A stretch of DNA of 64,000 bases from Granulicella sp. S156. Lineage in GTDB: Bacteria; Acidobacteriota; Terriglobia; Terriglobales; Acidobacteriaceae. The notes under the pieces were generated by a model. The model was not told the origin of the DNA, made no database searches, and saw only the letters and a list, made by a program, of their open reading frames with translations. Every line of letters begins with the position of its first letter. The first letter of the stretch is position 1. Where the stretch lies: contig NZ_LMUH01000009.1 of the NCBI RefSeq assembly GCF_009766105.1, positions 337,428-401,427 of the forward strand, in the 5' to 3' direction. Shown here piece by piece: positions 1-64,000 of this stretch. The position numbers and the translations under genes were made by a program.

Positions 1-25
1 GTCGCCGGACTTAGGAGCAGACATT

Positions 26-127
26 ATGTGGGACATCGGATGTGTTGTAGCCAGCATCGCATTTTTCATCATCGCCATCGCCTATACCGCCGGCTGTGAA
101 CGCCTTGCGTCGAAAGCAGGCAAGTAA
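26..127 (+). CDS. Small membrane protein preceding kdpF
   Basis: A 33-residue ORF with ATG at 26, preceded by a GGAG ribosome binding site (13-16). It is one hydrophobic helix (about residues 5-22) followed by a short polar tail containing GCERL. Its stop codon (125-127) directly abuts the kdpF ATG, so it is the first visible gene of the kdp operon. Small single-helix ORFs of this kind sit just before kdpF/kdpA in some other bacteria, which supports it being real. No function is known to me; a KdpFABC accessory subunit is only a guess from position. Confidence 0.6.
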   Translation: MWDIGCVVASIAFFIIAIAYTAGCERLASKAGK

Positions 128-214
128 ATGATCGAAACAATTTTGCTTGGCATTGTGGTTCTCGGCCTTCTCCTTTACCTTGTTTACGCGCTTCTACAGC
201 CAGAAAAGTTTTAA
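128..214 (+). CDS. kdpF: KdpF small subunit of the Kdp K+-ATPase
   Basis: A 28-residue, almost wholly hydrophobic peptide (start MIETILLGIV, end LLQPEKF). Length, single membrane helix and position just before kdpA match KdpF, a lipid-like stabilising subunit of the KdpFABC complex in the inner membrane. It follows the upstream small ORF with no gap and ends 18 bp before kdpA, so the genes are likely cotranscribed. It is too short for ordinary gene callers and is easily missed. Confidence 0.85.
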   Translation: MIETILLGIVVLGLLLYLVYALLQPEKF

Positions 215-232
215 CAGGACACCCTTAAGATC

Positions 233-2020
233 ATGACCGCCAACGGCTGGTTTCAAATACTCCTCTTCTTTGCCCTCGTGCTCGTCTGTGCGAAACCCAT
301 AGGCATCTACATGGCACGGGTCTTCGGACGCGAAAAGACGTTCGCTGACGTCATCTTTCGTCCACTCGAACGCGTCATCTACAAGCTGACCGGCATCGAC
401 GAAACCCATGAGATGCGCTGGACCGAGTATGCGATTGCAATGCTCGTCTTCAGTCTCGCCACGTTGCTCGTCACGTATGCGATTGAGCGCTTGCAGTACT
501 TTCTGCCGCTCAATCCACAGCATCTCGCGGGAGTTCCGGCCGATCTGGCGTGGAATACCGCGGTCTCCTTTACGACCAACACCAACTGGCAGTCCTATGT
601 GCCCGAGACGACGATGAGCTATCTCACGCAGATGCTCACGCTCGCGTATCACAACTTCTTCTCGGCTGCTGTGGGCATGGCCTTGGCTGTGGCGCTCATT
701 CGCGGCATCGCGCGCCGCGAGTCGAAGACCCTCGGCAACTTCTGGGTCGATACAACGCGCGCGTCGCTCTGGGTTCTGCTTCCTACATGCTTCATCTATG
801 CGCTCTTACTCGTCTCGCAGGGCGTAGTGCAGAACTTCCGCCCCTACGATCAAGCCAAGCTCGTTCAGCCTTTGACGGTGACGACGACAGGCGCTGACGG
901 CAAAGCCACGACGCAGACTGTTACCACGCAGAGCATCGCTCAGGGACCAGTCGCTTCGCAGGAAGCGATCAAGATGCTGGGCACCAACGGCGGCGGCTTC
1001 TTCAACACCAACAGCGCACATCCCTTTGAAAATCCAACGCCATTTTCCAACTTTCTGGAGATGTTCTCCATCTTCCTGATTCCTGCGGGACTCACCGTAA
1101 CGCTGGGCCGGATGACCAAAGCTCCCGCGCATGGATGGGCTGTCTTCGCCGCGATGGCCGCGCTCTTCTTTGTCGGCGTCTTTGTCGCGTACTACGCAGA
1201 GGCCAAACCGAACCCGCTGCTGCACTCCACTGCGATACACGTCGACCAGCACACCACGGCGGCCCAGCCCGGCGGCAACATGGAGGGCAAAGAGGTTCGC
1301 TTCGGCATCGCCAATTCCGCGCTCTTCGCCACGGTTACGACTGATGCAAGCTGCGGCGCTGTGAACGCCATGCATGACTCCTTTATGCCGCTTGGGGGCC
1401 TCGTTCCTCTGGTCAACATCATGTTGGGTGAGGTCATCTTCGGAGGCGTCGGCGCCGGACTCTACGGCATGCTGATCTTCGTTGTGCTTGCTGTGTTTAT
1501 CGCCGGCCTTATGGTCGGGCGCACGCCAGAGTATCTCGGCAAAAAGATCGAGTCCTACGACGTGAAGATGGCGATGCTCTACACGCTCATCTTTCCGCTT
1601 TCGATCCTTGGCTTCTCCGCCGTCACGCTGATGATGCCAAACCTTGGCCTGAGTTCGCTGGCCAACGGTGGCCCACACGGCCTCTCGGAGATCCTGTACG
1701 CCTTTACCTCGGCAACCGGCAACAATGGCTCCGCCTTCGGAGGCTTGAACGCCAACACCCACTGGTACAACCTCTCGCTCGGCGTCGCCATGTTGATTGG
1801 CCGTTTTCTGATGGTCATCCCGGTGTTGGCTATCGCCGGCAATCTGGCGAAAAAGAAGCTCGTTCCGCCTTCCCCTGGAACCTTCCCGGTGCATACGCCG
1901 CTCTTCACGGTGCTGCTCATCGGCACGATCCTCATTGTCGGCGCGTTGACCTTCTTCCCGGCGCTTTCGCTTGGTCCGGTTCTCGAGCACCTGCTCCTCC
2001 AGGCTGGAAAGGCCTACTAA
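233..2020 (+). CDS. kdpA: KdpA K+-binding channel-like subunit
   Basis: A 595-residue polytopic membrane protein that binds and translocates K+ in the high-affinity KdpFABC pump. It shows the four degenerate selectivity-filter regions of the superfamily of K+ transporters, including the segments [38 protein letters not shown] and [13 protein letters not shown]. Length is near the usual 560-600. The ATG at 233 is taken because it gives a standard N-terminus running straight into the first helix. The gene is followed 10 bp later by kdpB, with which it forms the catalytic complex. Normally the operon is induced by K+ limitation through KdpDE, but no kdpD or kdpE is visible here. Confidence 0.97.
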
Positions 2021-2030
2021 GGAAACCCTG

Positions 2031-4070
2031 ATGGCAAACACACGTAAGCGTTCCCTTTGGGACACAAAGATCGTCGGCCGCGCACTGAGCGACGCCTTCA
2101 TCAAGCTGAATCCTCGCACGATGATGAAGAACCCGGTCATGTTCGTCGTGGAGATCGGCAGTCTGATCACCACGATCTACACCGTCCGCGACGTCATCCA
2201 GGCGCATCACACCCTGCGCTTCGACCTCCAGATCACACTCTGGCTGTGGTTCACCGTGCTCTTCGCAAACTTCGCCGAGGCGATGGCGGAAGGCCGCGGC
2301 AAGGCCCAGGCCGACGCTCTGCGCAAAGCCAAGTCCGACACCATCGCCATCCGCCTTCGCGCCGATGGCACAACCGAAGAAGTCCCCAGCCTCAATCTTC
2401 GTTCGGGCGATATCTGCCTCATCGTCGCTGGCTCCATGGTCCCCGGTGATGGCGAGATCATCGAAGGTGTCGCCTCGGTCGACGAGTCGGCCATTACCGG
2501 CGAGTCTGCTCCTGTAATCCGCGAAGCGGGCGGCGATCGCTCCGCCGTAACGGGCGGCACTCGCGTGCTGTCGGACGAGATCAAGGTCCGCATTACCTCA
2601 AACCCCGGCGAGACATTCCTCGACCGCATGATTGCATTGGTCGAAGGCGCGGAGCGTCAGAAGACACCCAACGAGATCGCGCTGAACATTCTTCTCGCTG
2701 GACTTACGATCATCTTCCTGCTCGCCGTGGTCACGCTGCAGCCGATTGCGATCTATTCAACGGCTCCTCAGACCGTCTTCGTTCTGATCTCGCTGCTCAT
2801 CTGCCTGATCCCGACGACCATCGGTGGCTTGCTCTCTGCCATCGGTATCGCTGGCATGGACCGCCTCGTACAGTACAACGTACTGGCGATGTCGGGCCGC
2901 GCGGTCGAAGCTGCTGGCGATGTCAACACGTTGCTGCTCGATAAAACTGGAACGATTACGCTCGGCAATCGTCAAGCAGCAGCATTCATCCCAGCTCCAG
3001 GCGTCAGCAAAGACCAACTAGCCGACGCCGCGCAGTTCTCCTCGCTGCCGGACGAGACGCCTGAGGGCCGCAGCATCGTTGTGCTCGCCAAAGAGCTCTA
3101 CGGCCTGCGCGGACGCGAGCTCCACGACCTGCAGGCGGAGTTCGTTCCGTTCTCTGCCACTACGCGCATGTCTGGCGTGAACATGGAAGGCCGCATCATC
3201 CGCAAGGGTTCTACGGATGCCATTGCGCGCTTCCTGCAGGAGCGCGGCGGCTCGCTGCCCGACCAGGTTCGCATCGATGTCGAAACCGTTGCGCGCTCTG
3301 GCGGAACTCCTCTCGTCGTCGCCGAGAATCGTCAGGCACTCGGCGTGATTCACCTCAAGGACATAGTCAAAGGTGGCATGAAGGAGCGTTTCGCCCAGCT
3401 TCGCGCCATGGGTATCAAGACCATCATGATCACCGGCGATAACCCACTGACCGCAGCGGCCATCGCCCGTGAAGCCGGCGTCGACGACTTTCTTGCCGAG
3501 GCCAAGCCCAAGGACAAGATGGACCTCATCAAGCGCGAGCAGGCCGAAGGCAAGCTCGTCGCGATGACCGGCGACGGCACCAACGACGCTCCCGCGCTCG
3601 CCCAGGCCGACGTAGGTGTTGCCATGAACACCGGCACGCAGGCCGCAAAGGAAGCCGGCAACATGGTGGACCTGGACTCCAACCCCACCAAGCTCATCGA
3701 GATCGTAGAGATCGGCAAGCAGTTGCTGATGACACGCGGCGCACTCACAACGTTCTCGATCGCGAACGACGTAGCAAAATACTTCGCCATTATTCCGGCG
3801 ATGTTTGCCGCGACGTTCCCGGTGCTGAACGCGCTCAACATCATGCACCTGAAGACACCGCAGTCGGCCATTCTCTCGGCGGTCATCTTCAACGCGCTCA
3901 TCATCGTCGGCCTCATTCCGCTGGCGCTGCGCGGCGTCAGCTATAAAGCTATGTCGGCTGAGGCGCTGCTGCGCCGCAACCTCCTCATCTACGGCGTTGG
4001 AGGGTTAATCGCGCCGTTCCTGGGTATCAAGATCATCGACTTAATCATCACCGCCATTCACCTGGCATAA
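2031..4070 (+). CDS. kdpB: KdpB P-type ATPase catalytic subunit
   Basis: A 679-residue P-type ATPase that hydrolyses ATP for K+ uptake. The phosphorylated aspartate is D304 in [13 protein letters not shown]. The actuator-domain TGES motif ([10 protein letters not shown]) and the hinge motif [20 protein letters not shown] are intact. The frame is open back into kdpA, but the ATG at 2031 after AAGGAAAC is preferred because it avoids overlap and gives the usual KdpB N-terminus ([11 protein letters not shown]). It lies 10 bp after kdpA and 9 bp before kdpC. Confidence 0.97.
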
Positions 4071-4079
4071 GGGGCAGTC

Positions 4080-4661
4080 ATGCGCCGCAACATTATCACC
4101 GCTATCCTCTACACCCTCGTCACGACGATCATCTTCGGCGTCGCCTATCCACTCCTAGTCACCGGCGCGGCACAGCTCTTGTTCAAGGACAAAGCCAACG
4201 GCCAGCTCATCACAGAGAACGGAACTGTTGTCGGCTCGCACCTTCTTGGCCAGTCGTTCTCCGCGCCGACGTACTTTCACTCCCGCCCCTCGGCTGCAGG
4301 CAATGGCTATGACGCCGCCAACTCCAGCGGCTCGAACTATGCGCCTACCAACCAGAAGCTCATCGACAGGGTCAAGGGCGACGCTGCTGCAGCGAACGCA
4401 GATCATCCCGGCACCGATGTTCCCGTCGATCTGGTCACGGCGTCCGGTTCTGGTCTGGACCCGGACATCACACCGGCAGCGGCAGAGTATCAGGTAGCTC
4501 GCGTGGCGAAGGAACGCCACATCTCGGAGAGCGCCGTGCACGATCTCGTAGCGAAGCACACCCAGGCACGCCAGTTCGGCGTGTTGGGCGAACCACGCGT
4601 CAACGTACTGGAGCTCAACCTGGACCTCGATCACACCGCCCCGCTTGTAGCCGCGAAATAG
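4080..4661 (+). CDS. kdpC: KdpC subunit of the Kdp K+-ATPase
   Basis: A 193-residue protein with one N-terminal membrane helix (about residues 8-28) and a periplasmic domain, as in KdpC, which is thought to raise ATP affinity of the pump. Typical family stretches are seen: [20 protein letters not shown] near residue 58 and the [17 protein letters not shown] region around residue 127. The ATG follows kdpB by 9 bp with a GGGGCA ribosome binding site. It closes the kdp operon; a hairpin-rich repeat follows and then convergent genes. Confidence 0.95.
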
Positions 4662-4713
4662 TAGCGGCTAGATGTGAAGTTGGATTACCTCAAATGCTGT
4701 CATCTTGACCGGA

Positions 4714-4802
4714 GGCGGCGTCTTTTGCCGCCGTAGTGGAGAGACCCCTGTATTTTCGCCCGGAGCTGCATAGCTGCTGGCGGCAGAATGCAGGGGTCTT
4801 TT
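4714..4802. repeat. Palindromic dispersed repeat, possible kdp terminator
   Basis: The gap between kdpC and the convergent gene holds two inverted repeats. GGCGGC (4714-4719) pairs with GCCGCC (4727-4732). AGACCCCTG (4742-4750) pairs with CAGGGGTCT (4791-4799) and is followed by TTTT. The layout (outward-facing arms around a 'pppNNNN' core) recalls the dispersed palindromes elsewhere in this window. It could end transcription from either side. Confidence 0.5.
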
Positions 4803-4865
4803 CCTGCCAGGTGCGCTCTGTCGTCCATATTGAGCTATTGTCCCCTGTAGCGATACGAAACCGCA

Positions 4866-6605
4866 TCACCGATGCCACTGATAAACAACCGTCTGATGCG
4901 TAGCACCATTGGCCGCCGCAGATTGCGTAAACGTCTCGGCATCAAGATCCTGAAACGTAGTACTCAGGCTCGCTAGATTCTTCGAGAAGAACGGCGGCGT
5001 ATCGCCACTTTGGGTTGAACCACCGGCGCCATCCAGCAGGCCCGTCAGCCGCGCAAACCCCTCACGCTCAAAGCGATGGTCGAACCCCGCGATGGTAGTC
5101 GCTACCTTGGGCGCCTTGGCCGCATGTTGCGACGCCTCAAGAAACCGCAGCAGCGTCGCTTCATCGGAGGCAACGACACAGACGTTGCCTTGAACAGTCA
5201 TGGCAAGGCCGTGCATTCCAGCCAACGTTACCCAGCTCATATTGTTACGATGATGTTCCTGCCATGTCAGTCCGGTCTTGCCGACAGTGAGCCGTGGCGC
5301 CAACGCAGCACTGAGACTTTGTTGCCACGCAGTCTGGTCCCATCCAACTGACGAGGCGAGTACGACTGCCGTATGAATGGGCGCGAACACACCTTCGTGA
5401 GGCTGTGAGTCTGTTGCGGAGTAAGCCAGCATCGCCTCCGGATGCGCAGAGACAAGCAGATCATGTAGCTGAGAAAGAGCTGCGGAGCGTGGCTGCGCAA
5501 CGACAGAGGTCTCGTCGATGCGCTCATCCAGATTCGAGATATCGTTCGACGTATCGCCTGCGTCAGGCGTAGAGAGGTCGGCGACCGGCGCAACGTGTGC
5601 GTCGCGATAGTCGCTGATCGTGCGCGAGAGCAGTTTGTCCTCAAACTGGTCGAGTACAGCGGTGGTAGTGGGCTGGGCCTGTGCGCGGTAGACCCCGCTA
5701 TGCTCCGGAAGATAGTCAAGCACGGGAGCAAGATCAGCACTTGCAACTTCTTTGCCGGGGTTTGCCGCAATCAGAACGCGCTCTTCACGAAAGTTGTCCG
5801 GGGTGCGGTAGAGATCGCTCAGCGCAGTACTGTACTGCTTGAGGTCTGTAATGTTCTGCTGCACCCAGTAGCTGCGGAAGTAGGGCGTTCGCACGATCTT
5901 CGCCAGATTTAGGGTCATCCGCAGATCGCCGGGCTTTTCATCGCCGGCCGCCACGGCCTCTGCATACCAGTGCTCATGGACCAATGTGGCGTCCGCCGGC
6001 TGCTGCATCAACTGCAGCGCGCTCGCCAGCAGGTCCTCGCGAGTGGCCAACAGCAGATAATCGCCGTGTACGGCGAAGGCAACAGTCCGCGCTGGATCGC
6101 CATCTGTGCGGACGTAGAACGTGGTATCTCCCACCTTGCGCTCTTCAAACTTATCGCGCAGTTGCAGTAGCGGTGTTTTAGCTGCCTCCCCGCTAGGCAT
6201 TCGTGTGACGTAGAGGAACTCAAGATTGCCGATGTCGTACCACGCGAAGAGACTTTGACCTCCGGCGACCTGTTGCAGAAACTCCGTATCAGCCGGAAGC
6301 CCTGCAGTGGCGGCGAACTGATCTTGCGCCTCTCCTAGGCGTGAGAACAATCGAGAGCGCGAAAAGCCCGCGTAGTTATCGCTCTTGAGCCAACGCTTTT
6401 CTTCTTCCGAACTCGACCACGAGTTGAGCAGGGACTTGAAGTCTGGAGACTCGATCGCCAGTAGCGCCCCCTGTGGAGCGAACGCCGCTAACGAGTTAGC
6501 CGCTGACGGCTGTGCCTGAAATGCTTTGTAGGCCGCGGCTCCGCCGACTCCCAAAATTCCAATGCCCAGCACGATTGCGAGAGCTATACGAGATCGCTTC
6601 ATCAT
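4866..6605 (-). CDS. Membrane-anchored DUF3352-like protein
   Basis: A 579-residue protein with an N-terminal signal anchor (about residues 5-27, rich in I, L, G and A) and a large extracytoplasmic domain. The N-terminal portion (FAPQGALLAIESPDFKSLL) and overall length resemble DUF3352-type proteins, a family without known function; that match is from memory and moderate. The ATG at 6605 overlaps the stop codon of the upstream TPR gene (ATGATG/TGA), which implies translational coupling. It is the last gene of a four-gene operon with the TPR, VIT/VWA and beta-propeller genes. No enzymatic motif is visible. Confidence 0.7.
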   Translation of the reverse strand: MMKRSRIALAIVLGIGILGVGGAAAYKAFQAQPSAANSLAAFAPQGALLAIESPDFKSLLNSWSSSEEEKRWLKSDNYAGFSRSRLFSRLGEAQDQFAATAGLPADTEFLQQVAGGQSLFAWYDIGNLEFLYVTRMPSGEAAKTPLLQLRDKFEERKVGDTTFYVRTDGDPARTVAFAVHGDYLLLATREDLLASALQLMQQPADATLVHEHWYAEAVAAGDEKPGDLRMTLNLAKIVRTPYFRSYWVQQNITDLKQYSTALSDLYRTPDNFREERVLIAANPGKEVASADLAPVLDYLPEHSGVYRAQAQPTTTAVLDQFEDKLLSRTISDYRDAHVAPVADLSTPDAGDTSNDISNLDERIDETSVVAQPRSAALSQLHDLLVSAHPEAMLAYSATDSQPHEGVFAPIHTAVVLASSVGWDQTAWQQSLSAALAPRLTVGKTGLTWQEHHRNNMSWVTLAGMHGLAMTVQGNVCVVASDEATLLRFLEASQHAAKAPKVATTIAGFDHRFEREGFARLTGLLDGAGGSTQSGDTPPFFSKNLASLSTTFQDLDAETFTQSAAANGATHQTVVYQWHR

Positions 6606-9600
6606 GGTTGCACCTTCGCCGTGCTGGCCGTGAGTCGCGGCCGCACGAGCACAGTCTGTTCGACAGATTTCTGAATCACGGGACGCCGCGTCGCATTCTC
6701 CTGTTGGATCGTGAGACGCTCCTGAAGCCCATGGATGCGGCTTTCAATCTTCAACTTCTGTGCCTTATCGTCGGTCAATGATGCGGCCGTCTGGAGGTCT
6801 CTTATCGCCTGTTGTTCTTGAGCAAGATGCTCTTCCATGGTCGCCAGCATCAGCACGAAGTCGTGCTTCTCCGCCTGGCTAAGGGAAAGTACGGGCGCGT
6901 CGTCAGGCGAGGAAGAACCTTCTCCGGGATAGTAGGTGTGCTCTTCTCCGTCGTCCGTTGTATACGTATTGCTGTCGCTGGAATCCTCTTCTTCTGAGGA
7001 CGTGTCCTGAGTCACAAAGCGCAGATCCTCATGTTTGTTCAGCAGCAATGCAATAACGGTGTCTGCCTGTTCGTAGTGATTGGCCGCGATCTCCGAGCGG
7101 AAGATCTCAAGTCGCAAGGTATCAACCAGCGATGCAGGCGCTGTCAGGATTGCAGCGCGCAGCGTCGCAGTCCGCTGTGCAGCCGGAAGCGCATTCGATG
7201 CGGCGATGCGGCTATAGACGAAGTACGGTTGGTCTGCCTGCTGTGTGCCGGGGTTGGCGCTAGCCAGCAGCGTCAACTCCGCGCTGTTGAAGTTGTAGGT
7301 TCCGGGAATGGCATGCAGCGCCTCGGCGGCCGTTGCTCGGTTGTCGTAGCCAGTGTTGCTGCTCGCCGCGACCGCACTCAGGGCTTCGACTGCCGGAGCA
7401 GTCTGCTTTGCCTCGATCAGCGCTTCTCCCAGCCGTCGCTGGTAGTCCTGATCCCAGGGCGTCCCCTTTGACAGCTTCGTCAGCATGGGCAGCGCCTCCG
7501 TTACGTGTCCGGTCTTCATCAGCAGTTCGGCCGCGCTGTTGAGGTTCTCGTACAGGTCTCCTTGCAGCGTTAGCCTGTGCAGCAGGTCGAGCGCGCCAGG
7601 CACATCGTCCGTTGCAAGCCGGGCGTCAGCCAGCGCGAGATAATCTGTAGCCGCCAGCTCTTGTAGCGCTGTCTTCTGCTGAAAAACATACTCAAGCAGC
7701 AGGCGGCTGTTCGCGTCGTCGTGCTTCAGGCGCAGTTGGTTGGCTACGCCGGAAAGAGCCTCCAGGGAAGGCGCGCTCGCCGGGTCGTCCTTGTAGCTCG
7801 CAAGCAACTGTGGAAGCCTCGACTGCCGCGCTGCCAGCAGGAGCGCAATCTTCTCTAACTCTGTGTCTTCCCTCTGGGTTGCCGGAATGCTTTCCAGCAG
7901 ACGTTGTGCCTCGGCAACCTGGTCCTGTTGCAGCATCCACTTCAGGTACCGGGTCTGGATGGAGAGGACCTCGCTTTGAACTCCGCTTTCCTCTCCGGCT
8001 TTGGTCTTTGCCGCTGCGGACTGTGCTTCCACCTGCGCCAGTGCGATCTCACGGCGATAGACATTGCCCAGCAGTTTATGTGGGAACCACGATTCGGCTG
8101 TCAGGGTGGAGAGAAGGGAGCGCTGCTCCGTCGTATCCGCAGTCAGGGCAAGCACCCAGTCGATGGCCTCATCCTGCCCGTCCAGCGCAATATACGCGTC
8201 ATGTAGCAGCTCGGCCGAGCGATAGCTTCCATTCTTCCGTAGATACGATTCAAGGACGGCGTTCATCCCCGGTTTCAGCTTCGCCGCAATTTGATGATCG
8301 TGCGCATCGTTTGCGATGGCCGTGAAGCACGTCCAGAAGCTCTCCGGTACGGAGTGTTCGTCGATTATTTCGCGCAGCTTCGTAAGCGCCTTGCGCCACT
8401 CCGCAAGGGCCTCGTCATGATGCCCCTCCGTCCACAGAACCTCTGCAATCGTGCGATTCGGTTCAGGATCGGTTGGGTCAAGCTCTTCTACGTGGCGATA
8501 CTCGGCGATCGCGGCGTCATACTTATGCGCATCGACATAGGCCTGTGCCAGTGCAGAATAGCTCTCGCTGTTCTGCGGTTTAACCTCCAGTTCCGCCGGT
8601 AGATAGTCCTCAGGGTCGGCGTCGGGTTTCTCCGCTATCGTGCGCAGCACACCGTAGCGCATGGCATAGTAAAACCACGGATCGCCGGTAATTTGCTTTT
8701 CTTCATCCGGCTTCATCTGCAAACGTTCGCCAATCGTTCCGTTAGCCAGCGCAGCCTGGAAGGCCGCGTTGGTGCGTGGCGAGGTATCGGCGAAGTACAA
8801 GCCCAGCAGCGCATTCGTTGCATTGGCCCATACCGGAGACGCGGCTGCAGTCCGCGCGGCAACCACCTGATAGGCAAACGTCTTCGAGCCGTTTGCTATC
8901 GCATAGTTTGCGGCGGCATCCGCATAACTGCCTTTCGCGGCAGCTAACGGAATCAGCGCGGCAGGATTGTGTTGCAGCAGCAACTCGAACAGCCGCTGCT
9001 GGTGCTGTACATCCTGATGGCTTAGAACCAGCTTGCGCAGGTCGCGTGTCTCCGATGCAAAATCTCCCGCATCGCGCCACGCGCTTGCAGCCATGGAGAG
9101 CGCTGATGATTGCTTTTTGTGTGGCAAGGTTACCGCATACGCATCCAGCGTCTGCGCTCGGACAAGATTGTCCATGCGCTCAGCCTCTAACTCATTGAAC
9201 GGTTGGAGTTGTTGCGCTGCAAGATCTTTATCTGCACCAAGCAGTACATCGCGCCGCCACGTGGCCTCACGGTCTTTCAACTCTGCTGCTTGTGCAGCGG
9301 GAATCCAAACGTCGGCTACTTCTTTCTGTGACGCATTGGCGCGCTTCGTATCCAGAAGGCGGGCATAGGCGAGCTTTTCTTCCGGCGTATAGTAGTCCGC
9401 TGCCGTTGTGCTTAACTCCTGCACTGCGCGCTGGAAAGAGTTCTGCGCAAACTGTCTACGCTGTTCCACCAACTGTTTGCGCCACTCTGCATCCGTCACC
9501 GACGCAATGCCTTTTTCTTCTACCTGCTTGATGACGATTGCGGGTGACGAGGGCGACACATTGGCAGCCGCGCGTGCACGCTCCAGCAAGCTCAACGCCT

Positions 9601-12600
9601 CCTGCGCTTGGCGCTGCCGTCCGAGCAGATTCGCATATTGCACAGCGCCGTTGGCATTCGCCGTATCCGTCAACAACTCGTCTCCAGCGAGCTTCACCCC
9701 CTCGTCGCCGAACTTGCGCGCCTCGGCCAGCATGTCCCATTCTGTCAACTGCTCCGCGACGCGGAAGTTGTTCGCAGCCGATGCGGGACGCCCTTCGATC
9801 CATGCCGTCTGCAGCGCCTTCACTGCAAGATCGGCGCGTCCCTGTCGTGCGCGAGCCAGCGCGGCCTTTTCCATCCACTGGGGATCTTTGTAGGTGAGGA
9901 AGTAGAGCCTGTCATAGTCGGCACACACTGCCTCGAAGGCCTGTTGATGTTCTTCCAGGTCGGCCCTGGCTATGTACAGCTCCGGTCTGTCCTTGCGGAC
10001 CGCAATCGCCTTAGAGTAGGCAGCCAATGCACCGTCGTAGTCTTCGAACAGAACATCGACATGTCCGAGATCGATCGCGAAACGCGAGTCGCGGGGGGAA
10101 TCCGCCACGGTTTTGTTCAGGAAGGCGACAAGCTGTTGTTCACGGCTGTGTAGTCGCGCATACGAAGTCGCGTTCTGCAGGATGTCCGCATCTTCAGGAA
10201 ATGCGCTGATCAACGCAATGTGCTGATCGAGCGCGCCGCTGTAGTCCTTCAGATCGGTCAGTGCTGCGATCATGCCCTGGCGTGCGAGTGCGATCTTGTC
10301 ACGCTTCTCCAGCTTGCTCAGGCTGGAGCTCTGCAATGAAGTCAGAGTTGCCGCATAGAAGTCGCGCACGCCGGCCGCATCGTGTGCCTGCGTATAGCTG
10401 TCCGCATAGAGATGCAGATACTGCTCGTTATACGGATCGGCGGTGAGCAGCGGTTTCAGCAAAGCTCGCGCGCCTGCATAGTCGCCACTCTGGCTCGACT
10501 TCGCTGCGGCTTCTAATGTGAAATCATGGGCCAGTGCTGGGTTTGCATCATGCGATGCCTGCACCAGCGTAGCTACGGCGCGCTGCGGCTCTTTATTGTT
10601 CCAGTAGAAATCTGTAGTGGCGCGCACCACGCCGAGAATCTTCGTGTTGTCCTTATAGACCGCTTCGATAACACGCTGCGCGCTGGCAGTGTCCTTTTGG
10701 TCTTCATAAGCTCGCGCGAGCTGATACTGAAGCTCGATGCGCTGGACTGGATCTATCGCCAGCGTAATCTCGCGCTGCAACGCAGCCTGGTAAGCCAGTG
10801 GGAGCTGGTTGCTCTGGCTGAGCTCGGCGAGTTGTGCCGCGTCCTCTACACTAGTCGTCTTTTGGATGGCTGTCTCTATAGCGGGGCCGATGGCGTCTTG
10901 CTGCTGCCGGGCATTCAGTACATCGACCCGCAGCTCTAGCGCAGCCAGCGTCGGATGCTGCGTCAGGCTGCTGGCCGTAGCTTGATCGACAAGCTCGCCT
11001 GTCGCCTGTCGCGTGGCCAGTGTTAGTAGCCGCGCGCGTGCACTTGAACTAGGATCTTCCGACTGCGCCGTATCTGCTTGTTGTGCATCCGCTACGATTG
11101 CCGCCCGCACATACTCGGCGATGGCTCGTGCAAAGTCGCGCTTATTCTCGTAGATCGCGCCTGCTTCGTAGCCGTATAGTGCTGGGTTATGGAACTGCTT
11201 GCGCGCCGCCTCGATCTGCGCGACAGCGTCGTCGAACTGGAAATAGTCCCAGAAGACCGTCGCGGATTGCAGGTAGCCGTCAGACAAACCAGGATGCACC
11301 GCGCTCATCCGCCTCCAGTACGGCGCCGCCTGCGCTATCTGATGGTCTGCGGAAAGATTCAAGCTGGCTGCAGTGCTGTCGGCATACATATCGCCAATGG
11401 TTGCGAGCCTGTCGAGGTTCGCCGGATCAGCCTCCGAGAGATGCTTCTCGATAGTGACAGCATGCTCGATCTGCGCAGGATCGTAGTAGGCCAGCGAGCG
11501 AAAGACACTCGCGGCATCTTCACCAACCGCAGCATCCGCGGGATATAGCTGAACCAGGTTGCCCAGCAGAGGCGCGCTCTCTTCAAAGTGTGACTGCCAG
11601 AGCTGCAGCTGTGCCAGCTCGCGTGTAGCCGCAGGGTTCTGCTGTTGTGCGGCTGCGGCCGGCACCAGCGCCTCAAGCGAGGCCATCTCTTTGTCGAGGC
11701 CGTTTGTGCGGCTGAGGTAGCTGAAGAACTGTGCCTGCAGTTCGGGCGATTCCTGCCAGTGCTCGCGCATCAACTGCTCCCATGCAGCAGCGTCATACGT
11801 ATCCTTTGCCAGATACGCACTCAACAGGTTGAGCGTGAACGTAAGGTCGTGCGGAAAGCGCTTATGGGCATACAGATTGAGTTGCAGATACTCCTGCGGC
11901 CAGCTGGAAGAAACATTACCGAAGTACTGCTCAAGCTCTGTGCCCTGGAAGATATCGACGACCTTGTGCGTGAGTGCGTCGAAGTCCTGCTGCCGTTTCT
12001 CGCGCAGATAGAAGCGTGCGAGCTTGTCATAAAAGCTCGTATCGTTGAAGCGTGCGATCGCCTGTTGGTAGACCGCCTCCTGCTCCGCCGCGAGATTGTT
12101 CTGTTGCAGGAAGTCCGCGAGTCGCGCATACAGCAGCGGGTCGTTTGGATTGCGATCGAGCTCGCGCCGCAGAACGGCCAGGGCGGCCGGCAGTTCTTTT
12201 ACCGTTGTGAGCCGGCTAAGGTAGCGGTCGAGTATCTGCTTGTAGGCTTCAGCGGTGCCAGTTGTCGTAGGCGCAAACACTGGTACCGTAAGCGATTGCT
12301 TCAGCAGCGCGCTGGCCTGTGCCGCGGGTGTGGTGGTCGTTTGCGTGCCGCCATCACTGGCATTGCTCGCCTGGTCTTCGCTGGGCGTTGGGGTTTGAGC
12401 TGCGGACGTCGTCGCCGCACCTGCTGCGGTCAGCGGCATCCCTTGGAGGCTTGCAGAGAGTTCGGTAAGCAGCCCCTCATAGAGAGCGAACTCCGCCTTC
12501 GTATCGTTCTGCCGCGCATCGACGTCGGCTACCTCTAACGCCACTTCAAGCCGTTCCGCAGCATGAGGAAAGTCCGCGAGGAACTGTTGCCCGGCCTTTC

Positions 12601-14098
12601 GCACCGCATCGTCCTGGCCATAGGTGATGTAGGCGCGAATCAGCGCCGCATGCAGCGCGGGCCGTGCGTCCGATGCCGGAAAACGCTGGTCGAGTACAGC
12701 GAGCAACTCCGCAGCCTTAGCCCGATGGAAGTAAGGTGTGGCCTTCACCTCTTCATCGTGGAACTCCGAAGCAGGGGTCACGGAGTTGAACCACAGCGAG
12801 AGAATGCCATTCAAATATCCCGGCCCTTGATCGAGGGTTGCGAGGTCGCGATAGATCGAAAGATTCCCCGAGCCCAGATCGATCGGCCTCTCCGGTGAGC
12901 TGAGCAGAATGCGGATGATGCTGCTCAGTCCGGACTCCTCCGGCGTCTGCGTCGTTGCCGTCAGCTTGCCTTGCGTACCGGCCAGCGCATAGTAGTAGCG
13001 AGCAGCCTCTTCATACTGCGTCGCGTTGTTCAGCAGCGTAGCAAAGGTGTAAAGCTCATCGGCCGTCCACGCCACATGGCGGCTTTCTTTGCTCGCTCCA
13101 TACTCGGCCAGGGTGTTCGCTGCCGCATCGCTGCGACCCTGTTGTTGGTAGTAGAAGAAGATGCGCGTAGCGGCGCTGTAGTCGTCGGGGTTTTGCAGCA
13201 GCCGCGCCCGCGCGTCGGCGAGCATGGTGTGTTGCATGTGTGCTGCGTTGAGCAGCTGAAAGTACGTCTGCACCAGCTCCGCGGGCCATAGAGGTTGATA
13301 GGCCTTATCGAAGAGCGCTAGCGCCTGCGTGGTTGCCGCCGCATCACCCTGTTGCAGCGCCACCAGGGCGGTGGTCTTGATGGGAAACACCGAATCTTGC
13401 GGGAATGCCGTGCGATAGTCCGCGATCGCCTGCTGGGCATCGCTATAGCGCCGCATCTTCATCAGTGCGGAAACGAAGTTTGCTCGCACGGCAGGCTCAG
13501 CAGGATAGCGAGCGATCCATGCTCTATGGATAGCAATGGTTGCGTCATCACCCAGCACTTGTTCCTGCGCCACGATGAGCGCACGTGCAAACGCTTGCCA
13601 CGCCCTCTGCTGATCGGCGGCAATGAACTTCTCTCCGGCAGCGGAGGGTGCGGTCGCGGCCTGCTCCAGTGCCGTGACCTCCTGCTGTCCTTCAACGCGG
13701 CGATGATAGAAGTCAGCAAGTTCGAACTCTGCGGCCTGCTTATCCGCCGAGTCTCCAACGAACGCCTTCCAATCCTGCTCGGCGGCGCTGAAATCGAGCG
13801 CCTGTTCCTCACTATGCGCACGCAATGCATAAAGCTGCGCCGCGTCGGATTTTCCCTTGAGCAAACTGTTCAACTCGCCACGCGCCTCAGCCGGCGGACG
13901 CGGATACAGCATCTTTACCCCCGGCAGATCCATGGCACGATACAGCGCAGCCTCAATAGCTGAACCGGACACAACACTTTGCAGCCACGGAGCCAACTCG
14001 GCTCGCGCACAAAAACTCATGGCACACACCGCGCCAAGCGCGACGGCAGCATAAGCCACACGCGAAGGGAAGAAAGAGCGATTACGGGACGACTTCAA
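6602..14098 (-). CDS. Giant exported tetratricopeptide-repeat protein
   Basis: A protein of about 2,498 residues built of tandem helical TPR-like units over nearly its whole length (for example LYIARADLEEHQQAFEAVCA and LAQAYVDAHKYDAAIAEYRH). It has an N-terminal signal-like helix (about residues 13-32, ending CARAE) and an acidic Ser/Asp/Glu-rich stretch near the C-terminus. The start is set at a TTG at 14098 because an AGGAGG box (14105-14110) lies 6 bp upstream; the open frame extends to 14134 but with no such site. The gene overlaps the VIT/VWA gene by 17 bp and the DUF3352-like gene by 4 bp. It is probably a periplasmic or surface scaffold for protein-protein contacts; the partner is unknown. 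Confidence 0.85.
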   Translation of the reverse strand: MKSSRNRSFFPSRVAYAAVALGAVCAMSFCARAELAPWLQSVVSGSAIEAALYRAMDLPGVKMLYPRPPAEARGELNSLLKGKSDAAQLYALRAHSEEQALDFSAAEQDWKAFVGDSADKQAAEFELADFYHRRVEGQQEVTALEQAATAPSAAGEKFIAADQQRAWQAFARALIVAQEQVLGDDATIAIHRAWIARYPAEPAVRANFVSALMKMRRYSDAQQAIADYRTAFPQDSVFPIKTTALVALQQGDAAATTQALALFDKAYQPLWPAELVQTYFQLLNAAHMQHTMLADARARLLQNPDDYSAATRIFFYYQQQGRSDAAANTLAEYGASKESRHVAWTADELYTFATLLNNATQYEEAARYYYALAGTQGKLTATTQTPEESGLSSIIRILLSSPERPIDLGSGNLSIYRDLATLDQGPGYLNGILSLWFNSVTPASEFHDEEVKATPYFHRAKAAELLAVLDQRFPASDARPALHAALIRAYITYGQDDAVRKAGQQFLADFPHAAERLEVALEVADVDARQNDTKAEFALYEGLLTELSASLQGMPLTAAGAATTSAAQTPTPSEDQASNASDGGTQTTTTPAAQASALLKQSLTVPVFAPTTTGTAEAYKQILDRYLSRLTTVKELPAALAVLRRELDRNPNDPLLYARLADFLQQNNLAAEQEAVYQQAIARFNDTSFYDKLARFYLREKRQQDFDALTHKVVDIFQGTELEQYFGNVSSSWPQEYLQLNLYAHKRFPHDLTFTLNLLSAYLAKDTYDAAAWEQLMREHWQESPELQAQFFSYLSRTNGLDKEMASLEALVPAAAAQQQNPAATRELAQLQLWQSHFEESAPLLGNLVQLYPADAAVGEDAASVFRSLAYYDPAQIEHAVTIEKHLSEADPANLDRLATIGDMYADSTAASLNLSADHQIAQAAPYWRRMSAVHPGLSDGYLQSATVFWDYFQFDDAVAQIEAARKQFHNPALYGYEAGAIYENKRDFARAIAEYVRAAIVADAQQADTAQSEDPSSSARARLLTLATRQATGELVDQATASSLTQHPTLAALELRVDVLNARQQQDAIGPAIETAIQKTTSVEDAAQLAELSQSNQLPLAYQAALQREITLAIDPVQRIELQYQLARAYEDQKDTASAQRVIEAVYKDNTKILGVVRATTDFYWNNKEPQRAVATLVQASHDANPALAHDFTLEAAAKSSQSGDYAGARALLKPLLTADPYNEQYLHLYADSYTQAHDAAGVRDFYAATLTSLQSSSLSKLEKRDKIALARQGMIAALTDLKDYSGALDQHIALISAFPEDADILQNATSYARLHSREQQLVAFLNKTVADSPRDSRFAIDLGHVDVLFEDYDGALAAYSKAIAVRKDRPELYIARADLEEHQQAFEAVCADYDRLYFLTYKDPQWMEKAALARARQGRADLAVKALQTAWIEGRPASAANNFRVAEQLTEWDMLAEARKFGDEGVKLAGDELLTDTANANGAVQYANLLGRQRQAQEALSLLERARAAANVSPSSPAIVIKQVEEKGIASVTDAEWRKQLVEQRRQFAQNSFQRAVQELSTTAADYYTPEEKLAYARLLDTKRANASQKEVADVWIPAAQAAELKDREATWRRDVLLGADKDLAAQQLQPFNELEAERMDNLVRAQTLDAYAVTLPHKKQSSALSMAASAWRDAGDFASETRDLRKLVLSHQDVQHQQRLFELLLQHNPAALIPLAAAKGSYADAAANYAIANGSKTFAYQVVAARTAAASPVWANATNALLGLYFADTSPRTNAAFQAALANGTIGERLQMKPDEEKQITGDPWFYYAMRYGVLRTIAEKPDADPEDYLPAELEVKPQNSESYSALAQAYVDAHKYDAAIAEYRHVEELDPTDPEPNRTIAEVLWTEGHHDEALAEWRKALTKLREIIDEHSVPESFWTCFTAIANDAHDHQIAAKLKPGMNAVLESYLRKNGSYRSAELLHDAYIALDGQDEAIDWVLALTADTTEQRSLLSTLTAESWFPHKLLGNVYRREIALAQVEAQSAAAKTKAGEESGVQSEVLSIQTRYLKWMLQQDQVAEAQRLLESIPATQREDTELEKIALLLAARQSRLPQLLASYKDDPASAPSLEALSGVANQLRLKHDDANSRLLLEYVFQQKTALQELAATDYLALADARLATDDVPGALDLLHRLTLQGDLYENLNSAAELLMKTGHVTEALPMLTKLSKGTPWDQDYQRRLGEALIEAKQTAPAVEALSAVAASSNTGYDNRATAAEALHAIPGTYNFNSAELTLLASANPGTQQADQPYFVYSRIAASNALPAAQRTATLRAAILTAPASLVDTLRLEIFRSEIAANHYEQADTVIALLLNKHEDLRFVTQDTSSEEEDSSDSNTYTTDDGEEHTYYPGEGSSSPDDAPVLSLSQAEKHDFVLMLATMEEHLAQEQQAIRDLQTAASLTDDKAQKLKIESRIHGLQERLTIQQENATRRPVIQKSVEQTVLVRPRLTASTAKVQP

Positions 14099-16484
14099 TC
14101 TGCACCTCCTGTGAGCCGACGTTATGCGCAACATCCTCAGCCGTTACCGAAAGCGTATAGCTGCCCGGAGCGAGCGTATCCGGAATACGCATTTCTCCGG
14201 TACTGGCGGCCGCTGCACTATTCCAGCGCAGATCGACCGGCATCGCACCCTGCAGCCGCGCCGTCAGCGTCCGTGTGGTGGCTGTCGCTCCAGCCTTGAT
14301 GAGCATGGCATCGCCTCGATGGTAGCGAGTACGCTCCAGCTTCACCCGCACGGCGGGCGGCGTCGAGGCAATCACAAAGCTCTTCTGCTCGGCGTAGGTA
14401 TTGCCCTTCGCATCACGCAGAATGAGCCGGACAGTATAGGTGCCATCCTGCATATCGGTAGGCGCAAGAAACCGCGTCTCCCACAGACGATCGCTGTCGG
14501 GCCCCTTCTGCTTGTCTTCCGAGGCGATGTGCCGCAGCGGCTGTGTCAGTCCAAACGGAAACAGTGCAATCACAGAGGTAATGGCCGGGTCCGTATGCAC
14601 GCGAAGCACCGGATCGCCGGGGCGGATGATGCGCGGACGTAGCAGCGATCGCGGCACCGCAAGGAACGACGTATACGGCGTGACGAACTTATATCGCCGC
14701 GAGAGTTCGATGATCTCGTCGATCGCGGCACGCGTCTCGCCGTCACGTGCAATCTGATCCAGTAGCGCATTCACCCGCGCTTGCGCCCACAACCGCGGAA
14801 GCTGCGGATGCTCGAGTGATTCCGCAGGAAGATCGATTTTGGTGGAGGCCTCCAGCGGCTTGTCGCCACGCTCTGCATGGGCTGTAAAGGTGACCTGTTT
14901 CGTGGGCGTCGTATAGTCCCCAACCCACGCGGCAATGGAGCCGGCGTAAACCGAGTCGTCAAGCGGATACACCGTATGGATCGCACTCGACGAGGAGATA
15001 TCCAGGTGAAGTCCGCCAACAGGATGCGATGTACTGTGTGCCAGAAACGTACTGAGCTTGGCCTCCAGGGGTTCGGTCGCGAGCACGTTCTCCAGCACGC
15101 CATCGTTCTGTGCCAGCAGCTTCAGCAGGGGAAGATTGGCATCATCTCCCACGGCAAAGATGTTGGCGCGTGGGTGCATTGGCGATTGTTTCCACTGCTG
15201 CGCATAGGCTGCGGCGATCTTGCCGGTGAGGATCGTAGTCCCACGATCGGAGTTGCCATCCGTCAGCAAGACCAAACTGGAGTTCGGCAGCTTCGCCTGC
15301 GCCAGCCCTGCCGTCAGCGCTTTGCCAAGGTCCGTGCCCCCGCGTAGTTTGCTGGAACGCACAAACTGTAGCGCCTGTTGCACGGCATCCGGCGTAGCTG
15401 CCACCGGCACCGTTTTGAACGAGGCGACATCCTGGTTGAACAGGAGCACGGAGAACTGATCGGTAGGCTTCAAACTCAGCAGCACGGCCTCAAGCGCCGC
15501 ATAGCTTCGTTCGAGCTTCTCCCACTGCATCGAGAGGGAAGTGTCGAGCAGTAGAACAACATTGCGCGGCGGCGTCTGCGTTGCGGGCGCCGCAACCGGC
15601 GAAGCGATAAGCGTTTGTGCAAGGAAGAACCCCGGCTCTGGCTGACGCGGCTTCGGAGACATCTCATCCGGCGACGGCAACCCCGGATTGGGATTGCGGA
15701 AGGCGGTCACAGCAAGTGTGTCGGCCGAACGCGCGTCAAGCTGCCAGGCCGTGCTGAAGTCCTCATTGAGCGAGACGTTGGTCCCCTCCCAGGTGCCGAT
15801 CACCGTATTAGCATCCTGACGGCTGATCTGCAGCGGGAACTCCTTGCTCACCAGCTTGAAATCCGCGAACGCCTGTGTGGAGTGCAGCTCGAACTGCAGC
15901 TTGAGGTGCGCGGCCTTCTGCACCTGGTACTGTGCCGGCTTCAGCGGAAGCACGAAGCCCTGCATATAGCGGTCGACCGTCAGCCTCTGGTGGTACTCGA
16001 GCTCCAGCCGCTTCGTGCCGAACGCGGGGATAGGCGTGATCTTCGCCGTAAAGGTCGAGTCAGTCTTCGGGTCGGAACCATCGCGCTCACCCGCCTCCAG
16101 CAGTCCCGGATCGATAGCCTGCGCACGAGCTTGCTGATAGACCTCCTCGGCACGCTTGCGTTCCAGAATGACCGCGGGAATGCGGACCGGGCCATCCCAC
16201 GTCGCGAAGTCCGACACCGTACTGCCCGAAGGCAGCGCGAAGATATAGGTTCCCTCTTCGATGTGATTGGAACGGTTCGCGAATATCTGTGTCAGAGAAA
16301 CACGCGCATCGCCATTGTCGATAACGACATTCACCCGCATCTCTTCCAGCGAGAGCACCTCGGGGTCAGGCTTATCCTTGTCCCTCGGCAACAGTACGCC
16401 GGACTGCCCTTGTGCAAGGGCCGGAGCAAAAAGCGCAACCAGAGCCCAAAATCCTAAAATTCTCCACACATCGTGCCCCTTCAT
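14082..16484 (-). CDS. Exported VIT and von Willebrand A domain protein
   Basis: An 800-residue protein with a signal peptide (cleavage about residue 26, ALAQG), a VIT domain (about 40-180, with the hallmark EEGTYIFALPSGSTVSDF) and a VWA domain from about 308. The metal-ion-dependent adhesion site is complete: D314-T-S-L-S, a Thr in LRGGTDLGKAL and an Asp in LVLLTDGNSDRG. The C-terminal 200 residues look like beta-sandwich repeats. The pairing matches inter-alpha-trypsin-inhibitor heavy-chain-like bacterial proteins, generally thought to mediate adhesion or assembly. The start codon overlaps the stop of the beta-propeller gene upstream (ATGA), and its end overlaps the TPR gene. Confidence 0.9.
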   Translation of the reverse strand: MKGHDVWRILGFWALVALFAPALAQGQSGVLLPRDKDKPDPEVLSLEEMRVNVVIDNGDARVSLTQIFANRSNHIEEGTYIFALPSGSTVSDFATWDGPVRIPAVILERKRAEEVYQQARAQAIDPGLLEAGERDGSDPKTDSTFTAKITPIPAFGTKRLELEYHQRLTVDRYMQGFVLPLKPAQYQVQKAAHLKLQFELHSTQAFADFKLVSKEFPLQISRQDANTVIGTWEGTNVSLNEDFSTAWQLDARSADTLAVTAFRNPNPGLPSPDEMSPKPRQPEPGFFLAQTLIASPVAAPATQTPPRNVVLLLDTSLSMQWEKLERSYAALEAVLLSLKPTDQFSVLLFNQDVASFKTVPVAATPDAVQQALQFVRSSKLRGGTDLGKALTAGLAQAKLPNSSLVLLTDGNSDRGTTILTGKIAAAYAQQWKQSPMHPRANIFAVGDDANLPLLKLLAQNDGVLENVLATEPLEAKLSTFLAHSTSHPVGGLHLDISSSSAIHTVYPLDDSVYAGSIAAWVGDYTTPTKQVTFTAHAERGDKPLEASTKIDLPAESLEHPQLPRLWAQARVNALLDQIARDGETRAAIDEIIELSRRYKFVTPYTSFLAVPRSLLRPRIIRPGDPVLRVHTDPAITSVIALFPFGLTQPLRHIASEDKQKGPDSDRLWETRFLAPTDMQDGTYTVRLILRDAKGNTYAEQKSFVIASTPPAVRVKLERTRYHRGDAMLIKAGATATTRTLTARLQGAMPVDLRWNSAAAASTGEMRIPDTLAPGSYTLSVTAEDVAHNVGSQEVQIEVVP

Positions 16485-18442
16485 GGCAGCCTCGTTTCGG
16501 CGATCCGTACAACGCCGTTATCTGTTCCAACATAAAGCTCACCGCCGTTTTCGGCGAAGGCGGTCACATTCTTTGACGGCAGCCCGGCGGTAATTCGCGA
16601 CCAGTGATGCGACGCTCGGTTATAGATCAGCAGGCCATCGTCCAGCGAACCCGCGAAGACATGTTGCGGCGTCTCGAACATAGCGTTGGGATTGATGACG
16701 ACATCCGCCACGTCCATCGAAGTCACATGTCCGGCTCCATCCATCTGCACGACACCGCCACCATACGTACCGACGAACCAAGTGTCCGGAGTCTCCGTCT
16801 GGGGCACGCGCAGAAGCGCAGTGATCCAGTTGCGCTTCAGGCCGGAGTTCTTCAGGGTCACGTTCTGGTGCACAGTCTCATCATCGAGAATCGAAATCCC
16901 CCCCAGCGTTCCGGCGAGGATGCGTCCACTCGTACGCTCCGCCGCCAGCGTGTAGACGTGGTTGTTCACCAGTCCCTGGAAGGCATAGAGGCTCTGCGCG
17001 CCGGACGGCGTAAAGAAAGTCAGCCCCGCCGGAGTGGCGAGCGTCATGCCGTCACGCGTAAAGCCGATGTCGGTTACCTGATCCGAGATCAGCCCATCCC
17101 GCCGCAGAAGCACCTGTCGTTCTGAAGGCGTCGTCTTCGCAGGATCGAACAGCACCAGCCCATTCGCCGTCGCTACATCTATCGTCTGCCGCAGCGGATC
17201 AGTCACGATGCGGTTCACGCAGAAGACATGGTCGTCTTCCACGTGTTCAGCATGCCCGCTATGTACATCCAGTACGTCAACGCCGCGGTCGAAGTACCCA
17301 ATCCAGAGGCGGCCATCCGGCGCGAAGTTCAGCGAGGTAATATTGCGATCGGAAAGCGACCGCTGAGAAGGAGCAAGAACGGTCTGCCAATCCCCACTAA
17401 CCCCGCCGCGGCCGTGGCGCAGCACCCTTCCGTCTCCAATGGCCAGCAACGCGCCGTCTACGGTAAAGAAGTGAGCATGGTTCAGGTCTTCGCTCGCCAA
17501 CGGCTCGCGCACAGCCTGGTGTGGCTTCAAGTCGATCTCACGCAGACCTTCGTCGATCGTCGCAATCACCAGGGTGCTTCCCTCCAAAGCCAGCGAATGC
17601 GCAAACAGGCCCTGCGCAAGTACCCTGGCGGCACGGCCATCGGTAAACTCTGCCACCCCCAGCGGCGTGCCTACGAACACACCGGCCGTTCCAATCGCGA
17701 TGTCTTCCACTTCGGGATCGGGCAGGCCGCTGTTTTGGTCGAAGGCATCCAACTGGCCGGCATGCCAGTGCAGTACACCTTTGGTGCGTGTCCCCACCCA
17801 GAAATCTCCTTCGTCTCCGGCGAGCGCGGTTACGGGAATCCCTGCAAAATCGGATCGGAACAGCCGCAGCGTCTTGCCGTTATAGATCAACAATCCTGCC
17901 CGCCGCGTGCCGATCAGGATGTCGCCTGAAGCCAGAGGGAGAATGGCGGTGATGTCGCGTGCCGTAGCATCGGCGGGACGCAGTTGCCGAACCGGCTTCG
18001 TTGTGTCATCGGTAACGAAAAGCAGTCCTTCCCCATGCGTAGCTGCGATCAGGTACGGGGAGGGTTCGCCGTGCAGCCGTCCCGTGGCGAGAGCTGTAAT
18101 GGGAGCGGGCGGAAGCTCCAGTCCAGTCCGAAGCAGTGTAGGCTGCGCGCCCGCGGCCAGAGAGCTATAGCCCGCAAGCCCACCCGGTCCAGCCAGATAA
18201 ATCCTGCCGCCGAACGCTGCGCCAGTGACAGCATCGTTAGGTGAAGGCAGCGGCTCGAAACCAGTCTTTACGCCTTGAGAAGAGCTATCCAGAGTGAGAA
18301 GGTCGAAGGCTAAATTGCCTTCCTTGTCGACCCGCTGGCGGGTCTCCCGCAGGGTAGAGTTGATTCGCAAAAAAGCAAAGCACGCGCCGCCGAGCACAAG
18401 AATCAGAAGGGCGGAGGAGATGAGAAGAGTGGCCTTACGCAT
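16481..18442 (-). CDS. Exported beta-propeller (two-component-regulator propeller-like) protein
   Basis: A 653-residue protein with an N-terminal membrane anchor (about residues 7-26) and repeated units of the Reg_prop/ligand-binding sensor type, for example FAPDGRLWIGYFDRGVDVLD and LATPAGLTFFTPSGAQSLYA. These usually form seven- or fourteen-bladed propellers in the periplasmic half of hybrid sensor kinases. Here no kinase, HAMP or DNA-binding domain follows, so it is a stand-alone propeller. It is the first gene of the overlapping operon with the VIT/VWA, TPR and DUF3352-like genes. No ligand can be named. Confidence 0.8.
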   Translation of the reverse strand: MRKATLLISSALLILVLGGACFAFLRINSTLRETRQRVDKEGNLAFDLLTLDSSSQGVKTGFEPLPSPNDAVTGAAFGGRIYLAGPGGLAGYSSLAAGAQPTLLRTGLELPPAPITALATGRLHGEPSPYLIAATHGEGLLFVTDDTTKPVRQLRPADATARDITAILPLASGDILIGTRRAGLLIYNGKTLRLFRSDFAGIPVTALAGDEGDFWVGTRTKGVLHWHAGQLDAFDQNSGLPDPEVEDIAIGTAGVFVGTPLGVAEFTDGRAARVLAQGLFAHSLALEGSTLVIATIDEGLREIDLKPHQAVREPLASEDLNHAHFFTVDGALLAIGDGRVLRHGRGGVSGDWQTVLAPSQRSLSDRNITSLNFAPDGRLWIGYFDRGVDVLDVHSGHAEHVEDDHVFCVNRIVTDPLRQTIDVATANGLVLFDPAKTTPSERQVLLRRDGLISDQVTDIGFTRDGMTLATPAGLTFFTPSGAQSLYAFQGLVNNHVYTLAAERTSGRILAGTLGGISILDDETVHQNVTLKNSGLKRNWITALLRVPQTETPDTWFVGTYGGGVVQMDGAGHVTSMDVADVVINPNAMFETPQHVFAGSLDDGLLIYNRASHHWSRITAGLPSKNVTAFAENGGELYVGTDNGVVRIAETRLP

Positions 18443-18452
18443 GGGGTTCGAT

Positions 18453-18468
18453 GATCCCCGCGGGGATC
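18453..18468. promoter_or_regulatory. 16-bp perfect palindrome before the propeller operon
   Basis: GATCCCCG followed by CGGGGATC forms a perfect 16-bp palindrome whose near edge lies 10 bp upstream of the ATG at 18442. It could be an operator or a hairpin covering the ribosome binding region of the first gene. No clear -35/-10 pair was found next to it. Confidence 0.4.
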
Positions 18469-18747
18469 CGAGAGTGCCACTCTAGCATGATTCCCGGTGA
18501 CTTCTCCTTGAAAATTCAACCGCCGCCCGCGAGCGGAACCTCGAAAGATATAGCTCCGGCCCAGAGAGGGTTAGCAATTCGCCATTGCTTGCAGCCAGGA
18601 GCATAGATTTTACCCCGGAGCCACGGCTGCCACCGCGTCCCCCGCGAAACCTCCGCAGACGCCAATCGGGTCACAAATGTTTATGTATGCGCTTCGCGTC
18701 AAAACCTCCGCGCCCTCTGCGTTAGAGATTTTGCGGTTGCCTGTTCG
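18469..18747. other. Gap between propeller operon and prpD
   Basis: No gene is seen here. It should contain the promoter of the propeller operon on the minus strand, but no convincing pair of boxes was found. Near 18690-18735 the minus strand reads as a purine-rich segment (AACGCAGAGGGCGCGGAGG) of the type often dispersed in such genomes downstream of genes. Confidence 0.35.
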
Positions 18748-20196
18748 TCAGACCGTGTAAAGCCCGACATACTCATCCACCGGCATAGCTTCCAGCTTCG
18801 CCTGTTCTGACGAGGCAGCAAGAATCTTCTCCTGCGCCTCAGGAGAGAGTCGGCGCGCAAGGTTATGCCTGAACTTATCCAGCAGCAGCGGAATGCCATC
18901 GCCGCGGCGCAGCCGGTGCCCGATCGGATACTCGACAGCCACCTCGGGCAACACCGTTCCGTCATTCAACTCAACCGTGAGCGCATTCGCAATCGAGCGC
19001 TTCTCGGGGTCATGGTAATCAGCAGTAAACTGCGGGTCTTCGACGCAGACGATCCGCGCCCGCACCTCGTCGATGCGCGGACCCCACGTCGGGTCGCAGG
19101 CAACAGCGTCGTCATAGTCTTCGGCGGTAAGGCGGCCAAAGATCAGCGGTACCGCAACCATGTACTGGATGCAGTGGTCGCGGTCGGCAGGATTATTCAA
19201 AGGACCCTGCTTATCGATGATGCGGATACAGGCCTCATGCGTGCGAATCGTGACGCGAGCAATGTCTGCCGCCGTCTTGCCCAGCGCTGCCAACTGCGCA
19301 TGCAGCGTCATAGCGGCTTCCACCGCGGTCTGCGAATGGAACTCCGCGGGGAACGAGATCTTGAAGAGCACGTTCTCCATCACATAGCTGCCATAGGGCC
19401 GCTGGAACTTGAAAGGCTGTCCCTTGAAGCTGACGTCGTAGAAACCCCACGTCTTCGCGCTCAACACGGACGGATAGCCCATCTCCCCGGTCTGCGCGAT
19501 CAAGGCCAGCCTCACCGCCCGCGAGGTCGCATCACCCGCGGCCCAGCTCTTGCGCGAGCCCGCATTGGGAGCATGGCGATAGGTACGCAGCGATTGCCCA
19601 TCCACCCAGGCCAGCGAGACGGCATTCAGCGTCTGCTCGCGCGTAAGGCCCAGCATCTGTGCGACGACCGCAGTGGACGCGACCTTCACCAGCACAACGT
19701 GGTCGAGCCCCACCTTGTTGAACGAGTTCTCCAGCGCCAGGCATCCCTGAATCTCGTGCGCCTTGATCATGGCGGTCAGCACATCGCGCATCGTGAGTTT
19801 GTGGCCATTGCGCGCAAGCCAATCGGCAACGGCAAGAATGCCGCCAAGATTGTCCGACGGATGTCCCCACTCGGCTGCCAGCCACGTGTCGTTGAAGTCG
19901 AGCCAACGGATGATCGCGCCAATGTTGAAGGCCGCCTGCACAGGGTCGAGCTCGTAGCTTGTCCCCGGAACGCGCGCGCCGTTCTTCATCGTGAGCCCCG
20001 GCACCAGCGGGCCAAGCAGCTTGTTGCAGGCAGGGAAGTCGAGTGCCTGCAACCCGCAGCCAAGCGTATCGAGCAGACAATAGCGCGCGGTCTCATAGGC
20101 AAGTGAACTCTCAATCCTGTAGTTCAGAACATAGTCGACGATGTCGATGAGAGGTTGATCAAACTCGGGGCGAACATTGGAGATATGGCTGGACAT
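18748..20196 (-). CDS. prpD: 2-methylcitrate dehydratase PrpD
   Basis: A 482-residue MmgE/PrpD-family protein; PrpD dehydrates 2-methylcitrate to 2-methyl-cis-aconitate in the 2-methylcitrate cycle. Typical features are the N-terminal LAYETARYCLLDTLGCGLQA, the segment WLDFNDTWLAAEWGHPSDNL and the later DATSRAVRLALIAQTGEMGYP. Length matches PrpD (about 480). The ATG at 20196 has an AAGGAACC site just upstream. It lies on the same strand as prpC and prpB, which supplies the pathway context; the intervening gaps contain palindromic repeats, so tight cotranscription is not certain. Confidence 0.93.
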   Translation of the reverse strand: MSSHISNVRPEFDQPLIDIVDYVLNYRIESSLAYETARYCLLDTLGCGLQALDFPACNKLLGPLVPGLTMKNGARVPGTSYELDPVQAAFNIGAIIRWLDFNDTWLAAEWGHPSDNLGGILAVADWLARNGHKLTMRDVLTAMIKAHEIQGCLALENSFNKVGLDHVVLVKVASTAVVAQMLGLTREQTLNAVSLAWVDGQSLRTYRHAPNAGSRKSWAAGDATSRAVRLALIAQTGEMGYPSVLSAKTWGFYDVSFKGQPFKFQRPYGSYVMENVLFKISFPAEFHSQTAVEAAMTLHAQLAALGKTAADIARVTIRTHEACIRIIDKQGPLNNPADRDHCIQYMVAVPLIFGRLTAEDYDDAVACDPTWGPRIDEVRARIVCVEDPQFTADYHDPEKRSIANALTVELNDGTVLPEVAVEYPIGHRLRRGDGIPLLLDKFRHNLARRLSPEAQEKILAASSEQAKLEAMPVDEYVGLYTV

Positions 20197-20300
20197 GTGG
20201 TTCCTTGAAATTTCCTAAGCTTGCAATTGCTGGCGTGCTGCTGTCGTTGTTGCTCTTGCTCTTGTCATTGCCATTGTCGTTGCTTTTGTCGTTGTTTGTT

Positions 20301-20402
20301 TTTCGCCGTCATCCTGAGCCGTAGGCGAAGGACCCCCGAATTTGGTATCACCACAGAAGAATGCCGGGGGTCCTTCAGCTGCGCTTCAGGATGACGGCGA
20401 AA
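20301..20402. repeat. Long palindromic dispersed repeat between prpC and prpD
   Basis: A 17-base arm TTTCGCCGTCATCCTGA (20301-20317) is matched perfectly in inverse at 20386-20402. Inside, GAAGGACCCCC pairs with GGGGGTCCTTC around an AT-richer loop. The flank 20240-20300 is a T/G/C-rich low-complexity run (repeats of TTGTCGTTG type). A shortened copy of the same right arm occurs at 49407-49447. Confidence 0.75.
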
Positions 20403-20404
20403 AA

Positions 20405-21568
20405 CTACGTACGTTCCCCTATCGGCACAAACGCCACATCTTCCGGCCCAATGTAATTCGCACTCGGCCGAATGATCTTCCCATCAGCGCGCTGCTCCAT
20501 CACATGCGCCGCCCATCCGCTGGTACGCGCGATGGTGAAGATCGGCGTGAACATCGCAGTCGGTATCCCCATCACGTGATACGCCACAGCCGAGAACCAG
20601 TCGAGGTTTGGAAACATCTTCTTCACTTCGAACATCACCGCTTCGAGCCGTTCGGCGACGTTGTACATCGCGAGATCGCCTGCGGTTGTCGAAAGATCAT
20701 GCGCAACCTTTTTTATGACCACATTGCGCGGGTCGCTGATCGTGTACACCGGGTGCCCGAAGCCGATAATGACTTCCTTGTTCGCAACCCGCGCGCGGAT
20801 ATCAGCCTCGGCCTCGTCAGGCGAGCTGTAGCGCTGCTGAATCTCCAGCGCAACCTCGTTCGCTCCGCCGTGCTTCGGGCCTTTCAGCGCGCCGATAGCC
20901 CCGGCGATGGCCGAGAACATATCCGAACCCGTACCCGCAATCACGCGCGCCGTAAAGGTGGACGCATTGAACTCGTGCTCCGCATAAAGAATCAACGACA
21001 CGTGCATCGCCTGCACCCACTCGGAGCTCGCAGGTTTGCCATGCAGTAGATGCAGAAAATGTCCGCCGATAGAATCGTCTTCGGTTTCCACCTCAATGCG
21101 CTTGCCGCTGTTTGCAAAGTGGTACCAGTAGAGCAGCATCGATCCCAGCGACGCCATCAGGCGGTCGGCGATGTGTAGCGCACTCTCAGGGCTATGAGGC
21201 TGCGGTTCAGGTTCGAGCGTCGCGAGCACCGAAACACCCACGCGCTGCACATCCATCGGATGCGCGCTGGCAGGAAGCTGCTCCAGAGCCGTCTTCACAC
21301 CCTGCGGCAGGCCCCGCAGGCCCCGCAACCGCTGCTTGTAGCTCGAAAGCTCCGCCGCTGTCGGCAGCTTGCCGTAGAGCAACAGGTACGCAATCTCTTC
21401 AAACTCGCACTTCGCCGCGAGTTCGAGAATGTCGTAGCCGCGATAGTGCAAATCATTGCCATTGCGGCCCACAGTGCAGAGCGCCGTGTTGCCCGCAGGT
21501 ACGCCCGAAAGCGCAACGGATTTTTTGGGCTTGAACCCCGGTGTCGCTACTGCTGTCTCTCCACTCAT
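20405..21568 (-). CDS. prpC: 2-methylcitrate synthase (citrate synthase family)
   Basis: A 387-residue citrate synthase-fold protein. It condenses propionyl-CoA with oxaloacetate to 2-methylcitrate. Catalytic regions are seen as [16 protein letters not shown] (oxaloacetate/catalytic His) and [15 protein letters not shown] (second His), with the Asp region after. The short length and N-terminal [26 protein letters not shown] are typical of the PrpC/type II short citrate synthases. Location between prpB and prpD favours methylcitrate rather than citrate synthase, though dual activity is common in this family. The ATG at 21568 follows AAAGGCG. Confidence 0.92.
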
Positions 21569-21584
21569 AAGCGCCTTTACCTCT

Positions 21585-21680
21585 ACCCTTGTGTTTGTTT
21601 TGTTCTTTGTCTTTGTTTTTCTGGTTTGTCATTCCGAACGAAGAGAAGAACCTGCTTCCTCCCGTTCTTCGCCCGTATCG
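21585..21680. repeat. Low-complexity and dispersed-repeat gap between prpB and prpC
   Basis: The 176-bp gap upstream of prpC begins with a T/G/C run (repeats of TTTGTTTTG type, 21587-21620). It is followed by a GTCATTCC...AAGAACCTGCTTCCTCCC segment resembling one at 63910-63965. It contains no gene. Confidence 0.45.
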
Positions 21681-21744
21681 CCAGAAAGGTATGGATCAGA
21701 ACGGACGTGGCGATGGGCGGTTCCGTGATCTCATGCCATCCCTG

Positions 21745-22653
21745 TCACTGCTTATCCTTCGCAAACAACTCATCAAGCTTCTGCTCATACGCGTGATACC
21801 CCAGGAAATCGTAGAGATCGGCGCGTGTCTGCATCGTGCCGACCACCTTCTCCTGCGTTCCGTCGGTACGAATGTGTTGATACACATTAAGCGCGGCGGC
21901 GTTCATCGCTCGAAACGCCGAGAGCGGATAGAGTGCGATCGACACATCCGCGCCGCGCAGCTCGTCCAGCGTAAACAAAGGCGTTGAGCCAAACTCCGTG
22001 ATATTCGCCAGCACGGGAACACGGGTGCGTTTCGCAAACGCACGGTACTGGTCCAGCTCCGTGACAGCCTCGGGGAAGACCATGTCCGCACCCGCCTCGG
22101 CGTACGCTGCGGCGCGGTCGAGCGCGGCATTCAAACCCTCGCTCGCTAAAGCATCCGTGCGCGCCATGATCACGAAGCTGGCATCCGTGCGCGCATCGAC
22201 AGCGGCTTTGATCCGGTCCACCATCTCTTCGCTCGGGACAATTGCCTTGCCCGGACGATGCCCGCAACGTTTGGCCTGTACCTGATCTTCGATGTGGCAT
22301 CCGCCCGCACCGGCCTTGATCAAGGCTCGTATCGAGCGCGCCAGATTGAACGCTCCCCCAAATCCCGTGTCGATATCGACCAGCAGGGGGAGTGAGCAGA
22401 CATCGGTGATGCGACGAATGTCAGTCAGCACGTCGTCGATCGTCGAGATGCCGAGATCAGGCATGCCCAGCGAGCCTGCGGCCACGCCTCCGCCGGAGAG
22501 ATACACCGCGCGGTAACCGACACGCTCTGCCATGCGTGCGTGATACGCATTGATCGCGCCAACGATCTGCAAGGGCCGTTCGCTTGCAACGGCCTCGCGT
22601 AGTTTGGCGCCTGCTGAAATACCCGTATTTTCTTTCAAGGAACTATGCTCCAT
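21745..22653 (-). CDS. prpB: 2-methylisocitrate lyase PrpB
   Basis: A 302-residue isocitrate lyase/PEP mutase-superfamily enzyme that splits 2-methylisocitrate into pyruvate and succinate. The active-site motif KRCGH is present ([19 protein letters not shown]), as are the Mg2+-binding [15 protein letters not shown] and the substrate region [15 protein letters not shown]. The ATG at 22653 is chosen; a TTG four codons upstream (22665) is also possible and neither has a clear Shine-Dalgarno site. It completes the methylcitrate cycle with prpC and prpD. No prpR-type regulator or prpE/acnD is visible. Confidence 0.93.
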
Positions 22654-22702
22654 ACGAATCTGCAATGCTAGCAGCTTGACGCAACAGCTTGCGCGTTCTG
22701 CT

Positions 22703-24217
22703 CTACGGCTTTACTGGGCATAAGCACGCGCGGAACCCCGCATCCCCATCCTCTGTCATCGCACAGGCATAGGAGGGCCAGAGGCTCCGCATCGCTTCGG
22801 CTTTGGCATTGGAACTGTCTGCGCGGAGGCCGACATAGAAAAAATCCTGATAGGCGTGGCTATGCTCTGAGCTTCCTTGTTTATCGGCCAGGAACTCCGA
22901 GGTCAGTGTGGCCAGAGATTTGGCCGAAAAATCCGGCAGACCATAGGTCGAAGAGTAGCTGTACTCTTCCTTCCAGGTCGTCGCAATGCCGGTCTGGTTG
23001 TCCGCGGAGTAGACGCTGTAGTCCTTCAGCGTCGCCGTACCCGGCTCTACTCGCGCCACCGTAAAGGCAGGGTTATTCCCATTGACCGGTGAGATCGACG
23101 GAACGAGCTTGCCCGGAACTGCGTTGCCTGAACTCTCTGTCGTCGATTGAAAGAGTCGCATCTCGTCCATATGCGTATGCGCGAAGAGTGCCAGCTTGAT
23201 GATGTCGCCAAAGTCGGTGAGGGTATCGGCGAGCTTCCCGGAGTTCAGGAACATCTCCGGCTTCTGGCCTGCGCACACATCGCGGTTCTTCGAGAAGGTT
23301 GCGTACGCATCGATCCCAGGAGGAATGTGCGCCATCACCCAGACGTGCTCATGCGCTGCGCGGGCAGCAGTCAGTTGTGCTCGCAGCCATTCCACCTGGA
23401 CATCGGCAGCGGCGCCGTCCGGCTTGGCTGCGCAGCTCTCATACTTCTTCGATTCGAAGATATCCTGCAATACGATCAGGCGCGCATGCCGTATCGGCTT
23501 TGGCAGAACAACGCTGTAGTCACCCTCCGCGGAAAACTCACGCAGCAGTGCATTGCGATTGCGAGCGTCGATCACATCTCCCGCGAAGCTGCGGGCCGTG
23601 TCTTTCAGATACTCGCTACCTTGCGTCTCGCGATAATCGGAGCACCCCGAGTCGTTGTTTCCGAGTGCCAGATAGACCGGGACACCGGGAAAGGTCTCAC
23701 GCAGCTCGAACGCAATGAACGCAGCAACCTTGGCCGCGAACTCGCTGTACTCCTTCGCGCTGATCGTGGGCGCAAGATGGTGCACGCGGCAGTCGAAGGC
23801 GTGCGCCGTCAGGTCGCCGCTCACGGTGACAAACAGCGGTTTCGGTTGCTGTCTGTGGGCCTCTTTCAGGCTCGACTGCAGCAGCGTCCACGGCGTATCG
23901 ACACCACGTACGGGGCACGCGTCTTGCAGCGCAGCGACATCGGCTGCCTGTGTGGGTGAGTCGGGCGCGCTCAACACAGCGGGCCACCTGCTCACCGGCT
24001 CCGCGCGTAGCTGCGCGAACTTTGCGGGATCATGAAACGGATCGAAGTGAATGTCACTGAGCATCACGACAGGAACCGTGGACGGCGTCTTCGTCTGCGC
24101 GCTGAGCGTAGCGGCGATACAGAGCACCGCGAGAAGCGCAGGCGCTAATCTTCGCGGCCATGCCGCCAGTCTGGTTCGAATCAAAACAGCACCTCTGCAC
24201 AAGGGCGTGCCATACAT
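22703..24217 (-). CDS. Secreted calcineurin-like metallophosphoesterase (sphingomyelinase-like)
   Basis: About 504 residues with a signal peptide ([17 protein letters not shown]) and a complete set of metallophosphoesterase motifs: SDIHFD, SGDLTAH, LGNND, AHIPPG and FAHTHMDEM. The wide spacing and the several Cys residues resemble acid sphingomyelinase-like phosphodiesterases. The substrate cannot be told from sequence. The start is uncertain: ATG at 24217 has AGGGA upstream, a GTG at 24232 extends it, and a TTG at 24184 with AGAGGTG would give a more usual signal peptide. It is divergent from the DlgD-like gene. Confidence 0.85.
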
Positions 24218-24291
24218 CGAGCATCCCTGCACCCTCTTAGTCTATCCATAGCCTCAGGCAGGGCGCGAACCGGATTGCGTTCTAATAAACC

Positions 24292-25323
24292 ATGGTCCGT
24301 ATTCCCTTCGACGAACTCCGCAGCATCCTCGAACGCGTGTTCCTGCACCTTGGCCTCGAGCCCGAACGCGCAGCGCTCTCGGCACGCCTCACCGCAGAGA
24401 CCGACCGCGACGGCGTACGCACGCACGGCATCGCGCGGCTGCCACGCTTTGCGGAGATGGTGCGCAACGGTAGCATCGACCCCTTGGCGCAGCCCGAGTG
24501 TCTAGCCAGCTTCGGTGCGCTGGAACGTTGGACCGGCCATCGCGGCCCAGGCAATCTCGCCGCTCACACGGCCATGGCCCGCGCTGTCGCCCTTGCAAAG
24601 ACGCACGGCCTTGGAGCCGTCGCGCTCGGCGATACGACCCACTGGCAGCGTGGCGGAGCCTTTGGCTGGCAGGCTGCCGAGGCTGGATTCGCCGCTCTCT
24701 GCTGGACGAACACGCTGCCCAACCTGCCACCCTGGGGCGCAACCACCCCAGCGCTGGGCAACAATCCGCTGGTACTGGCGATTCCTCACACGTCTGCGAA
24801 GCAATCCAACCCCATCGTGCTCGATATAGCGATGTCCCAATACTCCTATGGCACTCTAGCGGCCTATCGCGAACGCGGCCAGCTACTGCCGTTTGCCGGT
24901 GGCTTCGACGAACAAGGCGAGTTGACCCGCGATCCCGCAGCGATCGAGCGCTCGCAGCGCGCCCTGCCGATCGGCCTCTGGAAGGGCTCGGGCCTGTCTT
25001 TCGTGCTGGATGTCCTGGCGGCGATGCTGGCAGGCGGCAGATCTTCACACCAGATCGACGCCGATCCCCTCAAAGAGGTAGGGCAGTCGCAGGTGTTTCT
25101 AGCGATAGCGCCACAATCGCTGGCTTCGATGGAGGAACTGAACGCCATCGCACAAGGCGCAATCGACGCGCTTCACTCCGCAACCCCAGTCGAACCCGGC
25201 AAACCTGCACGGTACCCCGGCGAGGGCACGCTGGCTACGCGAAAAGAAAGCCTTCGTCTCGGTGTTGCAGTCGACGAAGCCCAATGGGAGAAGATTCAGG
25301 AGCTAGCCACTATCGGAGACTAG
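24292..25323 (+). CDS. DlgD-type 2,3-diketo-L-gulonate reductase (malate/lactate dehydrogenase family)
   Basis: A 343-residue protein of the Ldh_2 family (malate/L-lactate/sulfolactate dehydrogenases with a non-Rossmann NAD fold). Family marks are DRDGVRTHGIARLPRF near residue 39, the region GDTTHWQRGGAFGWQAAEAG, and GNNPLVLAIPH. The HWQRGG sequence favours 2,3-diketo-L-gulonate reductase (YiaK/DlgD) over malate dehydrogenase. No sugar-acid transport or catabolic genes adjoin it, so the physiological substrate stays uncertain. ATG at 24292 has no good ribosome binding site. Confidence 0.8.
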   Translation: MVRIPFDELRSILERVFLHLGLEPERAALSARLTAETDRDGVRTHGIARLPRFAEMVRNGSIDPLAQPECLASFGALERWTGHRGPGNLAAHTAMARAVALAKTHGLGAVALGDTTHWQRGGAFGWQAAEAGFAALCWTNTLPNLPPWGATTPALGNNPLVLAIPHTSAKQSNPIVLDIAMSQYSYGTLAAYRERGQLLPFAGGFDEQGELTRDPAAIERSQRALPIGLWKGSGLSFVLDVLAAMLAGGRSSHQIDADPLKEVGQSQVFLAIAPQSLASMEELNAIAQGAIDALHSATPVEPGKPARYPGEGTLATRKESLRLGVAVDEAQWEKIQELATIGD

Positions 25324-25330
25324 CGACAAT

Positions 25331-25405
25331 CCGGGTGCCCCATCTTCGGCGCGTTCTTTGCGCCTAAGGTGGGTATCGGGCGACCGCCCGACCGCTCCTG
25401 CCCAT
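25331..25405 (+). repeat. REP-like dispersed palindromic element, copy 1
   Basis: Begins GGGTGCCCCATCTTCGGCGC and continues with TTCTTTGCGCCTAAGGTGGG and a second GC-rich hairpin, ending CCGCTCCTGCCCATG. It closely matches the element at 26198-26280 and, inverted, the one at 47811-47893. It sits between convergent genes. Confidence 0.75.
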
Positions 25406-25456
25406 GTATGCCTTATCTCCAACGTCCCAACCGGCACTTCGCTTTTTCCCGCCGCT

Positions 25457-26041
25457 CTAATACGGCCTTGCGTAGACGACCGGCGGACCGGGACGTACCC
25501 ATGGCCTGCGCCACACCCCTACCCTGCGATACGGATAGAATCCCGGCCCCGCGAAAAACACAGGTGGCGGAGGGGCGACAACTACCGGAAACGGCCGCAC
25601 AATCACTGTGCGGACTGCCGGTGGAGCGGGTGGCAGCGGTTCCGGAGCATAGGCGGTCATAACAGGCTGTTTCCTGATGTGCCTGATGTGGTGATGCACT
25701 CGTACGGGAGCAGCGGGGTTGCATAGTTCGGCCTGATCGGATGGGACGACAAGGTCGTTGATGACCGTCCTTATCCCGTCAATGGAACCGGCATCTGAGC
25801 CGGCAAGTGTGCGCGCATCGTAGGTACTGACTGTACCGTTCAGAGTGGCAACACCGCTGGCTACGACAGGATTGATGCTCTGACCCTGCAACGTGCTTTC
25901 TGCTGCCAGTTTTGCCTGAAGGTCGTCTGTGATCTGTTGGTCAGTGCGAACAGACGGAGTATTTTGCGATTTCTTACAGCCAGCGACAGTCAGCAGCATG
26001 CCTGCCAGCATAAGAGTTGTAAGTTTTCCAGGTATTTGCAT
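25457..26041 (-). CDS. BON-domain lipoprotein
   Basis: A 194-residue protein with a lipoprotein signal (lipobox LTVAGC, Cys about residue 21) and a BON domain (about residues 35-95, TDDLQAKLAAESTLQGQSIN ... GVATLNGTVSTYDAR), which binds phospholipid membranes in OsmY-like proteins. The C-terminal half is Pro/Val/His-rich and ends with Arg/Pro/Tyr-rich sequence. ATG at 26041 is chosen because GGAGAGG lies just upstream and it places the lipobox correctly; the open frame extends 15 codons further. It likely acts in the periplasm attached to a membrane. Confidence 0.82.
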   Translation of the reverse strand: MQIPGKLTTLMLAGMLLTVAGCKKSQNTPSVRTDQQITDDLQAKLAAESTLQGQSINPVVASGVATLNGTVSTYDARTLAGSDAGSIDGIRTVINDLVVPSDQAELCNPAAPVRVHHHIRHIRKQPVMTAYAPEPLPPAPPAVRTVIVRPFPVVVAPPPPVFFAGPGFYPYRRVGVWRRPWVRPGPPVVYARPY

Positions 26042-26197
26042 GGGACCTCTCCGTGTTTTCCGGCAGTTCTGGTGAAACTCCACCATGCCCTGCTAAATTA
26101 CGACCCGTATCGATCGCGGAAGTTTCTTCGGAGAGCGATAACCCTTACTTTTCTTTTGAGAAACCTGTGGGGAGAACTTTCGGCAGGAGTAACCATC

Positions 26198-26280
26198 CAT
26201 CCGGGTGCCCCATCTTCGGCGCGCGTTCTTTGCGCCTAAGCTGGGCATCGCGCGGTAGCGCGACCGCTCCCGCCCATTCT
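26198..26280 (+). repeat. REP-like dispersed palindromic element, copy 2
   Basis: Starts CCGGGTGCCCCATCTTCGGC, with the same TTCTTTGCGCCTAAGCTGGG core as copy 1 and an added GCGCGGTAGCGCG hairpin. It lies upstream of the BON lipoprotein. Confidence 0.75.
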
Positions 26281-26328
26281 GACATTGCCGCTGTCGTTGG
26301 CTGAGGTAAGCCAGCAGGAACAGGAGCA

Positions 26329-26354
26329 GCCACGCTATCGTGCGATAGCGTGGC
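26329..26354. terminator. Perfect 12-bp hairpin
   Basis: GCCACGCTATCG (26329-26340) and CGATAGCGTGGC (26343-26354) form a perfect hairpin with a 2-base loop. It is 10 bp after the end of the minus-strand gene 26365-27294. No U-tract follows on either strand, so a terminator role is tentative. Confidence 0.4.
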
Positions 26355-26364
26355 GTCACCCAAA

Positions 26365-27294
26365 CTACATATTCGTATGCCCGCCACGCATGTCTTCATT
26401 AAAGCTGGGCTTGATGAAGAGCAAGGCCTCTTCAACCTCGGCACGGTACTTATCTTCCTGGTTACGAAGGGTATCGGTGGCTGTTGCCCACTCTCCATTA
26501 CCTTCGAGCAGAACCAGGCCTTCCTGCGTAAGCGTGGCGGCTGTCTTCTTCAGATCGGCTACAGGGGTGTTCAGATATTGCGCATCGCGCGGGTCGGCAA
26601 TCCACACTGGCGCACCGCCACCGAGCACATGGCTCAGCCAGAAGACCTTGGCTGCGAGGTAGTCGTGGCGCTGCTTCTCGTTCGTGTCGTTGAAGATGAA
26701 ACGCTGCTGCTTCACGGAGTAGTAGCGGGTGGTTACAGGCACAGGCTGGCGGTTGCCGCTCTTTACCAGCTCCAACTGCCCCTGGTCGAGCGTCTTGCGC
26801 ACGGCATTGGTGATGAAACCCTCAGCGAACGGCTGCTCCAGCGCCACGACGACCTCGGCAAAGGTCTGCGTGAGTGCCGCCGAGACCTTGGCGTGCAGCA
26901 GGCTCTCTTTGCCGTCTGCCAGATGAATCTCGCCATGGACGATGTACGTGTCGGCGCCCGAGCTCGATCCGTGGAACGGCCACGCGAACTTGCGGAAGGT
27001 CAACGGCAGGCCATGCAGCGTCAGGTAAGCATCCGGATGCGGATTGCGCAGGCGCTGCGCTGCTTCGGCGAAGAAGATGGCAAGTTCGGAGGAGAACTTC
27101 GGGTTTGCGGCGTCGAAAGCCCCGCTCAACTCCACTGTCTGGGTTTTGCTCGGGTCCGAAGCCAGCGCCACCGTGGCGCGTGTGGTGGGGTTGCCGGAGA
27201 AGTCGGTGCCCGGTTCAATGGAGGTGAGGGTCAGGCCAGCGGCCTTAGCGAAAGCTTCGAGTTGCGCGGCAGGCGCGGTAATTGCGGTGCTCAT
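26365..27294 (-). CDS. Conserved protein of unknown function
   Basis: A 309-residue soluble protein without signal peptide or membrane helix. The N-terminal half is Ala/Thr-rich (TSIEPGTDFSGNPTTRATVA) and mentions no catalytic motif; the C-terminal half is more polar and ends in an acidic Glu-rich helix (KYRAEVEEALLFIKPSF). I do not recognise the family. ATG at 27294 follows AAGGAACACC, a good ribosome binding site, and codon use matches the neighbours, so it is very likely a real gene. It appears monocistronic, bounded by repeat-rich gaps. Confidence 0.7.
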   Translation of the reverse strand: MSTAITAPAAQLEAFAKAAGLTLTSIEPGTDFSGNPTTRATVALASDPSKTQTVELSGAFDAANPKFSSELAIFFAEAAQRLRNPHPDAYLTLHGLPLTFRKFAWPFHGSSSGADTYIVHGEIHLADGKESLLHAKVSAALTQTFAEVVVALEQPFAEGFITNAVRKTLDQGQLELVKSGNRQPVPVTTRYYSVKQQRFIFNDTNEKQRHDYLAAKVFWLSHVLGGGAPVWIADPRDAQYLNTPVADLKKTAATLTQEGLVLLEGNGEWATATDTLRNQEDKYRAEVEEALLFIKPSFNEDMRGGHTNM

Positions 27295-27461
27295 GGTGTT
27301 CCTTCAGAAAGAATATGTGCACCTTCCATCTTATCCGCTCAGCCCCAAATTCTCCGCTCCTCGAACACTCTACCGAGGTGCCAAAAGAAAACATCATTGC
27401 GCGATATTCGCACAATCTGCCCGCTGAATTGGCCAGTTAGATGAATAAACTGCTCTAGATA
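27295..27461. other. Non-coding gap, upstream part
   Basis: No gene or clear promoter was seen upstream of the unknown protein gene; the remainder of this 523-bp gap consists of the repeats listed next. Confidence 0.4.
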
Positions 27462-27513
27462 GAGCGTAAAAGCTCAAACGGCCACGGGTACAAGCCCCGA
27501 AGGGGCGATATAT
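27462..27513 (+). repeat. 52-nt direct repeat, copy 1
   Basis: Reads GAGCGTAAAAGCTCAAACGG, then CCACGGGTACAAGCCCCGAA and GGGGCGATATATA. A second copy with few changes lies at 27694-27746. Each holds a small AGCCCC-GGGGC hairpin. Confidence 0.75.
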
Positions 27514-27518
27514 ACCAG

Positions 27519-27577
27519 CCCAGGGTGTAGGCGATACGACGAGCGTTTTTTGCTCGCCGTCTCGCCGCAACCCTGGG
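27519..27577. repeat. Long imperfect hairpin with T6 loop
   Basis: CCCAGGGT (27519-27526) pairs with ACCCTGGG (27570-27577). Inside, GGCGATACGACGAGC pairs imperfectly with GCTCGCCGTCTCGCC around a loop of six T. It lies between the two direct repeat copies and looks like the core of a dispersed element. Confidence 0.7.
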
Positions 27578-27693
27578 TTACGAACCGAATAAAGGTCGAG
27601 CCCTAAAGGGGTGGTATATCTCCTCGGTTGCACAAGATATACCGTGCTTACAGCGTTCCATCTTTATTGGCCACTTGACCCTGAAGCTCAATG

Positions 27694-27746
27694 GAGCGTA
27701 ACGGCTCAAACGGTCACGGGTATAAGCCCCAAGGGGCTGTATATCG
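27694..27746 (+). repeat. 52-nt direct repeat, copy 2
   Basis: Reads GAGCGTAACGGCTCAAACGG then TCACGGGTATAAGCCCCAAG. It matches the copy at 27462-27513 at most positions. The intervening 180 bp contain a third, weaker CCCTAAAGGGG hairpin near 27601. Confidence 0.75.
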
Positions 27747-27817
27747 TGGCTGCACGATAGGCCGAATAGTCACGTTTACTTCAAACTTCAACACCTTGGA
27801 ACTGCTGGTGTAGTGCG

Positions 27818-28501
27818 TCAATTCTTGTAGTCTTCGTGAAAAGTGTAGGTGGCATCATTTTTCCCGGTAAGAAATGCCTTATCTGTTGCAGCTGACTCTC
27901 CCACCATGACCCTTAGCGTGACTAGATGGGATTGGATAACGCCGATCCTTTCCATAAGTAGATCTGCTTTTTCTGGCATAAGCCCGCCATCCCCTATACC
28001 AGATCCATACAGAGCTCCCGCAAATTGGGCTTCATCCTCTATGAGTTTCTCTTGTGCAAGAGTCACGGAATGTTGCGCGTCGTAGATTCGGGAGAATTGA
28101 TTCGCTTCGTTGTAGGGCATAAAGGCCAGAGCTCCTGTAGTCTGGGCCGTCGTCCACGCCGTATTGTCCCACTCCGGGAAGGAATAGTTGTACGAGATGG
28201 TTCCGTGTTGGTTCTTATCTTTCGAATGCTGCGCGAAACGTGTAACGGTATCCATACTTTCTTTGACATTCGCCTGGTATTTGTCGATATCGACTAAGGT
28301 GTCCGCCATCTTTTTGGCGTTCCCCTCAATCTCCTTGCGCAACATCTCTTTCGCATCGCGTGCGAGCTCGCGATGCTGATGCCGCTCTACGCACCCTTCG
28401 ATGCCTACAGCGATCAGCAGCCCCACCGAGATGGTCAGCAGGTGAATAAAAAAATCTTTTAGGCCACCAAGACGATGGTGCGGCGGATGAACATCCAGCA
28501 T
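27818..28501 (-). CDS. Tandem paralogous membrane protein A
   Basis: A 227-residue protein with a conserved N-terminus (MLDVHPPHHRLGGLKDFFIH), one membrane helix (about residues 20-38) and a mostly helical, charged extracytoplasmic or cytoplasmic region. Two 'AWTTAQTTGALAFMPYNEAN'-type segments mark the middle. It is a paralogue of the next gene; their first 40 residues are almost identical. The topology resembles small DUF6090-like membrane proteins, but that is only a weak impression. AAGGAG precedes the ATG at 28501. Function unknown. Confidence 0.75.
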   Translation of the reverse strand: MLDVHPPHHRLGGLKDFFIHLLTISVGLLIAVGIEGCVERHQHRELARDAKEMLRKEIEGNAKKMADTLVDIDKYQANVKESMDTVTRFAQHSKDKNQHGTISYNYSFPEWDNTAWTTAQTTGALAFMPYNEANQFSRIYDAQHSVTLAQEKLIEDEAQFAGALYGSGIGDGGLMPEKADLLMERIGVIQSHLVTLRVMVGESAATDKAFLTGKNDATYTFHEDYKN

Positions 28502-28585
28502 GTAGCTCCTTCAATTGCAGAGTCAAGGAAAACGACGAGTTCACCTCAAACTTCAACACCTTAAACGGCCACCGCCGCACATCAG

Positions 28586-29263
28586 TTATTTGATGTCTTC
28601 GTGAAAATTGTCCGAGACATCTTTCCCGGTCAGAAAACCTTCATCTTTCGCGGCGGCCCCCTCGGCCATTAACTTAAGCGCCGCTAAATGCACTTTCATA
28701 ATGTTGAACCGTTCTATTGTCGCCCCTGCTGCTTCTGACGTGATGTCTTTGTCGAAGTCGTATTTGCCTATGATTCCCAGCAACTGCGCAAAGTCTTCGC
28801 TTATCTTTTCCTCTGCTGCCTTGAATTGATACTGTGTCTCATAGATGCCGGAATACTTGTTCGCCTCGTCATAAGGCATAAACGTTAAAGCGCCGGTCGT
28901 TTGGGCCGTCTTCCATGCCGTATCGTCCAGCTCCGTCAAGGAGAAGTCTGTCTTGAACGATCCCTTCTGCGCGCTCTTGTCTTTAGGGTTCTGCCTGATG
29001 CGTTTAAGCAGTACGACAGCGTTCTCCACCGCCGTCTGCCTTTTGTCAATGTCCGTCAGCGCGTCCTTCATCGTTTTGGAGTTACCTCCAATCTCTTTAC
29101 GCAGCGTCTCGCGTGCCTCTTGTGCGAGTTCACGATGCTGGTGCCGCTCTACGCACCCTTCGATGCCTACAGCGATCAGCAGCCCCACTGAGATGGTCAG
29201 CAGGTGGATGAAAAAATCTTTTAGGCCTCCAAGACGATGGTGCGGCGGGTGAACATCCAGCAT
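28586..29263 (-). CDS. Tandem paralogous membrane protein B
   Basis: A 225-residue paralogue of the gene at 27818-28501. It shares the same N-terminus and membrane helix, the central AWKTAQTTGALTFMPYDEAN and the C-terminal FLTGKD...FHED. Similarity continues downstream of the stop (TCAAACTTCAACACCTT in both), so the duplication included 3' flank. AAGGAGC precedes the ATG at 29263. Function unknown. Confidence 0.75.
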   Translation of the reverse strand: MLDVHPPHHRLGGLKDFFIHLLTISVGLLIAVGIEGCVERHQHRELAQEARETLRKEIGGNSKTMKDALTDIDKRQTAVENAVVLLKRIRQNPKDKSAQKGSFKTDFSLTELDDTAWKTAQTTGALTFMPYDEANKYSGIYETQYQFKAAEEKISEDFAQLLGIIGKYDFDKDITSEAAGATIERFNIMKVHLAALKLMAEGAAAKDEGFLTGKDVSDNFHEDIK

Positions 29264-29332
29264 GTTGCTCCTTCAAACACGGCAAGTCTGCAAATGAGTT
29301 CAACCACGCACTTCTGTCATGCGGCTGGGTGG

Positions 29333-30589
29333 TTACTCCGCACCCCAGCGCTTGAAGACCAGCGAGCCATTCGTTCCACCGAAGCCGAAGCTATTCGACA
29401 GTGCATAGTCGATCTTCAGCTTCTGCGGCGTGTTCGCCACATAGTTCAGGCGGCAGCGTGGGTCGGGGTCATAGAGGTTCATCGTCGGCGGCGCGATCTC
29501 GTTCAGCATCGCGAGGATCGTGATGCCTGCCTCCAGCCCGCCGGCGCCACCGAGCAGATGCCCGGTCATGGACTTGGTCGAACTCACCAGAAGGGTGTGA
29601 TTCTTAGCCCGATCGCCAAAGACGTTCTCGATCGCCTGCGACTCCAGCGCATCGCCGAGGGGTGTCGACGTGGCGTGAGCATTCACGTAATCGATCTTGT
29701 CCGGAGAGATACCGCCGGATTTCAAAGCTGCATTCATGGCACGGCGGCAACCATCGCCCTCTGGGGCCATGCCGGTCATGTGGAACGCATCGCCGCTCAT
29801 GCCATAGCCTACGATCTCAGCCAGGATGTTTGCGCCGCGCGCTTTGGCAAACTCAAGCTCTTCGAGGATAAGAATGCCTGCGCCTTCGCCCACGACAAAG
29901 CCATCGCGGTCTTTATCGAAGGGACGGCAGGCGTGCGTCGGGTCGTCGTTACGGGTGGAAAGTGCCTTCATCGCGGCAAAACCGCCGACGCTGAGGGGCG
30001 TAATCGCCGCCTCAGCGCCGCCGGCAATCATCGCATCCGCATCACCACGCTGGATGGTGCGGAACGCGTCGCCAATCGAGTGTGCCGAGCTCGTACAAGC
30101 CGTCGCCGTGGCTTCGTTCGGTCCCTTGGCGCCGTATCGGATCGAAACATGACCGGCGGCAAGGTTGATGATCGAAGCCGGGATGAAGAACGGCGAGATC
30201 TTACGTGGGCCGCCGTTCATCAGAGCCGTGTGCTCGCGCTCGATGACATCGAAACCACCGATGCCCGAGCCGATATGGACGCCGATGTTGTCGGCGTTCT
30301 CGGGCGTAACCTTCAAGCCCGAGTGCTCCATAGCCTCCTGCGCCGCAGCCATCGCAAAGTGAATAAAGCGGCCCATCTTGCGGGCCTCTTTCTTTTCCAC
30401 GAAGACATGCGGATCGAAGTCTTTCACCTCCGCGGCAAAGCGGACAGAATGACCTTCGAGGTCATAGGCTTTGATCTCGGCCATGCCACTTTTGCCCGCG
30501 AGTAGGCCTTCCCAAACTTGCTGGGCAGTGTTGCCTACCCCGCAGAGAAGGCCCATGCCCGTGACGACTACCCGACGATACTCCTGCAT
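29333..30589 (-). CDS. fabF: 3-oxoacyl-ACP synthase II FabF
   Basis: A 418-residue beta-ketoacyl-ACP synthase that elongates acyl-ACP with malonyl-ACP in type II fatty acid synthesis. The Cys-His-His triad is C165 (TATACTSSAH), H305 (NAHATSTPLGD) and H344 (SMTGHLLGGAGG). Length matches FabF (about 413). The ATG at 30589 lies 3 bp after the acpP stop codon, the classic acpP-fabF arrangement, so both are translated from the same mRNA. Confidence 0.97.
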   Translation of the reverse strand: MQEYRRVVVTGMGLLCGVGNTAQQVWEGLLAGKSGMAEIKAYDLEGHSVRFAAEVKDFDPHVFVEKKEARKMGRFIHFAMAAAQEAMEHSGLKVTPENADNIGVHIGSGIGGFDVIEREHTALMNGGPRKISPFFIPASIINLAAGHVSIRYGAKGPNEATATACTSSAHSIGDAFRTIQRGDADAMIAGGAEAAITPLSVGGFAAMKALSTRNDDPTHACRPFDKDRDGFVVGEGAGILILEELEFAKARGANILAEIVGYGMSGDAFHMTGMAPEGDGCRRAMNAALKSGGISPDKIDYVNAHATSTPLGDALESQAIENVFGDRAKNHTLLVSSTKSMTGHLLGGAGGLEAGITILAMLNEIAPPTMNLYDPDPRCRLNYVANTPQKLKIDYALSNSFGFGGTNGSLVFKRWGAE

Positions 30590-30592
30590 TCG

Positions 30593-30835
30593 TTACTTGC
30601 CCTTCTGGTTCTTCTCGATGTAATCGACGGCATCCTTGACGGTCTTGATCTTCTCCGCGTCTTCATCGGGGATCTGGATGTCGAAGGCCTCTTCAAACTG
30701 CATGACCAGCTCCACCACATCGAGCGAGTCTGCGCCGAGATCTTCCTGGAAGCTGGCTCCGGGCGTAACCTCGGCCTCATCCACCTGAAGCTGCTCGACA
30801 ATAATCTGCTTTACCTTCTCATCTACTGCTGCCAT
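30593..30835 (-). CDS. acpP: Acyl carrier protein
   Basis: An 80-residue acidic protein; the phosphopantetheine attachment site is S37 in [20 protein letters not shown]. It carries growing acyl chains in fatty acid and lipid A synthesis. Length and helix pattern are standard for AcpP. It is the first gene of the acpP-fabF unit, with a ribosome binding site GGAGATCG before the ATG at 30835. Confidence 0.97.
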
Positions 30836-30923
30836 CGTTCGATCTCCTGTGTATTGCGTAAATAAGCTTGGGGGGAAACGTAGACCCTTGGGCCGGGCAT
30901 CCGCACGAGTGCCTCAGAGTGAA

Positions 30924-30952
30924 AGCATACCCACGCGCTCTTACAGTGTAAA
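30924..30952 (-). promoter_or_regulatory. Probable sigma-70-type promoter of acpP-fabF
   Basis: On the minus strand TTTACA (30952-30947) and TATGCT (30929-30924) are separated by 17 bp. Transcription would start near 30917, giving a leader of about 80 nt before acpP. Confidence 0.5.
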
Positions 30953-30985
30953 GAACACTCGAAATACAAGCTATGTTGAAACCTC

Positions 30986-31013
30986 TTGCCAAACTGCGTT
31001 TGTTGACTAAAAT
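30986..31013 (+). promoter_or_regulatory. Possible promoter of the zinc-ribbon gene
   Basis: TTGCCA (30986-30991) and TAAAAT (31008-31013) are separated by 16 bp, with transcription expected near 31020, about 35 nt before the TTG start of the small gene at 31055. Confidence 0.4.
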
Positions 31014-31054
31014 CTGCTATGGCGACGAACCGCCCCCGTTTTTGAAAGGCCCCG

Positions 31055-31237
31055 TTGAGCTCTAAAATCTGTTCTCACTGCCAAAGCCCGGTATTGCGCC
31101 GTATTAACCGCGTTGGATTCATCCAACGTGTTTTTTTACCTTGGTTCGGTTTCTATCCCTGGGAGTGCGTGATGTGCCGCCGGCGGACATTCTTCCACGA
31201 CGCGGGCCACAGACCCTCGGAACGAGGCATGCTCTAG
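31055..31237 (+). CDS. Small zinc-ribbon protein
   Basis: A 60-residue protein with two CxxC pairs (CSHC at residues 6-9 and CVMC near 38-41) separated by a basic/hydrophobic stretch, the pattern of a zinc ribbon. The start is a TTG with GAAAGG 5 bp upstream; no ATG is available. A plausible promoter lies before it. Similar short ribbons occur as stand-alone proteins; a nucleic-acid or protein-binding role is possible, but no function can be given. Confidence 0.6.
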   Translation: MSSKICSHCQSPVLRRINRVGFIQRVFLPWFGFYPWECVMCRRRTFFHDAGHRPSERGML

Positions 31238-31268
31238 TAAACGCCCCCTCAGGTCGCGTGAATGGGCC

Positions 31269-32759
31269 CTATTCTTCTTCGTTGGCCGTCAGCATGGGCA
31301 GCACGCCCTCAATGCTGAGAACCTTCGCATCCCCCGGATCCACCTCTCCCACATCGCGCAGTGTGCGATTGATGGCTCGGGTACGCACGCTTACCGCCTG
31401 AATCGTCTTCTGGACCTTGCTCACCTGATCGTCCATCTTCGACATCAGTTCTTCGAACTTCCCGAACTCGTTTTGAGTCTTCGCTAGAATCTTCCAGACC
31501 TCATCCCCTTTTTTCTGCAGGTTGAGCATCTTGAAGCCCAACTGGAAGCTGGTGAGCAGTGCGTAGAGATTCGCCGGTCCGGCGACCATGACACGGCAAT
31601 TCTGGTGCAGATCCGCCTGCAGCCCATCGCGGCGCAGCACTTCGGCATAGAGGCCCTCGGTAGGCAGGAACATGATCGCGTAGGGTGTCGTCACCGGCTC
31701 GTTGATGTACTTCGAGCAGATGCGTTTGCCTTCGACGCGAATCGCCGCATCAAAGGCCCTGCGAGCGACCTCGATCTCGGCGGAAACCCCCGCTTCGTAG
31801 GCCGACTCCAGTCGCTCCCAGTCTTCACGTGGGAACTTCGCATCGATGGGCAGCAGCACCTCGCCCGCTGTCCCTGGAAAGCGCACCGCGAACTCCACGA
31901 CCTCCTGCGTCCCTGGCCGCACGTTGGCATTTTCGACGTACTGTCCCGGAGCCAGCACCTGGTCGAGCAGCTTGCCGAGTTGCACTTCTGCAAAACCGCC
32001 GCGCGATTTCACGTTGGAGAAGATACGGTTGAGGTCGTTGACGCCGGTCGTCAGGGTATTCATCTCGCCCAGGCCCGCGTGCACCTTCGTGAGCTGGTCG
32101 GTCACCGCGCCAAAGCTCTCCGTGAGCCGCGAATGCAGGGTCTTTTGCAGCTTTTCGTCGACCGTCGCGCGCATCTCGTCGAGCTTCGCGACATTGCTTT
32201 GGTTGAGCTTATTCAACTGATCTTCCACGATGGCGCGCAGTTTCTCCTGGTTCGAGGTCTGCGCCGTGCCCAGTTCCGTCAGCCGCGTATGCAGCGCCTC
32301 GCGACTCTCGCTGTGGTGTCGTGTCGTGTCGGAGGTAAAGCTGGTGAGCCGTTCTCCCAGGGTCTTCAACTGTGCGTCTACGGCCGTGCGAAGGCGCTCG
32401 GCGGCAGCCGTGTTGTCGGTGCGAAAGCTCTCCAGTCCAGACCGCTGTGTCTCGCCCAGGGTGCTGATGTTGGCCAGCACCTCGCTGCGCAGCGCTGCAT
32501 TGGCCGCTCCAGCGGCCTCACGCGAGCGTGTGGCCTCACCGGCAGCATCGTTGCGCATCTGTGCCAGTTCGGAGCGCAGATGCTGCTCCTGCGCCTCAGC
32601 GCGGGTATCGAGTCGCGCGAGTTGTGCCGGCAGATTGGCGTCCAGAAGCTGAGCCAGACGCGAATCGTCCGCCTCCGGCGGACCCGCAGGCCTGCGCAGC
32701 AGCAAAACGATGAGCGCTAACAGTGTGATGGTTTGGAGAGCAAGCAGAGCGTAGAGCAT
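31269..32759 (-). CDS. rmuC: RmuC family DNA recombination protein
   Basis: About 496 residues: an N-terminal membrane helix (LLALQTITLLALIVLLLRR), a long coiled coil (about 50-230, heptad-like AAERLRTAVDAQLKTLGERL) and the C-terminal RmuC nuclease-like domain with GGFAEVQLGKLLDQVLAPGQ, LPIDAKFPREDWERL and IMFLPTEGLYAEVLRR. RmuC limits inversions and rearrangements at short inverted repeats. ATG at 32759 is preferred because AAGGA lies 8 bp upstream; the frame extends 10 codons further. Confidence 0.92.
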   Translation of the reverse strand: MLYALLALQTITLLALIVLLLRRPAGPPEADDSRLAQLLDANLPAQLARLDTRAEAQEQHLRSELAQMRNDAAGEATRSREAAGAANAALRSEVLANISTLGETQRSGLESFRTDNTAAAERLRTAVDAQLKTLGERLTSFTSDTTRHHSESREALHTRLTELGTAQTSNQEKLRAIVEDQLNKLNQSNVAKLDEMRATVDEKLQKTLHSRLTESFGAVTDQLTKVHAGLGEMNTLTTGVNDLNRIFSNVKSRGGFAEVQLGKLLDQVLAPGQYVENANVRPGTQEVVEFAVRFPGTAGEVLLPIDAKFPREDWERLESAYEAGVSAEIEVARRAFDAAIRVEGKRICSKYINEPVTTPYAIMFLPTEGLYAEVLRRDGLQADLHQNCRVMVAGPANLYALLTSFQLGFKMLNLQKKGDEVWKILAKTQNEFGKFEELMSKMDDQVSKVQKTIQAVSVRTRAINRTLRDVGEVDPGDAKVLSIEGVLPMLTANEEE

Positions 32760-32966
32760 TTCGGTTTTCCTTCGCTTGGAGAATAGCATTCAGCACTCGA
32801 GTCAGCGCTCCACAGGAAGAAAACGAAGAACGCCAAGCGAAAATGCTACGGTCGCGTCTGGGTTCATAGTCTCTTCAGCAATCTGCTTGTGCCCGTACTT
32901 TTCATTGCTGAATCGATGAATTGGCGCAACGCACCGCAAAATGATTCAATAACTCCAGAGCACACT

Positions 32967-33680
32967 ATGCTCGCAAAGGGGCCGCACTTGCGTCCTACAG
33001 CTATGTCTCGATTTTTCTCCGCCGCCCTCTTCCTTTCGCTGGCCGGTACCGCCCCTCTCGCTCTCACGGCTCAGAGCTCCGTGGGGCAGAACGCTCAGAA
33101 CCCGCCGACACAGTTCAAAGACACCTCGATGTTCAAGCCTCCAGTCGGGGCCAAAGTAGCCATCGTCGAGTTCGAAGACCTCGAATGCCCGGCGTGCGCC
33201 CATGCTTTCCCTATCGTGCATGAGGCCGCAAACCACTACCACATCCCGCTCCTGCGCTATGACTTCCCGCTCAAGATGCATATCTGGAGCCGTGATGCAG
33301 CCATCACCGCACGCTACATCCAGGACAAGATTTCACCGGACCTCGCCACCGAGTTTCGTCGCGAGGTCTTCGCCTCGCAGTACCAGATCTCGAGCAAGGA
33401 AGACCTGCAGCACTTCACCCAGACGTTCTTCAGCAAGAACCACCAGCAGGTTCCGTTCGTGATCGATCCGACAGGCCAGTTTGCGAAGGAAGTGAACGCA
33501 GAAGAGGCGCTGGGCGATAAGGCCGGTCTGGGCCATACTCCGACCATCGTTGTCGTTACGGCAAAACACTGGACAGAAGTGCTCGATGTGTCGCAACTCT
33601 ACTCGGCGATTGATCAGGCTGAGGCCGAATCCGCAACTACGGCGGCTATCCACCATACTGTGGCTTCGAACAAAAAGTAA
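32967..33680 (+). CDS. DsbA-like exported thiol:disulfide oxidoreductase
   Basis: A 237-residue thioredoxin-fold protein with a signal peptide (FFSAALFLSLAGTAPLALTA) and an active site CPAC (C74, C77 in FEDLECPACAHAFPIVHEAA), typical of the DsbA/Thioredoxin_4 family. The cis-proline region is GLGHTPTIVVV. It likely introduces or isomerises disulfides in the periplasm. A second ATG at 33003 is possible; neither start has a strong Shine-Dalgarno sequence. Confidence 0.85.
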   Translation: MLAKGPHLRPTAMSRFFSAALFLSLAGTAPLALTAQSSVGQNAQNPPTQFKDTSMFKPPVGAKVAIVEFEDLECPACAHAFPIVHEAANHYHIPLLRYDFPLKMHIWSRDAAITARYIQDKISPDLATEFRREVFASQYQISSKEDLQHFTQTFFSKNHQQVPFVIDPTGQFAKEVNAEEALGDKAGLGHTPTIVVVTAKHWTEVLDVSQLYSAIDQAEAESATTAAIHHTVASNKK

Positions 33681-33700
33681 CTTCATAGCGAGCGAGGGGC

Positions 33701-33752
33701 GGGCACCTCATCTTCGCGATGGTTTTCATCATCGCGGGGTTGTGGGGTGCCC
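33701..33752. repeat. REP-like hairpin, divergent copy
   Basis: GGGCACC (33701-33707) pairs with GGTGCCC (33746-33752), and CGCGATG (33715-33721) with CATCGCG (33730-33736). The CACCTCATCTTCG segment recalls the CCCCATCTTCGGCGC of the REP copies at 25331 and 26198. Lying between convergent genes, it may terminate both. Confidence 0.6.
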
Positions 33753-33775
33753 ATTCCCAGTAGATAAAGTCGTGT

Positions 33776-34399
33776 TCAATCAGGCCAGGAAGCCAGCGCC
33801 AGATCGACAACGCGGTTCAACTCCTCCGCGCTGACTCCGCTTGCAGCCTGCGCGGACATTCCAGACATCAGGCATGTAACGTACTGTGTCAGTGCGGCAG
33901 GACTGATTGCGGCCGGCAGATCTCCCTCCGCCTTGGCGCGTTCAAAGCGCTCGCGAAGGCGAGCCATGCCATCCGCTCGTAGCTTGTCAAGCTCCTCGTT
34001 TACACAGGCGCAATCCTCGCCCTTTGTAAAGGCTGCCTTCATCAGCATGCAGCCCCCAGGATTGGACGAATCCGTGTTCATGCAGAGATTGCCCCGCAGC
34101 AGAGCCTCAACAACCTCGCGTGCAGTGAGTTGCGCCAGTGCTGCGGCCATATAACTGCCCGGGCCCGAGCTGTAGCACGCAAGAGCCTCCCGAAACAGTT
34201 CAGCCTTATCGCCAAACGCCGCATACAGGCTGGGCCGGCTGATGCCCATCGCCTCGGTAAGTTCAGTGAGCGACGCCCCTTCGTAGCCATACTGCCAGAA
34301 CACACGCATAGCGGCTTCCAGTGCCTCCGCGCGATCAAACTCGCGCGGGCGGCCTGCATGCCGTTTCTGCGGCTCCGGTGATGTGACGGTCTCGCTCAT
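33776..34399 (-). CDS. TetR family transcriptional regulator
   Basis: A 207-residue regulator with an N-terminal TetR helix-turn-helix (about residues 22-68; AAMRVFWQYGYEGASLTELT, then GISRPSLYAAFGDKAELF). The C-terminal ligand domain has paired Cys (GCMLMKAAF and CACVNEEL), which may be of interest for sensing. It is divergent from a tandem SDR pair and probably represses it; an inverted repeat lies in the shared gap. Its start at 34399 is the only good ATG. Confidence 0.9.
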   Translation of the reverse strand: MSETVTSPEPQKRHAGRPREFDRAEALEAAMRVFWQYGYEGASLTELTEAMGISRPSLYAAFGDKAELFREALACYSSGPGSYMAAALAQLTAREVVEALLRGNLCMNTDSSNPGGCMLMKAAFTKGEDCACVNEELDKLRADGMARLRERFERAKAEGDLPAAISPAALTQYVTCLMSGMSAQAASGVSAEELNRVVDLALASWPD

Positions 34400-34443
34400 T
34401 CCCTCTATTGGATGCTGCTCCAGCCTAATTCGAAGTAAATCTA

Positions 34444-34455
34444 TACCGATTGGTA
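34444..34455. promoter_or_regulatory. Candidate TetR operator
   Basis: TACC GATT GGTA is an inverted repeat with a 4-base centre, in the gap between the TetR gene and the SDR genes. The form matches operators of TetR regulators in this class (ACCGnnnGGT-like). Binding by the adjacent regulator is inferred from position. Confidence 0.5.
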
Positions 34456-34594
34456 AATAATCAGCAACCGATGCCGGATCCCAGCATCTTTACTGTGCGG
34501 TACAAAATTGGTTCCGGCAGAGCAGCTTCCTCGCCGGAACCTGGAACTATCGGGAAGCATTGGATCAAGAGATTGGAAACAAAGGAGTTTCATC

Positions 34595-35335
34595 GTGGGC
34601 AAGCTAGCAGGAAAGATTGCACTGATAACCGGCGGCAGCGAAGGCATTGGCTTCGCTACGGCACAGGAGTTCATTAGCGAAGGCGCATTCGTCTTCATCA
34701 CCGGTCGCCGTAAAGAGGTTCTTGACGCCGCCGTTGCAACACTTGGTCCAAATGCCAGCGCAGTGCAGTCAAATGCTGAGAATCTCAACGACCTGGACCG
34801 GCTCTATGCGGAGATCAAGACGAAAAAAGGCAAGCTGGATGTCCTGTTCGTCAACGCCGGCATCTACTCCGGCGCTCCTCTCGGCCAGATCACCGAAGAG
34901 CACTATGACAGCATCTTTGGCGTCAACGTAAAAGGCCTGCTTTTCACCGTGCAGAAGGCGTTGCCGCTGATGGGCAAGGGCGGATCGATCATCCTGAATG
35001 GTTCGGTTGTCGCGGTCAAGGGCTTCCCGGCACTCAGTGTTTACTCTGCCACTAAAGCAGCGGTACGCAACTTCGCCCGCGGCTGGACAGCCGATCTGAA
35101 GGGCACAGGCATCCGCGTAAACGTCGTGAGCCCCGGTCCGATCGACACTCCCGGAACGCGTGTTCTGGGCAATGGGACAACCGCAGCCCTCGATCAGTTC
35201 GCCACGCAGGTGCCGTTGGGCCGCTACGGCCAGGGGAATGAGATCGCCAAGGCTGCATTGTTCCTGGCTTCAGACGACTCCAGCTTTGTTGCAGGCTTCG
35301 ACCTGATGGTCGATGGTGGTATCGGACAGATCTAA
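34595..35335 (+). CDS. Short-chain dehydrogenase/reductase, tandem copy 1
   Basis: A 246-residue SDR with the cofactor motif TGGSEGIG (residues 11-18), NAG (residue ~86), catalytic Ser in NGSVVAVKG and YSATK (catalytic Tyr/Lys). The GTG at 34595 is chosen over an upstream ATG because AAAGGAG (34581-34587) lies just before it and the N-terminus then matches the second copy (VGKLAGKIAL). The substrate is unknown. It is paralogous to the next gene and likely controlled by the divergent TetR. Confidence 0.88.
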   Translation: MGKLAGKIALITGGSEGIGFATAQEFISEGAFVFITGRRKEVLDAAVATLGPNASAVQSNAENLNDLDRLYAEIKTKKGKLDVLFVNAGIYSGAPLGQITEEHYDSIFGVNVKGLLFTVQKALPLMGKGGSIILNGSVVAVKGFPALSVYSATKAAVRNFARGWTADLKGTGIRVNVVSPGPIDTPGTRVLGNGTTAALDQFATQVPLGRYGQGNEIAKAALFLASDDSSFVAGFDLMVDGGIGQI

Positions 35336-35349
35336 CTCGCGTTACGCAA

Positions 35350-35376
35350 GGCCGCCCAGAACAAGGGCGGCCTCTT
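35350..35376 (+). terminator. Hairpin between the SDR genes
   Basis: GGCCGCCC (35350-35357) and GGGCGGCC (35365-35372) form an 8-bp stem with a 7-base loop, followed by TCTTT. It may attenuate readthrough into the second SDR gene. Confidence 0.55.
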
Positions 35377-35401
35377 TACGAAGTTCGAAAAGAGGAAAAT
35401 C

Positions 35402-36154
35402 ATGGGAAAGCTGACAGGAAAGATCGCATTGGTTACCGGAGGCAGCGAGGGTATTGGCTTCGCTACCGCACAGGAGTTCATCAAGGAAGGCGCATTCGTC
35501 TTCATTACCGGACGCAGAAAGCCCACGCTTGATGCCGCCGTGGCGAAGCTTGGAACGAGCGCCCTGGGGATCCAGGCAGATTCGGCCAAGTTGGATGATC
35601 TTGATCGCCTTTATGCGGAGATCAAGCAGAAGAAGGGCAAGCTGGATGTGCTCTTTGTAAATGCTGGCGGCGGCGAGTTCGCACCGCTCGGCCAGATCAC
35701 CGAAGAGCACTACGACCAGACCTTTGCAAAGAATGTAAAGGGTCTCGTCTTCACGGTGCAGAAGGCACTGCCTTTGCTGGGCAAGGGCGGCTCCATCATC
35801 CTGAACGCCTCGATTGTGGCAACCAAAGGCATGCCGGCATTCAGTGTCTACTCGGCCACCAAGGCGGCGGTGCGGAACTTTGCTCGCGGCTGGACAGCCG
35901 ACCTGAAAGGCACAGGCATTCGCGTCAACGTCGTGAGTCCCGGCCCGATCGATACCCCCGGACTGCGCGGCGTCACCGATGGTACGGACGAGGGTTATAA
36001 GCAGTTCACCGATGCCATGACGGCTAGTGTTCCGCTTGGCCGTGTAGGCCAGCCGGAGGAGATTGCCAAGGCTGTGGTGTATCTGGCTTCGGAGGATTCG
36101 AGCTTTGTCGCCGGCTTCGACCTGGTAGTCGATGGCGGCTTCGCGCAAATCTAA
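35402..36154 (+). CDS. Short-chain dehydrogenase/reductase, tandem copy 2
   Basis: A 250-residue SDR nearly parallel to copy 1: TGGSEGIG near residue 12, VNAGGGEF, NASIVATKG and YSATKAAVRNFARGWTADL. High similarity over its whole length indicates a recent tandem duplication, with divergence in the substrate loop (GLRGVTDGTDEGYKQF versus GTRVLGNGTTAALDQF). It follows 66 bp after copy 1 with AAAGAGGAAA before the ATG at 35402. Confidence 0.9.
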   Translation: MGKLTGKIALVTGGSEGIGFATAQEFIKEGAFVFITGRRKPTLDAAVAKLGTSALGIQADSAKLDDLDRLYAEIKQKKGKLDVLFVNAGGGEFAPLGQITEEHYDQTFAKNVKGLVFTVQKALPLLGKGGSIILNASIVATKGMPAFSVYSATKAAVRNFARGWTADLKGTGIRVNVVSPGPIDTPGLRGVTDGTDEGYKQFTDAMTASVPLGRVGQPEEIAKAVVYLASEDSSFVAGFDLVVDGGFAQI

Positions 36155-36175
36155 GTTATCTACAGAACCAAAGAG

Positions 36176-36199
36176 GCGCCCCGCGAGGGGCGCTTTTTT
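36176..36199 (+). terminator. Rho-independent terminator after the SDR pair
   Basis: GCGCCCC, loop GCGA, GGGGCGC and then six T (36194-36199). This is a textbook intrinsic terminator. Confidence 0.85.
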
Positions 36200-36236
36200 G
36201 CGCTCGTAGGACCACTAGAAAATCTGAAATCTATAC

Positions 36237-36279
36237 TTGACACCACACACTGTGTGTCATACAGTGTAACTCATACAGT
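36237..36279 (+). promoter_or_regulatory. padR promoter with overlapping operator repeats
   Basis: TTGACA (36237-36242) and TACAGT (36260-36265) are exactly 17 bp apart. ACTGT (near 36250) and ACAGT form an inverted repeat with a 7-base spacer, and CATACAGT occurs twice (about 36258 and 36272), the second touching the start codon. This fits a self-regulated PadR promoter. Transcription from it would begin only about 7-9 nt before the ATG, so the mRNA is nearly leaderless. Confidence 0.6.
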
Positions 36280-36648
36280 ATGGTGAGTCCCTCAAATCCG
36301 TCCTTTGCCGAACCGCAGATCTTCGATTCTCTTCGCCTGGAGCTGCGGCGAGGCTGCCTGATTGTGGCGGTGCTGGCCCAGTTGCGGGAGGAGCACTACG
36401 GCTACACCCTGCGTAAAGCGCTGGCCGAAGAAGGGCTAGCCATTGAAGAGAGCACGCTGTATCCCCTGCTTCGGCGGTTGGAGACGCAGGGGTTACTGAC
36501 CAGCCAGTGGCGCGAGGAGGAGAAGCGCAACAAGCGCTTCTATCGGCTGTCACCTGAGGGTGAGGCCATCTTGACGCAACTACTAGCGGAGTGGAACGGC
36601 ATCAATGAGTCGCTACACAAAATTCTGAAGGATCGAAACGAGAGGTAA
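36280..36648 (+). CDS. PadR family transcriptional regulator
   Basis: A 122-residue winged-helix regulator: LIVAVLAQLREEHYGYTLRK, then STLYPLLRRLETQGLLTSQW and a C-terminal helix, as in PadR family 1. It is followed 5 bp later by a HAAS-domain membrane protein. This pairing is common in acidobacteria and Firmicutes and suggests that the regulator controls the pair. The ATG at 36280 has no Shine-Dalgarno sequence because of the short leader. Confidence 0.92.
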   Translation: MVSPSNPSFAEPQIFDSLRLELRRGCLIVAVLAQLREEHYGYTLRKALAEEGLAIEESTLYPLLRRLETQGLLTSQWREEEKRNKRFYRLSPEGEAILTQLLAEWNGINESLHKILKDRNER

Positions 36649-36653
36649 GTGCG

Positions 36654-37670
36654 ATGGACTTACTCGAACGCTATTTGCAGGCTGTGGGCCAATATCTTCC
36701 CGCAGCGACGAAGGCAGACACGCTGGCGGAGTTGCAGGCAAACCTGCTGGCCCAGATAGACGAGCGCGTGGAGGAACTGGGCCGGCCTTTAACCGAAGCC
36801 GAGACGGCGGATGTGTTGCGGGCGCACGGAAAACCGGAACTCGTTGCGTTGCGCTATCTGCCACAGCGGTCGCTGATCGGGCCGACGATCTTTCCGTTCT
36901 ATCTGTTCACGCTGCGCAAGGCGCTGCCGCTGGTGGTGCTGGTGTATGCGGTGGCGAGGGCGGCGGTGCTGACCTTTGCAGAACCAGCGGGTAACTTGGG
37001 CTTGGCGGTGGTGGCGGTTGTGGTGCAGTTCGTGCCGGTGCTGCTGATCTTCTGGGCGGTTGTGACAGGGGTATTCGCTGTCTTGGAATTTGTGCAGAAT
37101 CACAGCGCAGGTGTGAAGGGTAGCCAATGGGATCCTGCAAAGCTTCCGCCAGTAGTGGAGATGAAGGGGACGAAGCAAAGATCGCTTGCGAGCCGGACGG
37201 CGGAACTCGTCGTGCACTGCCTCTGGATGCTGTATGTACTATCCGTTCCTTCGCATCCCTATCTGGTGATTGGGCCGGGAGCGTTGTACTTGGACAAGTT
37301 TTCCGTCTTGGATAAGTTTTCCGTCCGCTTGGCGCCAATATGGCATACCTTCTTCATCTCGCTCCTCATCCTTTTGACGGTGCAGCTTGTGATGAAGGTT
37401 CTGGCGCTCAGCAACGGAACGCAACAATGGAAGGCTCCATTGGAGATTGCAACGAAGCTGCTCGGAGTTGTGACCATTGGCATTCTGGCGGTCACGAAGA
37501 TCTATTACGTGCCCACCAGCACATCGGCAGACCTGCAGATGCTGGCCGACGTCAATTACTGGATGAACGTGAGTTTCAGAATCGCTCTGTTCGTGGTTGT
37601 GCTGGGTCTGCTGGTGGACGCATGGAAGCATCTGCGCCACTCGTTGCCAGCCAAGCGGCTGGCATTCTAG
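36654..37670 (+). CDS. HAAS-domain multi-pass membrane protein
   Basis: A 338-residue protein with an N-terminal HAAS-like helical domain (about residues 1-70, MDLLERYLQAVGQYLPAATK, then ADVLRAHGKPELVALRYL) and five or so membrane helices. HAAS proteins often accompany PadR regulators, to which they may signal; the mechanism is not established. At residues 213-224 LDKFSV occurs twice in tandem (18-bp DNA repeat, 37290-37325), a small in-frame duplication. Translation is coupled with padR (5-bp gap). Confidence 0.85.
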   Translation: MDLLERYLQAVGQYLPAATKADTLAELQANLLAQIDERVEELGRPLTEAETADVLRAHGKPELVALRYLPQRSLIGPTIFPFYLFTLRKALPLVVLVYAVARAAVLTFAEPAGNLGLAVVAVVVQFVPVLLIFWAVVTGVFAVLEFVQNHSAGVKGSQWDPAKLPPVVEMKGTKQRSLASRTAELVVHCLWMLYVLSVPSHPYLVIGPGALYLDKFSVLDKFSVRLAPIWHTFFISLLILLTVQLVMKVLALSNGTQQWKAPLEIATKLLGVVTIGILAVTKIYYVPTSTSADLQMLADVNYWMNVSFRIALFVVVLGLLVDAWKHLRHSLPAKRLAF

Positions 37671-37722
37671 GTCGTGTCATCAACCTTCGTTCCAGACTTT
37701 AGTCAAGTTTTTGCTTTGAAGG

Positions 37723-37776
37723 GGCGGGGCTTCAGCCCCGCCGTTAGGTCATCGCCATAAAAGCGGCTTTAGCCGC
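37723..37776. repeat. Pair of GC hairpins of the dispersed type
   Basis: GGCGGGGC, loop TTCA, GCCCCGCC (37723-37742), then GCGGCT TT AGCCGC (37763-37776). Such hairpins occupy the gap between convergent genes and may act as bidirectional terminators. Confidence 0.6.
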
Positions 37777-37820
37777 GAAGGGAGCGATGTTTATGCTCAC
37801 GACGCTAAAACCGTACTTGC

Positions 37821-38900
37821 TTACTGAATCTGTACGAGTCCGGATTCAGTTCCGTGACCTGCACCGCCCGGCGTAATCGTTGTGTGCTGCGGCGCACGCC
37901 AGTGGTCGATGTAGCTCACCTGATGCACGCAACTGATCGTGCAGTTTGGAGCGCAGGATTTCTCGGTGAGAAACTCGCGCTTCACGATCTCGGTGGTGTA
38001 CTCAGCGACCGGAATCCCGGGATAGCCGCGCTGCTGGGAGCAGTAGCTGACGATGCCGTTCTCGTCGACGTAGAGATAGCGCGAGCCTGCGCGGCAGCGC
38101 CAGTCGTTAGGCTCGCCGTTGGCGATGGCCACTTGGAAGCCATTGAAGCGCGAGTAGCTGCGGCGGGTAAGGCGGCGGACCTCGTCCCAGACAGTACGTT
38201 CTCGCTCGCCCAGCGGCTTCAACTGGCCGGAGCCGTCGTGAATGATGCCGATGGTCGAGCTGAAGCCCAGCGACAGAGCACGTTTGCTGATGGTCAGCGC
38301 GTCCTCGGGGTTGGCGATGCCTCCGCCGACGACCGAGTTGATGTTCACGTGGAAGTCGGCGTGCTCGGCCAGCATTCGCAGCTTGGCGTCCAGCACCTTC
38401 AGCGACTTCTTGCTGACCTCGTCGGGCATCACATTGTCGATCGAGATCTGCATGTGGTCGAGCCCGGCTTTGTTCAGCCGTTCGATGCGGTCGGGCATCA
38501 GCAGATAGCCGTTGGTGATCATGCCGGCGATAGCGCCGGTCTTGCGAATCTGGCGAATGACGTCGTCAAGCTCAGGATGCAGCAGCGGCTCGCCGCCGGA
38601 TATGGTAATCACGCTGGTCCCGAGCCGGCCGAGGTGGTCGACTCGGCGCTTCATCTCTTCGATGTCGACGGGTTTGGAGACATCGTCGAACTCATTGCAG
38701 TAGGTGCAGGCCAGGTTGCAGCGGCGCATAGGCACGATGTGCGCCATATAAGGGTGGCTCGTGGAGGCCACAGCGGATGCGATCGACCCCAGTTCGCGCA
38801 GCTTGCGAGTGGCGGCGAGCAGGCGACGCCGGGCTGGCATGCGACGGACTGCTGGAGTAGGGTTGGCGGCTACCTTCGTTGCTTGTGGTTCCGTAGACAT
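37821..38900 (-). CDS. Radical SAM protein with C-terminal Cys cluster
   Basis: A 359-residue radical SAM protein; the cluster-binding motif is C61-NLA-C65-TY-C68, followed by ISGGEPLLHPEL and a QISIDNV strand. The C-terminus carries further Cys residues (WRCRAG, VSYCSQQRG, SCAPNCTISCVHQ) in the manner of SPASM/twitch auxiliary Fe-S clusters. It therefore likely modifies a peptide or another substrate using two clusters. No peptide substrate gene is visible next to it. It is divergent from iscX, an Fe-S assembly factor, which may be coincidence. Confidence 0.87.
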   Translation of the reverse strand: MSTEPQATKVAANPTPAVRRMPARRRLLAATRKLRELGSIASAVASTSHPYMAHIVPMRRCNLACTYCNEFDDVSKPVDIEEMKRRVDHLGRLGTSVITISGGEPLLHPELDDVIRQIRKTGAIAGMITNGYLLMPDRIERLNKAGLDHMQISIDNVMPDEVSKKSLKVLDAKLRMLAEHADFHVNINSVVGGGIANPEDALTISKRALSLGFSSTIGIIHDGSGQLKPLGERERTVWDEVRRLTRRSYSRFNGFQVAIANGEPNDWRCRAGSRYLYVDENGIVSYCSQQRGYPGIPVAEYTTEIVKREFLTEKSCAPNCTISCVHQVSYIDHWRAPQHTTITPGGAGHGTESGLVQIQ

Positions 38901-39010
38901 GAGCTGTCTCTATTCTATCGCGGCAAGGCTGTTTGCCGCCCCGTGATCCTCCGTCGGCGGCTTACGTTGCTCTTCGACTGCCGTTACACTGGAGCTCTGG
39001 AGACGACGAC

Positions 39011-39232
39011 ATGCCGCGCGAACTCAACTGGACAGACACACTCGAGATCGGAATTCAACTGCAGGAGATGTTTCCGGATACCGATCCCTACTCGGTGCGC
39101 TTCACCGACCTGCACAAGTGGGTGACGCAGTTGCCGGGGTTTGTGGGCGATCCGGCGAAGTCCAACGAGGGTATCCTCGAAGCCATCCAGACCGCGTGGC
39201 ATGAGGAGTACGAGGACGCGAAGGACGCCTAA
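39011..39232 (+). CDS. iscX: IscX (YfhJ) iron-sulfur assembly protein
   Basis: A 73-residue acidic protein with the IscX signature: LNWTDTLEIGIQLQEMFPDT, DPYSVRFTDLHKWV and NEGILEAIQTAW. IscX binds IscS and iron and modulates Fe-S cluster assembly. The ATG at 39011 follows GGAG; the frame is open upstream but without a fit to the family. Here it stands away from other isc genes, beside a radical SAM gene. Confidence 0.93.
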   Translation: MPRELNWTDTLEIGIQLQEMFPDTDPYSVRFTDLHKWVTQLPGFVGDPAKSNEGILEAIQTAWHEEYEDAKDA

Positions 39233-39237
39233 CTGCA

Positions 39238-39645
39238 ATGGCCCTGGAGCTGACACCGGAGGAGATCGCTCGGCGAAAACCTTTGTGGTGCGCGATGTCG
39301 GAACTCTACCTCGATACCGAAACTCAACCCTCCACCTTGCGCTATATTGTCAAAGTCATTCGCGAGGCGGGGTATACCGACGAAGAGGCTTACATAATCT
39401 TTCGTGATGACGTGACGCCTGTCTTTGGCGGTAATGCCAGGCAGGTCGCAGGAGATTGGGTTCCGTGGGGCGACGAGTACGTTGAAAAGAGCGTGCTCAG
39501 GTTCCTGAGTAGACCTGCCTTTTGGAAATCCTTCAGGCGAAGATCTCCAGATCACTTTCTTTCCAAAATGTTCTGGGGCGTGTTGGTTCCGTATCTCAAC
39601 TCTTCCGGCGACGAAGAATCTGAGCAGGCAGTGCCGATTTTGTAG
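39238..39645 (+). CDS. DUF7079-like protein
   Basis: A 135-residue soluble protein. LWCAMSELYLDTETQPSTLR near the N-terminus and VFGGNARQVAGDWVPWGDEY in the middle resemble the DUF7079 family, whose function is unknown; the match is from memory and moderate. It starts 5 bp after iscX, and its last 50 bp overlap the end of the convergent murJ gene (39596-39645). The overlap could form antisense pairing between the two mRNAs. Confidence 0.65.
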   Translation: MALELTPEEIARRKPLWCAMSELYLDTETQPSTLRYIVKVIREAGYTDEEAYIIFRDDVTPVFGGNARQVAGDWVPWGDEYVEKSVLRFLSRPAFWKSFRRRSPDHFLSKMFWGVLVPYLNSSGDEESEQAVPIL

Positions 39646-41191
39646 CGATCAACACAACACCTGCCGTCACGGCCCATGCCGCACTGCCCACGGCAATCAC
39701 CAGCACATCGCCTGGGTGTGTCGATACCGGTGGCATGAAGTGCACGACGCCTGCCGCCGCTCCAAACGCAATGATTGCCGCCAGCAGTGCGCGGCCGAGT
39801 TCGCCGAACTCCAGGTGCAATAGGCTTACCAGCCGCTTCTTGTGCAGCAGGATGGCGAGGCTTACCGTCTGCGCGAGGATGCCGAGATCGGAGGCGACTG
39901 CCAGGCCGGTGAGGCCCACGCCATTGAAGAGCGCCCAGTAGAGGGGAATCGAGAGCACGGTGACAAGGGTGCCGATGATGGCGGGGGTTTTGGTGTCGCT
40001 GGCGGCGTAGAAGGCCCGGGCGTAGATTCCCTGCACAGCCCAGATGGAGAGTGTGAACGAGAGGATGACGAAGAGATGAGTGGTTGCCGCAGCGTCGGAG
40101 TGTTTGAACCTGCCGCCACGGAAGAGGTCCATGAGCCAGGGCGCGAGCGCAATCATCCAGGCGGAGACAAGCATCCCTACCGCGAAGAGCCGCGAGACGG
40201 CGCGGCCGACCGAGGAAGAGAAGTCCCAGGCCCGCTTTTGCTGGAAGAGCGAGGCGAAGAACGGAAGCGATGCGGCACCAGCGGCGGGGCCTATAACGTT
40301 GAAAGGCGCGTTGAAGAGATCTTTGGCATTGCCGATGAAGGTGATGCCGCCTTCGCGAGTGGAAGCAAAGTAGTTGAGGAACTGTCGATCGAACATGACC
40401 AACGAGACGCCAATCATCAATGGCAGCGAGAGCTTGAGCCACTCGAGGAAAGCCGGGTCGCGGAAGCCGACGACGAAGCGGTAGCGCAGGCCCGTACGGA
40501 ATGCGCCGATAGAGTTGAGCAGACCGTAGCCGATGAGCATACCGCCGAATACGCCAACGGCGAGTGAAGTGACGCCAAGCCAGCGGTGAAACAGAAAAGC
40601 ACCCAGGATGATGCCCCCGTTATAGATGAGGGGTGCGAATGCCTGGTAGATGAAGATCTTCCGCACCTGCAGGCGAGATCCCATAGCGCTTCCGATAAAG
40701 AAGAAGATCTGTGCTGGCAGGATGATGCGCGTCATGGAAGTGCAGAGCGCCGAACGCAGCATGTCGTGACGGAAGCCCTTGTTCGCGAGCCATACATATT
40801 GCGGGGCAAAGATTTCGGCAAGCAGAACGCCAACACCGAGGACGACAAGCATCGTGCTGAGAATGACGGATAAAGCGTGATCCGCCCCGTCGTCGTCCGG
40901 CTGTCCATTGGGTCCGGCTTCACGGTAGCGGTTAAGAATGGTGATGAGAGAGATGGAGGCCGCGCCACCAATGAGGAAGTAGGCCAGGAGGTCGGGAAGT
41001 GCGAAGGCCGCGCGATAAGCATCCTGTTCGGGGCCAGCACCAAACAGGGAGTTGATGTACTTGATGCGCACGAGCCCAAGCAGACCAGACAGTAGCGCGC
41101 TCATCATCAACAGCATGGCTGCTGATCCGGCGGTATGACCTTTAGTTGCAGAACTCTTTATGGGGCGAGTATCGCCGGTCGACATCGTCAT
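39596..41191 (-). CDS. murJ: Lipid II flippase MurJ
   Basis: A 531-residue MviN/MurJ-type flippase with about 14 membrane helices. The N-terminal segment (SALLSGLLGLVRIKYINSLF, DAYRAAFALPDLLAYFLIGG) is diagnostic for the MOP superfamily branch that flips lipid II for peptidoglycan synthesis. Its start codon overlaps the MerR gene stop (ATGA at 41188-41191), so translation is coupled. The ATG at 41185 is an alternative start. Confidence 0.92.
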   Translation of the reverse strand: MTMSTGDTRPIKSSATKGHTAGSAAMLLMMSALLSGLLGLVRIKYINSLFGAGPEQDAYRAAFALPDLLAYFLIGGAASISLITILNRYREAGPNGQPDDDGADHALSVILSTMLVVLGVGVLLAEIFAPQYVWLANKGFRHDMLRSALCTSMTRIILPAQIFFFIGSAMGSRLQVRKIFIYQAFAPLIYNGGIILGAFLFHRWLGVTSLAVGVFGGMLIGYGLLNSIGAFRTGLRYRFVVGFRDPAFLEWLKLSLPLMIGVSLVMFDRQFLNYFASTREGGITFIGNAKDLFNAPFNVIGPAAGAASLPFFASLFQQKRAWDFSSSVGRAVSRLFAVGMLVSAWMIALAPWLMDLFRGGRFKHSDAAATTHLFVILSFTLSIWAVQGIYARAFYAASDTKTPAIIGTLVTVLSIPLYWALFNGVGLTGLAVASDLGILAQTVSLAILLHKKRLVSLLHLEFGELGRALLAAIIAFGAAAGVVHFMPPVSTHPGDVLVIAVGSAAWAVTAGVVLIATKSALPAQILRRRKS

Positions 41192-41820
41192 TCGGAGCGG
41201 TCGACAGGTTCAGAAGAATCGTCGCCAAACAGACCACGTTGTTCGAGCCGCAATCGCGGACGTTCGGTAGCTACTGGAATGGGTTTCAGTTCGGGCTTCG
41301 GTTCCAGCACCAGGCGCGGACGCATGGCCTTCACCTTGCTCTCGTCACGCTTCTCTACCGCAGGATGCGACGTGGACACAGGCGTACCCAGCAGCGTGAG
41401 CAAAGAACGCATCTCATCGCGCAGGGTAACAAACTGTGACATCTGCGACGTAGAGCGGGGTGCTGCAGGTTCTACGGGCTGAGAGGATGGAGCCGCCTGC
41501 CGTGTGACGGGCTCGGGGGTCACAGCCGAAGACTCTTTGGGTTTGGTTTCTGCCTTGAAGACCTGCCGTGCACCGGGGATCGTGTAGCCCTGATCGTAGA
41601 GCAGGCTTTTGATACGCAACGCCATTTCCACATCACGCTTGCGATAAAGCCGCTGTCCGGTGCCACCCTTGTTGGGTTTTAGTTGTGGGAACTCGGTCTC
41701 CCAGAAGCGCAGAACATAGGCTGGAACCTCGCATAGCTGCGCAACGTCGCCGATGCGAAAGTACAGCTTGTCCGGAATCTCCGGTGCGACTGTTTTGCGG
41801 ATTGGCTGGTGAGAACCCAT
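41188..41820 (-). CDS. MerR-type transcriptional regulator
   Basis: A 210-residue protein with a MerR HTH (about residues 20-75, LYFRIGDVAQLCEVPAYVLR, then RLYRKRDVEMALRIKSLL) and a disordered, Pro/Glu/Arg-rich C-terminus in place of an effector domain. Such HTH-only MerR-like proteins are common and their ligand is unknown. The ATG at 41820 is taken as start since the longer frame adds 40 unlikely residues; no clear ribosome binding site supports either. It overlaps murJ by 4 bp. Confidence 0.75.
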   Translation of the reverse strand: MGSHQPIRKTVAPEIPDKLYFRIGDVAQLCEVPAYVLRFWETEFPQLKPNKGGTGQRLYRKRDVEMALRIKSLLYDQGYTIPGARQVFKAETKPKESSAVTPEPVTRQAAPSSQPVEPAAPRSTSQMSQFVTLRDEMRSLLTLLGTPVSTSHPAVEKRDESKVKAMRPRLVLEPKPELKPIPVATERPRLRLEQRGLFGDDSSEPVDRSE

Positions 41821-42064
41821 GTTGTCGGCGTCCGCCCAGGTTGTTGCGTCAGGGTGCGGCGCAACAAAGAGCAGAATCTGAAGTATAGGACGCTGAACCG
41901 TGTGAAACCAGTATTTTCTGCGGTACTCCTTTTGATTCACCCACTTCCATTTAGAGTGGAACCCCTATTACTGTCCCCCCGGAAAGAGCTTAGGAGTGGC
42001 GCTTTTCTTGGTGAAAAGCGCCGTCCAAACGATTGCCTTTGGGGATACCTATAAAGGTTCCGCT

Positions 42065-43510
42065 CTAGCGCTCGAAGGGCCACTCATTGACCAGGTGGGA
42101 GCCGCGGTCGAGCAGCGGATAGTGCTGTGGCAGAGGGATTTTCCTTAGATGGAGCGTGTAGCCGTTGTTTGCGCCGCCTGCTGCGGGGCTAAGGACAAGA
42201 TGCGAGGGATCGGACCAATGGACGTCATAAAGAACGTCGCCCTGTCCGGCCCACCCTATCCACAATGTGTGTTTTGCGTCGTTGTAGCGGGTTCTCGCGC
42301 GCCACAGAACTCTGTCCGTTGCGCGAAGGTTGGCGCGGCCAGTGGGTTCAAAGAAGATGTCGGTGATGGGCAGGCCGTCGCCCGCAAAGTAGGGCTGGGG
42401 GGTACTTGTGCCGTTCACGGCGAGCTCGGCAGCATCGATATGCCATTGCCCGGTGATTGCAGGAGGATTGCGCAGATTCGCCTGCTCCTGGGCATAGATC
42501 TCTCCATAGCGAAGTATCAAGCCGCCTACGCCCAGGACCAGGAGTACGGCAATGCAGAGAGCCTCGATACGCCGCCCCAGACGGGTATCTGGAGTCATCG
42601 CGATTCGGTGTGGGGATGTCGGGCGATGCAGCAGGAAACTGAGGAGCGGGCCAATGTCGGGAGCGAGCAGGACCAGCGCCATCAGCAGCAGATGAGCGGC
42701 GTATTGCTTTACGGATACATCGAAGCAGAAGTTGTAGAGAACCACATTGCTCATGGAGAGCGCCGTGAGCAGCGCACCCAACAGCGCGGTACGGCGGAAG
42801 ATCAGCAGAAAGCCGCCGCAGACCTCCACTGCGCCGCAGATCATCTCGTAGACCGGGCTGAGACCGATGAGCGTCCAGAGCATGGTCATGGGCGAGGTGT
42901 TGCCAACGGGCTCGTTGAGCACGGCCAGCGATGGTGGCGGCATCTGCTGGGGCAGGAGCTTGGGCAGTCCGTAGTACAGCATGGCGTAGGCCAGGGCGAG
43001 GCGCAGCGCGAAGCGAAACCAGCGGTGCAGCGTGCGGTACTCTGTGCGCTTGCGATCGAGTGCCGTCCAGATCACCGTGGCAATCACCGATACGGTGAAC
43101 AGGAGGCCGAGCGCGATCCAGTCGAGAGGACGATCTCCGGAGCCGCTGACATGCAGTCTTGCGCTGATCCCGTGCAGATGGAATAGCCGTGGGCCTAGCC
43201 ACTGGGCCGTTCGCCAGAAGGGCTTTGCCATCCATATTTCGATGATTCCGCCAATCCGCGGAATCATCTCCCAGACCGTCACGTTGCCGCAGCAGAAGGC
43301 GTACAGCATGAAGTAACAGAAGGCAAAGCGAAAGGCGAGACGCGTTAGGGGCGTCCAGCTCGGGAGCTCGGGATCGGAGTTGGGGGAGTTGGACAAGCGT
43401 AGTCTCGAGTCGCTTTTGATTCTGGGTGTTGCTCGCCCGAAGGTCAATGGGCGGTGTTGAACATCAGTTTCTGTGGCATTTCGTGGCTGGGAGTGATGCG
43501 CGGGCGCCAC
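42065..43510 (-). CDS. DoxX-like multi-pass membrane protein with C-terminal domain
   Basis: About 481 residues with several membrane helices (around residues 58-80, 130-150, 165-185, 215-240, 255-290 and 318-340). The middle, FALRLALAYAMLYYGLPKLL followed by CGAVEVCGGFLLIFRRTALL, is DoxX-like. The last 110 residues form a soluble beta-rich domain. The start at GTG 43510 is uncertain; a start nearer the first helix would shorten the protein by up to 50 residues. Function unknown. Confidence 0.7.
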   Translation of the reverse strand: MAPAHHSQPRNATETDVQHRPLTFGRATPRIKSDSRLRLSNSPNSDPELPSWTPLTRLAFRFAFCYFMLYAFCCGNVTVWEMIPRIGGIIEIWMAKPFWRTAQWLGPRLFHLHGISARLHVSGSGDRPLDWIALGLLFTVSVIATVIWTALDRKRTEYRTLHRWFRFALRLALAYAMLYYGLPKLLPQQMPPPSLAVLNEPVGNTSPMTMLWTLIGLSPVYEMICGAVEVCGGFLLIFRRTALLGALLTALSMSNVVLYNFCFDVSVKQYAAHLLLMALVLLAPDIGPLLSFLLHRPTSPHRIAMTPDTRLGRRIEALCIAVLLVLGVGGLILRYGEIYAQEQANLRNPPAITGQWHIDAAELAVNGTSTPQPYFAGDGLPITDIFFEPTGRANLRATDRVLWRARTRYNDAKHTLWIGWAGQGDVLYDVHWSDPSHLVLSPAAGGANNGYTLHLRKIPLPQHYPLLDRGSHLVNEWPFER

Positions 43511-43540
43511 TGTGCGATTATCGGGCGTATTTTCTAGATT

Positions 43541-44956
43541 TTACAGACTGTCTGAAAAGGCGGCGCGGGCGGCAAGATGCCCGCACATGCCGTGCACTCC
43601 GCCGCAGGGAGGCGTGGAGGAGCTGCATAGGTAGATCTTGGGGTTGCTGGTGCGATAGAGTCTCGCCGTCGGTCGGGTGAGCAGCCCGGAGAGCGTCATG
43701 GCGCCCCCTGAGATATCGCCGCCGGCGAGGTTCGGGTTCCAGGCCTCGAGTGCGGAGGAGTTGCTGGCGCGGCGTGCGAGAACGATATCCCGGAAGCCGG
43801 GGGCAAACCGCTCCACTTGGCGTTCGATCACGTCCGTGAGGTCGAGATTCGAGCCGTTGGGTACATGGCAATAGGCCCACGCCGTATGCTGACCGGCTGG
43901 CGCGCGGGTGGGGTCGAAGAGGCTGGGCTGTACGAGCAGCACGAAGGGCTTATCGCAGGGCTGGCCGTAGAAGGCGTTGCGCTCGGAGAGCGCGATCTCC
44001 GCGAGCGAGCCGCCGAGATGCACGGTTGCCGTCCGACGGCAGGCTGGCGCGCGCCAGGGGATCGGCTCGCGGAGCGCCCAGTCAAGCTTGAAGATGCCCG
44101 GACCGCTGGGAAAATGTTGCAGCCGAGTGCGGAAGCTGGGTGAGAGGGCAGAGCCGGCGATGCGTTCGAGTGCACTAACGCTGGTGTCGAAGAACGTCGC
44201 ATCGGCGGGGTCGATCTGGTGGAGGTTCGTAATCTCCGTGTCGAGGAGAATGCGACCGCCGAGCGAGTCCAGATGGCCGGCGAGGGCGTCGGTGAGCGAC
44301 TGTGCGCCGCCTGCGGCGATGGGCCAGCCCGTAGTATGGGCTGCGGCGACGAATACGACGCCTGCTGCAGAGCTGGAGAGGCGCGTCAACGGTAGTACGG
44401 AGTGGGCGGCGCAACCGGCGAAGAGCGCGCGGGCCGACTCGCTGCGGAAGACGGTGCGGGCCAGCATCTGTGCGGGCAGCAGGGCAGCGGGCCCGAAGCT
44501 GGCCATTGCGGCAGGGTGCTTTGGAAGGCCGAGCAGCGGATGCATCACGCTCTCGACGATTCCAGGCCAGTCGCGTACGGTCGAGGCAAAGAGTGCCCGC
44601 CAGTTGCGAGCGTCACGAGGTTCCAGTTGTGCAGCGGTAGCGTCCAGGGAGTGCTCGAGCGTGAGTGCAGTGCCATCGTCGAAGGGATGAGCCAGCGGAG
44701 CGTCGGGTTCGATCCAGCGCAGACCGTGCTTTTCGAGTGGCAGGCTGCGGAAGAACGGCGAGCAGACTCCCAGAGGATAGACGGAGGCGCCGAGATCGTG
44801 ACGGAAGCCGGGCAGCGTGACCTCGGCGGTCGAGCATGCACCGCCGATCTGCTGGTTGCGTTCGTAGACCGTGACAGCCACGCCGCGCTGGGCCAGGGTG
44901 ATTGCGGCGGCAAGGCCATTGGGTCCGGAGCCGATGATGTTGGCTGTGCGCAGCAT
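43541..44956 (-). CDS. FAD-dependent oxidoreductase of the phytoene desaturase type
   Basis: A 471-residue flavoprotein. The N-terminus has the dinucleotide-binding motif IIGSGPNGLAAAITLA and the following glutamate (VYERNQQIGGACSTAEVTLP), and the C-terminus has a GDISGGAMTLSGL-like FAD region. It resembles COG1233 (phytoene dehydrogenase and related proteins), but no crtB or other carotenoid gene is near, so the substrate is open. It lies 27 bp upstream-side from the DUF1275 gene on the same strand. Confidence 0.85.
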   Translation of the reverse strand: MLRTANIIGSGPNGLAAAITLAQRGVAVTVYERNQQIGGACSTAEVTLPGFRHDLGASVYPLGVCSPFFRSLPLEKHGLRWIEPDAPLAHPFDDGTALTLEHSLDATAAQLEPRDARNWRALFASTVRDWPGIVESVMHPLLGLPKHPAAMASFGPAALLPAQMLARTVFRSESARALFAGCAAHSVLPLTRLSSSAAGVVFVAAAHTTGWPIAAGGAQSLTDALAGHLDSLGGRILLDTEITNLHQIDPADATFFDTSVSALERIAGSALSPSFRTRLQHFPSGPGIFKLDWALREPIPWRAPACRRTATVHLGGSLAEIALSERNAFYGQPCDKPFVLLVQPSLFDPTRAPAGQHTAWAYCHVPNGSNLDLTDVIERQVERFAPGFRDIVLARRASNSSALEAWNPNLAGGDISGGAMTLSGLLTRPTARLYRTSNPKIYLCSSSTPPCGGVHGMCGHLAARAAFSDSL

Positions 44957-44983
44957 GGCGTTCCAATTCCGATCATACGGCTA

Positions 44984-45700
44984 CTAGGTTGCGGGCGAGA
45001 GGTGCAGGTCGGCGGCGATGGGCAGGATCGTTGGAGCAGCCAACAGGACAGCTAGTGGGAGCATCAACAGAAAACCGAAGCGCGGGTAAGCAAAGGCGCC
45101 CAGCGTTCCGCCGGTGAAGAAGAGAGTGACCAGCATGATTAGCAGGAGCAATCGGTGGCGCTCGGCGTGAACCGGGATGCGACCGGTTGTCCGGTTCCAG
45201 TAGAGGGCTTTGCCAAGTTCGATGCCGATGTCCGTGACCATGCCTGTGATGTGGGTGGTGCGAATCTCAGCATGCGAGACCTTGGTAATGATGGCGTTCT
45301 GCAGGCCCATGCTGAACCCGAGTATGCAGAGTGTAAGGAAGACGTGGTGGCCTTCGAGCGGAAGAGCGAGGGAGGCCAGGAGCAGCGCTTCGAGCAGCAC
45401 GGGAACAGCGAAGAGGCTCTCGCGATTGTGCCGACGCTCCCAGTTGACGAGAACCGCGCAGCTAGCCGCTCCGGCCAGAAAGCAGCCGAGCACGAGCGCG
45501 GGCTGAGTGAAGACGCCGAAGCCATGTATGGCGATATCAGCGGACATTGTGGCGACGAGGCCCGACATATGCGAGGTGAACTGATGCAACGCCAGATAAC
45601 CGCTCACATCGACCGTGCCGGCAGTAAAGGCGAGCAGAGCCGCAAGCTGCCAGTTGGCGGTGGCGGAGCGATCACGGCCTGCGAGTCGGCGGAGAGGCAT
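44984..45700 (-). CDS. DUF1275 (YoaK-like) membrane protein
   Basis: A 238-residue membrane protein with about six helices. The pattern LLAFTAGTVDVSGYLALHQF, HMSGLVATMSADIA and FSMGLQNAIITKVS followed by THITGMVTDIGIELGK is characteristic of DUF1275/YoaK, whose function is not known. The ATG at 45700 lies 4 bp after the tyrS stop codon, so it is probably cotranscribed with tyrS; the longer frame upstream overlaps tyrS and is rejected. Confidence 0.85.
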   Translation of the reverse strand: MPLRRLAGRDRSATANWQLAALLAFTAGTVDVSGYLALHQFTSHMSGLVATMSADIAIHGFGVFTQPALVLGCFLAGAASCAVLVNWERRHNRESLFAVPVLLEALLLASLALPLEGHHVFLTLCILGFSMGLQNAIITKVSHAEIRTTHITGMVTDIGIELGKALYWNRTTGRIPVHAERHRLLLLIMLVTLFFTGGTLGAFAYPRFGFLLMLPLAVLLAAPTILPIAADLHLSPAT

Positions 45701-45704
45701 AAAT

Positions 45705-47003
45705 TTAGTCGATCCACCGCACGCGTACGGATTTCTTGCCGAGGCGAAGTGTCGGGGTTTCGCCGAGCGATTGCTGAGAGAGTGTCTTGCCGTTGAACTT
45801 CTCGCCGTTGATCGAGACGGCGTTCTCTGCGAGCTTGCGGGTGGCTTCGCCGGCGGATGCAGCGAGGCCTGCGAGCTGCAGCAATTTGGCGATGCGCAGA
45901 GGCTGCTCACTCTGGCCTTCGGCTGGAGGAGCGTGCAGTCCCTCCGCGCTTAGCGATACGGTTACCTCGGGCAGATCCTCGGCGACGCCCTTCTGCTGAA
46001 ACTGTGTTGCCCAGTTTTCGGCGGCGGCATCGGCTTCGGAGGTGGAGTGGAAGTCGGCGGTGATGGCGTGGGCGAGGTTCTTCTTCGCCTGCATCGGGTG
46101 CAGTTCGCCTTTTTCGACAGACACGCGCATGGCATCGATCTGCGATTGGGGCAGGTCGGTGAGGAAGGTCCAGTAGCGCCACATGAGCTCGTCGTTGATG
46201 CTCATCAGCTTGCCGTACATGTCGGGTGCGGGGTCCTTGATGCCGATGGCGTTGCCGAGCGACTTGGACATCTTCTGCACGCCGTCCAGGCCTTCGAGGA
46301 TCGGGGTCATCAGGATGATCTGCGGCTTCTGACCGGCATCGCGCTGCAGGTCGCGTCCGCGCATCAGGTTGAACTTCTGGTCTGTGCCGCCGAGCTCGAC
46401 ATCGCACTCCAGCGCGACCGAGTCGTAGCCTTGAACCATTGGGTAGAGCAGTTCGTGGACGTGGATGGGCTGCTCGTCCTGAAAGCGCTTGTGGAAGTCC
46501 TCGCGCTCCAGCATCTGTGAGACCGTGAACTTGGCAGCGAGCTTTACTATTCCCGCATAGCCGAGCTTATCCAGCCACTCCGAGTTGTAGCGGACTTCGG
46601 TCTTCTCGCGGTTGAGGATCTTGAAGACCTGGTCTTTGTAGGTCTCGGCGTTGGCGTCGATCTCTTCCCTGGTCAGCGGCTTGCGGGTCTGATTCTTGCC
46701 GGTGGGGTCGCCGATGAGCGCGGTGTAATCGCCGATGAGGAAGATGACGGTGTGGCCCAGCTGCTGGAAGTGGCGCAGTTTACGCATGAGCACGGTATGG
46801 CCGAGGTGCAGATCGGGGGCGGTGGGGTCGAAGCCGGCCTTGATCCGCAGCGGAATGCCGGTCTTGCGCGATTCTTCCAGCCGCGCGGCAAGAGCGTCGG
46901 GCGCGGAGGCGGCGACGGGAGGGATGATCTCGGCTGCGCCCTTGGTGATCAGGTCGAGTTGCTCGGTTACAGGCAGAAAGGCGGTTTGTGTTTCAGTCGG
47001 CAT
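45705..47003 (-). CDS. tyrS: Tyrosyl-tRNA synthetase
   Basis: A 432-residue class I aminoacyl-tRNA synthetase. It has the HIGH-type motif HLGH (residues 66-69), the KMSKS loop (244-248, in [15 protein letters not shown]), the Tyr-binding [14 protein letters not shown] region and a C-terminal S4-like domain ([20 protein letters not shown]). The form with HLGH and NQTRKPLT belongs to the TyrZ-like branch. Upstream, TATACT lies 12 nt before the ATG and no strong Shine-Dalgarno sequence is visible. Confidence 0.95.
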
Positions 47004-47282
47004 GAGGTGGTTTTAAGTATAGAGAATCTGTTCGATGCCTTGTATGGAGAAAGCGCTCTCTGCAAAAGCCTTGACGCAACGGGCGCAACGGTTCGCCAAG
47101 GAACGCGACGGCTGTAGTACCAGCCCTAGAGTTGCAAACTTTGCGGTCAACGCAGGTATCTCTGGCAAGGCAGTACAGCGTATCTAGTAGCTTCCTTGGT
47201 AATACAAGCACCTGCGAAATGCTGAGGTTTCTCCGCTCCCGTTGGTCGGTCGAAATGACAGCCATGTGGGAGTGGTTGGCTC

Positions 47283-47288
47283 TATACT
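47283..47288 (+). promoter_or_regulatory. Possible -10 box of the YjbR-like gene
   Basis: TATACT ends 6 nt before the ATG at 47295, which would place transcription start at or beside the A of the start codon and make the mRNA leaderless. No convincing -35 was found. The rest of the 290-bp gap back to tyrS holds no gene, only a dispersed-repeat-like segment near 47220-47260. Confidence 0.35.
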
Positions 47289-47294
47289 CTGCGC

Positions 47295-47747
47295 ATGGAT
47301 GTCGAACGCGCGCGTACATTTCTGCTGTCTCTGCCACATGCCGCGGAGACGATGCAGTGGGGCGACAATCTTGTGTACTGGGTTGGCGACAAGGCGATCG
47401 GCGGCAAGATGTTCGCGTTGATCGATCTCGGTGAAGGTCTGTCGAAAGGCGTGGCAATGTATTCGGCCGGGCCGGAGCGGTATGCCGAGCTTCTGGAGCG
47501 CGAAGGCTTGATTCCGGCGCCCTATATGGCGCGCATTCACTGGGTCGCTGCGGAGCACTGGGGCGTGTGGCGCAACGCTGAGTGGGAAGACGAACTGCGC
47601 GCGGCGCATGCGATTACCTATGGCAAGATGACGAAGCGTACGCACGATGTACTGGCGTTGCCGGTAAAGCAGCAGGCGAAGCTGATCGCGGAACGCAGGA
47701 AGCTGTTGGGGGATCGCGCGAAGCCGGTACGGAAGCGGAAAGAGTAG
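47295..47747 (+). CDS. MmcQ/YjbR family protein
   Basis: A 150-residue small protein: ARTFLLSLPHAAETMQWGDN at the N-terminus, then GGKMFALIDLGEG and a WGVWRNAEWEDEL C-terminal region, as in the MmcQ/YjbR family with a CyaY-like fold, often called DNA-binding. It ends in a basic Lys/Arg tail (KPVRKRKE). No molecular function is established. ATG at 47295 lacks a Shine-Dalgarno sequence. Confidence 0.85.
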   Translation: MDVERARTFLLSLPHAAETMQWGDNLVYWVGDKAIGGKMFALIDLGEGLSKGVAMYSAGPERYAELLEREGLIPAPYMARIHWVAAEHWGVWRNAEWEDELRAAHAITYGKMTKRTHDVLALPVKQQAKLIAERRKLLGDRAKPVRKRKE

Positions 47748-47810
47748 GGTAGGCAGAATCCGGTTGCCTTATCGTCGCGACAGCTTCTCTGAGACCTGTG
47801 GAGCAGGAAA

Positions 47811-47893
47811 GATGGGCAGGAGCGGTTCGCGCGTACCCGCGCGAATGCCCACCTTATGCGCATAAAGCCGCGCCGAAGATGGGGCACCCAATT
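47811..47893 (-). repeat. REP-like dispersed palindromic element, inverted copy
   Basis: On the minus strand it reads GGGTGCCCCATCTTCGGCGC then GGCTTTATGCGCATAAGGTG, matching copies at 25331-25405 and 26198-26280 with a changed hairpin. It again sits between convergent genes. Confidence 0.7.
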
Positions 47894-47940
47894 GGTGGCT
47901 CGCTCTATGTTTTCTGTTCCGCGCTCTCGCTGTTTCAGTG

Positions 47941-48339
47941 CTACAGCTTACTGGTGTCGGCCTCGGGGTTGGGGGCGAATAGCGGGGCAAAACTGCGGTG
48001 GTAGGCGATCAGTAGGATGATCTCCAGAACCGCGCAAATCAGCCCAATGATGACGCCTTTGGGCATGAAGAGAAAGTGAAAGGCCAGGATGTTGACGAGG
48101 ATCGGAGCCAGGATGGTCAGGCCGAGCGGCACAAAACGACCGACGAGCAGAAGTATGCCAGCGACGAGTTGCAGGACACCCACAAAGGTCATGTAGTGGT
48201 GGGCCATCATGAGTACCGACCATGTGCCGGCGTCGCCCGCGGGCAGGGGAGCAGGCAGGAAGTGCAGGATGCCATTGGCACCGAACACCGTGAATACGAG
48301 GCCCAGCAGAAGGCGAGAGACGAGAATGACGTACTTCAT
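47941..48339 (-). CDS. DoxX-like small membrane protein
   Basis: A 132-residue protein with four membrane helices; LGLVFTVFGANGILHFLPAP near the start and VGVLQLVAGILLLVGRFVPL in the middle are DoxX-like. Members of this family have been linked to membrane redox complexes, but the role here is unknown. The ATG at 48339 follows AAGGAGCTCGCCG; the longer frame is rejected. Confidence 0.8.
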   Translation of the reverse strand: MKYVILVSRLLLGLVFTVFGANGILHFLPAPLPAGDAGTWSVLMMAHHYMTFVGVLQLVAGILLLVGRFVPLGLTILAPILVNILAFHFLFMPKGVIIGLICAVLEIILLIAYHRSFAPLFAPNPEADTSKL

Positions 48340-48442
48340 CGGCGAGCTCCTTGAAAGCAAGATTCTGACGGTTTGAAGACGCAGGGTTGCTCGTGGCAAG
48401 GCTGAGATGCAGAACACAGCCCCACCCTGCTACAACTGCCAG

Positions 48443-49294
48443 ATGAGTTTCTCACAGGTAACCGGAGGTGTGTCACTCTCCCTCGCAGGCAAAGTGGCGC
48501 TGGTCACAGGCGGGTCGCGCGGTATCGGAGCGGCGACGGTTCGGCTGCTGCGGCAGGCAGGAGCGCGCGTCGTATTCAGCTACCGCTCTGCCGAGGCACA
48601 GGCGCAGGATCTGGTGGCCGAGTGTGGAGGCGAGGCTGTTTGCCGGGCGGTGCGGCAGGAGCTTGCGACCGTTGAGGATGGACAGGTCTTGATCGCCGCG
48701 GCCAGCGCTGTGTTTGGGAGGCTGGATTGCCTCATCGTGAACCACGGCATCTGGCCGCCACACGATCAGCCGATCGCGACGATGAGTGCGGCGCAGTGGC
48801 GCGGAACGCTTGGAGTGAACCTCGACAGCGTCTTCGGTCTGGTGCAGGCCGGAGTCGCGCAGATGCTCGGACAGCAAACAGCAAACAGGAAACAGGAAAC
48901 AGAAGACGGCAAGCCGGGAACAGGAGGCGAGGGAACTCGGGGGCATGTTGTGCTGGTTGCGAGCACGGCGGCGCAGAGGGGTGAAGCCTTCCATGCGGAC
49001 TATGCTGCCAGCAAAGGGGCGCTGCTCTCGTTGACCAAGAGCCTTTCGAGCGAGCTCGCGCCGCAGGGAGTTCTGTGCAACTGCGTGGCTCCCGGCTGGG
49101 TCAGGACGGAGATGTCGGCTGGAACCCTGAAGGACCCGGTTGCGTCCAAGAAGACATTGGGATTGATTCCACTGGGCCGTGCCGCCGAGCCTGAAGAGAT
49201 CGCCGGGCCGATCGTGTTTCTGTGTACGCCGTGGGCTGGGTTTGTTTCAGGTGAGGTGTTCAATGTGAACGGCGGGGCTGTGTTGGTTGGGTAG
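48443..49294 (+). CDS. Short-chain dehydrogenase/reductase with a repeat-derived insertion
   Basis: A 283-residue SDR similar to FabG-type reductases: TGGSRGIGAATVRLL, a catalytic Ser in LVASTAAQRGE, YAASKGALLSL with Tyr/Lys, and a glycine-rich end. Between residues about 140 and 168 an unusual run (QQTANRKQETEDGKPGTGGE) replaces the expected short loop. The DNA there (48871-48905) is made of AAACAGGAAACAG units, also seen downstream at 63800. The insertion is in frame and lies before the catalytic Ser, so activity may persist. ATG at 48443 fits SDR length. Confidence 0.83.
   Translation: MSFSQVTGGVSLSLAGKVALVTGGSRGIGAATVRLLRQAGARVVFSYRSAEAQAQDLVAECGGEAVCRAVRQELATVEDGQVLIAAASAVFGRLDCLIVNHGIWPPHDQPIATMSAAQWRGTLGVNLDSVFGLVQAGVAQMLGQQTANRKQETEDGKPGTGGEGTRGHVVLVASTAAQRGEAFHADYAASKGALLSLTKSLSSELAPQGVLCNCVAPGWVRTEMSAGTLKDPVASKKTLGLIPLGRAAEPEEIAGPIVFLCTPWAGFVSGEVFNVNGGAVLVG
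48871..48905 (+). repeat. AAACAGG microrepeat inside the SDR gene
   Basis: Tandem units of AAACAGG/AACAGCA type (CAGCAAACAGCAAACAGGAA...). The same units occur at 63800-63856 after the last gene. It is coding here, giving a Gln/Lys/Glu-rich loop. Confidence 0.75.
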
Positions 49295-49404
49295 GGTTCG
49301 GAAAATATTCTTGTCACATTTTGTGGCAAGGGTGCCGCATTTATGCCACTACAGACGCAAAGCGAGGTACGACCAGTGTTTGTGGTGCGCTTTGGGTCTG
49401 TGCC

Positions 49405-49482
49405 GCTACCAATGCGGGGGTCCTTCGGCTACGCCTCAGGATGACGGCGAAGAACAAACAACGGCGAAGAACAAACAAAGGC
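49405..49482 (+). repeat. Dispersed repeat, short copy of the 20301 element
   Basis: GGGGGTCCTTCGGCTACGCC then TCAGGATGACGGCGAAGAAC matches the right half of the palindrome at 20301-20402. It is followed by AACAAACAACGGCGAAGAAC low-complexity sequence. It fills much of the 204-bp gap before the next gene. Confidence 0.65.
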
Positions 49483-49498
49483 CAGGGCTGGGAGCACG

Positions 49499-50347
49499 AT
49501 GAGACGTTTTGGAGTTCGATCGGTTGCGGTGGCGATGCTGCTGTTGGGCGGATTGCAGGGGCGTGCTCATGCGCAGGCTTCTACCATCCCCAGTGCGCAA
49601 TCCGCTCCCGAGGCGCAGGGGGAGAACCGTGGGCGCAAGTTGCTGGAGCAGATGGTGGATGCCCTGGGGGGCGACGCGTGGCTCAACCGCTCAGACTGGA
49701 TCTCGTATGGCAAGGGCGCAACGTTTTACAAGAGCCAGCCCAATCCGTATGTCTCGGAGTTTGAAGAGTACACACGAGCGCAACCCTTTGGGGTGCGCCT
49801 CATCATCGTGTCGAAGCTGGGCGTCTTTATTCCGACCACCAAGCGCGACGTCGCCGTGATATGGACGCTTGATGGCGGTTATGAGGTTACCTTTCGCGGC
49901 AAGAAGGATCTGCCGAAGGACGAGGTGGAAGATTACCAGCGGCGGCGGCGGCACACGCTCGATGTCGTCGTGAAGGACTGGCTGCGGCAGCCTGGCGTGA
50001 TGGTCACGTATGAAGGCACAGGCCTGGTAGGGCGGCGGCTCGCTGACAAGGTGAGCGTACTGACGGCCAGTAACGATGAGGTGACGATCGCGTTGGATGA
50101 ATCCAATCACCGCCCGCTCAGCCGTACCTTCCAGTGGCGTGACGCGACCTACAAGGACTACGACACGGATGAGGAGCAATACGACAACTATCAGCCGGTG
50201 CAAGGCATTATGACGCCGCTGACGATTACGCGGCTGCATAACGGCGACACGGTGTCGCAGCGCTATCTGACCAAGGTGGTCTACAACAGCAAGCTCTCGT
50301 CTGACCTGTTCGATCCCGACCGCCCGCTGGAGAAAAAGGCGAAGTAG
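49499..50347 (+). CDS. Exported protein of unknown function
   Basis: A 282-residue protein with a signal peptide (VAVAMLLLGGLQGRAHAQA) and a mature domain rich in beta strands, beginning GRKLLEQMVDALGGDAWLNR. The overall pattern (a start helix, then WTLDGGYEVTFRGK and a C-terminal VPLTITRLHNGDT-like strand) recalls LolA/outer-membrane lipoprotein-sorting folds seen in many acidobacterial secreted proteins; this is an impression, not a firm match. ATG at 49499 follows GGGAG. It precedes the lipid A genes but with 99 bp between, so cotranscription is unproved. Confidence 0.65.
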   Translation: MRRFGVRSVAVAMLLLGGLQGRAHAQASTIPSAQSAPEAQGENRGRKLLEQMVDALGGDAWLNRSDWISYGKGATFYKSQPNPYVSEFEEYTRAQPFGVRLIIVSKLGVFIPTTKRDVAVIWTLDGGYEVTFRGKKDLPKDEVEDYQRRRRHTLDVVVKDWLRQPGVMVTYEGTGLVGRRLADKVSVLTASNDEVTIALDESNHRPLSRTFQWRDATYKDYDTDEEQYDNYQPVQGIMTPLTITRLHNGDTVSQRYLTKVVYNSKLSSDLFDPDRPLEKKAK

Positions 50348-50446
50348 CGCCCGGGTTGTCAGTCAGGAGTTGTCAGTTTCAGGGAGACGTCTTTCCTGAG
50401 AACTAGGAGCTGAAAGTATGGGGTAAATGATATTCTGGGCTGTGCT

Positions 50447-50977
50447 ATGAGTAATTCGTCTGTACTGAGCGCGATTGAGGCGATAGAGCCTGCGCCCGCC
50501 GAAAAAACAACTATGGACATCGTCGAGATCATGTCCATCCTCCCGCACCGCTATCCGTTTCTTCTGATCGACCGCGTGATCGAGATAGAGCCCCGGACAC
50601 GCGTCGTTGCGATCAAGAACGTGACGGTTAACGAACCACATTTTGTGGGGCATTTCCCCGACTACCCGATCATGCCCGGTGTGCTGACGATCGAGGCGAT
50701 GGCCCAGGCCGGCGGTACGCTGCTGCTGACCGAGATTCCTGACCGTGATGACAAGCTGATGGTTTTCACCGGCATCGAAGAGGCCAAGTTTCGCCGGCCC
50801 GTATTGCCGGGCGATCAACTCCGCATTGAAGTTACAGTCCTGAACTGGCGCTCGCGTGCGGTGAAGATGCAGGGCATCTGCACGGTCGACGGCAAGGTTG
50901 TGGCGGAGGCGACGATCACTTGCCAGGTTGTGCCGCGCGTGCGCAAGGTCAAGACCAAAGAGGCGACGGGCGAGTGA
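50447..50977 (+). CDS. fabZ: (3R)-hydroxyacyl-ACP dehydratase FabZ
   Basis: A 176-residue hot-dog-fold enzyme that dehydrates 3-hydroxyacyl-ACP. Catalytic His H69 (VGHFPDYPIMPGVLTIEAMA) and Glu E83 are present, as is LPHRYPFLLIDRV. The N-terminal 22 residues are longer than usual; an ATG at 50513 (MDIVEIMSILPHRY) is an alternative start that fits the family better. Its stop overlaps the lpxA GTG (GTGA), giving coupled translation. Confidence 0.95.
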   Translation: MSNSSVLSAIEAIEPAPAEKTTMDIVEIMSILPHRYPFLLIDRVIEIEPRTRVVAIKNVTVNEPHFVGHFPDYPIMPGVLTIEAMAQAGGTLLLTEIPDRDDKLMVFTGIEEAKFRRPVLPGDQLRIEVTVLNWRSRAVKMQGICTVDGKVVAEATITCQVVPRVRKVKTKEATGE

Positions 50978-51759
50978 GCATTCATCCCAGTGCGATCGTT
51001 GCTGAGGGTGCCGTGATTCCTGCAAGTTGCCGTGTCGGACCTTATTGCACCATTGGGCCGAACGTGGTGCTGGGTGAGGATTGCGAGCTTGTTTCGCATG
51101 TCGTGCTCGACGGGCATACGACGTTTGGACGTGGCAATCGTATCTTTTCCTTTGCATGCCTGGGCATCGCACCGCAGGACTTGAAGTACGCGGGCGAGCC
51201 TACGCGCCTGGAGATTGGCGATAACAACTCGATTCGCGAGTATGTGACGATCTCGCGTGGCACGACGGGTGGCGGTGGTGTGACGCGCATTGGTTCAGAC
51301 TGTCTCATCATGGCGTACGTGCATATCGGACACGATTCGTCGATTGGCAATGGCTGCATCCTGCCCAATGGAGCAACCCTGGCGGGGCATGTCACGGTGG
51401 AGGACTACGCCACCCTGAGCGCGAATGCGCCGGTGCACCAGTTCTGCACCATCGGTCGCTACGCCTACATCGGCGGCGGTACGACGATTACGCAGGACGT
51501 GCTGCCGTACTCGCTGACCTCGGTCGAGCGCAGTAATCACTGCTATGGCCTGAACAAGGTCGGCTTGCAGCGTCGTGGGTTTACGGCAGAGCAACTGCGC
51601 GAGCTTACGTCGGCGATGCGGCTGCTTACCAGCGGCAAGCTCAACACGACGCAGGCGCTCGAAGGCATCAACGACATGCTCGCGCAGGGTGCGGGCGGCG
51701 AGCATGTGAAGTATCTCGCGGAGTTTGTAGCGGCGAGCGAGCGTGGCGTGATCAAGTAG
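50974..51759 (+). CDS. lpxA: UDP-N-acetylglucosamine acyltransferase LpxA
   Basis: A 261-residue left-handed beta-helix acyltransferase, the first enzyme of lipid A synthesis, adding a 3-hydroxyacyl group from ACP to UDP-GlcNAc. Hexapeptide repeats run from SIHPSAIVAEGAVIPASCRV onward. The catalytic pair is H117/H120 in YVHIGHD, and NAPVHQFC lies downstream. The GTG at 50974 is the start, overlapping the fabZ stop by 4 bp. The fatty acid supply comes from FabZ/ACP genes in the same window. Confidence 0.95.
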   Translation: MSIHPSAIVAEGAVIPASCRVGPYCTIGPNVVLGEDCELVSHVVLDGHTTFGRGNRIFSFACLGIAPQDLKYAGEPTRLEIGDNNSIREYVTISRGTTGGGGVTRIGSDCLIMAYVHIGHDSSIGNGCILPNGATLAGHVTVEDYATLSANAPVHQFCTIGRYAYIGGGTTITQDVLPYSLTSVERSNHCYGLNKVGLQRRGFTAEQLRELTSAMRLLTSGKLNTTQALEGINDMLAQGAGGEHVKYLAEFVAASERGVIK

Positions 51760-51765
51760 CCGATT

Positions 51766-51783
51766 TATATCAAAACAGATATA
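51766..51783. promoter_or_regulatory. AT-rich inverted repeat, candidate HigA operator
   Basis: TATATC (51766-51771), 6-base spacer AAAACA, GATATA (51778-51783), 4 bp before the toxin ATG at 51788. The AT-rich palindrome stands out in a GC-rich region and suits autoregulation by the antitoxin. Confidence 0.5.
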
Positions 51784-51787
51784 TTGA

Positions 51788-52114
51788 ATGAAACCACTGC
51801 TGTGGCTCGGCGATTCTCGCAAGTCAATTCAGGCATTTCCTGCTTTAGCGCAACGCGAAGCAGGCTTCGAGTTGCGGAACGTACAAAAGGGCCGGCAGCC
51901 CAGCGATGCCAAACCGATGCCTAGCATTGGCAAGGGCGTGGAGGAGATTCGAGTATGGGTGGAGTCAGGAACGTATCGAGTGATCTACATCGCGAGGCTG
52001 GCCGAGGCGGTGTACGTGCTGCACGCCTTTCAAAAAAAGACGCAGCAGACAAATCAAAGGGACCTCGCACTGGCGCGCACACGACTCGAACAGCTGCTGC
52101 GAGAGCGAAAGTAA
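51788..52114 (+). CDS. HigB/Gp49-like mRNA interferase toxin
   Basis: A 108-residue basic protein of the phage-derived Gp49/HigB-like RelE-superfamily: LLWLGDSRKSIQAFPALAQR at the N-terminus, GKGVEEIRVWVESGTYRVIY with the conserved Arg, and VLHAFQKKTQQT near the C-terminus. Such toxins cleave mRNA at the ribosome. It is followed 14 bp later by a HigA-type antitoxin. It lies 28 bp after lpxA, inside a lipid A operon. Confidence 0.85.
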   Translation: MKPLLWLGDSRKSIQAFPALAQREAGFELRNVQKGRQPSDAKPMPSIGKGVEEIRVWVESGTYRVIYIARLAEAVYVLHAFQKKTQQTNQRDLALARTRLEQLLRERK

Positions 52115-52128
52115 AGGAAGAGCCTCTC

Positions 52129-52404
52129 GTGATTGAGGAGTTCGAATCCGTCTGGGATGCGCTGGGATTTTCTCCGCAAGAGGCGGCGAACCTTGAGGCA
52201 CGTTCTGAACTGATGATGCAACTTCGAAGCATCATCAAAGAAAATGGCTGGACACAGGCAGTAGCGGCGAAGCGTTGCGGCGTCTCGCAGCCGCGCATCA
52301 ACGATCTATTGCGCGGGAAGATCAATAAGTTTTCGATTGATGCCCTGGTGAATATGGCAACAGCCCTTGGCCGTCGCGTGGACTTCGAACTCAAAGCTGC
52401 ATGA
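52129..52404 (+). CDS. HigA-like XRE antitoxin
   Basis: A 91-residue helix-turn-helix protein; NGWTQAVAAKRCGVSQPRIN is the recognition region and ends in an RRVDFELKAA tail. It would neutralise the adjacent toxin and repress the pair. The frame is open upstream to 51955 but that overlaps the toxin, so a GTG at 52129 after AAGGAA is chosen. The stop overlaps the lpxI ATG (ATGA at 52401-52404), tying antitoxin and LpxI translation together. Confidence 0.85.
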   Translation: MIEEFESVWDALGFSPQEAANLEARSELMMQLRSIIKENGWTQAVAAKRCGVSQPRINDLLRGKINKFSIDALVNMATALGRRVDFELKAA

Positions 52405-53288
52405 GCGCCTTACAAGACCAGACACTCGGCCTCATCGCCGGCAACGGACGCTTCCCGTTTCTGCTGCTTGACGCGGCGCGGGCGCATGGTCTGCGCGTCG
52501 TTGTTGCTGCGATCAAGGAAGAGACCGATCTCGAGATCAACGAACGTGCCGCGCGTGAGCCGGAGTTTGTGCGCGTGCATTGGCTCTCGCTGGGTGAGCT
52601 GTCGAAGCTGATCGAGATGTTTCAGCGCGAGGGCGTAAGCCGTGCTGTGATGGCCGGGCAGGTGAAGCACAAGCAGATCTTTTCGAGTATCCGTCCGGAC
52701 TGGCGGCTGGCCAAGCTTCTGCTCAATCTGCGCACACGCAATACGGACATGCTGCTCGGGGCGGTGGCGAAGGTGCTCGAGGATGAGGGCATCACGCTGA
52801 TGTCGTCGACGGCGTTTCTGGAGCCGATGCTGGCGGCGGAGGGAGTCCTCACGGCGCGTGCGCCCGACGAAACAGAGCGTTGCGACATCGACTACGGCTT
52901 GCGCGTGGCGCGCGGCATCGCGGGCTTCGACCTGGGACAGACCGTGGTGATCGCTGCAGGGGCCTGCGTGGCTGTAGAGGCCATGGAGGGTACCGATGCG
53001 ACCATCGCACGCGCTGGGGCCCTGTTCCGGACGCTGGAAGAGCCAGCCAGCACCCTGGAGAGGCGCCTTACGGTGGTGAAGGTCGCCAAGCCGAAGCAGG
53101 ATATGCGCTTCGACGTGCCGGTCGTGGGGCTGCCGACGATCGAAGCCATGCAGGCGGCGGGTGCGACCTGTCTGTGCGTCGAGGCGGGGCGTACGCTGCT
53201 CTTCGATCGCGAGGCGATGGTGAAGGCCGCAGATGGGGCTGGAATCGCGATCGTTGGGGAGCGTGGCCTGCCCATGACAAAGGAATGA
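52401..53288 (+). CDS. lpxI: UDP-2,3-diacylglucosamine pyrophosphatase LpxI
   Basis: A 295-residue protein of the LpxI (DUF1009) family, which replaces LpxH in some bacteria for the conversion of UDP-2,3-diacylglucosamine to lipid X. The diagnostic N-terminus LGLIAGNGRFPFLLLDAARA, the MAGQVKHKQIFSSIRPDW region and the later VVIAAGACVAVEAMEGTDAT are clear. It is coupled to the upstream antitoxin by ATGA. With lpxA and fabZ it forms the lipid A cluster. Confidence 0.93.
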   Translation: MSALQDQTLGLIAGNGRFPFLLLDAARAHGLRVVVAAIKEETDLEINERAAREPEFVRVHWLSLGELSKLIEMFQREGVSRAVMAGQVKHKQIFSSIRPDWRLAKLLLNLRTRNTDMLLGAVAKVLEDEGITLMSSTAFLEPMLAAEGVLTARAPDETERCDIDYGLRVARGIAGFDLGQTVVIAAGACVAVEAMEGTDATIARAGALFRTLEEPASTLERRLTVVKVAKPKQDMRFDVPVVGLPTIEAMQAAGATCLCVEAGRTLLFDREAMVKAADGAGIAIVGERGLPMTKE

Positions 53289-53380
53289 CATCCGGGGGAA
53301 GGCACGGTCTGAAGCTCGGCGAGTAGACTGAACGTGGCTGCGCATTTGGAGTGACGACGCGCGCCCTCAGGAGATTTACT

Positions 53381-53926
53381 ATGTTTCGTTCCAGAAAAGT
53401 GACAACGGGATTTGCCATGGGGCTCGCATCGCTGATGGCGTTTGGTTCGGCCACCGCGTTCGCGAAAGACACAGTTTCGGTCGGCACGGCGGCGCCGGCT
53501 TTCACTCTGCCTTCGCAGGATGCGTCGCCGGTTTCGCTCTCCGACTACAAGGGCAAGTGGGTGGTCCTGTACTTCTACCCGAAGGACCAGACCAGCGGCT
53601 GCTCGAAGGAAGCGCACAACTTCCAGAATGACCTGCCGAAGTATGAGGCGCTGCATGCGGTTGTGCTGGGCGTCTCTCTCGATACCGTGGACAGCCACCG
53701 GGTCTGGTGCACGAAGGACTCGTTCACCTTCAAGATGCTCGCCGATCCGGACCACAAGGTCGTTGACGCCTACGGCGTGCCCCTGATGACCCATAACGGC
53801 ACGAGCTATGCCCAGCGTGACACGTTCCTCATCTCTCCCAAAGGCAAGATCGTGAAGGAGTGGGAAGTGAAGGACATCGATAGCCATAGCGCAGATGTGC
53901 TGGCGGCGATCAAAGCCGGCAAGTAA
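53381..53926 (+). CDS. Exported Bcp-type peroxiredoxin
   Basis: A 181-residue AhpC/TSA-family protein with a signal peptide (GFAMGLASLMAFGSATAFA). The peroxidatic Cys is C74 in YPKDQTSGCSKEAHNF, where most Bcp proteins have TPGC; a second Cys lies at 110. It reduces peroxides in the periplasm, likely with a thioredoxin-like donor. ATG at 53381 follows AGGAGA; ten upstream codons in frame are rejected. Confidence 0.9.
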   Translation: MFRSRKVTTGFAMGLASLMAFGSATAFAKDTVSVGTAAPAFTLPSQDASPVSLSDYKGKWVVLYFYPKDQTSGCSKEAHNFQNDLPKYEALHAVVLGVSLDTVDSHRVWCTKDSFTFKMLADPDHKVVDAYGVPLMTHNGTSYAQRDTFLISPKGKIVKEWEVKDIDSHSADVLAAIKAGK

Positions 53927-53953
53927 CACGCAACCACACAGCAGACGCAAAAA

Positions 53954-53989
53954 CGCCCGGGCCTCGTGAGAGGTTGCCGGGCGCTTTTG
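53954..53989. terminator. Bidirectional intrinsic terminator
   Basis: CGCCCGG (53954-53960) pairs with CCGGGCG (53977-53983), with an inner CCTC GTGA GAGG hairpin, followed by CTTTT and preceded by five A (53949-53953). It suits the peroxiredoxin and the convergent lysine-rich gene. Confidence 0.75.
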
Positions 53990-54016
53990 CTTGCCTGTAT
54001 TGCGGTTGGGGACGGC

Positions 54017-54799
54017 TTACTTCTTAGCAGCCGTCTTCTTGGCAGCCTTCTTTACGGCCTTCTTTGCTGCCTTCTTTGCGGGGGCCTTCTTTACGGCCTT
54101 CTTTACGGCCTTCTTTGCGGGGGCCTTCTTTGCTGCCTTCTTTGCGGGTTTTACAATTTTCTTAATCGTTGCCAAGGTCTTACCTCTCATAGTTGATTTT
54201 TTGTTGATTGTGCTCTTGTTGCCAACTGCCTTTTTCGAGGCAGCCTTACCGCCGCGCAGAGCACGTGATGACTTCGCGGCAGAACTTGAAATCTTTTTGC
54301 CTGCAGTTTTCTTCTTTGCAGGAGCTTTCTTCGCAGCCACTTTCTTGGTGGCTTTCTTAACAGCTTTCTTGATGGCCTTCTTTGCGGGGGCCTTCTTCGC
54401 AGCCTTCTTTGCTGGAGCCGCCTTTTTTGCTGGAGCTTTCTTGGCTGCAGCTTTTTTGGCTGGTGCTTTCTTCTCCACTGTCTTTTTGACGACAGCTTTC
54501 TTGACGACAGCTTTCTTCGGCGTACTTACCACGGGTGCAACGGGAGCTGGTGTAGGTACGGTGGAGAGATGTGTGGGTGGCTCGTAGGGAGCAACCGGTG
54601 TGGGCGGCGGTGCGAAGATGTCTGCCTCTTCGGCGTGTGTGCTGGTTTCGCCGAAGGAGGTTTCGACGGAGGCACTGAACTCCTCTTCCTCTTCTTCGTC
54701 ATCTTCATCCAGGTCGTCGAAGTCGCGCGCGTCCGCTTCCTCGTCTTCGTCGTAGGCAGCGGCGTAAAGTTTGATCGTTTCCTCTTCCGGCAACATCAT
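54017..54799 (-). CDS. Histone H1-like lysine/alanine-rich protein
   Basis: A 260-residue low-complexity protein in three parts: an acidic Asp/Glu stretch (about 12-45), a Pro/Thr-rich linker (60-95) and a long C-terminal run of KKAPAKKA/AAKK units (about 95-260) like eukaryotic histone H1 tails and bacterial H1-like proteins. It probably binds and compacts DNA. The codon repeats make the gene unstable in length. The first ATG at 54799 follows GAGGAGAAAG, a very good ribosome binding site. Confidence 0.82.
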   Translation of the reverse strand: MMLPEEETIKLYAAAYDEDEEADARDFDDLDEDDEEEEEEFSASVETSFGETSTHAEEADIFAPPPTPVAPYEPPTHLSTVPTPAPVAPVVSTPKKAVVKKAVVKKTVEKKAPAKKAAAKKAPAKKAAPAKKAAKKAPAKKAIKKAVKKATKKVAAKKAPAKKKTAGKKISSSAAKSSRALRGGKAASKKAVGNKSTINKKSTMRGKTLATIKKIVKPAKKAAKKAPAKKAVKKAVKKAPAKKAAKKAVKKAAKKTAAKK

Positions 54800-54966
54800 C
54801 TTTCTCCTCGGCGGATGGCGCATGGTGTGTATCGCTTCTGCCGCTTGACTATAGACATCTTGAACCGTTTGACCTTCTATATCTTACGAGAAGAGCAGGC
54901 TGAACTTGCCGCTCCCTTCGCGCGAATCATAGCAACAGGATTACGCCCGGCGTAGCGAAATAGCAA

Positions 54967-54990
54967 GCACCTTTTTTGGTGCAGGTGATT
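54967..54990 (-). terminator. Hairpin between mltD-like and histone-like genes
   Basis: GCACC (54967-54971), TTTTTT, GGTGC (54978-54982), followed by a T-run (54989-54996). The 249-bp gap otherwise holds no gene. It may end the MltD-like transcript on the minus strand. Confidence 0.4.
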
Positions 54991-55048
54991 TTTTTTCAAA
55001 GGCGTCATTCAGGATCACTCGCACGGGGTTCGGAAATGAGGTCTCGAA

Positions 55049-56881
55049 TCAGTGGCCACGCTTCTTTTTCGCGCTCGGTTTAGAGCTCGTCGAAGGTACG
55101 GGCCTGCTCTGCGAATGTGTGTGCGAAGCCGTGCTGCGAGCGGTTGTATGCGAGACAGCAGATGAGTGTGTTGCGCTGCCGTGTGTTGTGCTGCGACCGC
55201 GCCGCGAGCGGACGGAACGTGTAAGGGGAGCAAGACGTACAGGTTCGGCGACGTAGATCGAACGGCCCGGTGAGACGCTGCTCGACGAGAGATTATTCCA
55301 GTCGCGGAGCTGCTCGACGGTGACGCCGAAGCGGTCGGCAACGGTGATGAGGGTGTCGCCGCGGCGTACGGTGTAACGCTGCTGCCCGGTTCTGGAGCTG
55401 GCGGCGGAGATGGGAATGACGAGTTCGTCGCCGGACTCGATCTGTTTGCCTGGTTTGTCCGGAGCGATGTCGTTGAACTCGGCGATCTCGCTGGCACGGG
55501 CGCGTAGTGAGAGGGCAATCTGGTCGAGTGTCTCGCCCTCCTTCACGACATGGAAGCGCCAGCTCGCCCGGTTGTCCTCGGGAATGTCCTTGAGGCGCTC
55601 GAGATAGGTGTCGCGCGTTCCGGGAGGGATATGGAGGTCGTACGGAATGTCGCGCGGCGTGGTGAGGCGCAGCATCGCAGGGTTCAGCGCAACGATCGCC
55701 GGTACGGTTGAGTCGGTGAGGTCGGCGACGAGCTTCAGGTCGATCGCATAGCTCGTGGTTACCGTGTCGGAGAGCACGGGTGCATCGGGTACGAGATCGG
55801 TGAGGCCGTACTGGGCGGGGTTTCTGGCCATGATGATGGCGGCGATGAGGCTCGGTATATAGGCCTTGGTCTCCGCAGGCAGGCCGCCGTGACGATAGAT
55901 CTCCCAGTAATCCGCGTAGCCGGTGCGGCTGACAACATGTTGTACACGGCCCGGGCCCCAATCATAGGCAGCCATCGCAAGATACCAGTCGCCAAACTGC
56001 GCGTACAGGTACTTCATGTACTTCGCGTAGGCGATGGTGGACTTCTCGGGGTCGAAGCGCTCGTCGAAGTAGCCGTTGCGTGTCAGGCCGTAGGTGCCGC
56101 TGCCGAAGGGCATGAACTGCCACATGCCGCCCGCACCGGATCCAGGGTTGACCGACTGCGGCTGGAACCCGGTTTCGGTGATGGCCTGATAGATAAGGTC
56201 CTGCGGAAGGCCATTGTCGCGCAGGACTTTGGAGATCATGTCCCTGTATTTGCCTGCACGTTCGAGTGAACGTTTCAAGGTCGCGTGGAGTTTCGGATGG
56301 TTGCTCCAGGCACTGATCCAACCAGCAACGTAGTCGTTGATGACCAGGGGGAGATCGGAGTTTGTTGTTTTAAGCTCGGCCGTTACCCTGCCGAGGAGTG
56401 CTGGATCTGCCGGAGGAAAGGTGACGTCTCCGGCCGCGTCCAGAGGGGTTGCGTCGAGCGTTGGCGAAAATCCATTGCCCTGTTTGAGCGCGACCATCTC
56501 CAGCGAGTTGATCTTCGAGAGCAGCTGGTCGAACTCATCGGAGAGCTGGGGGTCGTTCTTGAGGTCCAGGCCGCTTGAGAGCAGGGTATCGACGGCGAAG
56601 TCGAAGTCCTGGCGCGCGGCGTCGAGGCGATTGCTGTTGTAGTTGTCTACGCCGGACTGGTAGCTCTTCTCGGCCTGGTCGATGAGACCCTGCGCTTTTT
56701 GCGCGCGCAGTTGTGTGGCGGCGAGTTGCTGTGCCTGTGCGATTTGCTGGGCTGTCGGTTGTGCGGCCGGGGTCTGTGCGGCTAGATCGCCAGGGGAGAC
56801 GACGAACGCAAGCAGCAAGGGCGCGCAGGCCAGAGCGAGTGTCCGTCGCCGCAGAAAAGAGGTGTGTCGCTCGTTCGCCAT
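55049..56881 (-). CDS. MltD-like LysM lytic transglycosylase
   Basis: A 610-residue exported protein: a signal peptide (about residues 13-35), a helical region with a long Gln/Ala coiled coil (38-110), a soluble lytic transglycosylase domain with catalytic E236 in QAITETGFQPQ and the GAGGMWQFMPFGSGTYGL segment, then two LysM modules (443-490 and 502-547) for peptidoglycan binding. The Ser/Thr/Arg-rich tail is disordered. It cleaves murein to 1,6-anhydro products. ATG at 56881 with AGAAGG before it is preferred over the ATG at 56893. Confidence 0.9.
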   Translation of the reverse strand: MANERHTSFLRRRTLALACAPLLLAFVVSPGDLAAQTPAAQPTAQQIAQAQQLAATQLRAQKAQGLIDQAEKSYQSGVDNYNSNRLDAARQDFDFAVDTLLSSGLDLKNDPQLSDEFDQLLSKINSLEMVALKQGNGFSPTLDATPLDAAGDVTFPPADPALLGRVTAELKTTNSDLPLVINDYVAGWISAWSNHPKLHATLKRSLERAGKYRDMISKVLRDNGLPQDLIYQAITETGFQPQSVNPGSGAGGMWQFMPFGSGTYGLTRNGYFDERFDPEKSTIAYAKYMKYLYAQFGDWYLAMAAYDWGPGRVQHVVSRTGYADYWEIYRHGGLPAETKAYIPSLIAAIIMARNPAQYGLTDLVPDAPVLSDTVTTSYAIDLKLVADLTDSTVPAIVALNPAMLRLTTPRDIPYDLHIPPGTRDTYLERLKDIPEDNRASWRFHVVKEGETLDQIALSLRARASEIAEFNDIAPDKPGKQIESGDELVIPISAASSRTGQQRYTVRRGDTLITVADRFGVTVEQLRDWNNLSSSSVSPGRSIYVAEPVRLAPLTRSVRSRRGRSTTHGSATHSSAVSHTTARSTASHTHSQSRPVPSTSSKPSAKKKRGH

Positions 56882-56957
56882 CAACCTTCTCATTGTACGG
56901 GTTGGACGCGGCAACGGTCGTTCTGCCGAACATTGTCGAAAGGTATACTTTTTCCTT

Positions 56958-57344
56958 ATGGGTGCCGAAGAAAGCACGACTCTTTACAGGCCGGTGGGAC
57001 AAAAAGAGTTCGATCTGATTGCGGCGAGTGGGTTTAGGGAATTTCCGCCGAGGCTTGGTAGCCAGCCAATCTTCTATCCGGTTCTTAGCGAGGAGTATGC
57101 CAGCTTCATCGCTCGCGAGTGGAATACGGCGGACGAAGCGTCCGGTTATATCGGCTACGTTCTGCGATTCGCGGTGAAAACAAACTATCTGGCGCAATAT
57201 GAAGTCCAGAAAGTTGGTTCGGCGACTGCTCTGGAATACTGGATTCCGGCGGGGGATCTGAGTCGTTTTAACGAAAACATCGTCGGAAAGATCGAAAAGA
57301 TCGTGACCTTCCTGCCGGCTAAGTCGCCGTCTCGTAAGGCCTGA
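56958..57344 (+). CDS. Small conserved protein (often labelled 'ADP-ribosylation/crystallin J1')
   Basis: A 128-residue soluble protein: LYRPVGQKEFDLIAASGFRE, FPPRLGSQPIFYPVLSEEYA and EYWIPAGDLSRFNENIVGKI near the C-terminus. It belongs to a widespread bacterial family that databases often name after ADP-ribosylation/crystallin J1, with no proven activity known to me. The frame is open upstream but the ATG at 56958 fits the family. TATACT ends 8 nt before it, so it may be nearly leaderless. Confidence 0.75.
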   Translation: MGAEESTTLYRPVGQKEFDLIAASGFREFPPRLGSQPIFYPVLSEEYASFIAREWNTADEASGYIGYVLRFAVKTNYLAQYEVQKVGSATALEYWIPAGDLSRFNENIVGKIEKIVTFLPAKSPSRKA

Positions 57345-57400
57345 GTACGCGTCGGCAATGGTAGCCTAGAGGTTCGAGGCTTTTTGCCTCTCTGGACAGC

Positions 57401-59203
57401 ATGGACCCCAAGCACATCCGCAACTTCGCGATCATCGCGCATATCGACCACGGCAAATCGACGCTCTCCGACCGGCTGCTGGAGCTTACCGGCTCGCTGA
57501 CCTCGCGCGAGATGCAGGCGCAGGTGCTCGACGCGATGGATCTCGAGCGCGAGCGCGGCATCACGATCAAAGCCCACACCGTACGCATGATGTACAAAGC
57601 GCACGACGGCGAGACCTATCAGCTCAACCTCATCGACACGCCCGGCCACGTGGACTTTAGCTATGAAGTCTCGCGGTCCCTGGCAAGCTGCGAGGGCGCG
57701 CTGCTGGTCGTCGACGCGTCGCAGGGTGTCGAGGCGCAGACGCTTGCGAATGCGTATCTAGCCATCGCCGGTGGCCTGGAGATCATTCCGATCATCAACA
57801 AGATCGACCTTCCCAGCGCTGACATCGAGCGCACCAAGGCGATGATCGAAAAGTCCGTTGGGCTTCCTGCCAGCGACGCCGTGGCGGTGAGCGCGAAGAC
57901 GGGCCTCCATGTGGAGGACATCCTCGAAGCCGTGGTTACGCTGCTGCCGCCGCCGCAGGGCGATGCTGAGGCGCCGCTGCAGGCGCTGATCTTCGACTCG
58001 TGGTTTGATGCCTATCGTGGCGTGATTGTGCTGGCCCGCATCATCAATGGCCGCTTGCGCAAGGGCGACAAGATCAAGATCATGTCGAACGGCCGCCAGT
58101 TTGAGGTCGACTCCATGGGCGTGATGACGCCCAAGCCGGTGGTGCTCGAAGAGCTGAGCGCTGGTGAGGTCGGATTCTTCGTTGCGACTATCAAGAACGT
58201 TGCGGACACCAAGGTCGGCGATACCATCACGCACGTCGACAGGCCCTGTGCCGAGGCGCTGCCGGGCTTTGAAGATATCAAGAGCATGGTCTTCGCGGGT
58301 CTCTACACGGTCGACTCGCATGAGCACGCGCTACTGCGCGATGCGCTCGAGAAGCTGCGTCTCAACGATGCGAGCTTCAACTTTGAACCAGAGTCATCGG
58401 TTGCGCTGGGCTTCGGATTTCGCTGCGGCTTCCTCGGGCTACTGCATCTGGAGATTATCCAGGAGCGTCTGGAGCGCGAGTACAACCTCGACCTCATCAC
58501 CACCGCGCCGGGCGTGCGCTACAAGATCACCCTGACCGACGGCAGCGTGCTGGAGGTGGACAACCCCTCGCGCTGGCCCGACAGCACGGAGATCGAGCAG
58601 ATCGAAGAGCCTGTCATCACGGCGAAGATCCTCACCAACGAGGAGTACGTTGGCGGCATCCTGAAGCTCGTCGAAGACAAGCGTGGTCGCCAGCAGAACT
58701 TTGAGTATGTCTCGGAGACGCGCGTGATGCTTACCTACGAGCTGCCGCTGAATGAAATCGTTCTGGATTTTTACGACCGGCTCAAGTCTGTCTCGCGTGG
58801 ATACGCGTCGCTCGACTATCACCTTGCTGGCTCGTGGATCTCACCGATGGTGAAGATGGATATCCTCATCGGCGGCGATCCCGTCGATGCGCTGAGCATC
58901 ATCGTGCATCGCGATTCGGCCTATGACCGTGGCAAGGCGCTGGTGGCGAAGATGCGCGAGCTCATCCCTCGCCAGATGTTTGAGGTTGCGATTCAGGCCG
59001 CGATCGGCTCGAAGATCATCGCACGCGAGACCGTGACGGCTATTCGCAAGAACGTGATTGCCAAGTGCTACGGCGGCGACATCAGCCGTAAGCGCAAGCT
59101 GCTCGAAAAGCAGAAGGAAGGCAAGAAGCGCATGAAGCGCATCGGCAAGGTAGATATTCCGCAAGAGGCGTTCCTCGCGGTGCTGAAGGTTGGCGAAGAG
59201 TAG
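57401..59203 (+). CDS. lepA: Elongation factor 4 (LepA)
   Basis: A 600-residue translational GTPase. G-domain motifs are [18 protein letters not shown] (G1), [12 protein letters not shown] (G2), [11 protein letters not shown] (G3), [15 protein letters not shown] (G4) and [12 protein letters not shown] (G5). The C-terminal LepA-specific domain ends near [22 protein letters not shown]4 can back-translocate stalled ribosomes. ATG at 57401 is the standard start. A perfect palindrome after the stop probably ends transcription. Confidence 0.97.
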
Positions 59204-59226
59204 AGAGTGTAGCGTGACACGAACCG

Positions 59227-59260
59227 GAAGGGCACGGTTGCAACCGTGCCCTTCTCTTTC
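59227..59260 (+). terminator. Perfect-palindrome terminator of lepA
   Basis: GAAGGGCACGGTTG (59227-59240) is followed directly by its inverse CAACCGTGCCCTTC (59241-59254), then TCTTTC. In RNA a 12-bp stem with a 4-base loop would form. Confidence 0.7.
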
Positions 59261-59282
59261 ATGCAAATTCTGAGACATCCAT

Positions 59283-60551
59283 TTAAAACGGCGGCCATTC
59301 GGTGATCGCTCCCTGGAGCAGTGCCACACACGGTTCCACGCGATAGCTGCCGTCATGCACGACGAAGGATCGCGGCTTGCCGGTGGCGCCTGTGCTCCAT
59401 AGCGAGACGCCGGCATAGGCTCCATCCTTGCGCAGAATGTAGTACTCCATGTCCAGGTAGCGCAGCTTGGTCATATCGCCGTTGTAGTTGCGTACGATGC
59501 GTTTCAGGGTTTCGAGGCCTGCATCTTTCGGGCTCCATCCCTGGCGCATCAGTTCGACGATGGTGTGCGCTCCGGCAACCTTGATGTTCTCTTCCCCGGA
59601 TCCGGTGGCGCCGGCGGATCCTACGTCCTGATCGGTATAGCTTCCTGCGCCAAGGATGGGCGAGTCGCCGAGCCTTCCTGCCAGCTTCCATGCCAGCCCC
59701 GAGGTGGTAGTTGCGCCGGACATCTCGCCCTTGGTGTTGATCACCGATACGTGAATGGTGCCGGTCGTCGGCCACAGAATCTGTTCAGCGGCGAAGAGAC
59801 GCTTGTCGGGCTCGATGTTGAGGTCGGCCGCCATCTCGGTGAGCCGTTGCATGCGGGCTTGAATAGTTGCGTGCCACTCCGGCGTAGGATGGCGCGGTAC
59901 GGGGCCGGGACGAAGCTGCGAGAGCCCATGCAGATCGAACGTAGGCTTCGGTGCGGGACGGTCTGCGTAGGGATCTTTCCATGCGGGATCAGCCATGGGG
60001 ACTCCCCACCAGTCCATCGATGAGTTGTTCTTTTTCCAGAGCATCCAGATTTTGCGGGCATCTTCGGTCAGCAGATTCTCTTCGGCAAAACCGAGGTCGA
60101 CGGCGAACTTCTCCGCGCCCTGGGCCACCATCATCACGTGCGACGTATGCTCGAAGACCTTGCGCGCCAGCAGGCAGACATTTTTGATGTTGCGCACGCC
60201 GCCCACGGAGCCGGCGCGGCGTGAGGGGCCGTGCATGCAACAGGAGTCGAGCTCCACGACGCCGTCCTCGTTCGGCAGACCGCCGAGGCCCACGCTGTGG
60301 TCGGTTGGATCATTCTCACGGCCGAGGCAGATGTGGTGGGCGGCGTCCAGCGTATCGCTGCCGTCGAGCAACATCTGATACGCCTGCTGGATGGTCTGGT
60401 CGCCGGTCACGCGCGTGATGATGACAGGCTTCGCAGGTGGGTTGAGCTGCTTGACCGGTTCCGCCAGAGCGGCATGGTTCTCGCGTTCAAAGGCACAAAG
60501 TCCAGCCGCGCTTAGTGCGCTGAGGGAAAGAAAAGTACGTCGTGTCGTCAA
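59283..60551 (-). CDS. Glycosylasparaginase (N-terminal nucleophile hydrolase)
   Basis: A 422-residue exported enzyme of the aspartylglucosaminidase family, removing asparagine from GlcNAc-Asn. The twin-arginine-type signal (TTRRTFLSLSALSAAGLCAF) leads the chain. Autoproteolysis should occur at T265 (in PTTGTIHVSVINTKGEMSGA), giving alpha and beta subunits; the residue before it is Gly, where the flavobacterial enzyme has Asp. The oxyanion/substrate region GRLGDSPILGAGSYTDQDVG is intact. A TTG start at 60551 with GGAG upstream is used; no ATG fits. Confidence 0.88.
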   Translation of the reverse strand: MTTRRTFLSLSALSAAGLCAFERENHAALAEPVKQLNPPAKPVIITRVTGDQTIQQAYQMLLDGSDTLDAAHHICLGRENDPTDHSVGLGGLPNEDGVVELDSCCMHGPSRRAGSVGGVRNIKNVCLLARKVFEHTSHVMMVAQGAEKFAVDLGFAEENLLTEDARKIWMLWKKNNSSMDWWGVPMADPAWKDPYADRPAPKPTFDLHGLSQLRPGPVPRHPTPEWHATIQARMQRLTEMAADLNIEPDKRLFAAEQILWPTTGTIHVSVINTKGEMSGATTTSGLAWKLAGRLGDSPILGAGSYTDQDVGSAGATGSGEENIKVAGAHTIVELMRQGWSPKDAGLETLKRIVRNYNGDMTKLRYLDMEYYILRKDGAYAGVSLWSTGATGKPRSFVVHDGSYRVEPCVALLQGAITEWPPF

Positions 60552-60603
60552 AGATTTGGCTCCAGTTCGTCTCGAAGGTACGAAGAGAGTATCACCAAGG
60601 ACA

Positions 60604-60639
60604 AACAGGAACGGAGGCCCGAAGGCCTCCGTTCCTGTT
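60604..60639 (-). terminator. Long perfect hairpin after skp
   Basis: AACAGGAACGGAGGCC (60604-60619), loop CGAA, GGCCTCCGTTCCTGTT (60624-60639): a 16-bp perfect stem located 20 bp past the skp stop and before the asparaginase start. On the minus strand it is followed by TGTTTGTCC, a weak U-tract. It fits a terminator of skp. Confidence 0.65.
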
Positions 60640-60659
60640 GCTGCGTTGTGTAAATCGAA

Positions 60660-61319
60660 CTACTGCTTTGGTGTCGTCGAGTGTGTTGCCGGAGTCGTGT
60701 GGTGAACCGGAGCAGGAGCCGACGGCGGCGGTGCCGTTACGCCTGAGCTGGTGTTGTAGGCGTTGATGACAGCTTGCGTGATGTCGGTGGTCTGCGCGAA
60801 CCAGAGCACGGGGTTAGCCTGCTGCTGTCCGCCGACGTTGAGCATCAGCGTGAAGCCATTGTCCTGCGCGTACTTCACAGCGGTTGCGCCAACCTTCTGC
60901 GCCACCTTTCCGTAGGCTTCCTGCAGGTCGCTCTGGTAAGCATTCTGAGCGTCCTCGGCATCGCGCTGGAGCGCCTTGTCCTTGGTGTCGATGTTCTTGA
61001 TGAGCGAAGCGCGCTGATCGTCAGGAGCGCTTGCCGGCAAAGCCTGAAGCTGCTTCTTGAGCGAATCGACTTCGGCTCCCTGGCTCTCGATCTGGCTCTT
61101 CTTCGGCTCGTACTTCTTCTGAACCTCGGCAACTGAGCGCTGGCCTTCGTTGGTGGCCACGACAGCCTGTTCAAAGGCGACGATGGCGACCTTGGCGGGA
61201 ATGGCCTGAGGAGCAACGGCGGCGGCGGGTGCTGCAGCAGCTGCGGGAGCCTGTGCAATGAGGTTGGTGGTGGCCAGGCCTGCAGCCAGCGCGGTAGCGA
61301 AAACAAGGGTACGGTTCAT
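60660..61319 (-). CDS. skp: OmpH/Skp-family periplasmic chaperone
   Basis: A 219-residue protein with a signal peptide (MNRTLVFATALAAGLATTNL, cleavage near AQA) and an all-helical middle (about 45-190) of the OmpH/Skp type (KVAIVAFEQAVVATNEGQRS, then coiled KKYEPKKSQIESQGAEVDSL). Skp carries unfolded outer membrane proteins across the periplasm. The Pro/His/Thr-rich tail is extra. AAGGAG lies 12-14 nt before the ATG. It stands alone here, not next to bamA/lpxD. Confidence 0.87.
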   Translation of the reverse strand: MNRTLVFATALAAGLATTNLIAQAPAAAAAPAAAVAPQAIPAKVAIVAFEQAVVATNEGQRSVAEVQKKYEPKKSQIESQGAEVDSLKKQLQALPASAPDDQRASLIKNIDTKDKALQRDAEDAQNAYQSDLQEAYGKVAQKVGATAVKYAQDNGFTLMLNVGGQQQANPVLWFAQTTDITQAVINAYNTSSGVTAPPPSAPAPVHHTTPATHSTTPKQ

Positions 61320-61509
61320 GCGGTGTTTGAGACTCCTTACAGGATGGAGAGATTGGTTGGCTTAATCTTAATTTCGAGAGGTCGGTGGGCTCAACGTTTG
61401 GAATCGGGGAACGGCAATTCAGTTCAATATCTCTGACTGTTGAAAGGAGAGAGTTACGGGCTCAGAGTGCCGTTGGCTGCCGTCCAAATATTCCAGTTCA
61501 GCGCCTCTG

Positions 61510-61538
61510 ATTATAGGAGAGCCATCTGACCCGGTCAA
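61510..61538 (-). promoter_or_regulatory. Strong sigma-70-type promoter of skp
   Basis: On the minus strand TTGACC (61538-61533) and TATAAT (61515-61510) are separated by exactly 17 bp. Transcription would begin near 61503, giving a leader of about 185 nt before skp that contains a degenerate repeat (AGTTCA...CTCTGA, near 61410 and 61490 on the plus strand). Confidence 0.75.
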
Positions 61539-61648
61539 TGTCTGGGGGAAGCCAAAGATATCAGGCTGATCGGGCCGATTCTTCCGAAAAACGGAGCACT
61601 CGGCAGGGCTTCTCCGGATTTTGGATAACGCAAAACACAATAACTTCA

Positions 61649-61693
61649 AAAATCGCTGAAAACTGGCGATTTTGGTTTGGCACGCAGATTGCT
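61649..61693 (+). promoter_or_regulatory. Sigma-54-type promoter with upstream inverted repeat
   Basis: TTGGCACG (61677-61684), 4-base spacer CAGA, TTGCT (61689-61693) match the sigma-54 consensus (TGGCACG-N4-TTGCA/T) at nearly every base. Immediately upstream lies an inverted repeat AAAATCGC (61649-61656), 9-base loop, GCGATTTT (61666-61673). Transcription would start near 61704. No protein gene follows closely in the right position. Confidence 0.65.
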
Positions 61694-61703
61694 CTATCTC
61701 CAG

Positions 61704-62006
61704 GTGTTCAAAGCCTGTACTTCGGCATGGAAGGTTTCACCTACCGATACGAAGTGCAAGCCGGATGTTCGGAACCAGGGCATGAAGTCGCACCCAAGAG
61801 ATGCGCCACCCTCCGAACCGGTTCTGCTCTAAGCGGAATCATTTATGGGAGGCCAGTGACTGGCCATTAAAATCTGAGGGCCATCTTCCGGGGAGGGGAG
61901 GTGGCCCAAGGGCTTTAAGCGCCGCTCCCTATCCGTAGGGTGCTTTACTCCTGCGAGATAGGCCCTGGCCTATATGCTGCTTTTCTTCGGAAAAGCAGCA
62001 TTTTTT
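61704..62006 (+). ncRNA. Candidate sigma-54-dependent structured small RNA
   Basis: From the sigma-54-like site to a strong terminator there is a stretch of about 300 nt. Its 3' half has successive hairpins: GGCCAG/CTGGCC (61851-61865), GGGCCA/TGGCCC (61878-61907), CCCTA/TAGGG (61927-61940), ATAGGCC/GGCCTAT (61958-61973) and the terminator. A 47-codon ORF (61727-61870) lies in the 5' half but lacks a Shine-Dalgarno sequence and does not resemble a known family. No known RNA class (6S, tmRNA, RNase P, SRP) fits. Confidence 0.4.
61975..62006 (+). terminator. Intrinsic terminator with UUCG tetraloop
   Basis: TGCTGCTTTTC, loop TTCG, GAAAAGCAGCA (stem 61975-62000), then six T (62001-62006). A textbook rho-independent terminator in a place where no coding gene ends, so it implies an upstream transcript on the plus strand. 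Confidence 0.85.
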
Positions 62007-62106
62007 GGGGCTTTTCCGGGGTTCAAGAGCAGGGCAAGCGCTCTAAAGGGAACCTGCCTCGCAAAACATGCTTGCGTATCCCTGGCGCTAGGCGTAGTAT
62101 CGCTAT

Positions 62107-62135
62107 GTTTGGCACGCGGATGGGGCTTTATCCAG
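62107..62135 (+). repeat. Degenerate second copy of the sigma-54 promoter
   Basis: GTTTGGCACGCGGATGGGGC then TTTATCCAG aligns with 61675-61703 (23 of 29 bases). The -24 part is intact but TTGC at -12 is changed to TGGG, so it is probably not an active sigma-54 promoter. Confidence 0.5.
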
Positions 62136-62647
62136 AGGGTTGCCGGTTTTCATGCCGGAGGATAAAGCGGAACGCCGGAGGTTGACACCTCGGGTTATGC
62201 GGGTAGGCCTTCTGGCAATATCAACCGGAATGAGCTGTGCGCTTGCCGGATTGAGCCGGATACAAAGTCGGTTAAGGACAGGTAAGGACAATAGGGTAAG
62301 GGACTTTGAGTCCAGGCAGGATTTTGCCGGACTCCTCTCGATGCCGCATGGCCCTGATGAGACAGGGCAGAGAAGCAGCGATGCAATGCACAAAACCGTT
62401 CGCCAGGGCTGGCGAATGGGCCGAGTGAGAACAGTGTCCGGGGTATTCCGACGCTAGGGACCACAGATCGGCAACGATGTTCAGGCCTTTATTCGAGTCA
62501 ACGCTTGAGACCGTCTCCTAAGAACCACCCACGGGCTGTCCGCCGTCCGCTCCCTCACCGGGATGCCGGGTACGCGGAGTTGTACGCGGGTTGCTCCTCC
62601 GGAGAGAACGTTCCAAGCACCCAATTGCAAGGGGAACCAACAGCACC
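62136..62647 (+). other. Hairpin-rich non-coding leader region
   Basis: No gene is seen. Several hairpins occur: GGACT TTG AGTCC near 62301, GCCCTG ATGAGA CAGGGC near 62351, and TTCGCCA GGGC TGGCGAA (62399-62416). It may form a long structured 5' leader of the following gene. A TTGACA lies at 62182 without a good -10. Confidence 0.35.
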
Positions 62648-63799
62648 ATGTCAGAGCAGAATGTAATGGACGCTCCATCGCACAGTGCGACGGACGATTT
62701 CGACGGTGGCGATTTCGCCAACGACTTCGACAGCAACGACAACAGCGAGAGCGGCAACGGGGGTCCTATATCTCCGGGCATGGGCTTGAGTAAGAGCAGC
62801 CGACGCCGACGCCGCAAGCGGAAGAATAAGGTCGCCGGTGTTGATGGCGTCCCTGTCGCCGACGGCGAAGGGGCGCCGGTGCCGGTTGTTCCCATTGTGA
62901 TGGAAGGCGAGAGTCTCGCACTGGCGGCAACAGCCGCCCCGCTGCAGCAACCTCAGCCGCGCAAACAAGGCCAGAACGGCCAGGGCAATCCGAATGGCCA
63001 GCAGCAGCAGGGACCGGGCGGCAAGCGCTGGAAGAAGAAGTTCCGCGACCGCGAGCGCCGTCCAGGCCGCAACGAGAATCCCGGCAACGACTTCCGTGCC
63101 GATGCCAGCTCGCCTAGCAGCAGCGGGCAGAGCAACGGCTATCGTCCGGACAACTTCGGCAACGGTGGCGGCTTCAAGCGCAAAGGCAAGGGCGGTGGAG
63201 GACAGCAGCAACGCAAGGAGCGCGGCTTTGTCGGCCCCATGGACCACAGCTATCGCGAGGTAAACGGCAACTTCGTCGATGCCGCGGCCTCGACCATCCA
63301 GCTGCACGGTGGTCGTCGTGGGGGGCATCGCCATCAAGGCGATTCGCAGCCCATCGACCACTCGATGCCGAGGGCGATTCCGATCCCCGAGGACGCGCAG
63401 ACGCACATCTACTTCTTTATTGAAGAGCTCTTCTTTATCGCAAAGATTCAGGAGACGGCGCGCAAGCAGGGTGTCAAGGTGGCGTTCCTCAAGAACGACA
63501 AAGAGGCGATTGCTGAACTGACCAAAGGCGGCGATGAGAACAAACCCGCGCTGATCGTCTTCGACCTGAACAACGCAAACGCCAAACCGCTGACGCTGAT
63601 TCCGAAGCTCAAGACCAAGCTGAAGCGCTCGGTCTCGATCGTAGGGTTCCTCTCGCATCTGCAGGGAGACCTCAAGGCCAAGGCTGTTGAGGCAGGCTGC
63701 GACACAGTAATGCCGCGCGCGGCGTTCTCACAAAACCTGCCGAACCTGCTTCGGAGATACAGCGTCGAAGAGGGCGAAGAGGTTAATTACAACTACTAG
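62648..63799 (+). CDS. Low-complexity basic protein with receiver-like C-terminal domain
   Basis: A 383-residue protein. Residues 1-50 are acidic and Asn/Ser/Gly-rich, 51-60 form an Arg/Lys cluster, and 100-230 are Gly/Gln/Arg/Asn-rich (KRWKKKFRDRERRPGRNENP), like disordered RNA-binding tails. Residues about 252-372 resemble a CheY-type receiver: a strand IYFFIEELFFIAKI, the would-be phospho-Asp D306 in ALIVFDLNN, and GFLSHLQGDLKAKAVEAGCD. Several receiver residues are missing, so it may be a pseudo-receiver. The ATG at 62648 is chosen over a TTG at 62591. Function unknown. Confidence 0.7.
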   Translation: MSEQNVMDAPSHSATDDFDGGDFANDFDSNDNSESGNGGPISPGMGLSKSSRRRRRKRKNKVAGVDGVPVADGEGAPVPVVPIVMEGESLALAATAAPLQQPQPRKQGQNGQGNPNGQQQQGPGGKRWKKKFRDRERRPGRNENPGNDFRADASSPSSSGQSNGYRPDNFGNGGGFKRKGKGGGGQQQRKERGFVGPMDHSYREVNGNFVDAAASTIQLHGGRRGGHRHQGDSQPIDHSMPRAIPIPEDAQTHIYFFIEELFFIAKIQETARKQGVKVAFLKNDKEAIAELTKGGDENKPALIVFDLNNANAKPLTLIPKLKTKLKRSVSIVGFLSHLQGDLKAKAVEAGCDTVMPRAAFSQNLPNLLRRYSVEEGEEVNYNY

Positions 63800-63856
63800 G
63801 AAACAGGAAACAGGAAACAGGAAACAGAGAAGAGAGAACAGAGAACAGGAAACAGC
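63800..63856 (+). repeat. AGGAAACAGGAAACAG microrepeat
   Basis: Tandem GGAAACA units directly after the stop codon, degenerating into GAGAACA. The same unit forms the insertion in the SDR gene at 48871-48905. Confidence 0.8.
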
Positions 63857-63904
63857 GCTTCATTCTTGGCAGAGATGCCGAGGATGAAGCGCTGTTGTTT
63901 TGCT
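63851..63904 (+). terminator. Long hairpin with T-rich tail
   Basis: AACAGCGCTTCAT (63851-63863) pairs with ATGAAGCGCTGTT (63884-63896), with an inner TTGGCA/TGCCGA stem, followed by GTTTTGCTTTT. It likely terminates the receiver-like gene. The remaining ~100 bp to the window end hold a dispersed-repeat fragment and no gene. Confidence 0.65.
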
Positions 63905-64000
63905 TTTCTGGTTGTCATTGGCCCTGAGCGCAGTCGAATGGGAGGGAACCTGCTTCCTTCTCACTGTGGCAAAAACGCCGCTCTCCGGAACGGCATCCAA

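Follow-up and report, generated by a model that had tools for sequence, protein, structure and literature searches.

Four overlapping genes for exported proteins

The window, by which we mean the whole 64-kb stretch of DNA that was analyzed, carries four minus-strand ORFs at positions 16481–18442 (gene 1), 14082–16484 (gene 2), 6602–14134 (gene 3), and 4866–6605 (gene 4). An earlier note, made from the letters alone, had described four overlapping genes here; the ORFs and the outer overlaps (gene 1/gene 2 and gene 3/gene 4), of 4 bp each, were verified and are well beyond chance. The gene 2/gene 3 overlap measures 53 bp if the longest ORF is taken, with the ATG at 14134, and 17 bp, the value originally proposed, for the TTG at 14098, which has AGGAGG six bases 5′ of it. 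Among 21 loci, the window included, there is a TTG at exactly 17 bp in 13, an ATG at 14 bp in five, and a start giving a 4-bp overlap in three. The TTG at 14098, with AGGAGG as the Shine–Dalgarno sequence, is the probable start of gene 3. Several of the 21 loci have additional gene 3 start codons farther upstream.

Each of the four products (P0001–P0004) has one N-terminal hydrophobic segment, in agreement with the signal peptides or anchors claimed earlier, and the claimed domains Reg_prop in P0001, VIT and VWA in P0002, and TPR in P0003 all score above the Pfam cut-offs. At the downstream end of the operon, the next gene after gene 4 is kdpC (4080–4661, plus strand; region 4080..4865). We counted three promoter-like sites against a shuffle mean of 4.3, and 19 terminator-like sites against a shuffle mean of 11.9 (sd 3.3). 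No matches to anti-phage defence models (PADLOC) were found for six proteins at E ≤ 0.01.

Gene 1 encodes a protein of 653 amino acids with an N-terminal membrane helix and a beta-propeller region (Reg_prop, E = 3.4e-11) that probably comprises two propellers. Its AlphaFold2 model (pLDDT 87.9) yielded 1744 Foldseek matches in all at E ≤ 0.001, many of them to other double propellers. The best structural match was the heparin sensor BT4663 (4a2m; E = 1e-20, TMq 0.37), and PorZ (5m11) was matched with E = 3.6e-15 and TMq 0.62. P0001 has a propeller fold matching both the periplasmic part of BT4663 and PorZ of the T9SS. Many unrelated double propellers match it too, the sequence match to the PorZ model NF052228 is weak and far under the cut-off (24.8 against 260 bits), and no kinase or secretion gene is recurrent near the operon in Acidobacteriota.

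The product of gene 2 (800 amino acids) has a signal peptide, recognized by eye, followed by VIT (E = 6e-21) and VWA (VWA_3, 5.5e-14) domains and a C-terminal Ig-like stretch (Big_13, 1.1e-7); no other VIT match occurs in the genome. The residues of the VWA metal-site motif DxSxS (D314, S316, and S318) and D409 are invariant in 11 aligned sequences and, together with both domains above the cut-off, place P0002 among the VIT/VWA proteins. Its solved relatives in PDB are the inter-alpha-trypsin inhibitor (ITI) heavy chains H4 (residues 54–609) and H1 (residues 305–624), and the order of VIT followed by VWA is shared with these heavy chains and with bacterial VIT/VWA proteins. Unlike the heavy chains and the TIGR03788 (marine sortase target) proteins, P0002 carries the C-terminal Ig-like stretch, and its gene is in fixed linkage with the genes for a giant TPR protein and an anchored protein; the TIGR03788 score is far under the cut-off (161.9 against 551.65 bits). 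The A2M model MG2 was also under the cut-off in P0002 (16 against 32.8 bits).

Gene 3 encodes the giant TPR protein P0003 (2510 amino acids if counted from the ATG at 14134), with an N-terminal hydrophobic segment and matches to TPR_14 (E = 3.3e-12) and TPR_19 (2.9e-11). The product of gene 4 (579 amino acids) has an N-terminal membrane segment and lies outside Pfam families, with no match at E ≤ 1. It had been labeled DUF3352; we rejected this assignment, as the Pfam model matched none of 27 family members (17 near ones including P0004, and 10 distant ones) at E ≤ 5. The AlphaFold2 model of P0004 (pLDDT 75.9) resembles TP0453 (3k8g; VIA-align Z 11.0, 218 residues, rmsd 4.8, 8% identity) and, more weakly, the PknH, TiME, LpqN, and DcrB domains. 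P0004 is longer than TP0453 and has a membrane segment; the likeness is one of fold alone and does not imply function.

Conservation of the operon and additional genes in relatives

Scanning named genomes, we obtained 245 relatives; the counts for individual genes rest on 80 named loci, the best 80 of the 245, all of them acidobacterial by their titles. The order propeller, VIT/VWA, giant TPR, and anchored protein of about 580 amino acids is kept in Acidobacteriota. In particular, gene 1 lies upstream of the gene 2 relative in 73 of 75 testable loci from these 80, gene 3 lies downstream in all 78, and gene 4 accompanies it, in order, in all 64. The earlier note had named the scattering of these genes in relatives as evidence against a common system; they are kept together. 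Phylum-wide, 18 of 20 neighborhoods have gene 3 upstream of gene 4 at a distance of no more than 1.1 kb; of the 14 that extend 1 kb or more above gene 3, 12 contain gene 2. No other gene family adjoins the operon in more than seven of 112 loci.

In most relatives, gene 4 is followed by two further genes, encoding a small penicillin-binding-type transpeptidase (gene 5; 46 of 51 testable loci among the best 80) and a SpoIID-type lytic transglycosylase (gene 6; 18 of 19, same set). Both gene 5 proteins scanned exceed the cut-off of the Pfam Transpeptidase model (33.2 and 44.0 against 22.1 bits), and the active-site motifs are retained, SxxK and SxN in 12 of 12 and KTG in 11 of 12 aligned members; this identifies the family as penicillin-binding transpeptidases, and the nearest solved relatives include class B PBPs. 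For gene 6, both proteins scanned exceed the SpoIID cut-off (62.3 and 58.5 against 23 bits), SpoIID structures are matched at E = 6e-29 to 3e-28, and Glu153 of P0009, which we take to be the catalytic residue, is conserved in 12 of 12 aligned members, so that the family belongs to the SpoIID lytic transglycosylases. The look of the N-termini suggests that both products are exported; in the two proteins tested, one for each gene, no hydrophobic segment exceeded the threshold of 1.6.

Neither gene was found after gene 4 or elsewhere in the genome to which the window belongs. The window's first 26 kb and ten related stretches showed no remnants either; the one exception is L091, where gene 6 is intact. 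In other lineages, too, one of the two genes or both are missing. As most relatives carry one or two extra genes past gene 4, the four-gene set of the window is a shortened form of a larger operon; in Acidobacteriota, it comprises four to six genes that overlap and encode exported proteins. The earlier view of the four genes as the whole system is thus unsupported.

A candidate role in the cell wall

The retention of genes 5 and 6, of the transpeptidase and SpoIID types, in most relatives points to a role in peptidoglycan. We consider it an evenly balanced proposition that the gene products form a single envelope complex for maintaining, checking, or protecting peptidoglycan, working like type II bacterial alpha-2-macroglobulin (A2M) operons, which are represented here by yfaA-yfaT-yfaS-yfaQ-yfaP of Escherichia coli and magABCDEF of Pseudomonas aeruginosa. 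One envelope complex had also been the earlier proposal; the gene linkage and the exported or anchored appearance of all four products speak for it, and its composition needs to be extended. From the sequences, we infer assembly into one complex, enzyme activity, and role as follows. The products of genes 4 and 1 would anchor the complex in the inner membrane, with the giant TPR protein as a periplasmic backbone, the VIT/VWA protein as a subunit that binds or traps in a metal-dependent manner, and the propeller protein as a ligand sensor. In the six-gene form, re-linking, trimming, or cutting of the wall may fall to the transpeptidase and the lytic transglycosylase. Where genes 5 and 6 would have been lost, as in the lineage of the window, the remaining core may act via different wall enzymes or solely by binding. 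Two observations count against the wall reading: the core persists without this enzyme pair, as the genome of the window lacks genes 5 and 6, and VIT/VWA, TPR, and propeller domains fit many other roles.

An assembly or secretion station for a surface structure, similar to PorZ, seems unlikely to us. Here, the propeller, VIT/VWA, and TPR proteins would handle a substrate, and genes 5 and 6 would open the wall locally, as trans-envelope machines often come with dedicated lytic enzymes. Gene 1 does have PorZ as one of its structural matches and matches it weakly in sequence; on the other hand, the surroundings of the operon hold no recurrent gene for a channel, ATPase, or substrate (seven of 112 loci at most for any family), and the lineage of the window lost the lytic gene and retained the rest. 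The surface adhesion or sensing machine suggested in the earlier note, with the VWA domain binding an external surface ligand, the propeller sensing carbohydrate, and the TPR protein as the backbone, is in our view distinctly improbable. The conserved metal site, the match to a heparin sensor, and the export or anchoring of all four products agree with it, but this is generic domain support, the TIGR03788 score does not suggest a sortase target, no signaling or other family recurs beside the operon, and the peptidoglycan-enzyme genes of most relatives, which point elsewhere, are left unexplained.

More doubtful still is a sentinel against proteases and other attacks, in which the VIT/VWA protein would catch incoming enzymes as A2M does and genes 5 and 6 would repair the wall. 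The solved relatives of P0002 being ITI heavy chains would fit; in animals, however, inter-alpha-inhibitor owes its inhibitory action to bikunin and not to the VIT/VWA heavy chain. A trap-and-repair hypothesis has been published for type I A2M genes, which adjoin pbpC (PMC5764988), and MagD of the mag operon protects against the T6SS peptidoglycan effector VgrG3 and, in part, against Tae1, and not against TseH (PMC12663445). Still, neither a bait region nor a thioester was identified in an unsystematic look at P0002. A2M is present in three of 14 operon genomes and one of 10 other genomes searched; hence, a simple mutual exclusion of A2M and the operon is unsupported. Finally, unrelated exported proteins merely sharing a transcript are hardly conceivable: each domain type is common by itself, but the order and the stop-start overlaps are kept phylum-wide with no other frequent neighbor, and this conservation already contradicts such an arrangement.

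If the wall role is true, the operon would encode an envelope system that is widespread in a major soil phylum and seems to have escaped description; in our literature search, which reached few of the subscription papers, we found no paper describing this gene set. An anonymous four-gene cluster would thereby become a testable cell-wall hypothesis, and the enzyme pair of YfaQ, whose role beside bacterial macroglobulins lacks explanation, would gain a second, independent context. If the six-gene form is ancestral, lineages without this gene pair offer natural experiments on the scaffold alone.

Comparison with the type II A2M operons

We take MagE to be the P. aeruginosa counterpart of YfaQ, and MagB, like YfaA, to be the DUF2138 anchor protein. 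YfaQ itself has SpoIID above the cut-off. Independently of our analysis, PMC12282094 (2025) describes its N-terminus as transpeptidase-like and its C-terminus as SpoIID-like, and reports wider cells upon yfaQ deletion and links to peptidoglycan genes. In PMC5764988, MagD binds MagA, MagB, and MagF in the periplasm.

The gene 6 profile matches E. coli YfaQ with an E-value of 4e-10, the best value among 2000 shuffles being 0.35. In hhalign, the gene 5 profile matches the YfaQ N-terminus with P = 6e-5 (0.04 for the best of 60 shuffles), and the HMMER match is non-significant (E = 0.16; best shuffle, 0.38). Sequence comparison does not support kinship between gene 4 and DUF2138 (YfaA), since the hhalign score of 15.9 is below those of shuffles (up to 21.6) and none of the 27 family members matches DUF2138; therefore, just one yfa component is matched. 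DUF2138 (PF09909) was found in none of 297 genomes of the phylum, with a positive E. coli control. No A2M model exceeds the cut-off in P0001–P0004, PF00207 was not found in the genome of the window, and DUF1175 and DUF2135 have no match in P0001–P0004, two gene 5, or two gene 6 proteins. DUF2300 reaches the cut-off in none of the 297 genomes; weak matches (E ≤ 0.1) occur in 43, with similar weak matches in controls.

As neither A2M nor DUF2138, DUF1175, or DUF2135 could be found there, the Acidobacteriota operon is, by sequence, not a member of the type II A2M family. Instead, it has VIT/VWA, propeller, and 2500-residue TPR proteins, and the VIT/VWA protein with the TPR scaffold would stand where the yfa/mag operons have A2M. 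A more speculative idea, which we regard as rather improbable, is that an ITI-like VIT/VWA protein, with the giant TPR protein as its scaffold, replaces A2M next to the same wall-enzyme pair, so that two folds of plasma-protein type would have been independently recruited to a single task of defence or repair in the periplasm. The transpeptidase and SpoIID genes are separate, with gene 5 keeping its three active-site motifs, whereas YfaQ is a fusion, and the window has neither gene. At the same time, both operons consist of exported or anchored proteins around one very large protein, the anchored partners are of similar size (579 amino acids in P0004 and 589 in MagB, according to PMC5764988), and the transpeptidase-like and SpoIID-like halves of YfaQ are matched, in order, by genes 5 (weakly) and 6.

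The four genes and their conservation

The operon consists of four minus-strand genes: gene 1 (16481-18442, Pfam Reg_prop), gene 2 (14082-16484, VIT and VWA), gene 3 (6602-14134 as the longest ORF, TPR) and gene 4 (4866-6605, with no Pfam family at E<=1). Genes 1 and 2, as well as genes 3 and 4, overlap by 4 bp, and genes 2 and 3 overlap by 53 bp if the longest ORF is taken, or by 17 bp if the start is the TTG at position 14098, which is preceded by AGGAGG at a distance of six bases. Across 21 loci including the window, some of which have alternative upstream starts, a TTG with the 17-bp overlap is found in 13, an ATG at 14 bp in five, and a start at 4 bp in three. These ORFs and the TTG confirm the arrangement proposed earlier from the sequence alone, with its middle overlap of 17 bp; the signal peptide or anchor assigned to every product is also borne out, as each of the four has one N-terminal hydrophobic segment. 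No VIT match other than that of gene 2 occurs in the genome. Directly upstream of the operon, on the same strand, lie prpD and prpC of the methylcitrate cycle (18748-21568), and kdpC is downstream of gene 4 on the opposite strand. Of these neighbours, prpD recurs in the stretches L040 and L041 fetched around relatives, and prpC in L040.

The presence of the operon is patchy, as relatives of the gene 3 product, P0003, were found in 12 of 120 genomes sampled from the family (E<=1e-20, two candidates scored per genome) and 9 of 28 of the genus, the window's own genome being counted in both. The stretches around these relatives, several of which end at contig ends, have the same gene order as the window. 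In one of them (L024:3992-11400, genome G009), gene 3 is broken into three reading frames, which could be either an assembly error or decay. A gene 2 profile scan of named species genomes yielded 245 relatives, the best 80 of which are all acidobacterial by name. At the testable loci among these 80, gene 1 is upstream in 73/75, gene 3 downstream in 78/78, and gene 4 likewise downstream in 64/64. Hence the same order is kept in other acidobacterial genomes, as the earlier note had expected of a genuine system, and the operon is a real, conserved one. Across 112 loci, no further neighbour family is shared by more than seven.

The fourth gene

When 347 genomes of the phylum were searched with a gene 4 profile, 29 gave a match, including the window's own. 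Among 20 neighbourhoods fetched from these, 18 have gene 3 no more than 1.1 kb upstream of gene 4. Of the 14 that extend at least 1 kb upstream of gene 3, 12 carry gene 2 there (the exceptions being L092 and L104); in L097, a 321-aa ORF separates genes 3 and 4. The gene 4 relatives at L094:10313-12226 and L102:9740-11653, whose fetched stretches contain no gene 3, mean that the gene 4 family also occurs outside the operon. A small predicted protein of about 136 aa adjoins gene 4 in three loci belonging to one family group (L098:7293-7703, L101:7835-8242 and L104:10951-11358).

The label DUF3352, previously given to the fourth product, was wrong: neither DUF3352 nor DUF2138 matches any of 17 near members of the family (P0004, the window's product, included) or 10 distant ones at E<=5. 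The structural model of P0004 (pLDDT 75.9) has TP0453 as its best solved match (Foldseek E 4.7e-4; Z 11.0, 218 residues, rmsd 4.8), followed by weaker matches to PknH, TiME, LpqN and DcrB domains and, further down, to many unrelated proteins. Nothing certain about function follows from this predicted fold likeness alone.

Two probably wall-related genes in relatives

The system is larger than the four genes it was originally taken to comprise. Outside the genus, gene 4 is usually followed by two more genes. Gene 5, whose product has about 285 aa, matches the penicillin-binding transpeptidase domain, and gene 6, with a product of about 350 aa, matches SpoIID, in each case above the Pfam cut-off (2/2 members scanned for each). 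Among the best 80 of the 245 named relatives, gene 5 is present in 46/51 testable loci and gene 6 in 18/19, gene 6 being untestable in the other 61, mostly since the fetched stretch ends. Aligned members of gene 5 retain SxxK (12/12), SxN (12/12) and KTG (11/12), and all 12 of gene 6 keep one Glu (153 in the gene 6 protein P0009). Among solved structures, gene 5 comes closest to class B PBPs (E 3e-8) and gene 6 to SpoIID (E 6e-29).

The gene 6 profile matches all 11 operon genomes outside the genus, in two of which the operon is split over contigs, and the gene 5 profile matches 9/9, this search having covered nine of the 11. Within the genus, gene 5 has no match in any of the nine genomes with the operon, the window's included, and gene 6 has none in the window's genome or in 7 of the other 8. 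In G141, a genome of this genus, and in L091, from another genus of the family, gene 6 directly follows gene 4 and gene 5 is gone; this arrangement (L193:3973-6089; L091:13742-14743) is probably an intermediate of operon shortening.

A quick gene 2 tree of 74 rows places the window's clade (11 rows; gene 5 in 0/11, gene 6 alone in two, neither gene in nine) among tail-bearing groups, the tail being genes 5 and 6. The tree requires five changes for gene 5 and eight for tail versus no tail. There are other tail-less groups, some of them near the midpoint root, and L108 sits on a long branch. As gene 5 is present in L100 and L108, which branch off early, the absences in the window's clade are most simply read as loss, but the tree by itself cannot separate gain from loss.

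Possible role and likeness to the yfa/mag operons

Many double propellers are similar to the gene 1 product, the sensor BT4663 and PorZ among them, and the gene 2 product is a VIT/VWA protein like ITI heavy chains, with the metal site kept. Our best reading of assembly, activity and role is that the products would form a periplasmic complex, anchored in the inner membrane, that maintains or protects the wall, with the gene 3 product as its scaffold. Since genes 5 and 6 are gone in the window's lineage, the core there would have to recruit other enzymes or act by binding. Of the envelope adhesion or sensing system suggested earlier, the conserved gene set stands, but genes 5 and 6 of the relatives point to the cell wall, not to adhesion. 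Literature searches, which covered few subscription papers, likewise showed no account of this gene set, and the acidobacterial operon is apparently an undescribed system.

The closest comparison is with the type II alpha-2-macroglobulin (A2M) operons of Escherichia coli (yfa) and Pseudomonas aeruginosa (mag). E. coli YfaQ has SpoIID above the cut-off in its C-terminal half, and its operon holds the macroglobulin gene yfaS, which we take to encode a type II A2M and which is a pseudogene in the genome examined. In profile searches scaled to 4300 proteins, gene 6 matched YfaQ at E 4e-10 (best of 2000 shuffles, 0.35) and gene 5 reached only E 0.16 (best shuffle, 0.38). The apparent likeness of gene 5 is clearer in profile comparison, with P 6e-5 (lowest value among 60 shuffles, 0.04) and, in another comparison, P 2e-4 over the SxxK-to-SxN stretch. 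The order also agrees: gene 5, which corresponds to the N-terminus of YfaQ, comes before gene 6, which corresponds to the C-terminus. An independent 2025 paper describes YfaQ as transpeptidase-like plus SpoIID-like, its deletion giving wider cells (PMC12282094). E. coli YfaT (DUF1175; L048:12337-12960) has weak similarity to NlpC/P60 (20.8 bits, cut-off 23), which could add a wall-related component to yfa operons.

MagD of P. aeruginosa has been shown to protect against some peptidoglycan-attacking T6SS effectors (PMC12663445) and to bind MagA, MagB and MagF, of which MagB, with 589 residues, keeps MagD at the inner membrane (PMC5764988). Gene 4 is like MagB in size and anchoring, but unlike YfaA in sequence. 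We do not class the operon with yfa/mag, because YfaQ is the sole component matched (clearly by gene 6 and weakly by gene 5 of the relatives), with DUF2138 in 0/297 genomes of the phylum, DUF2300 reaching the cut-off in 0/297 (weak matches at E<=0.1 in 43), and A2M in just 4 of 24 genomes searched (3/14 operon carriers, 1/10 others), the window's genome yielding none. By analogy, the operon may still work like a yfa/mag operon.
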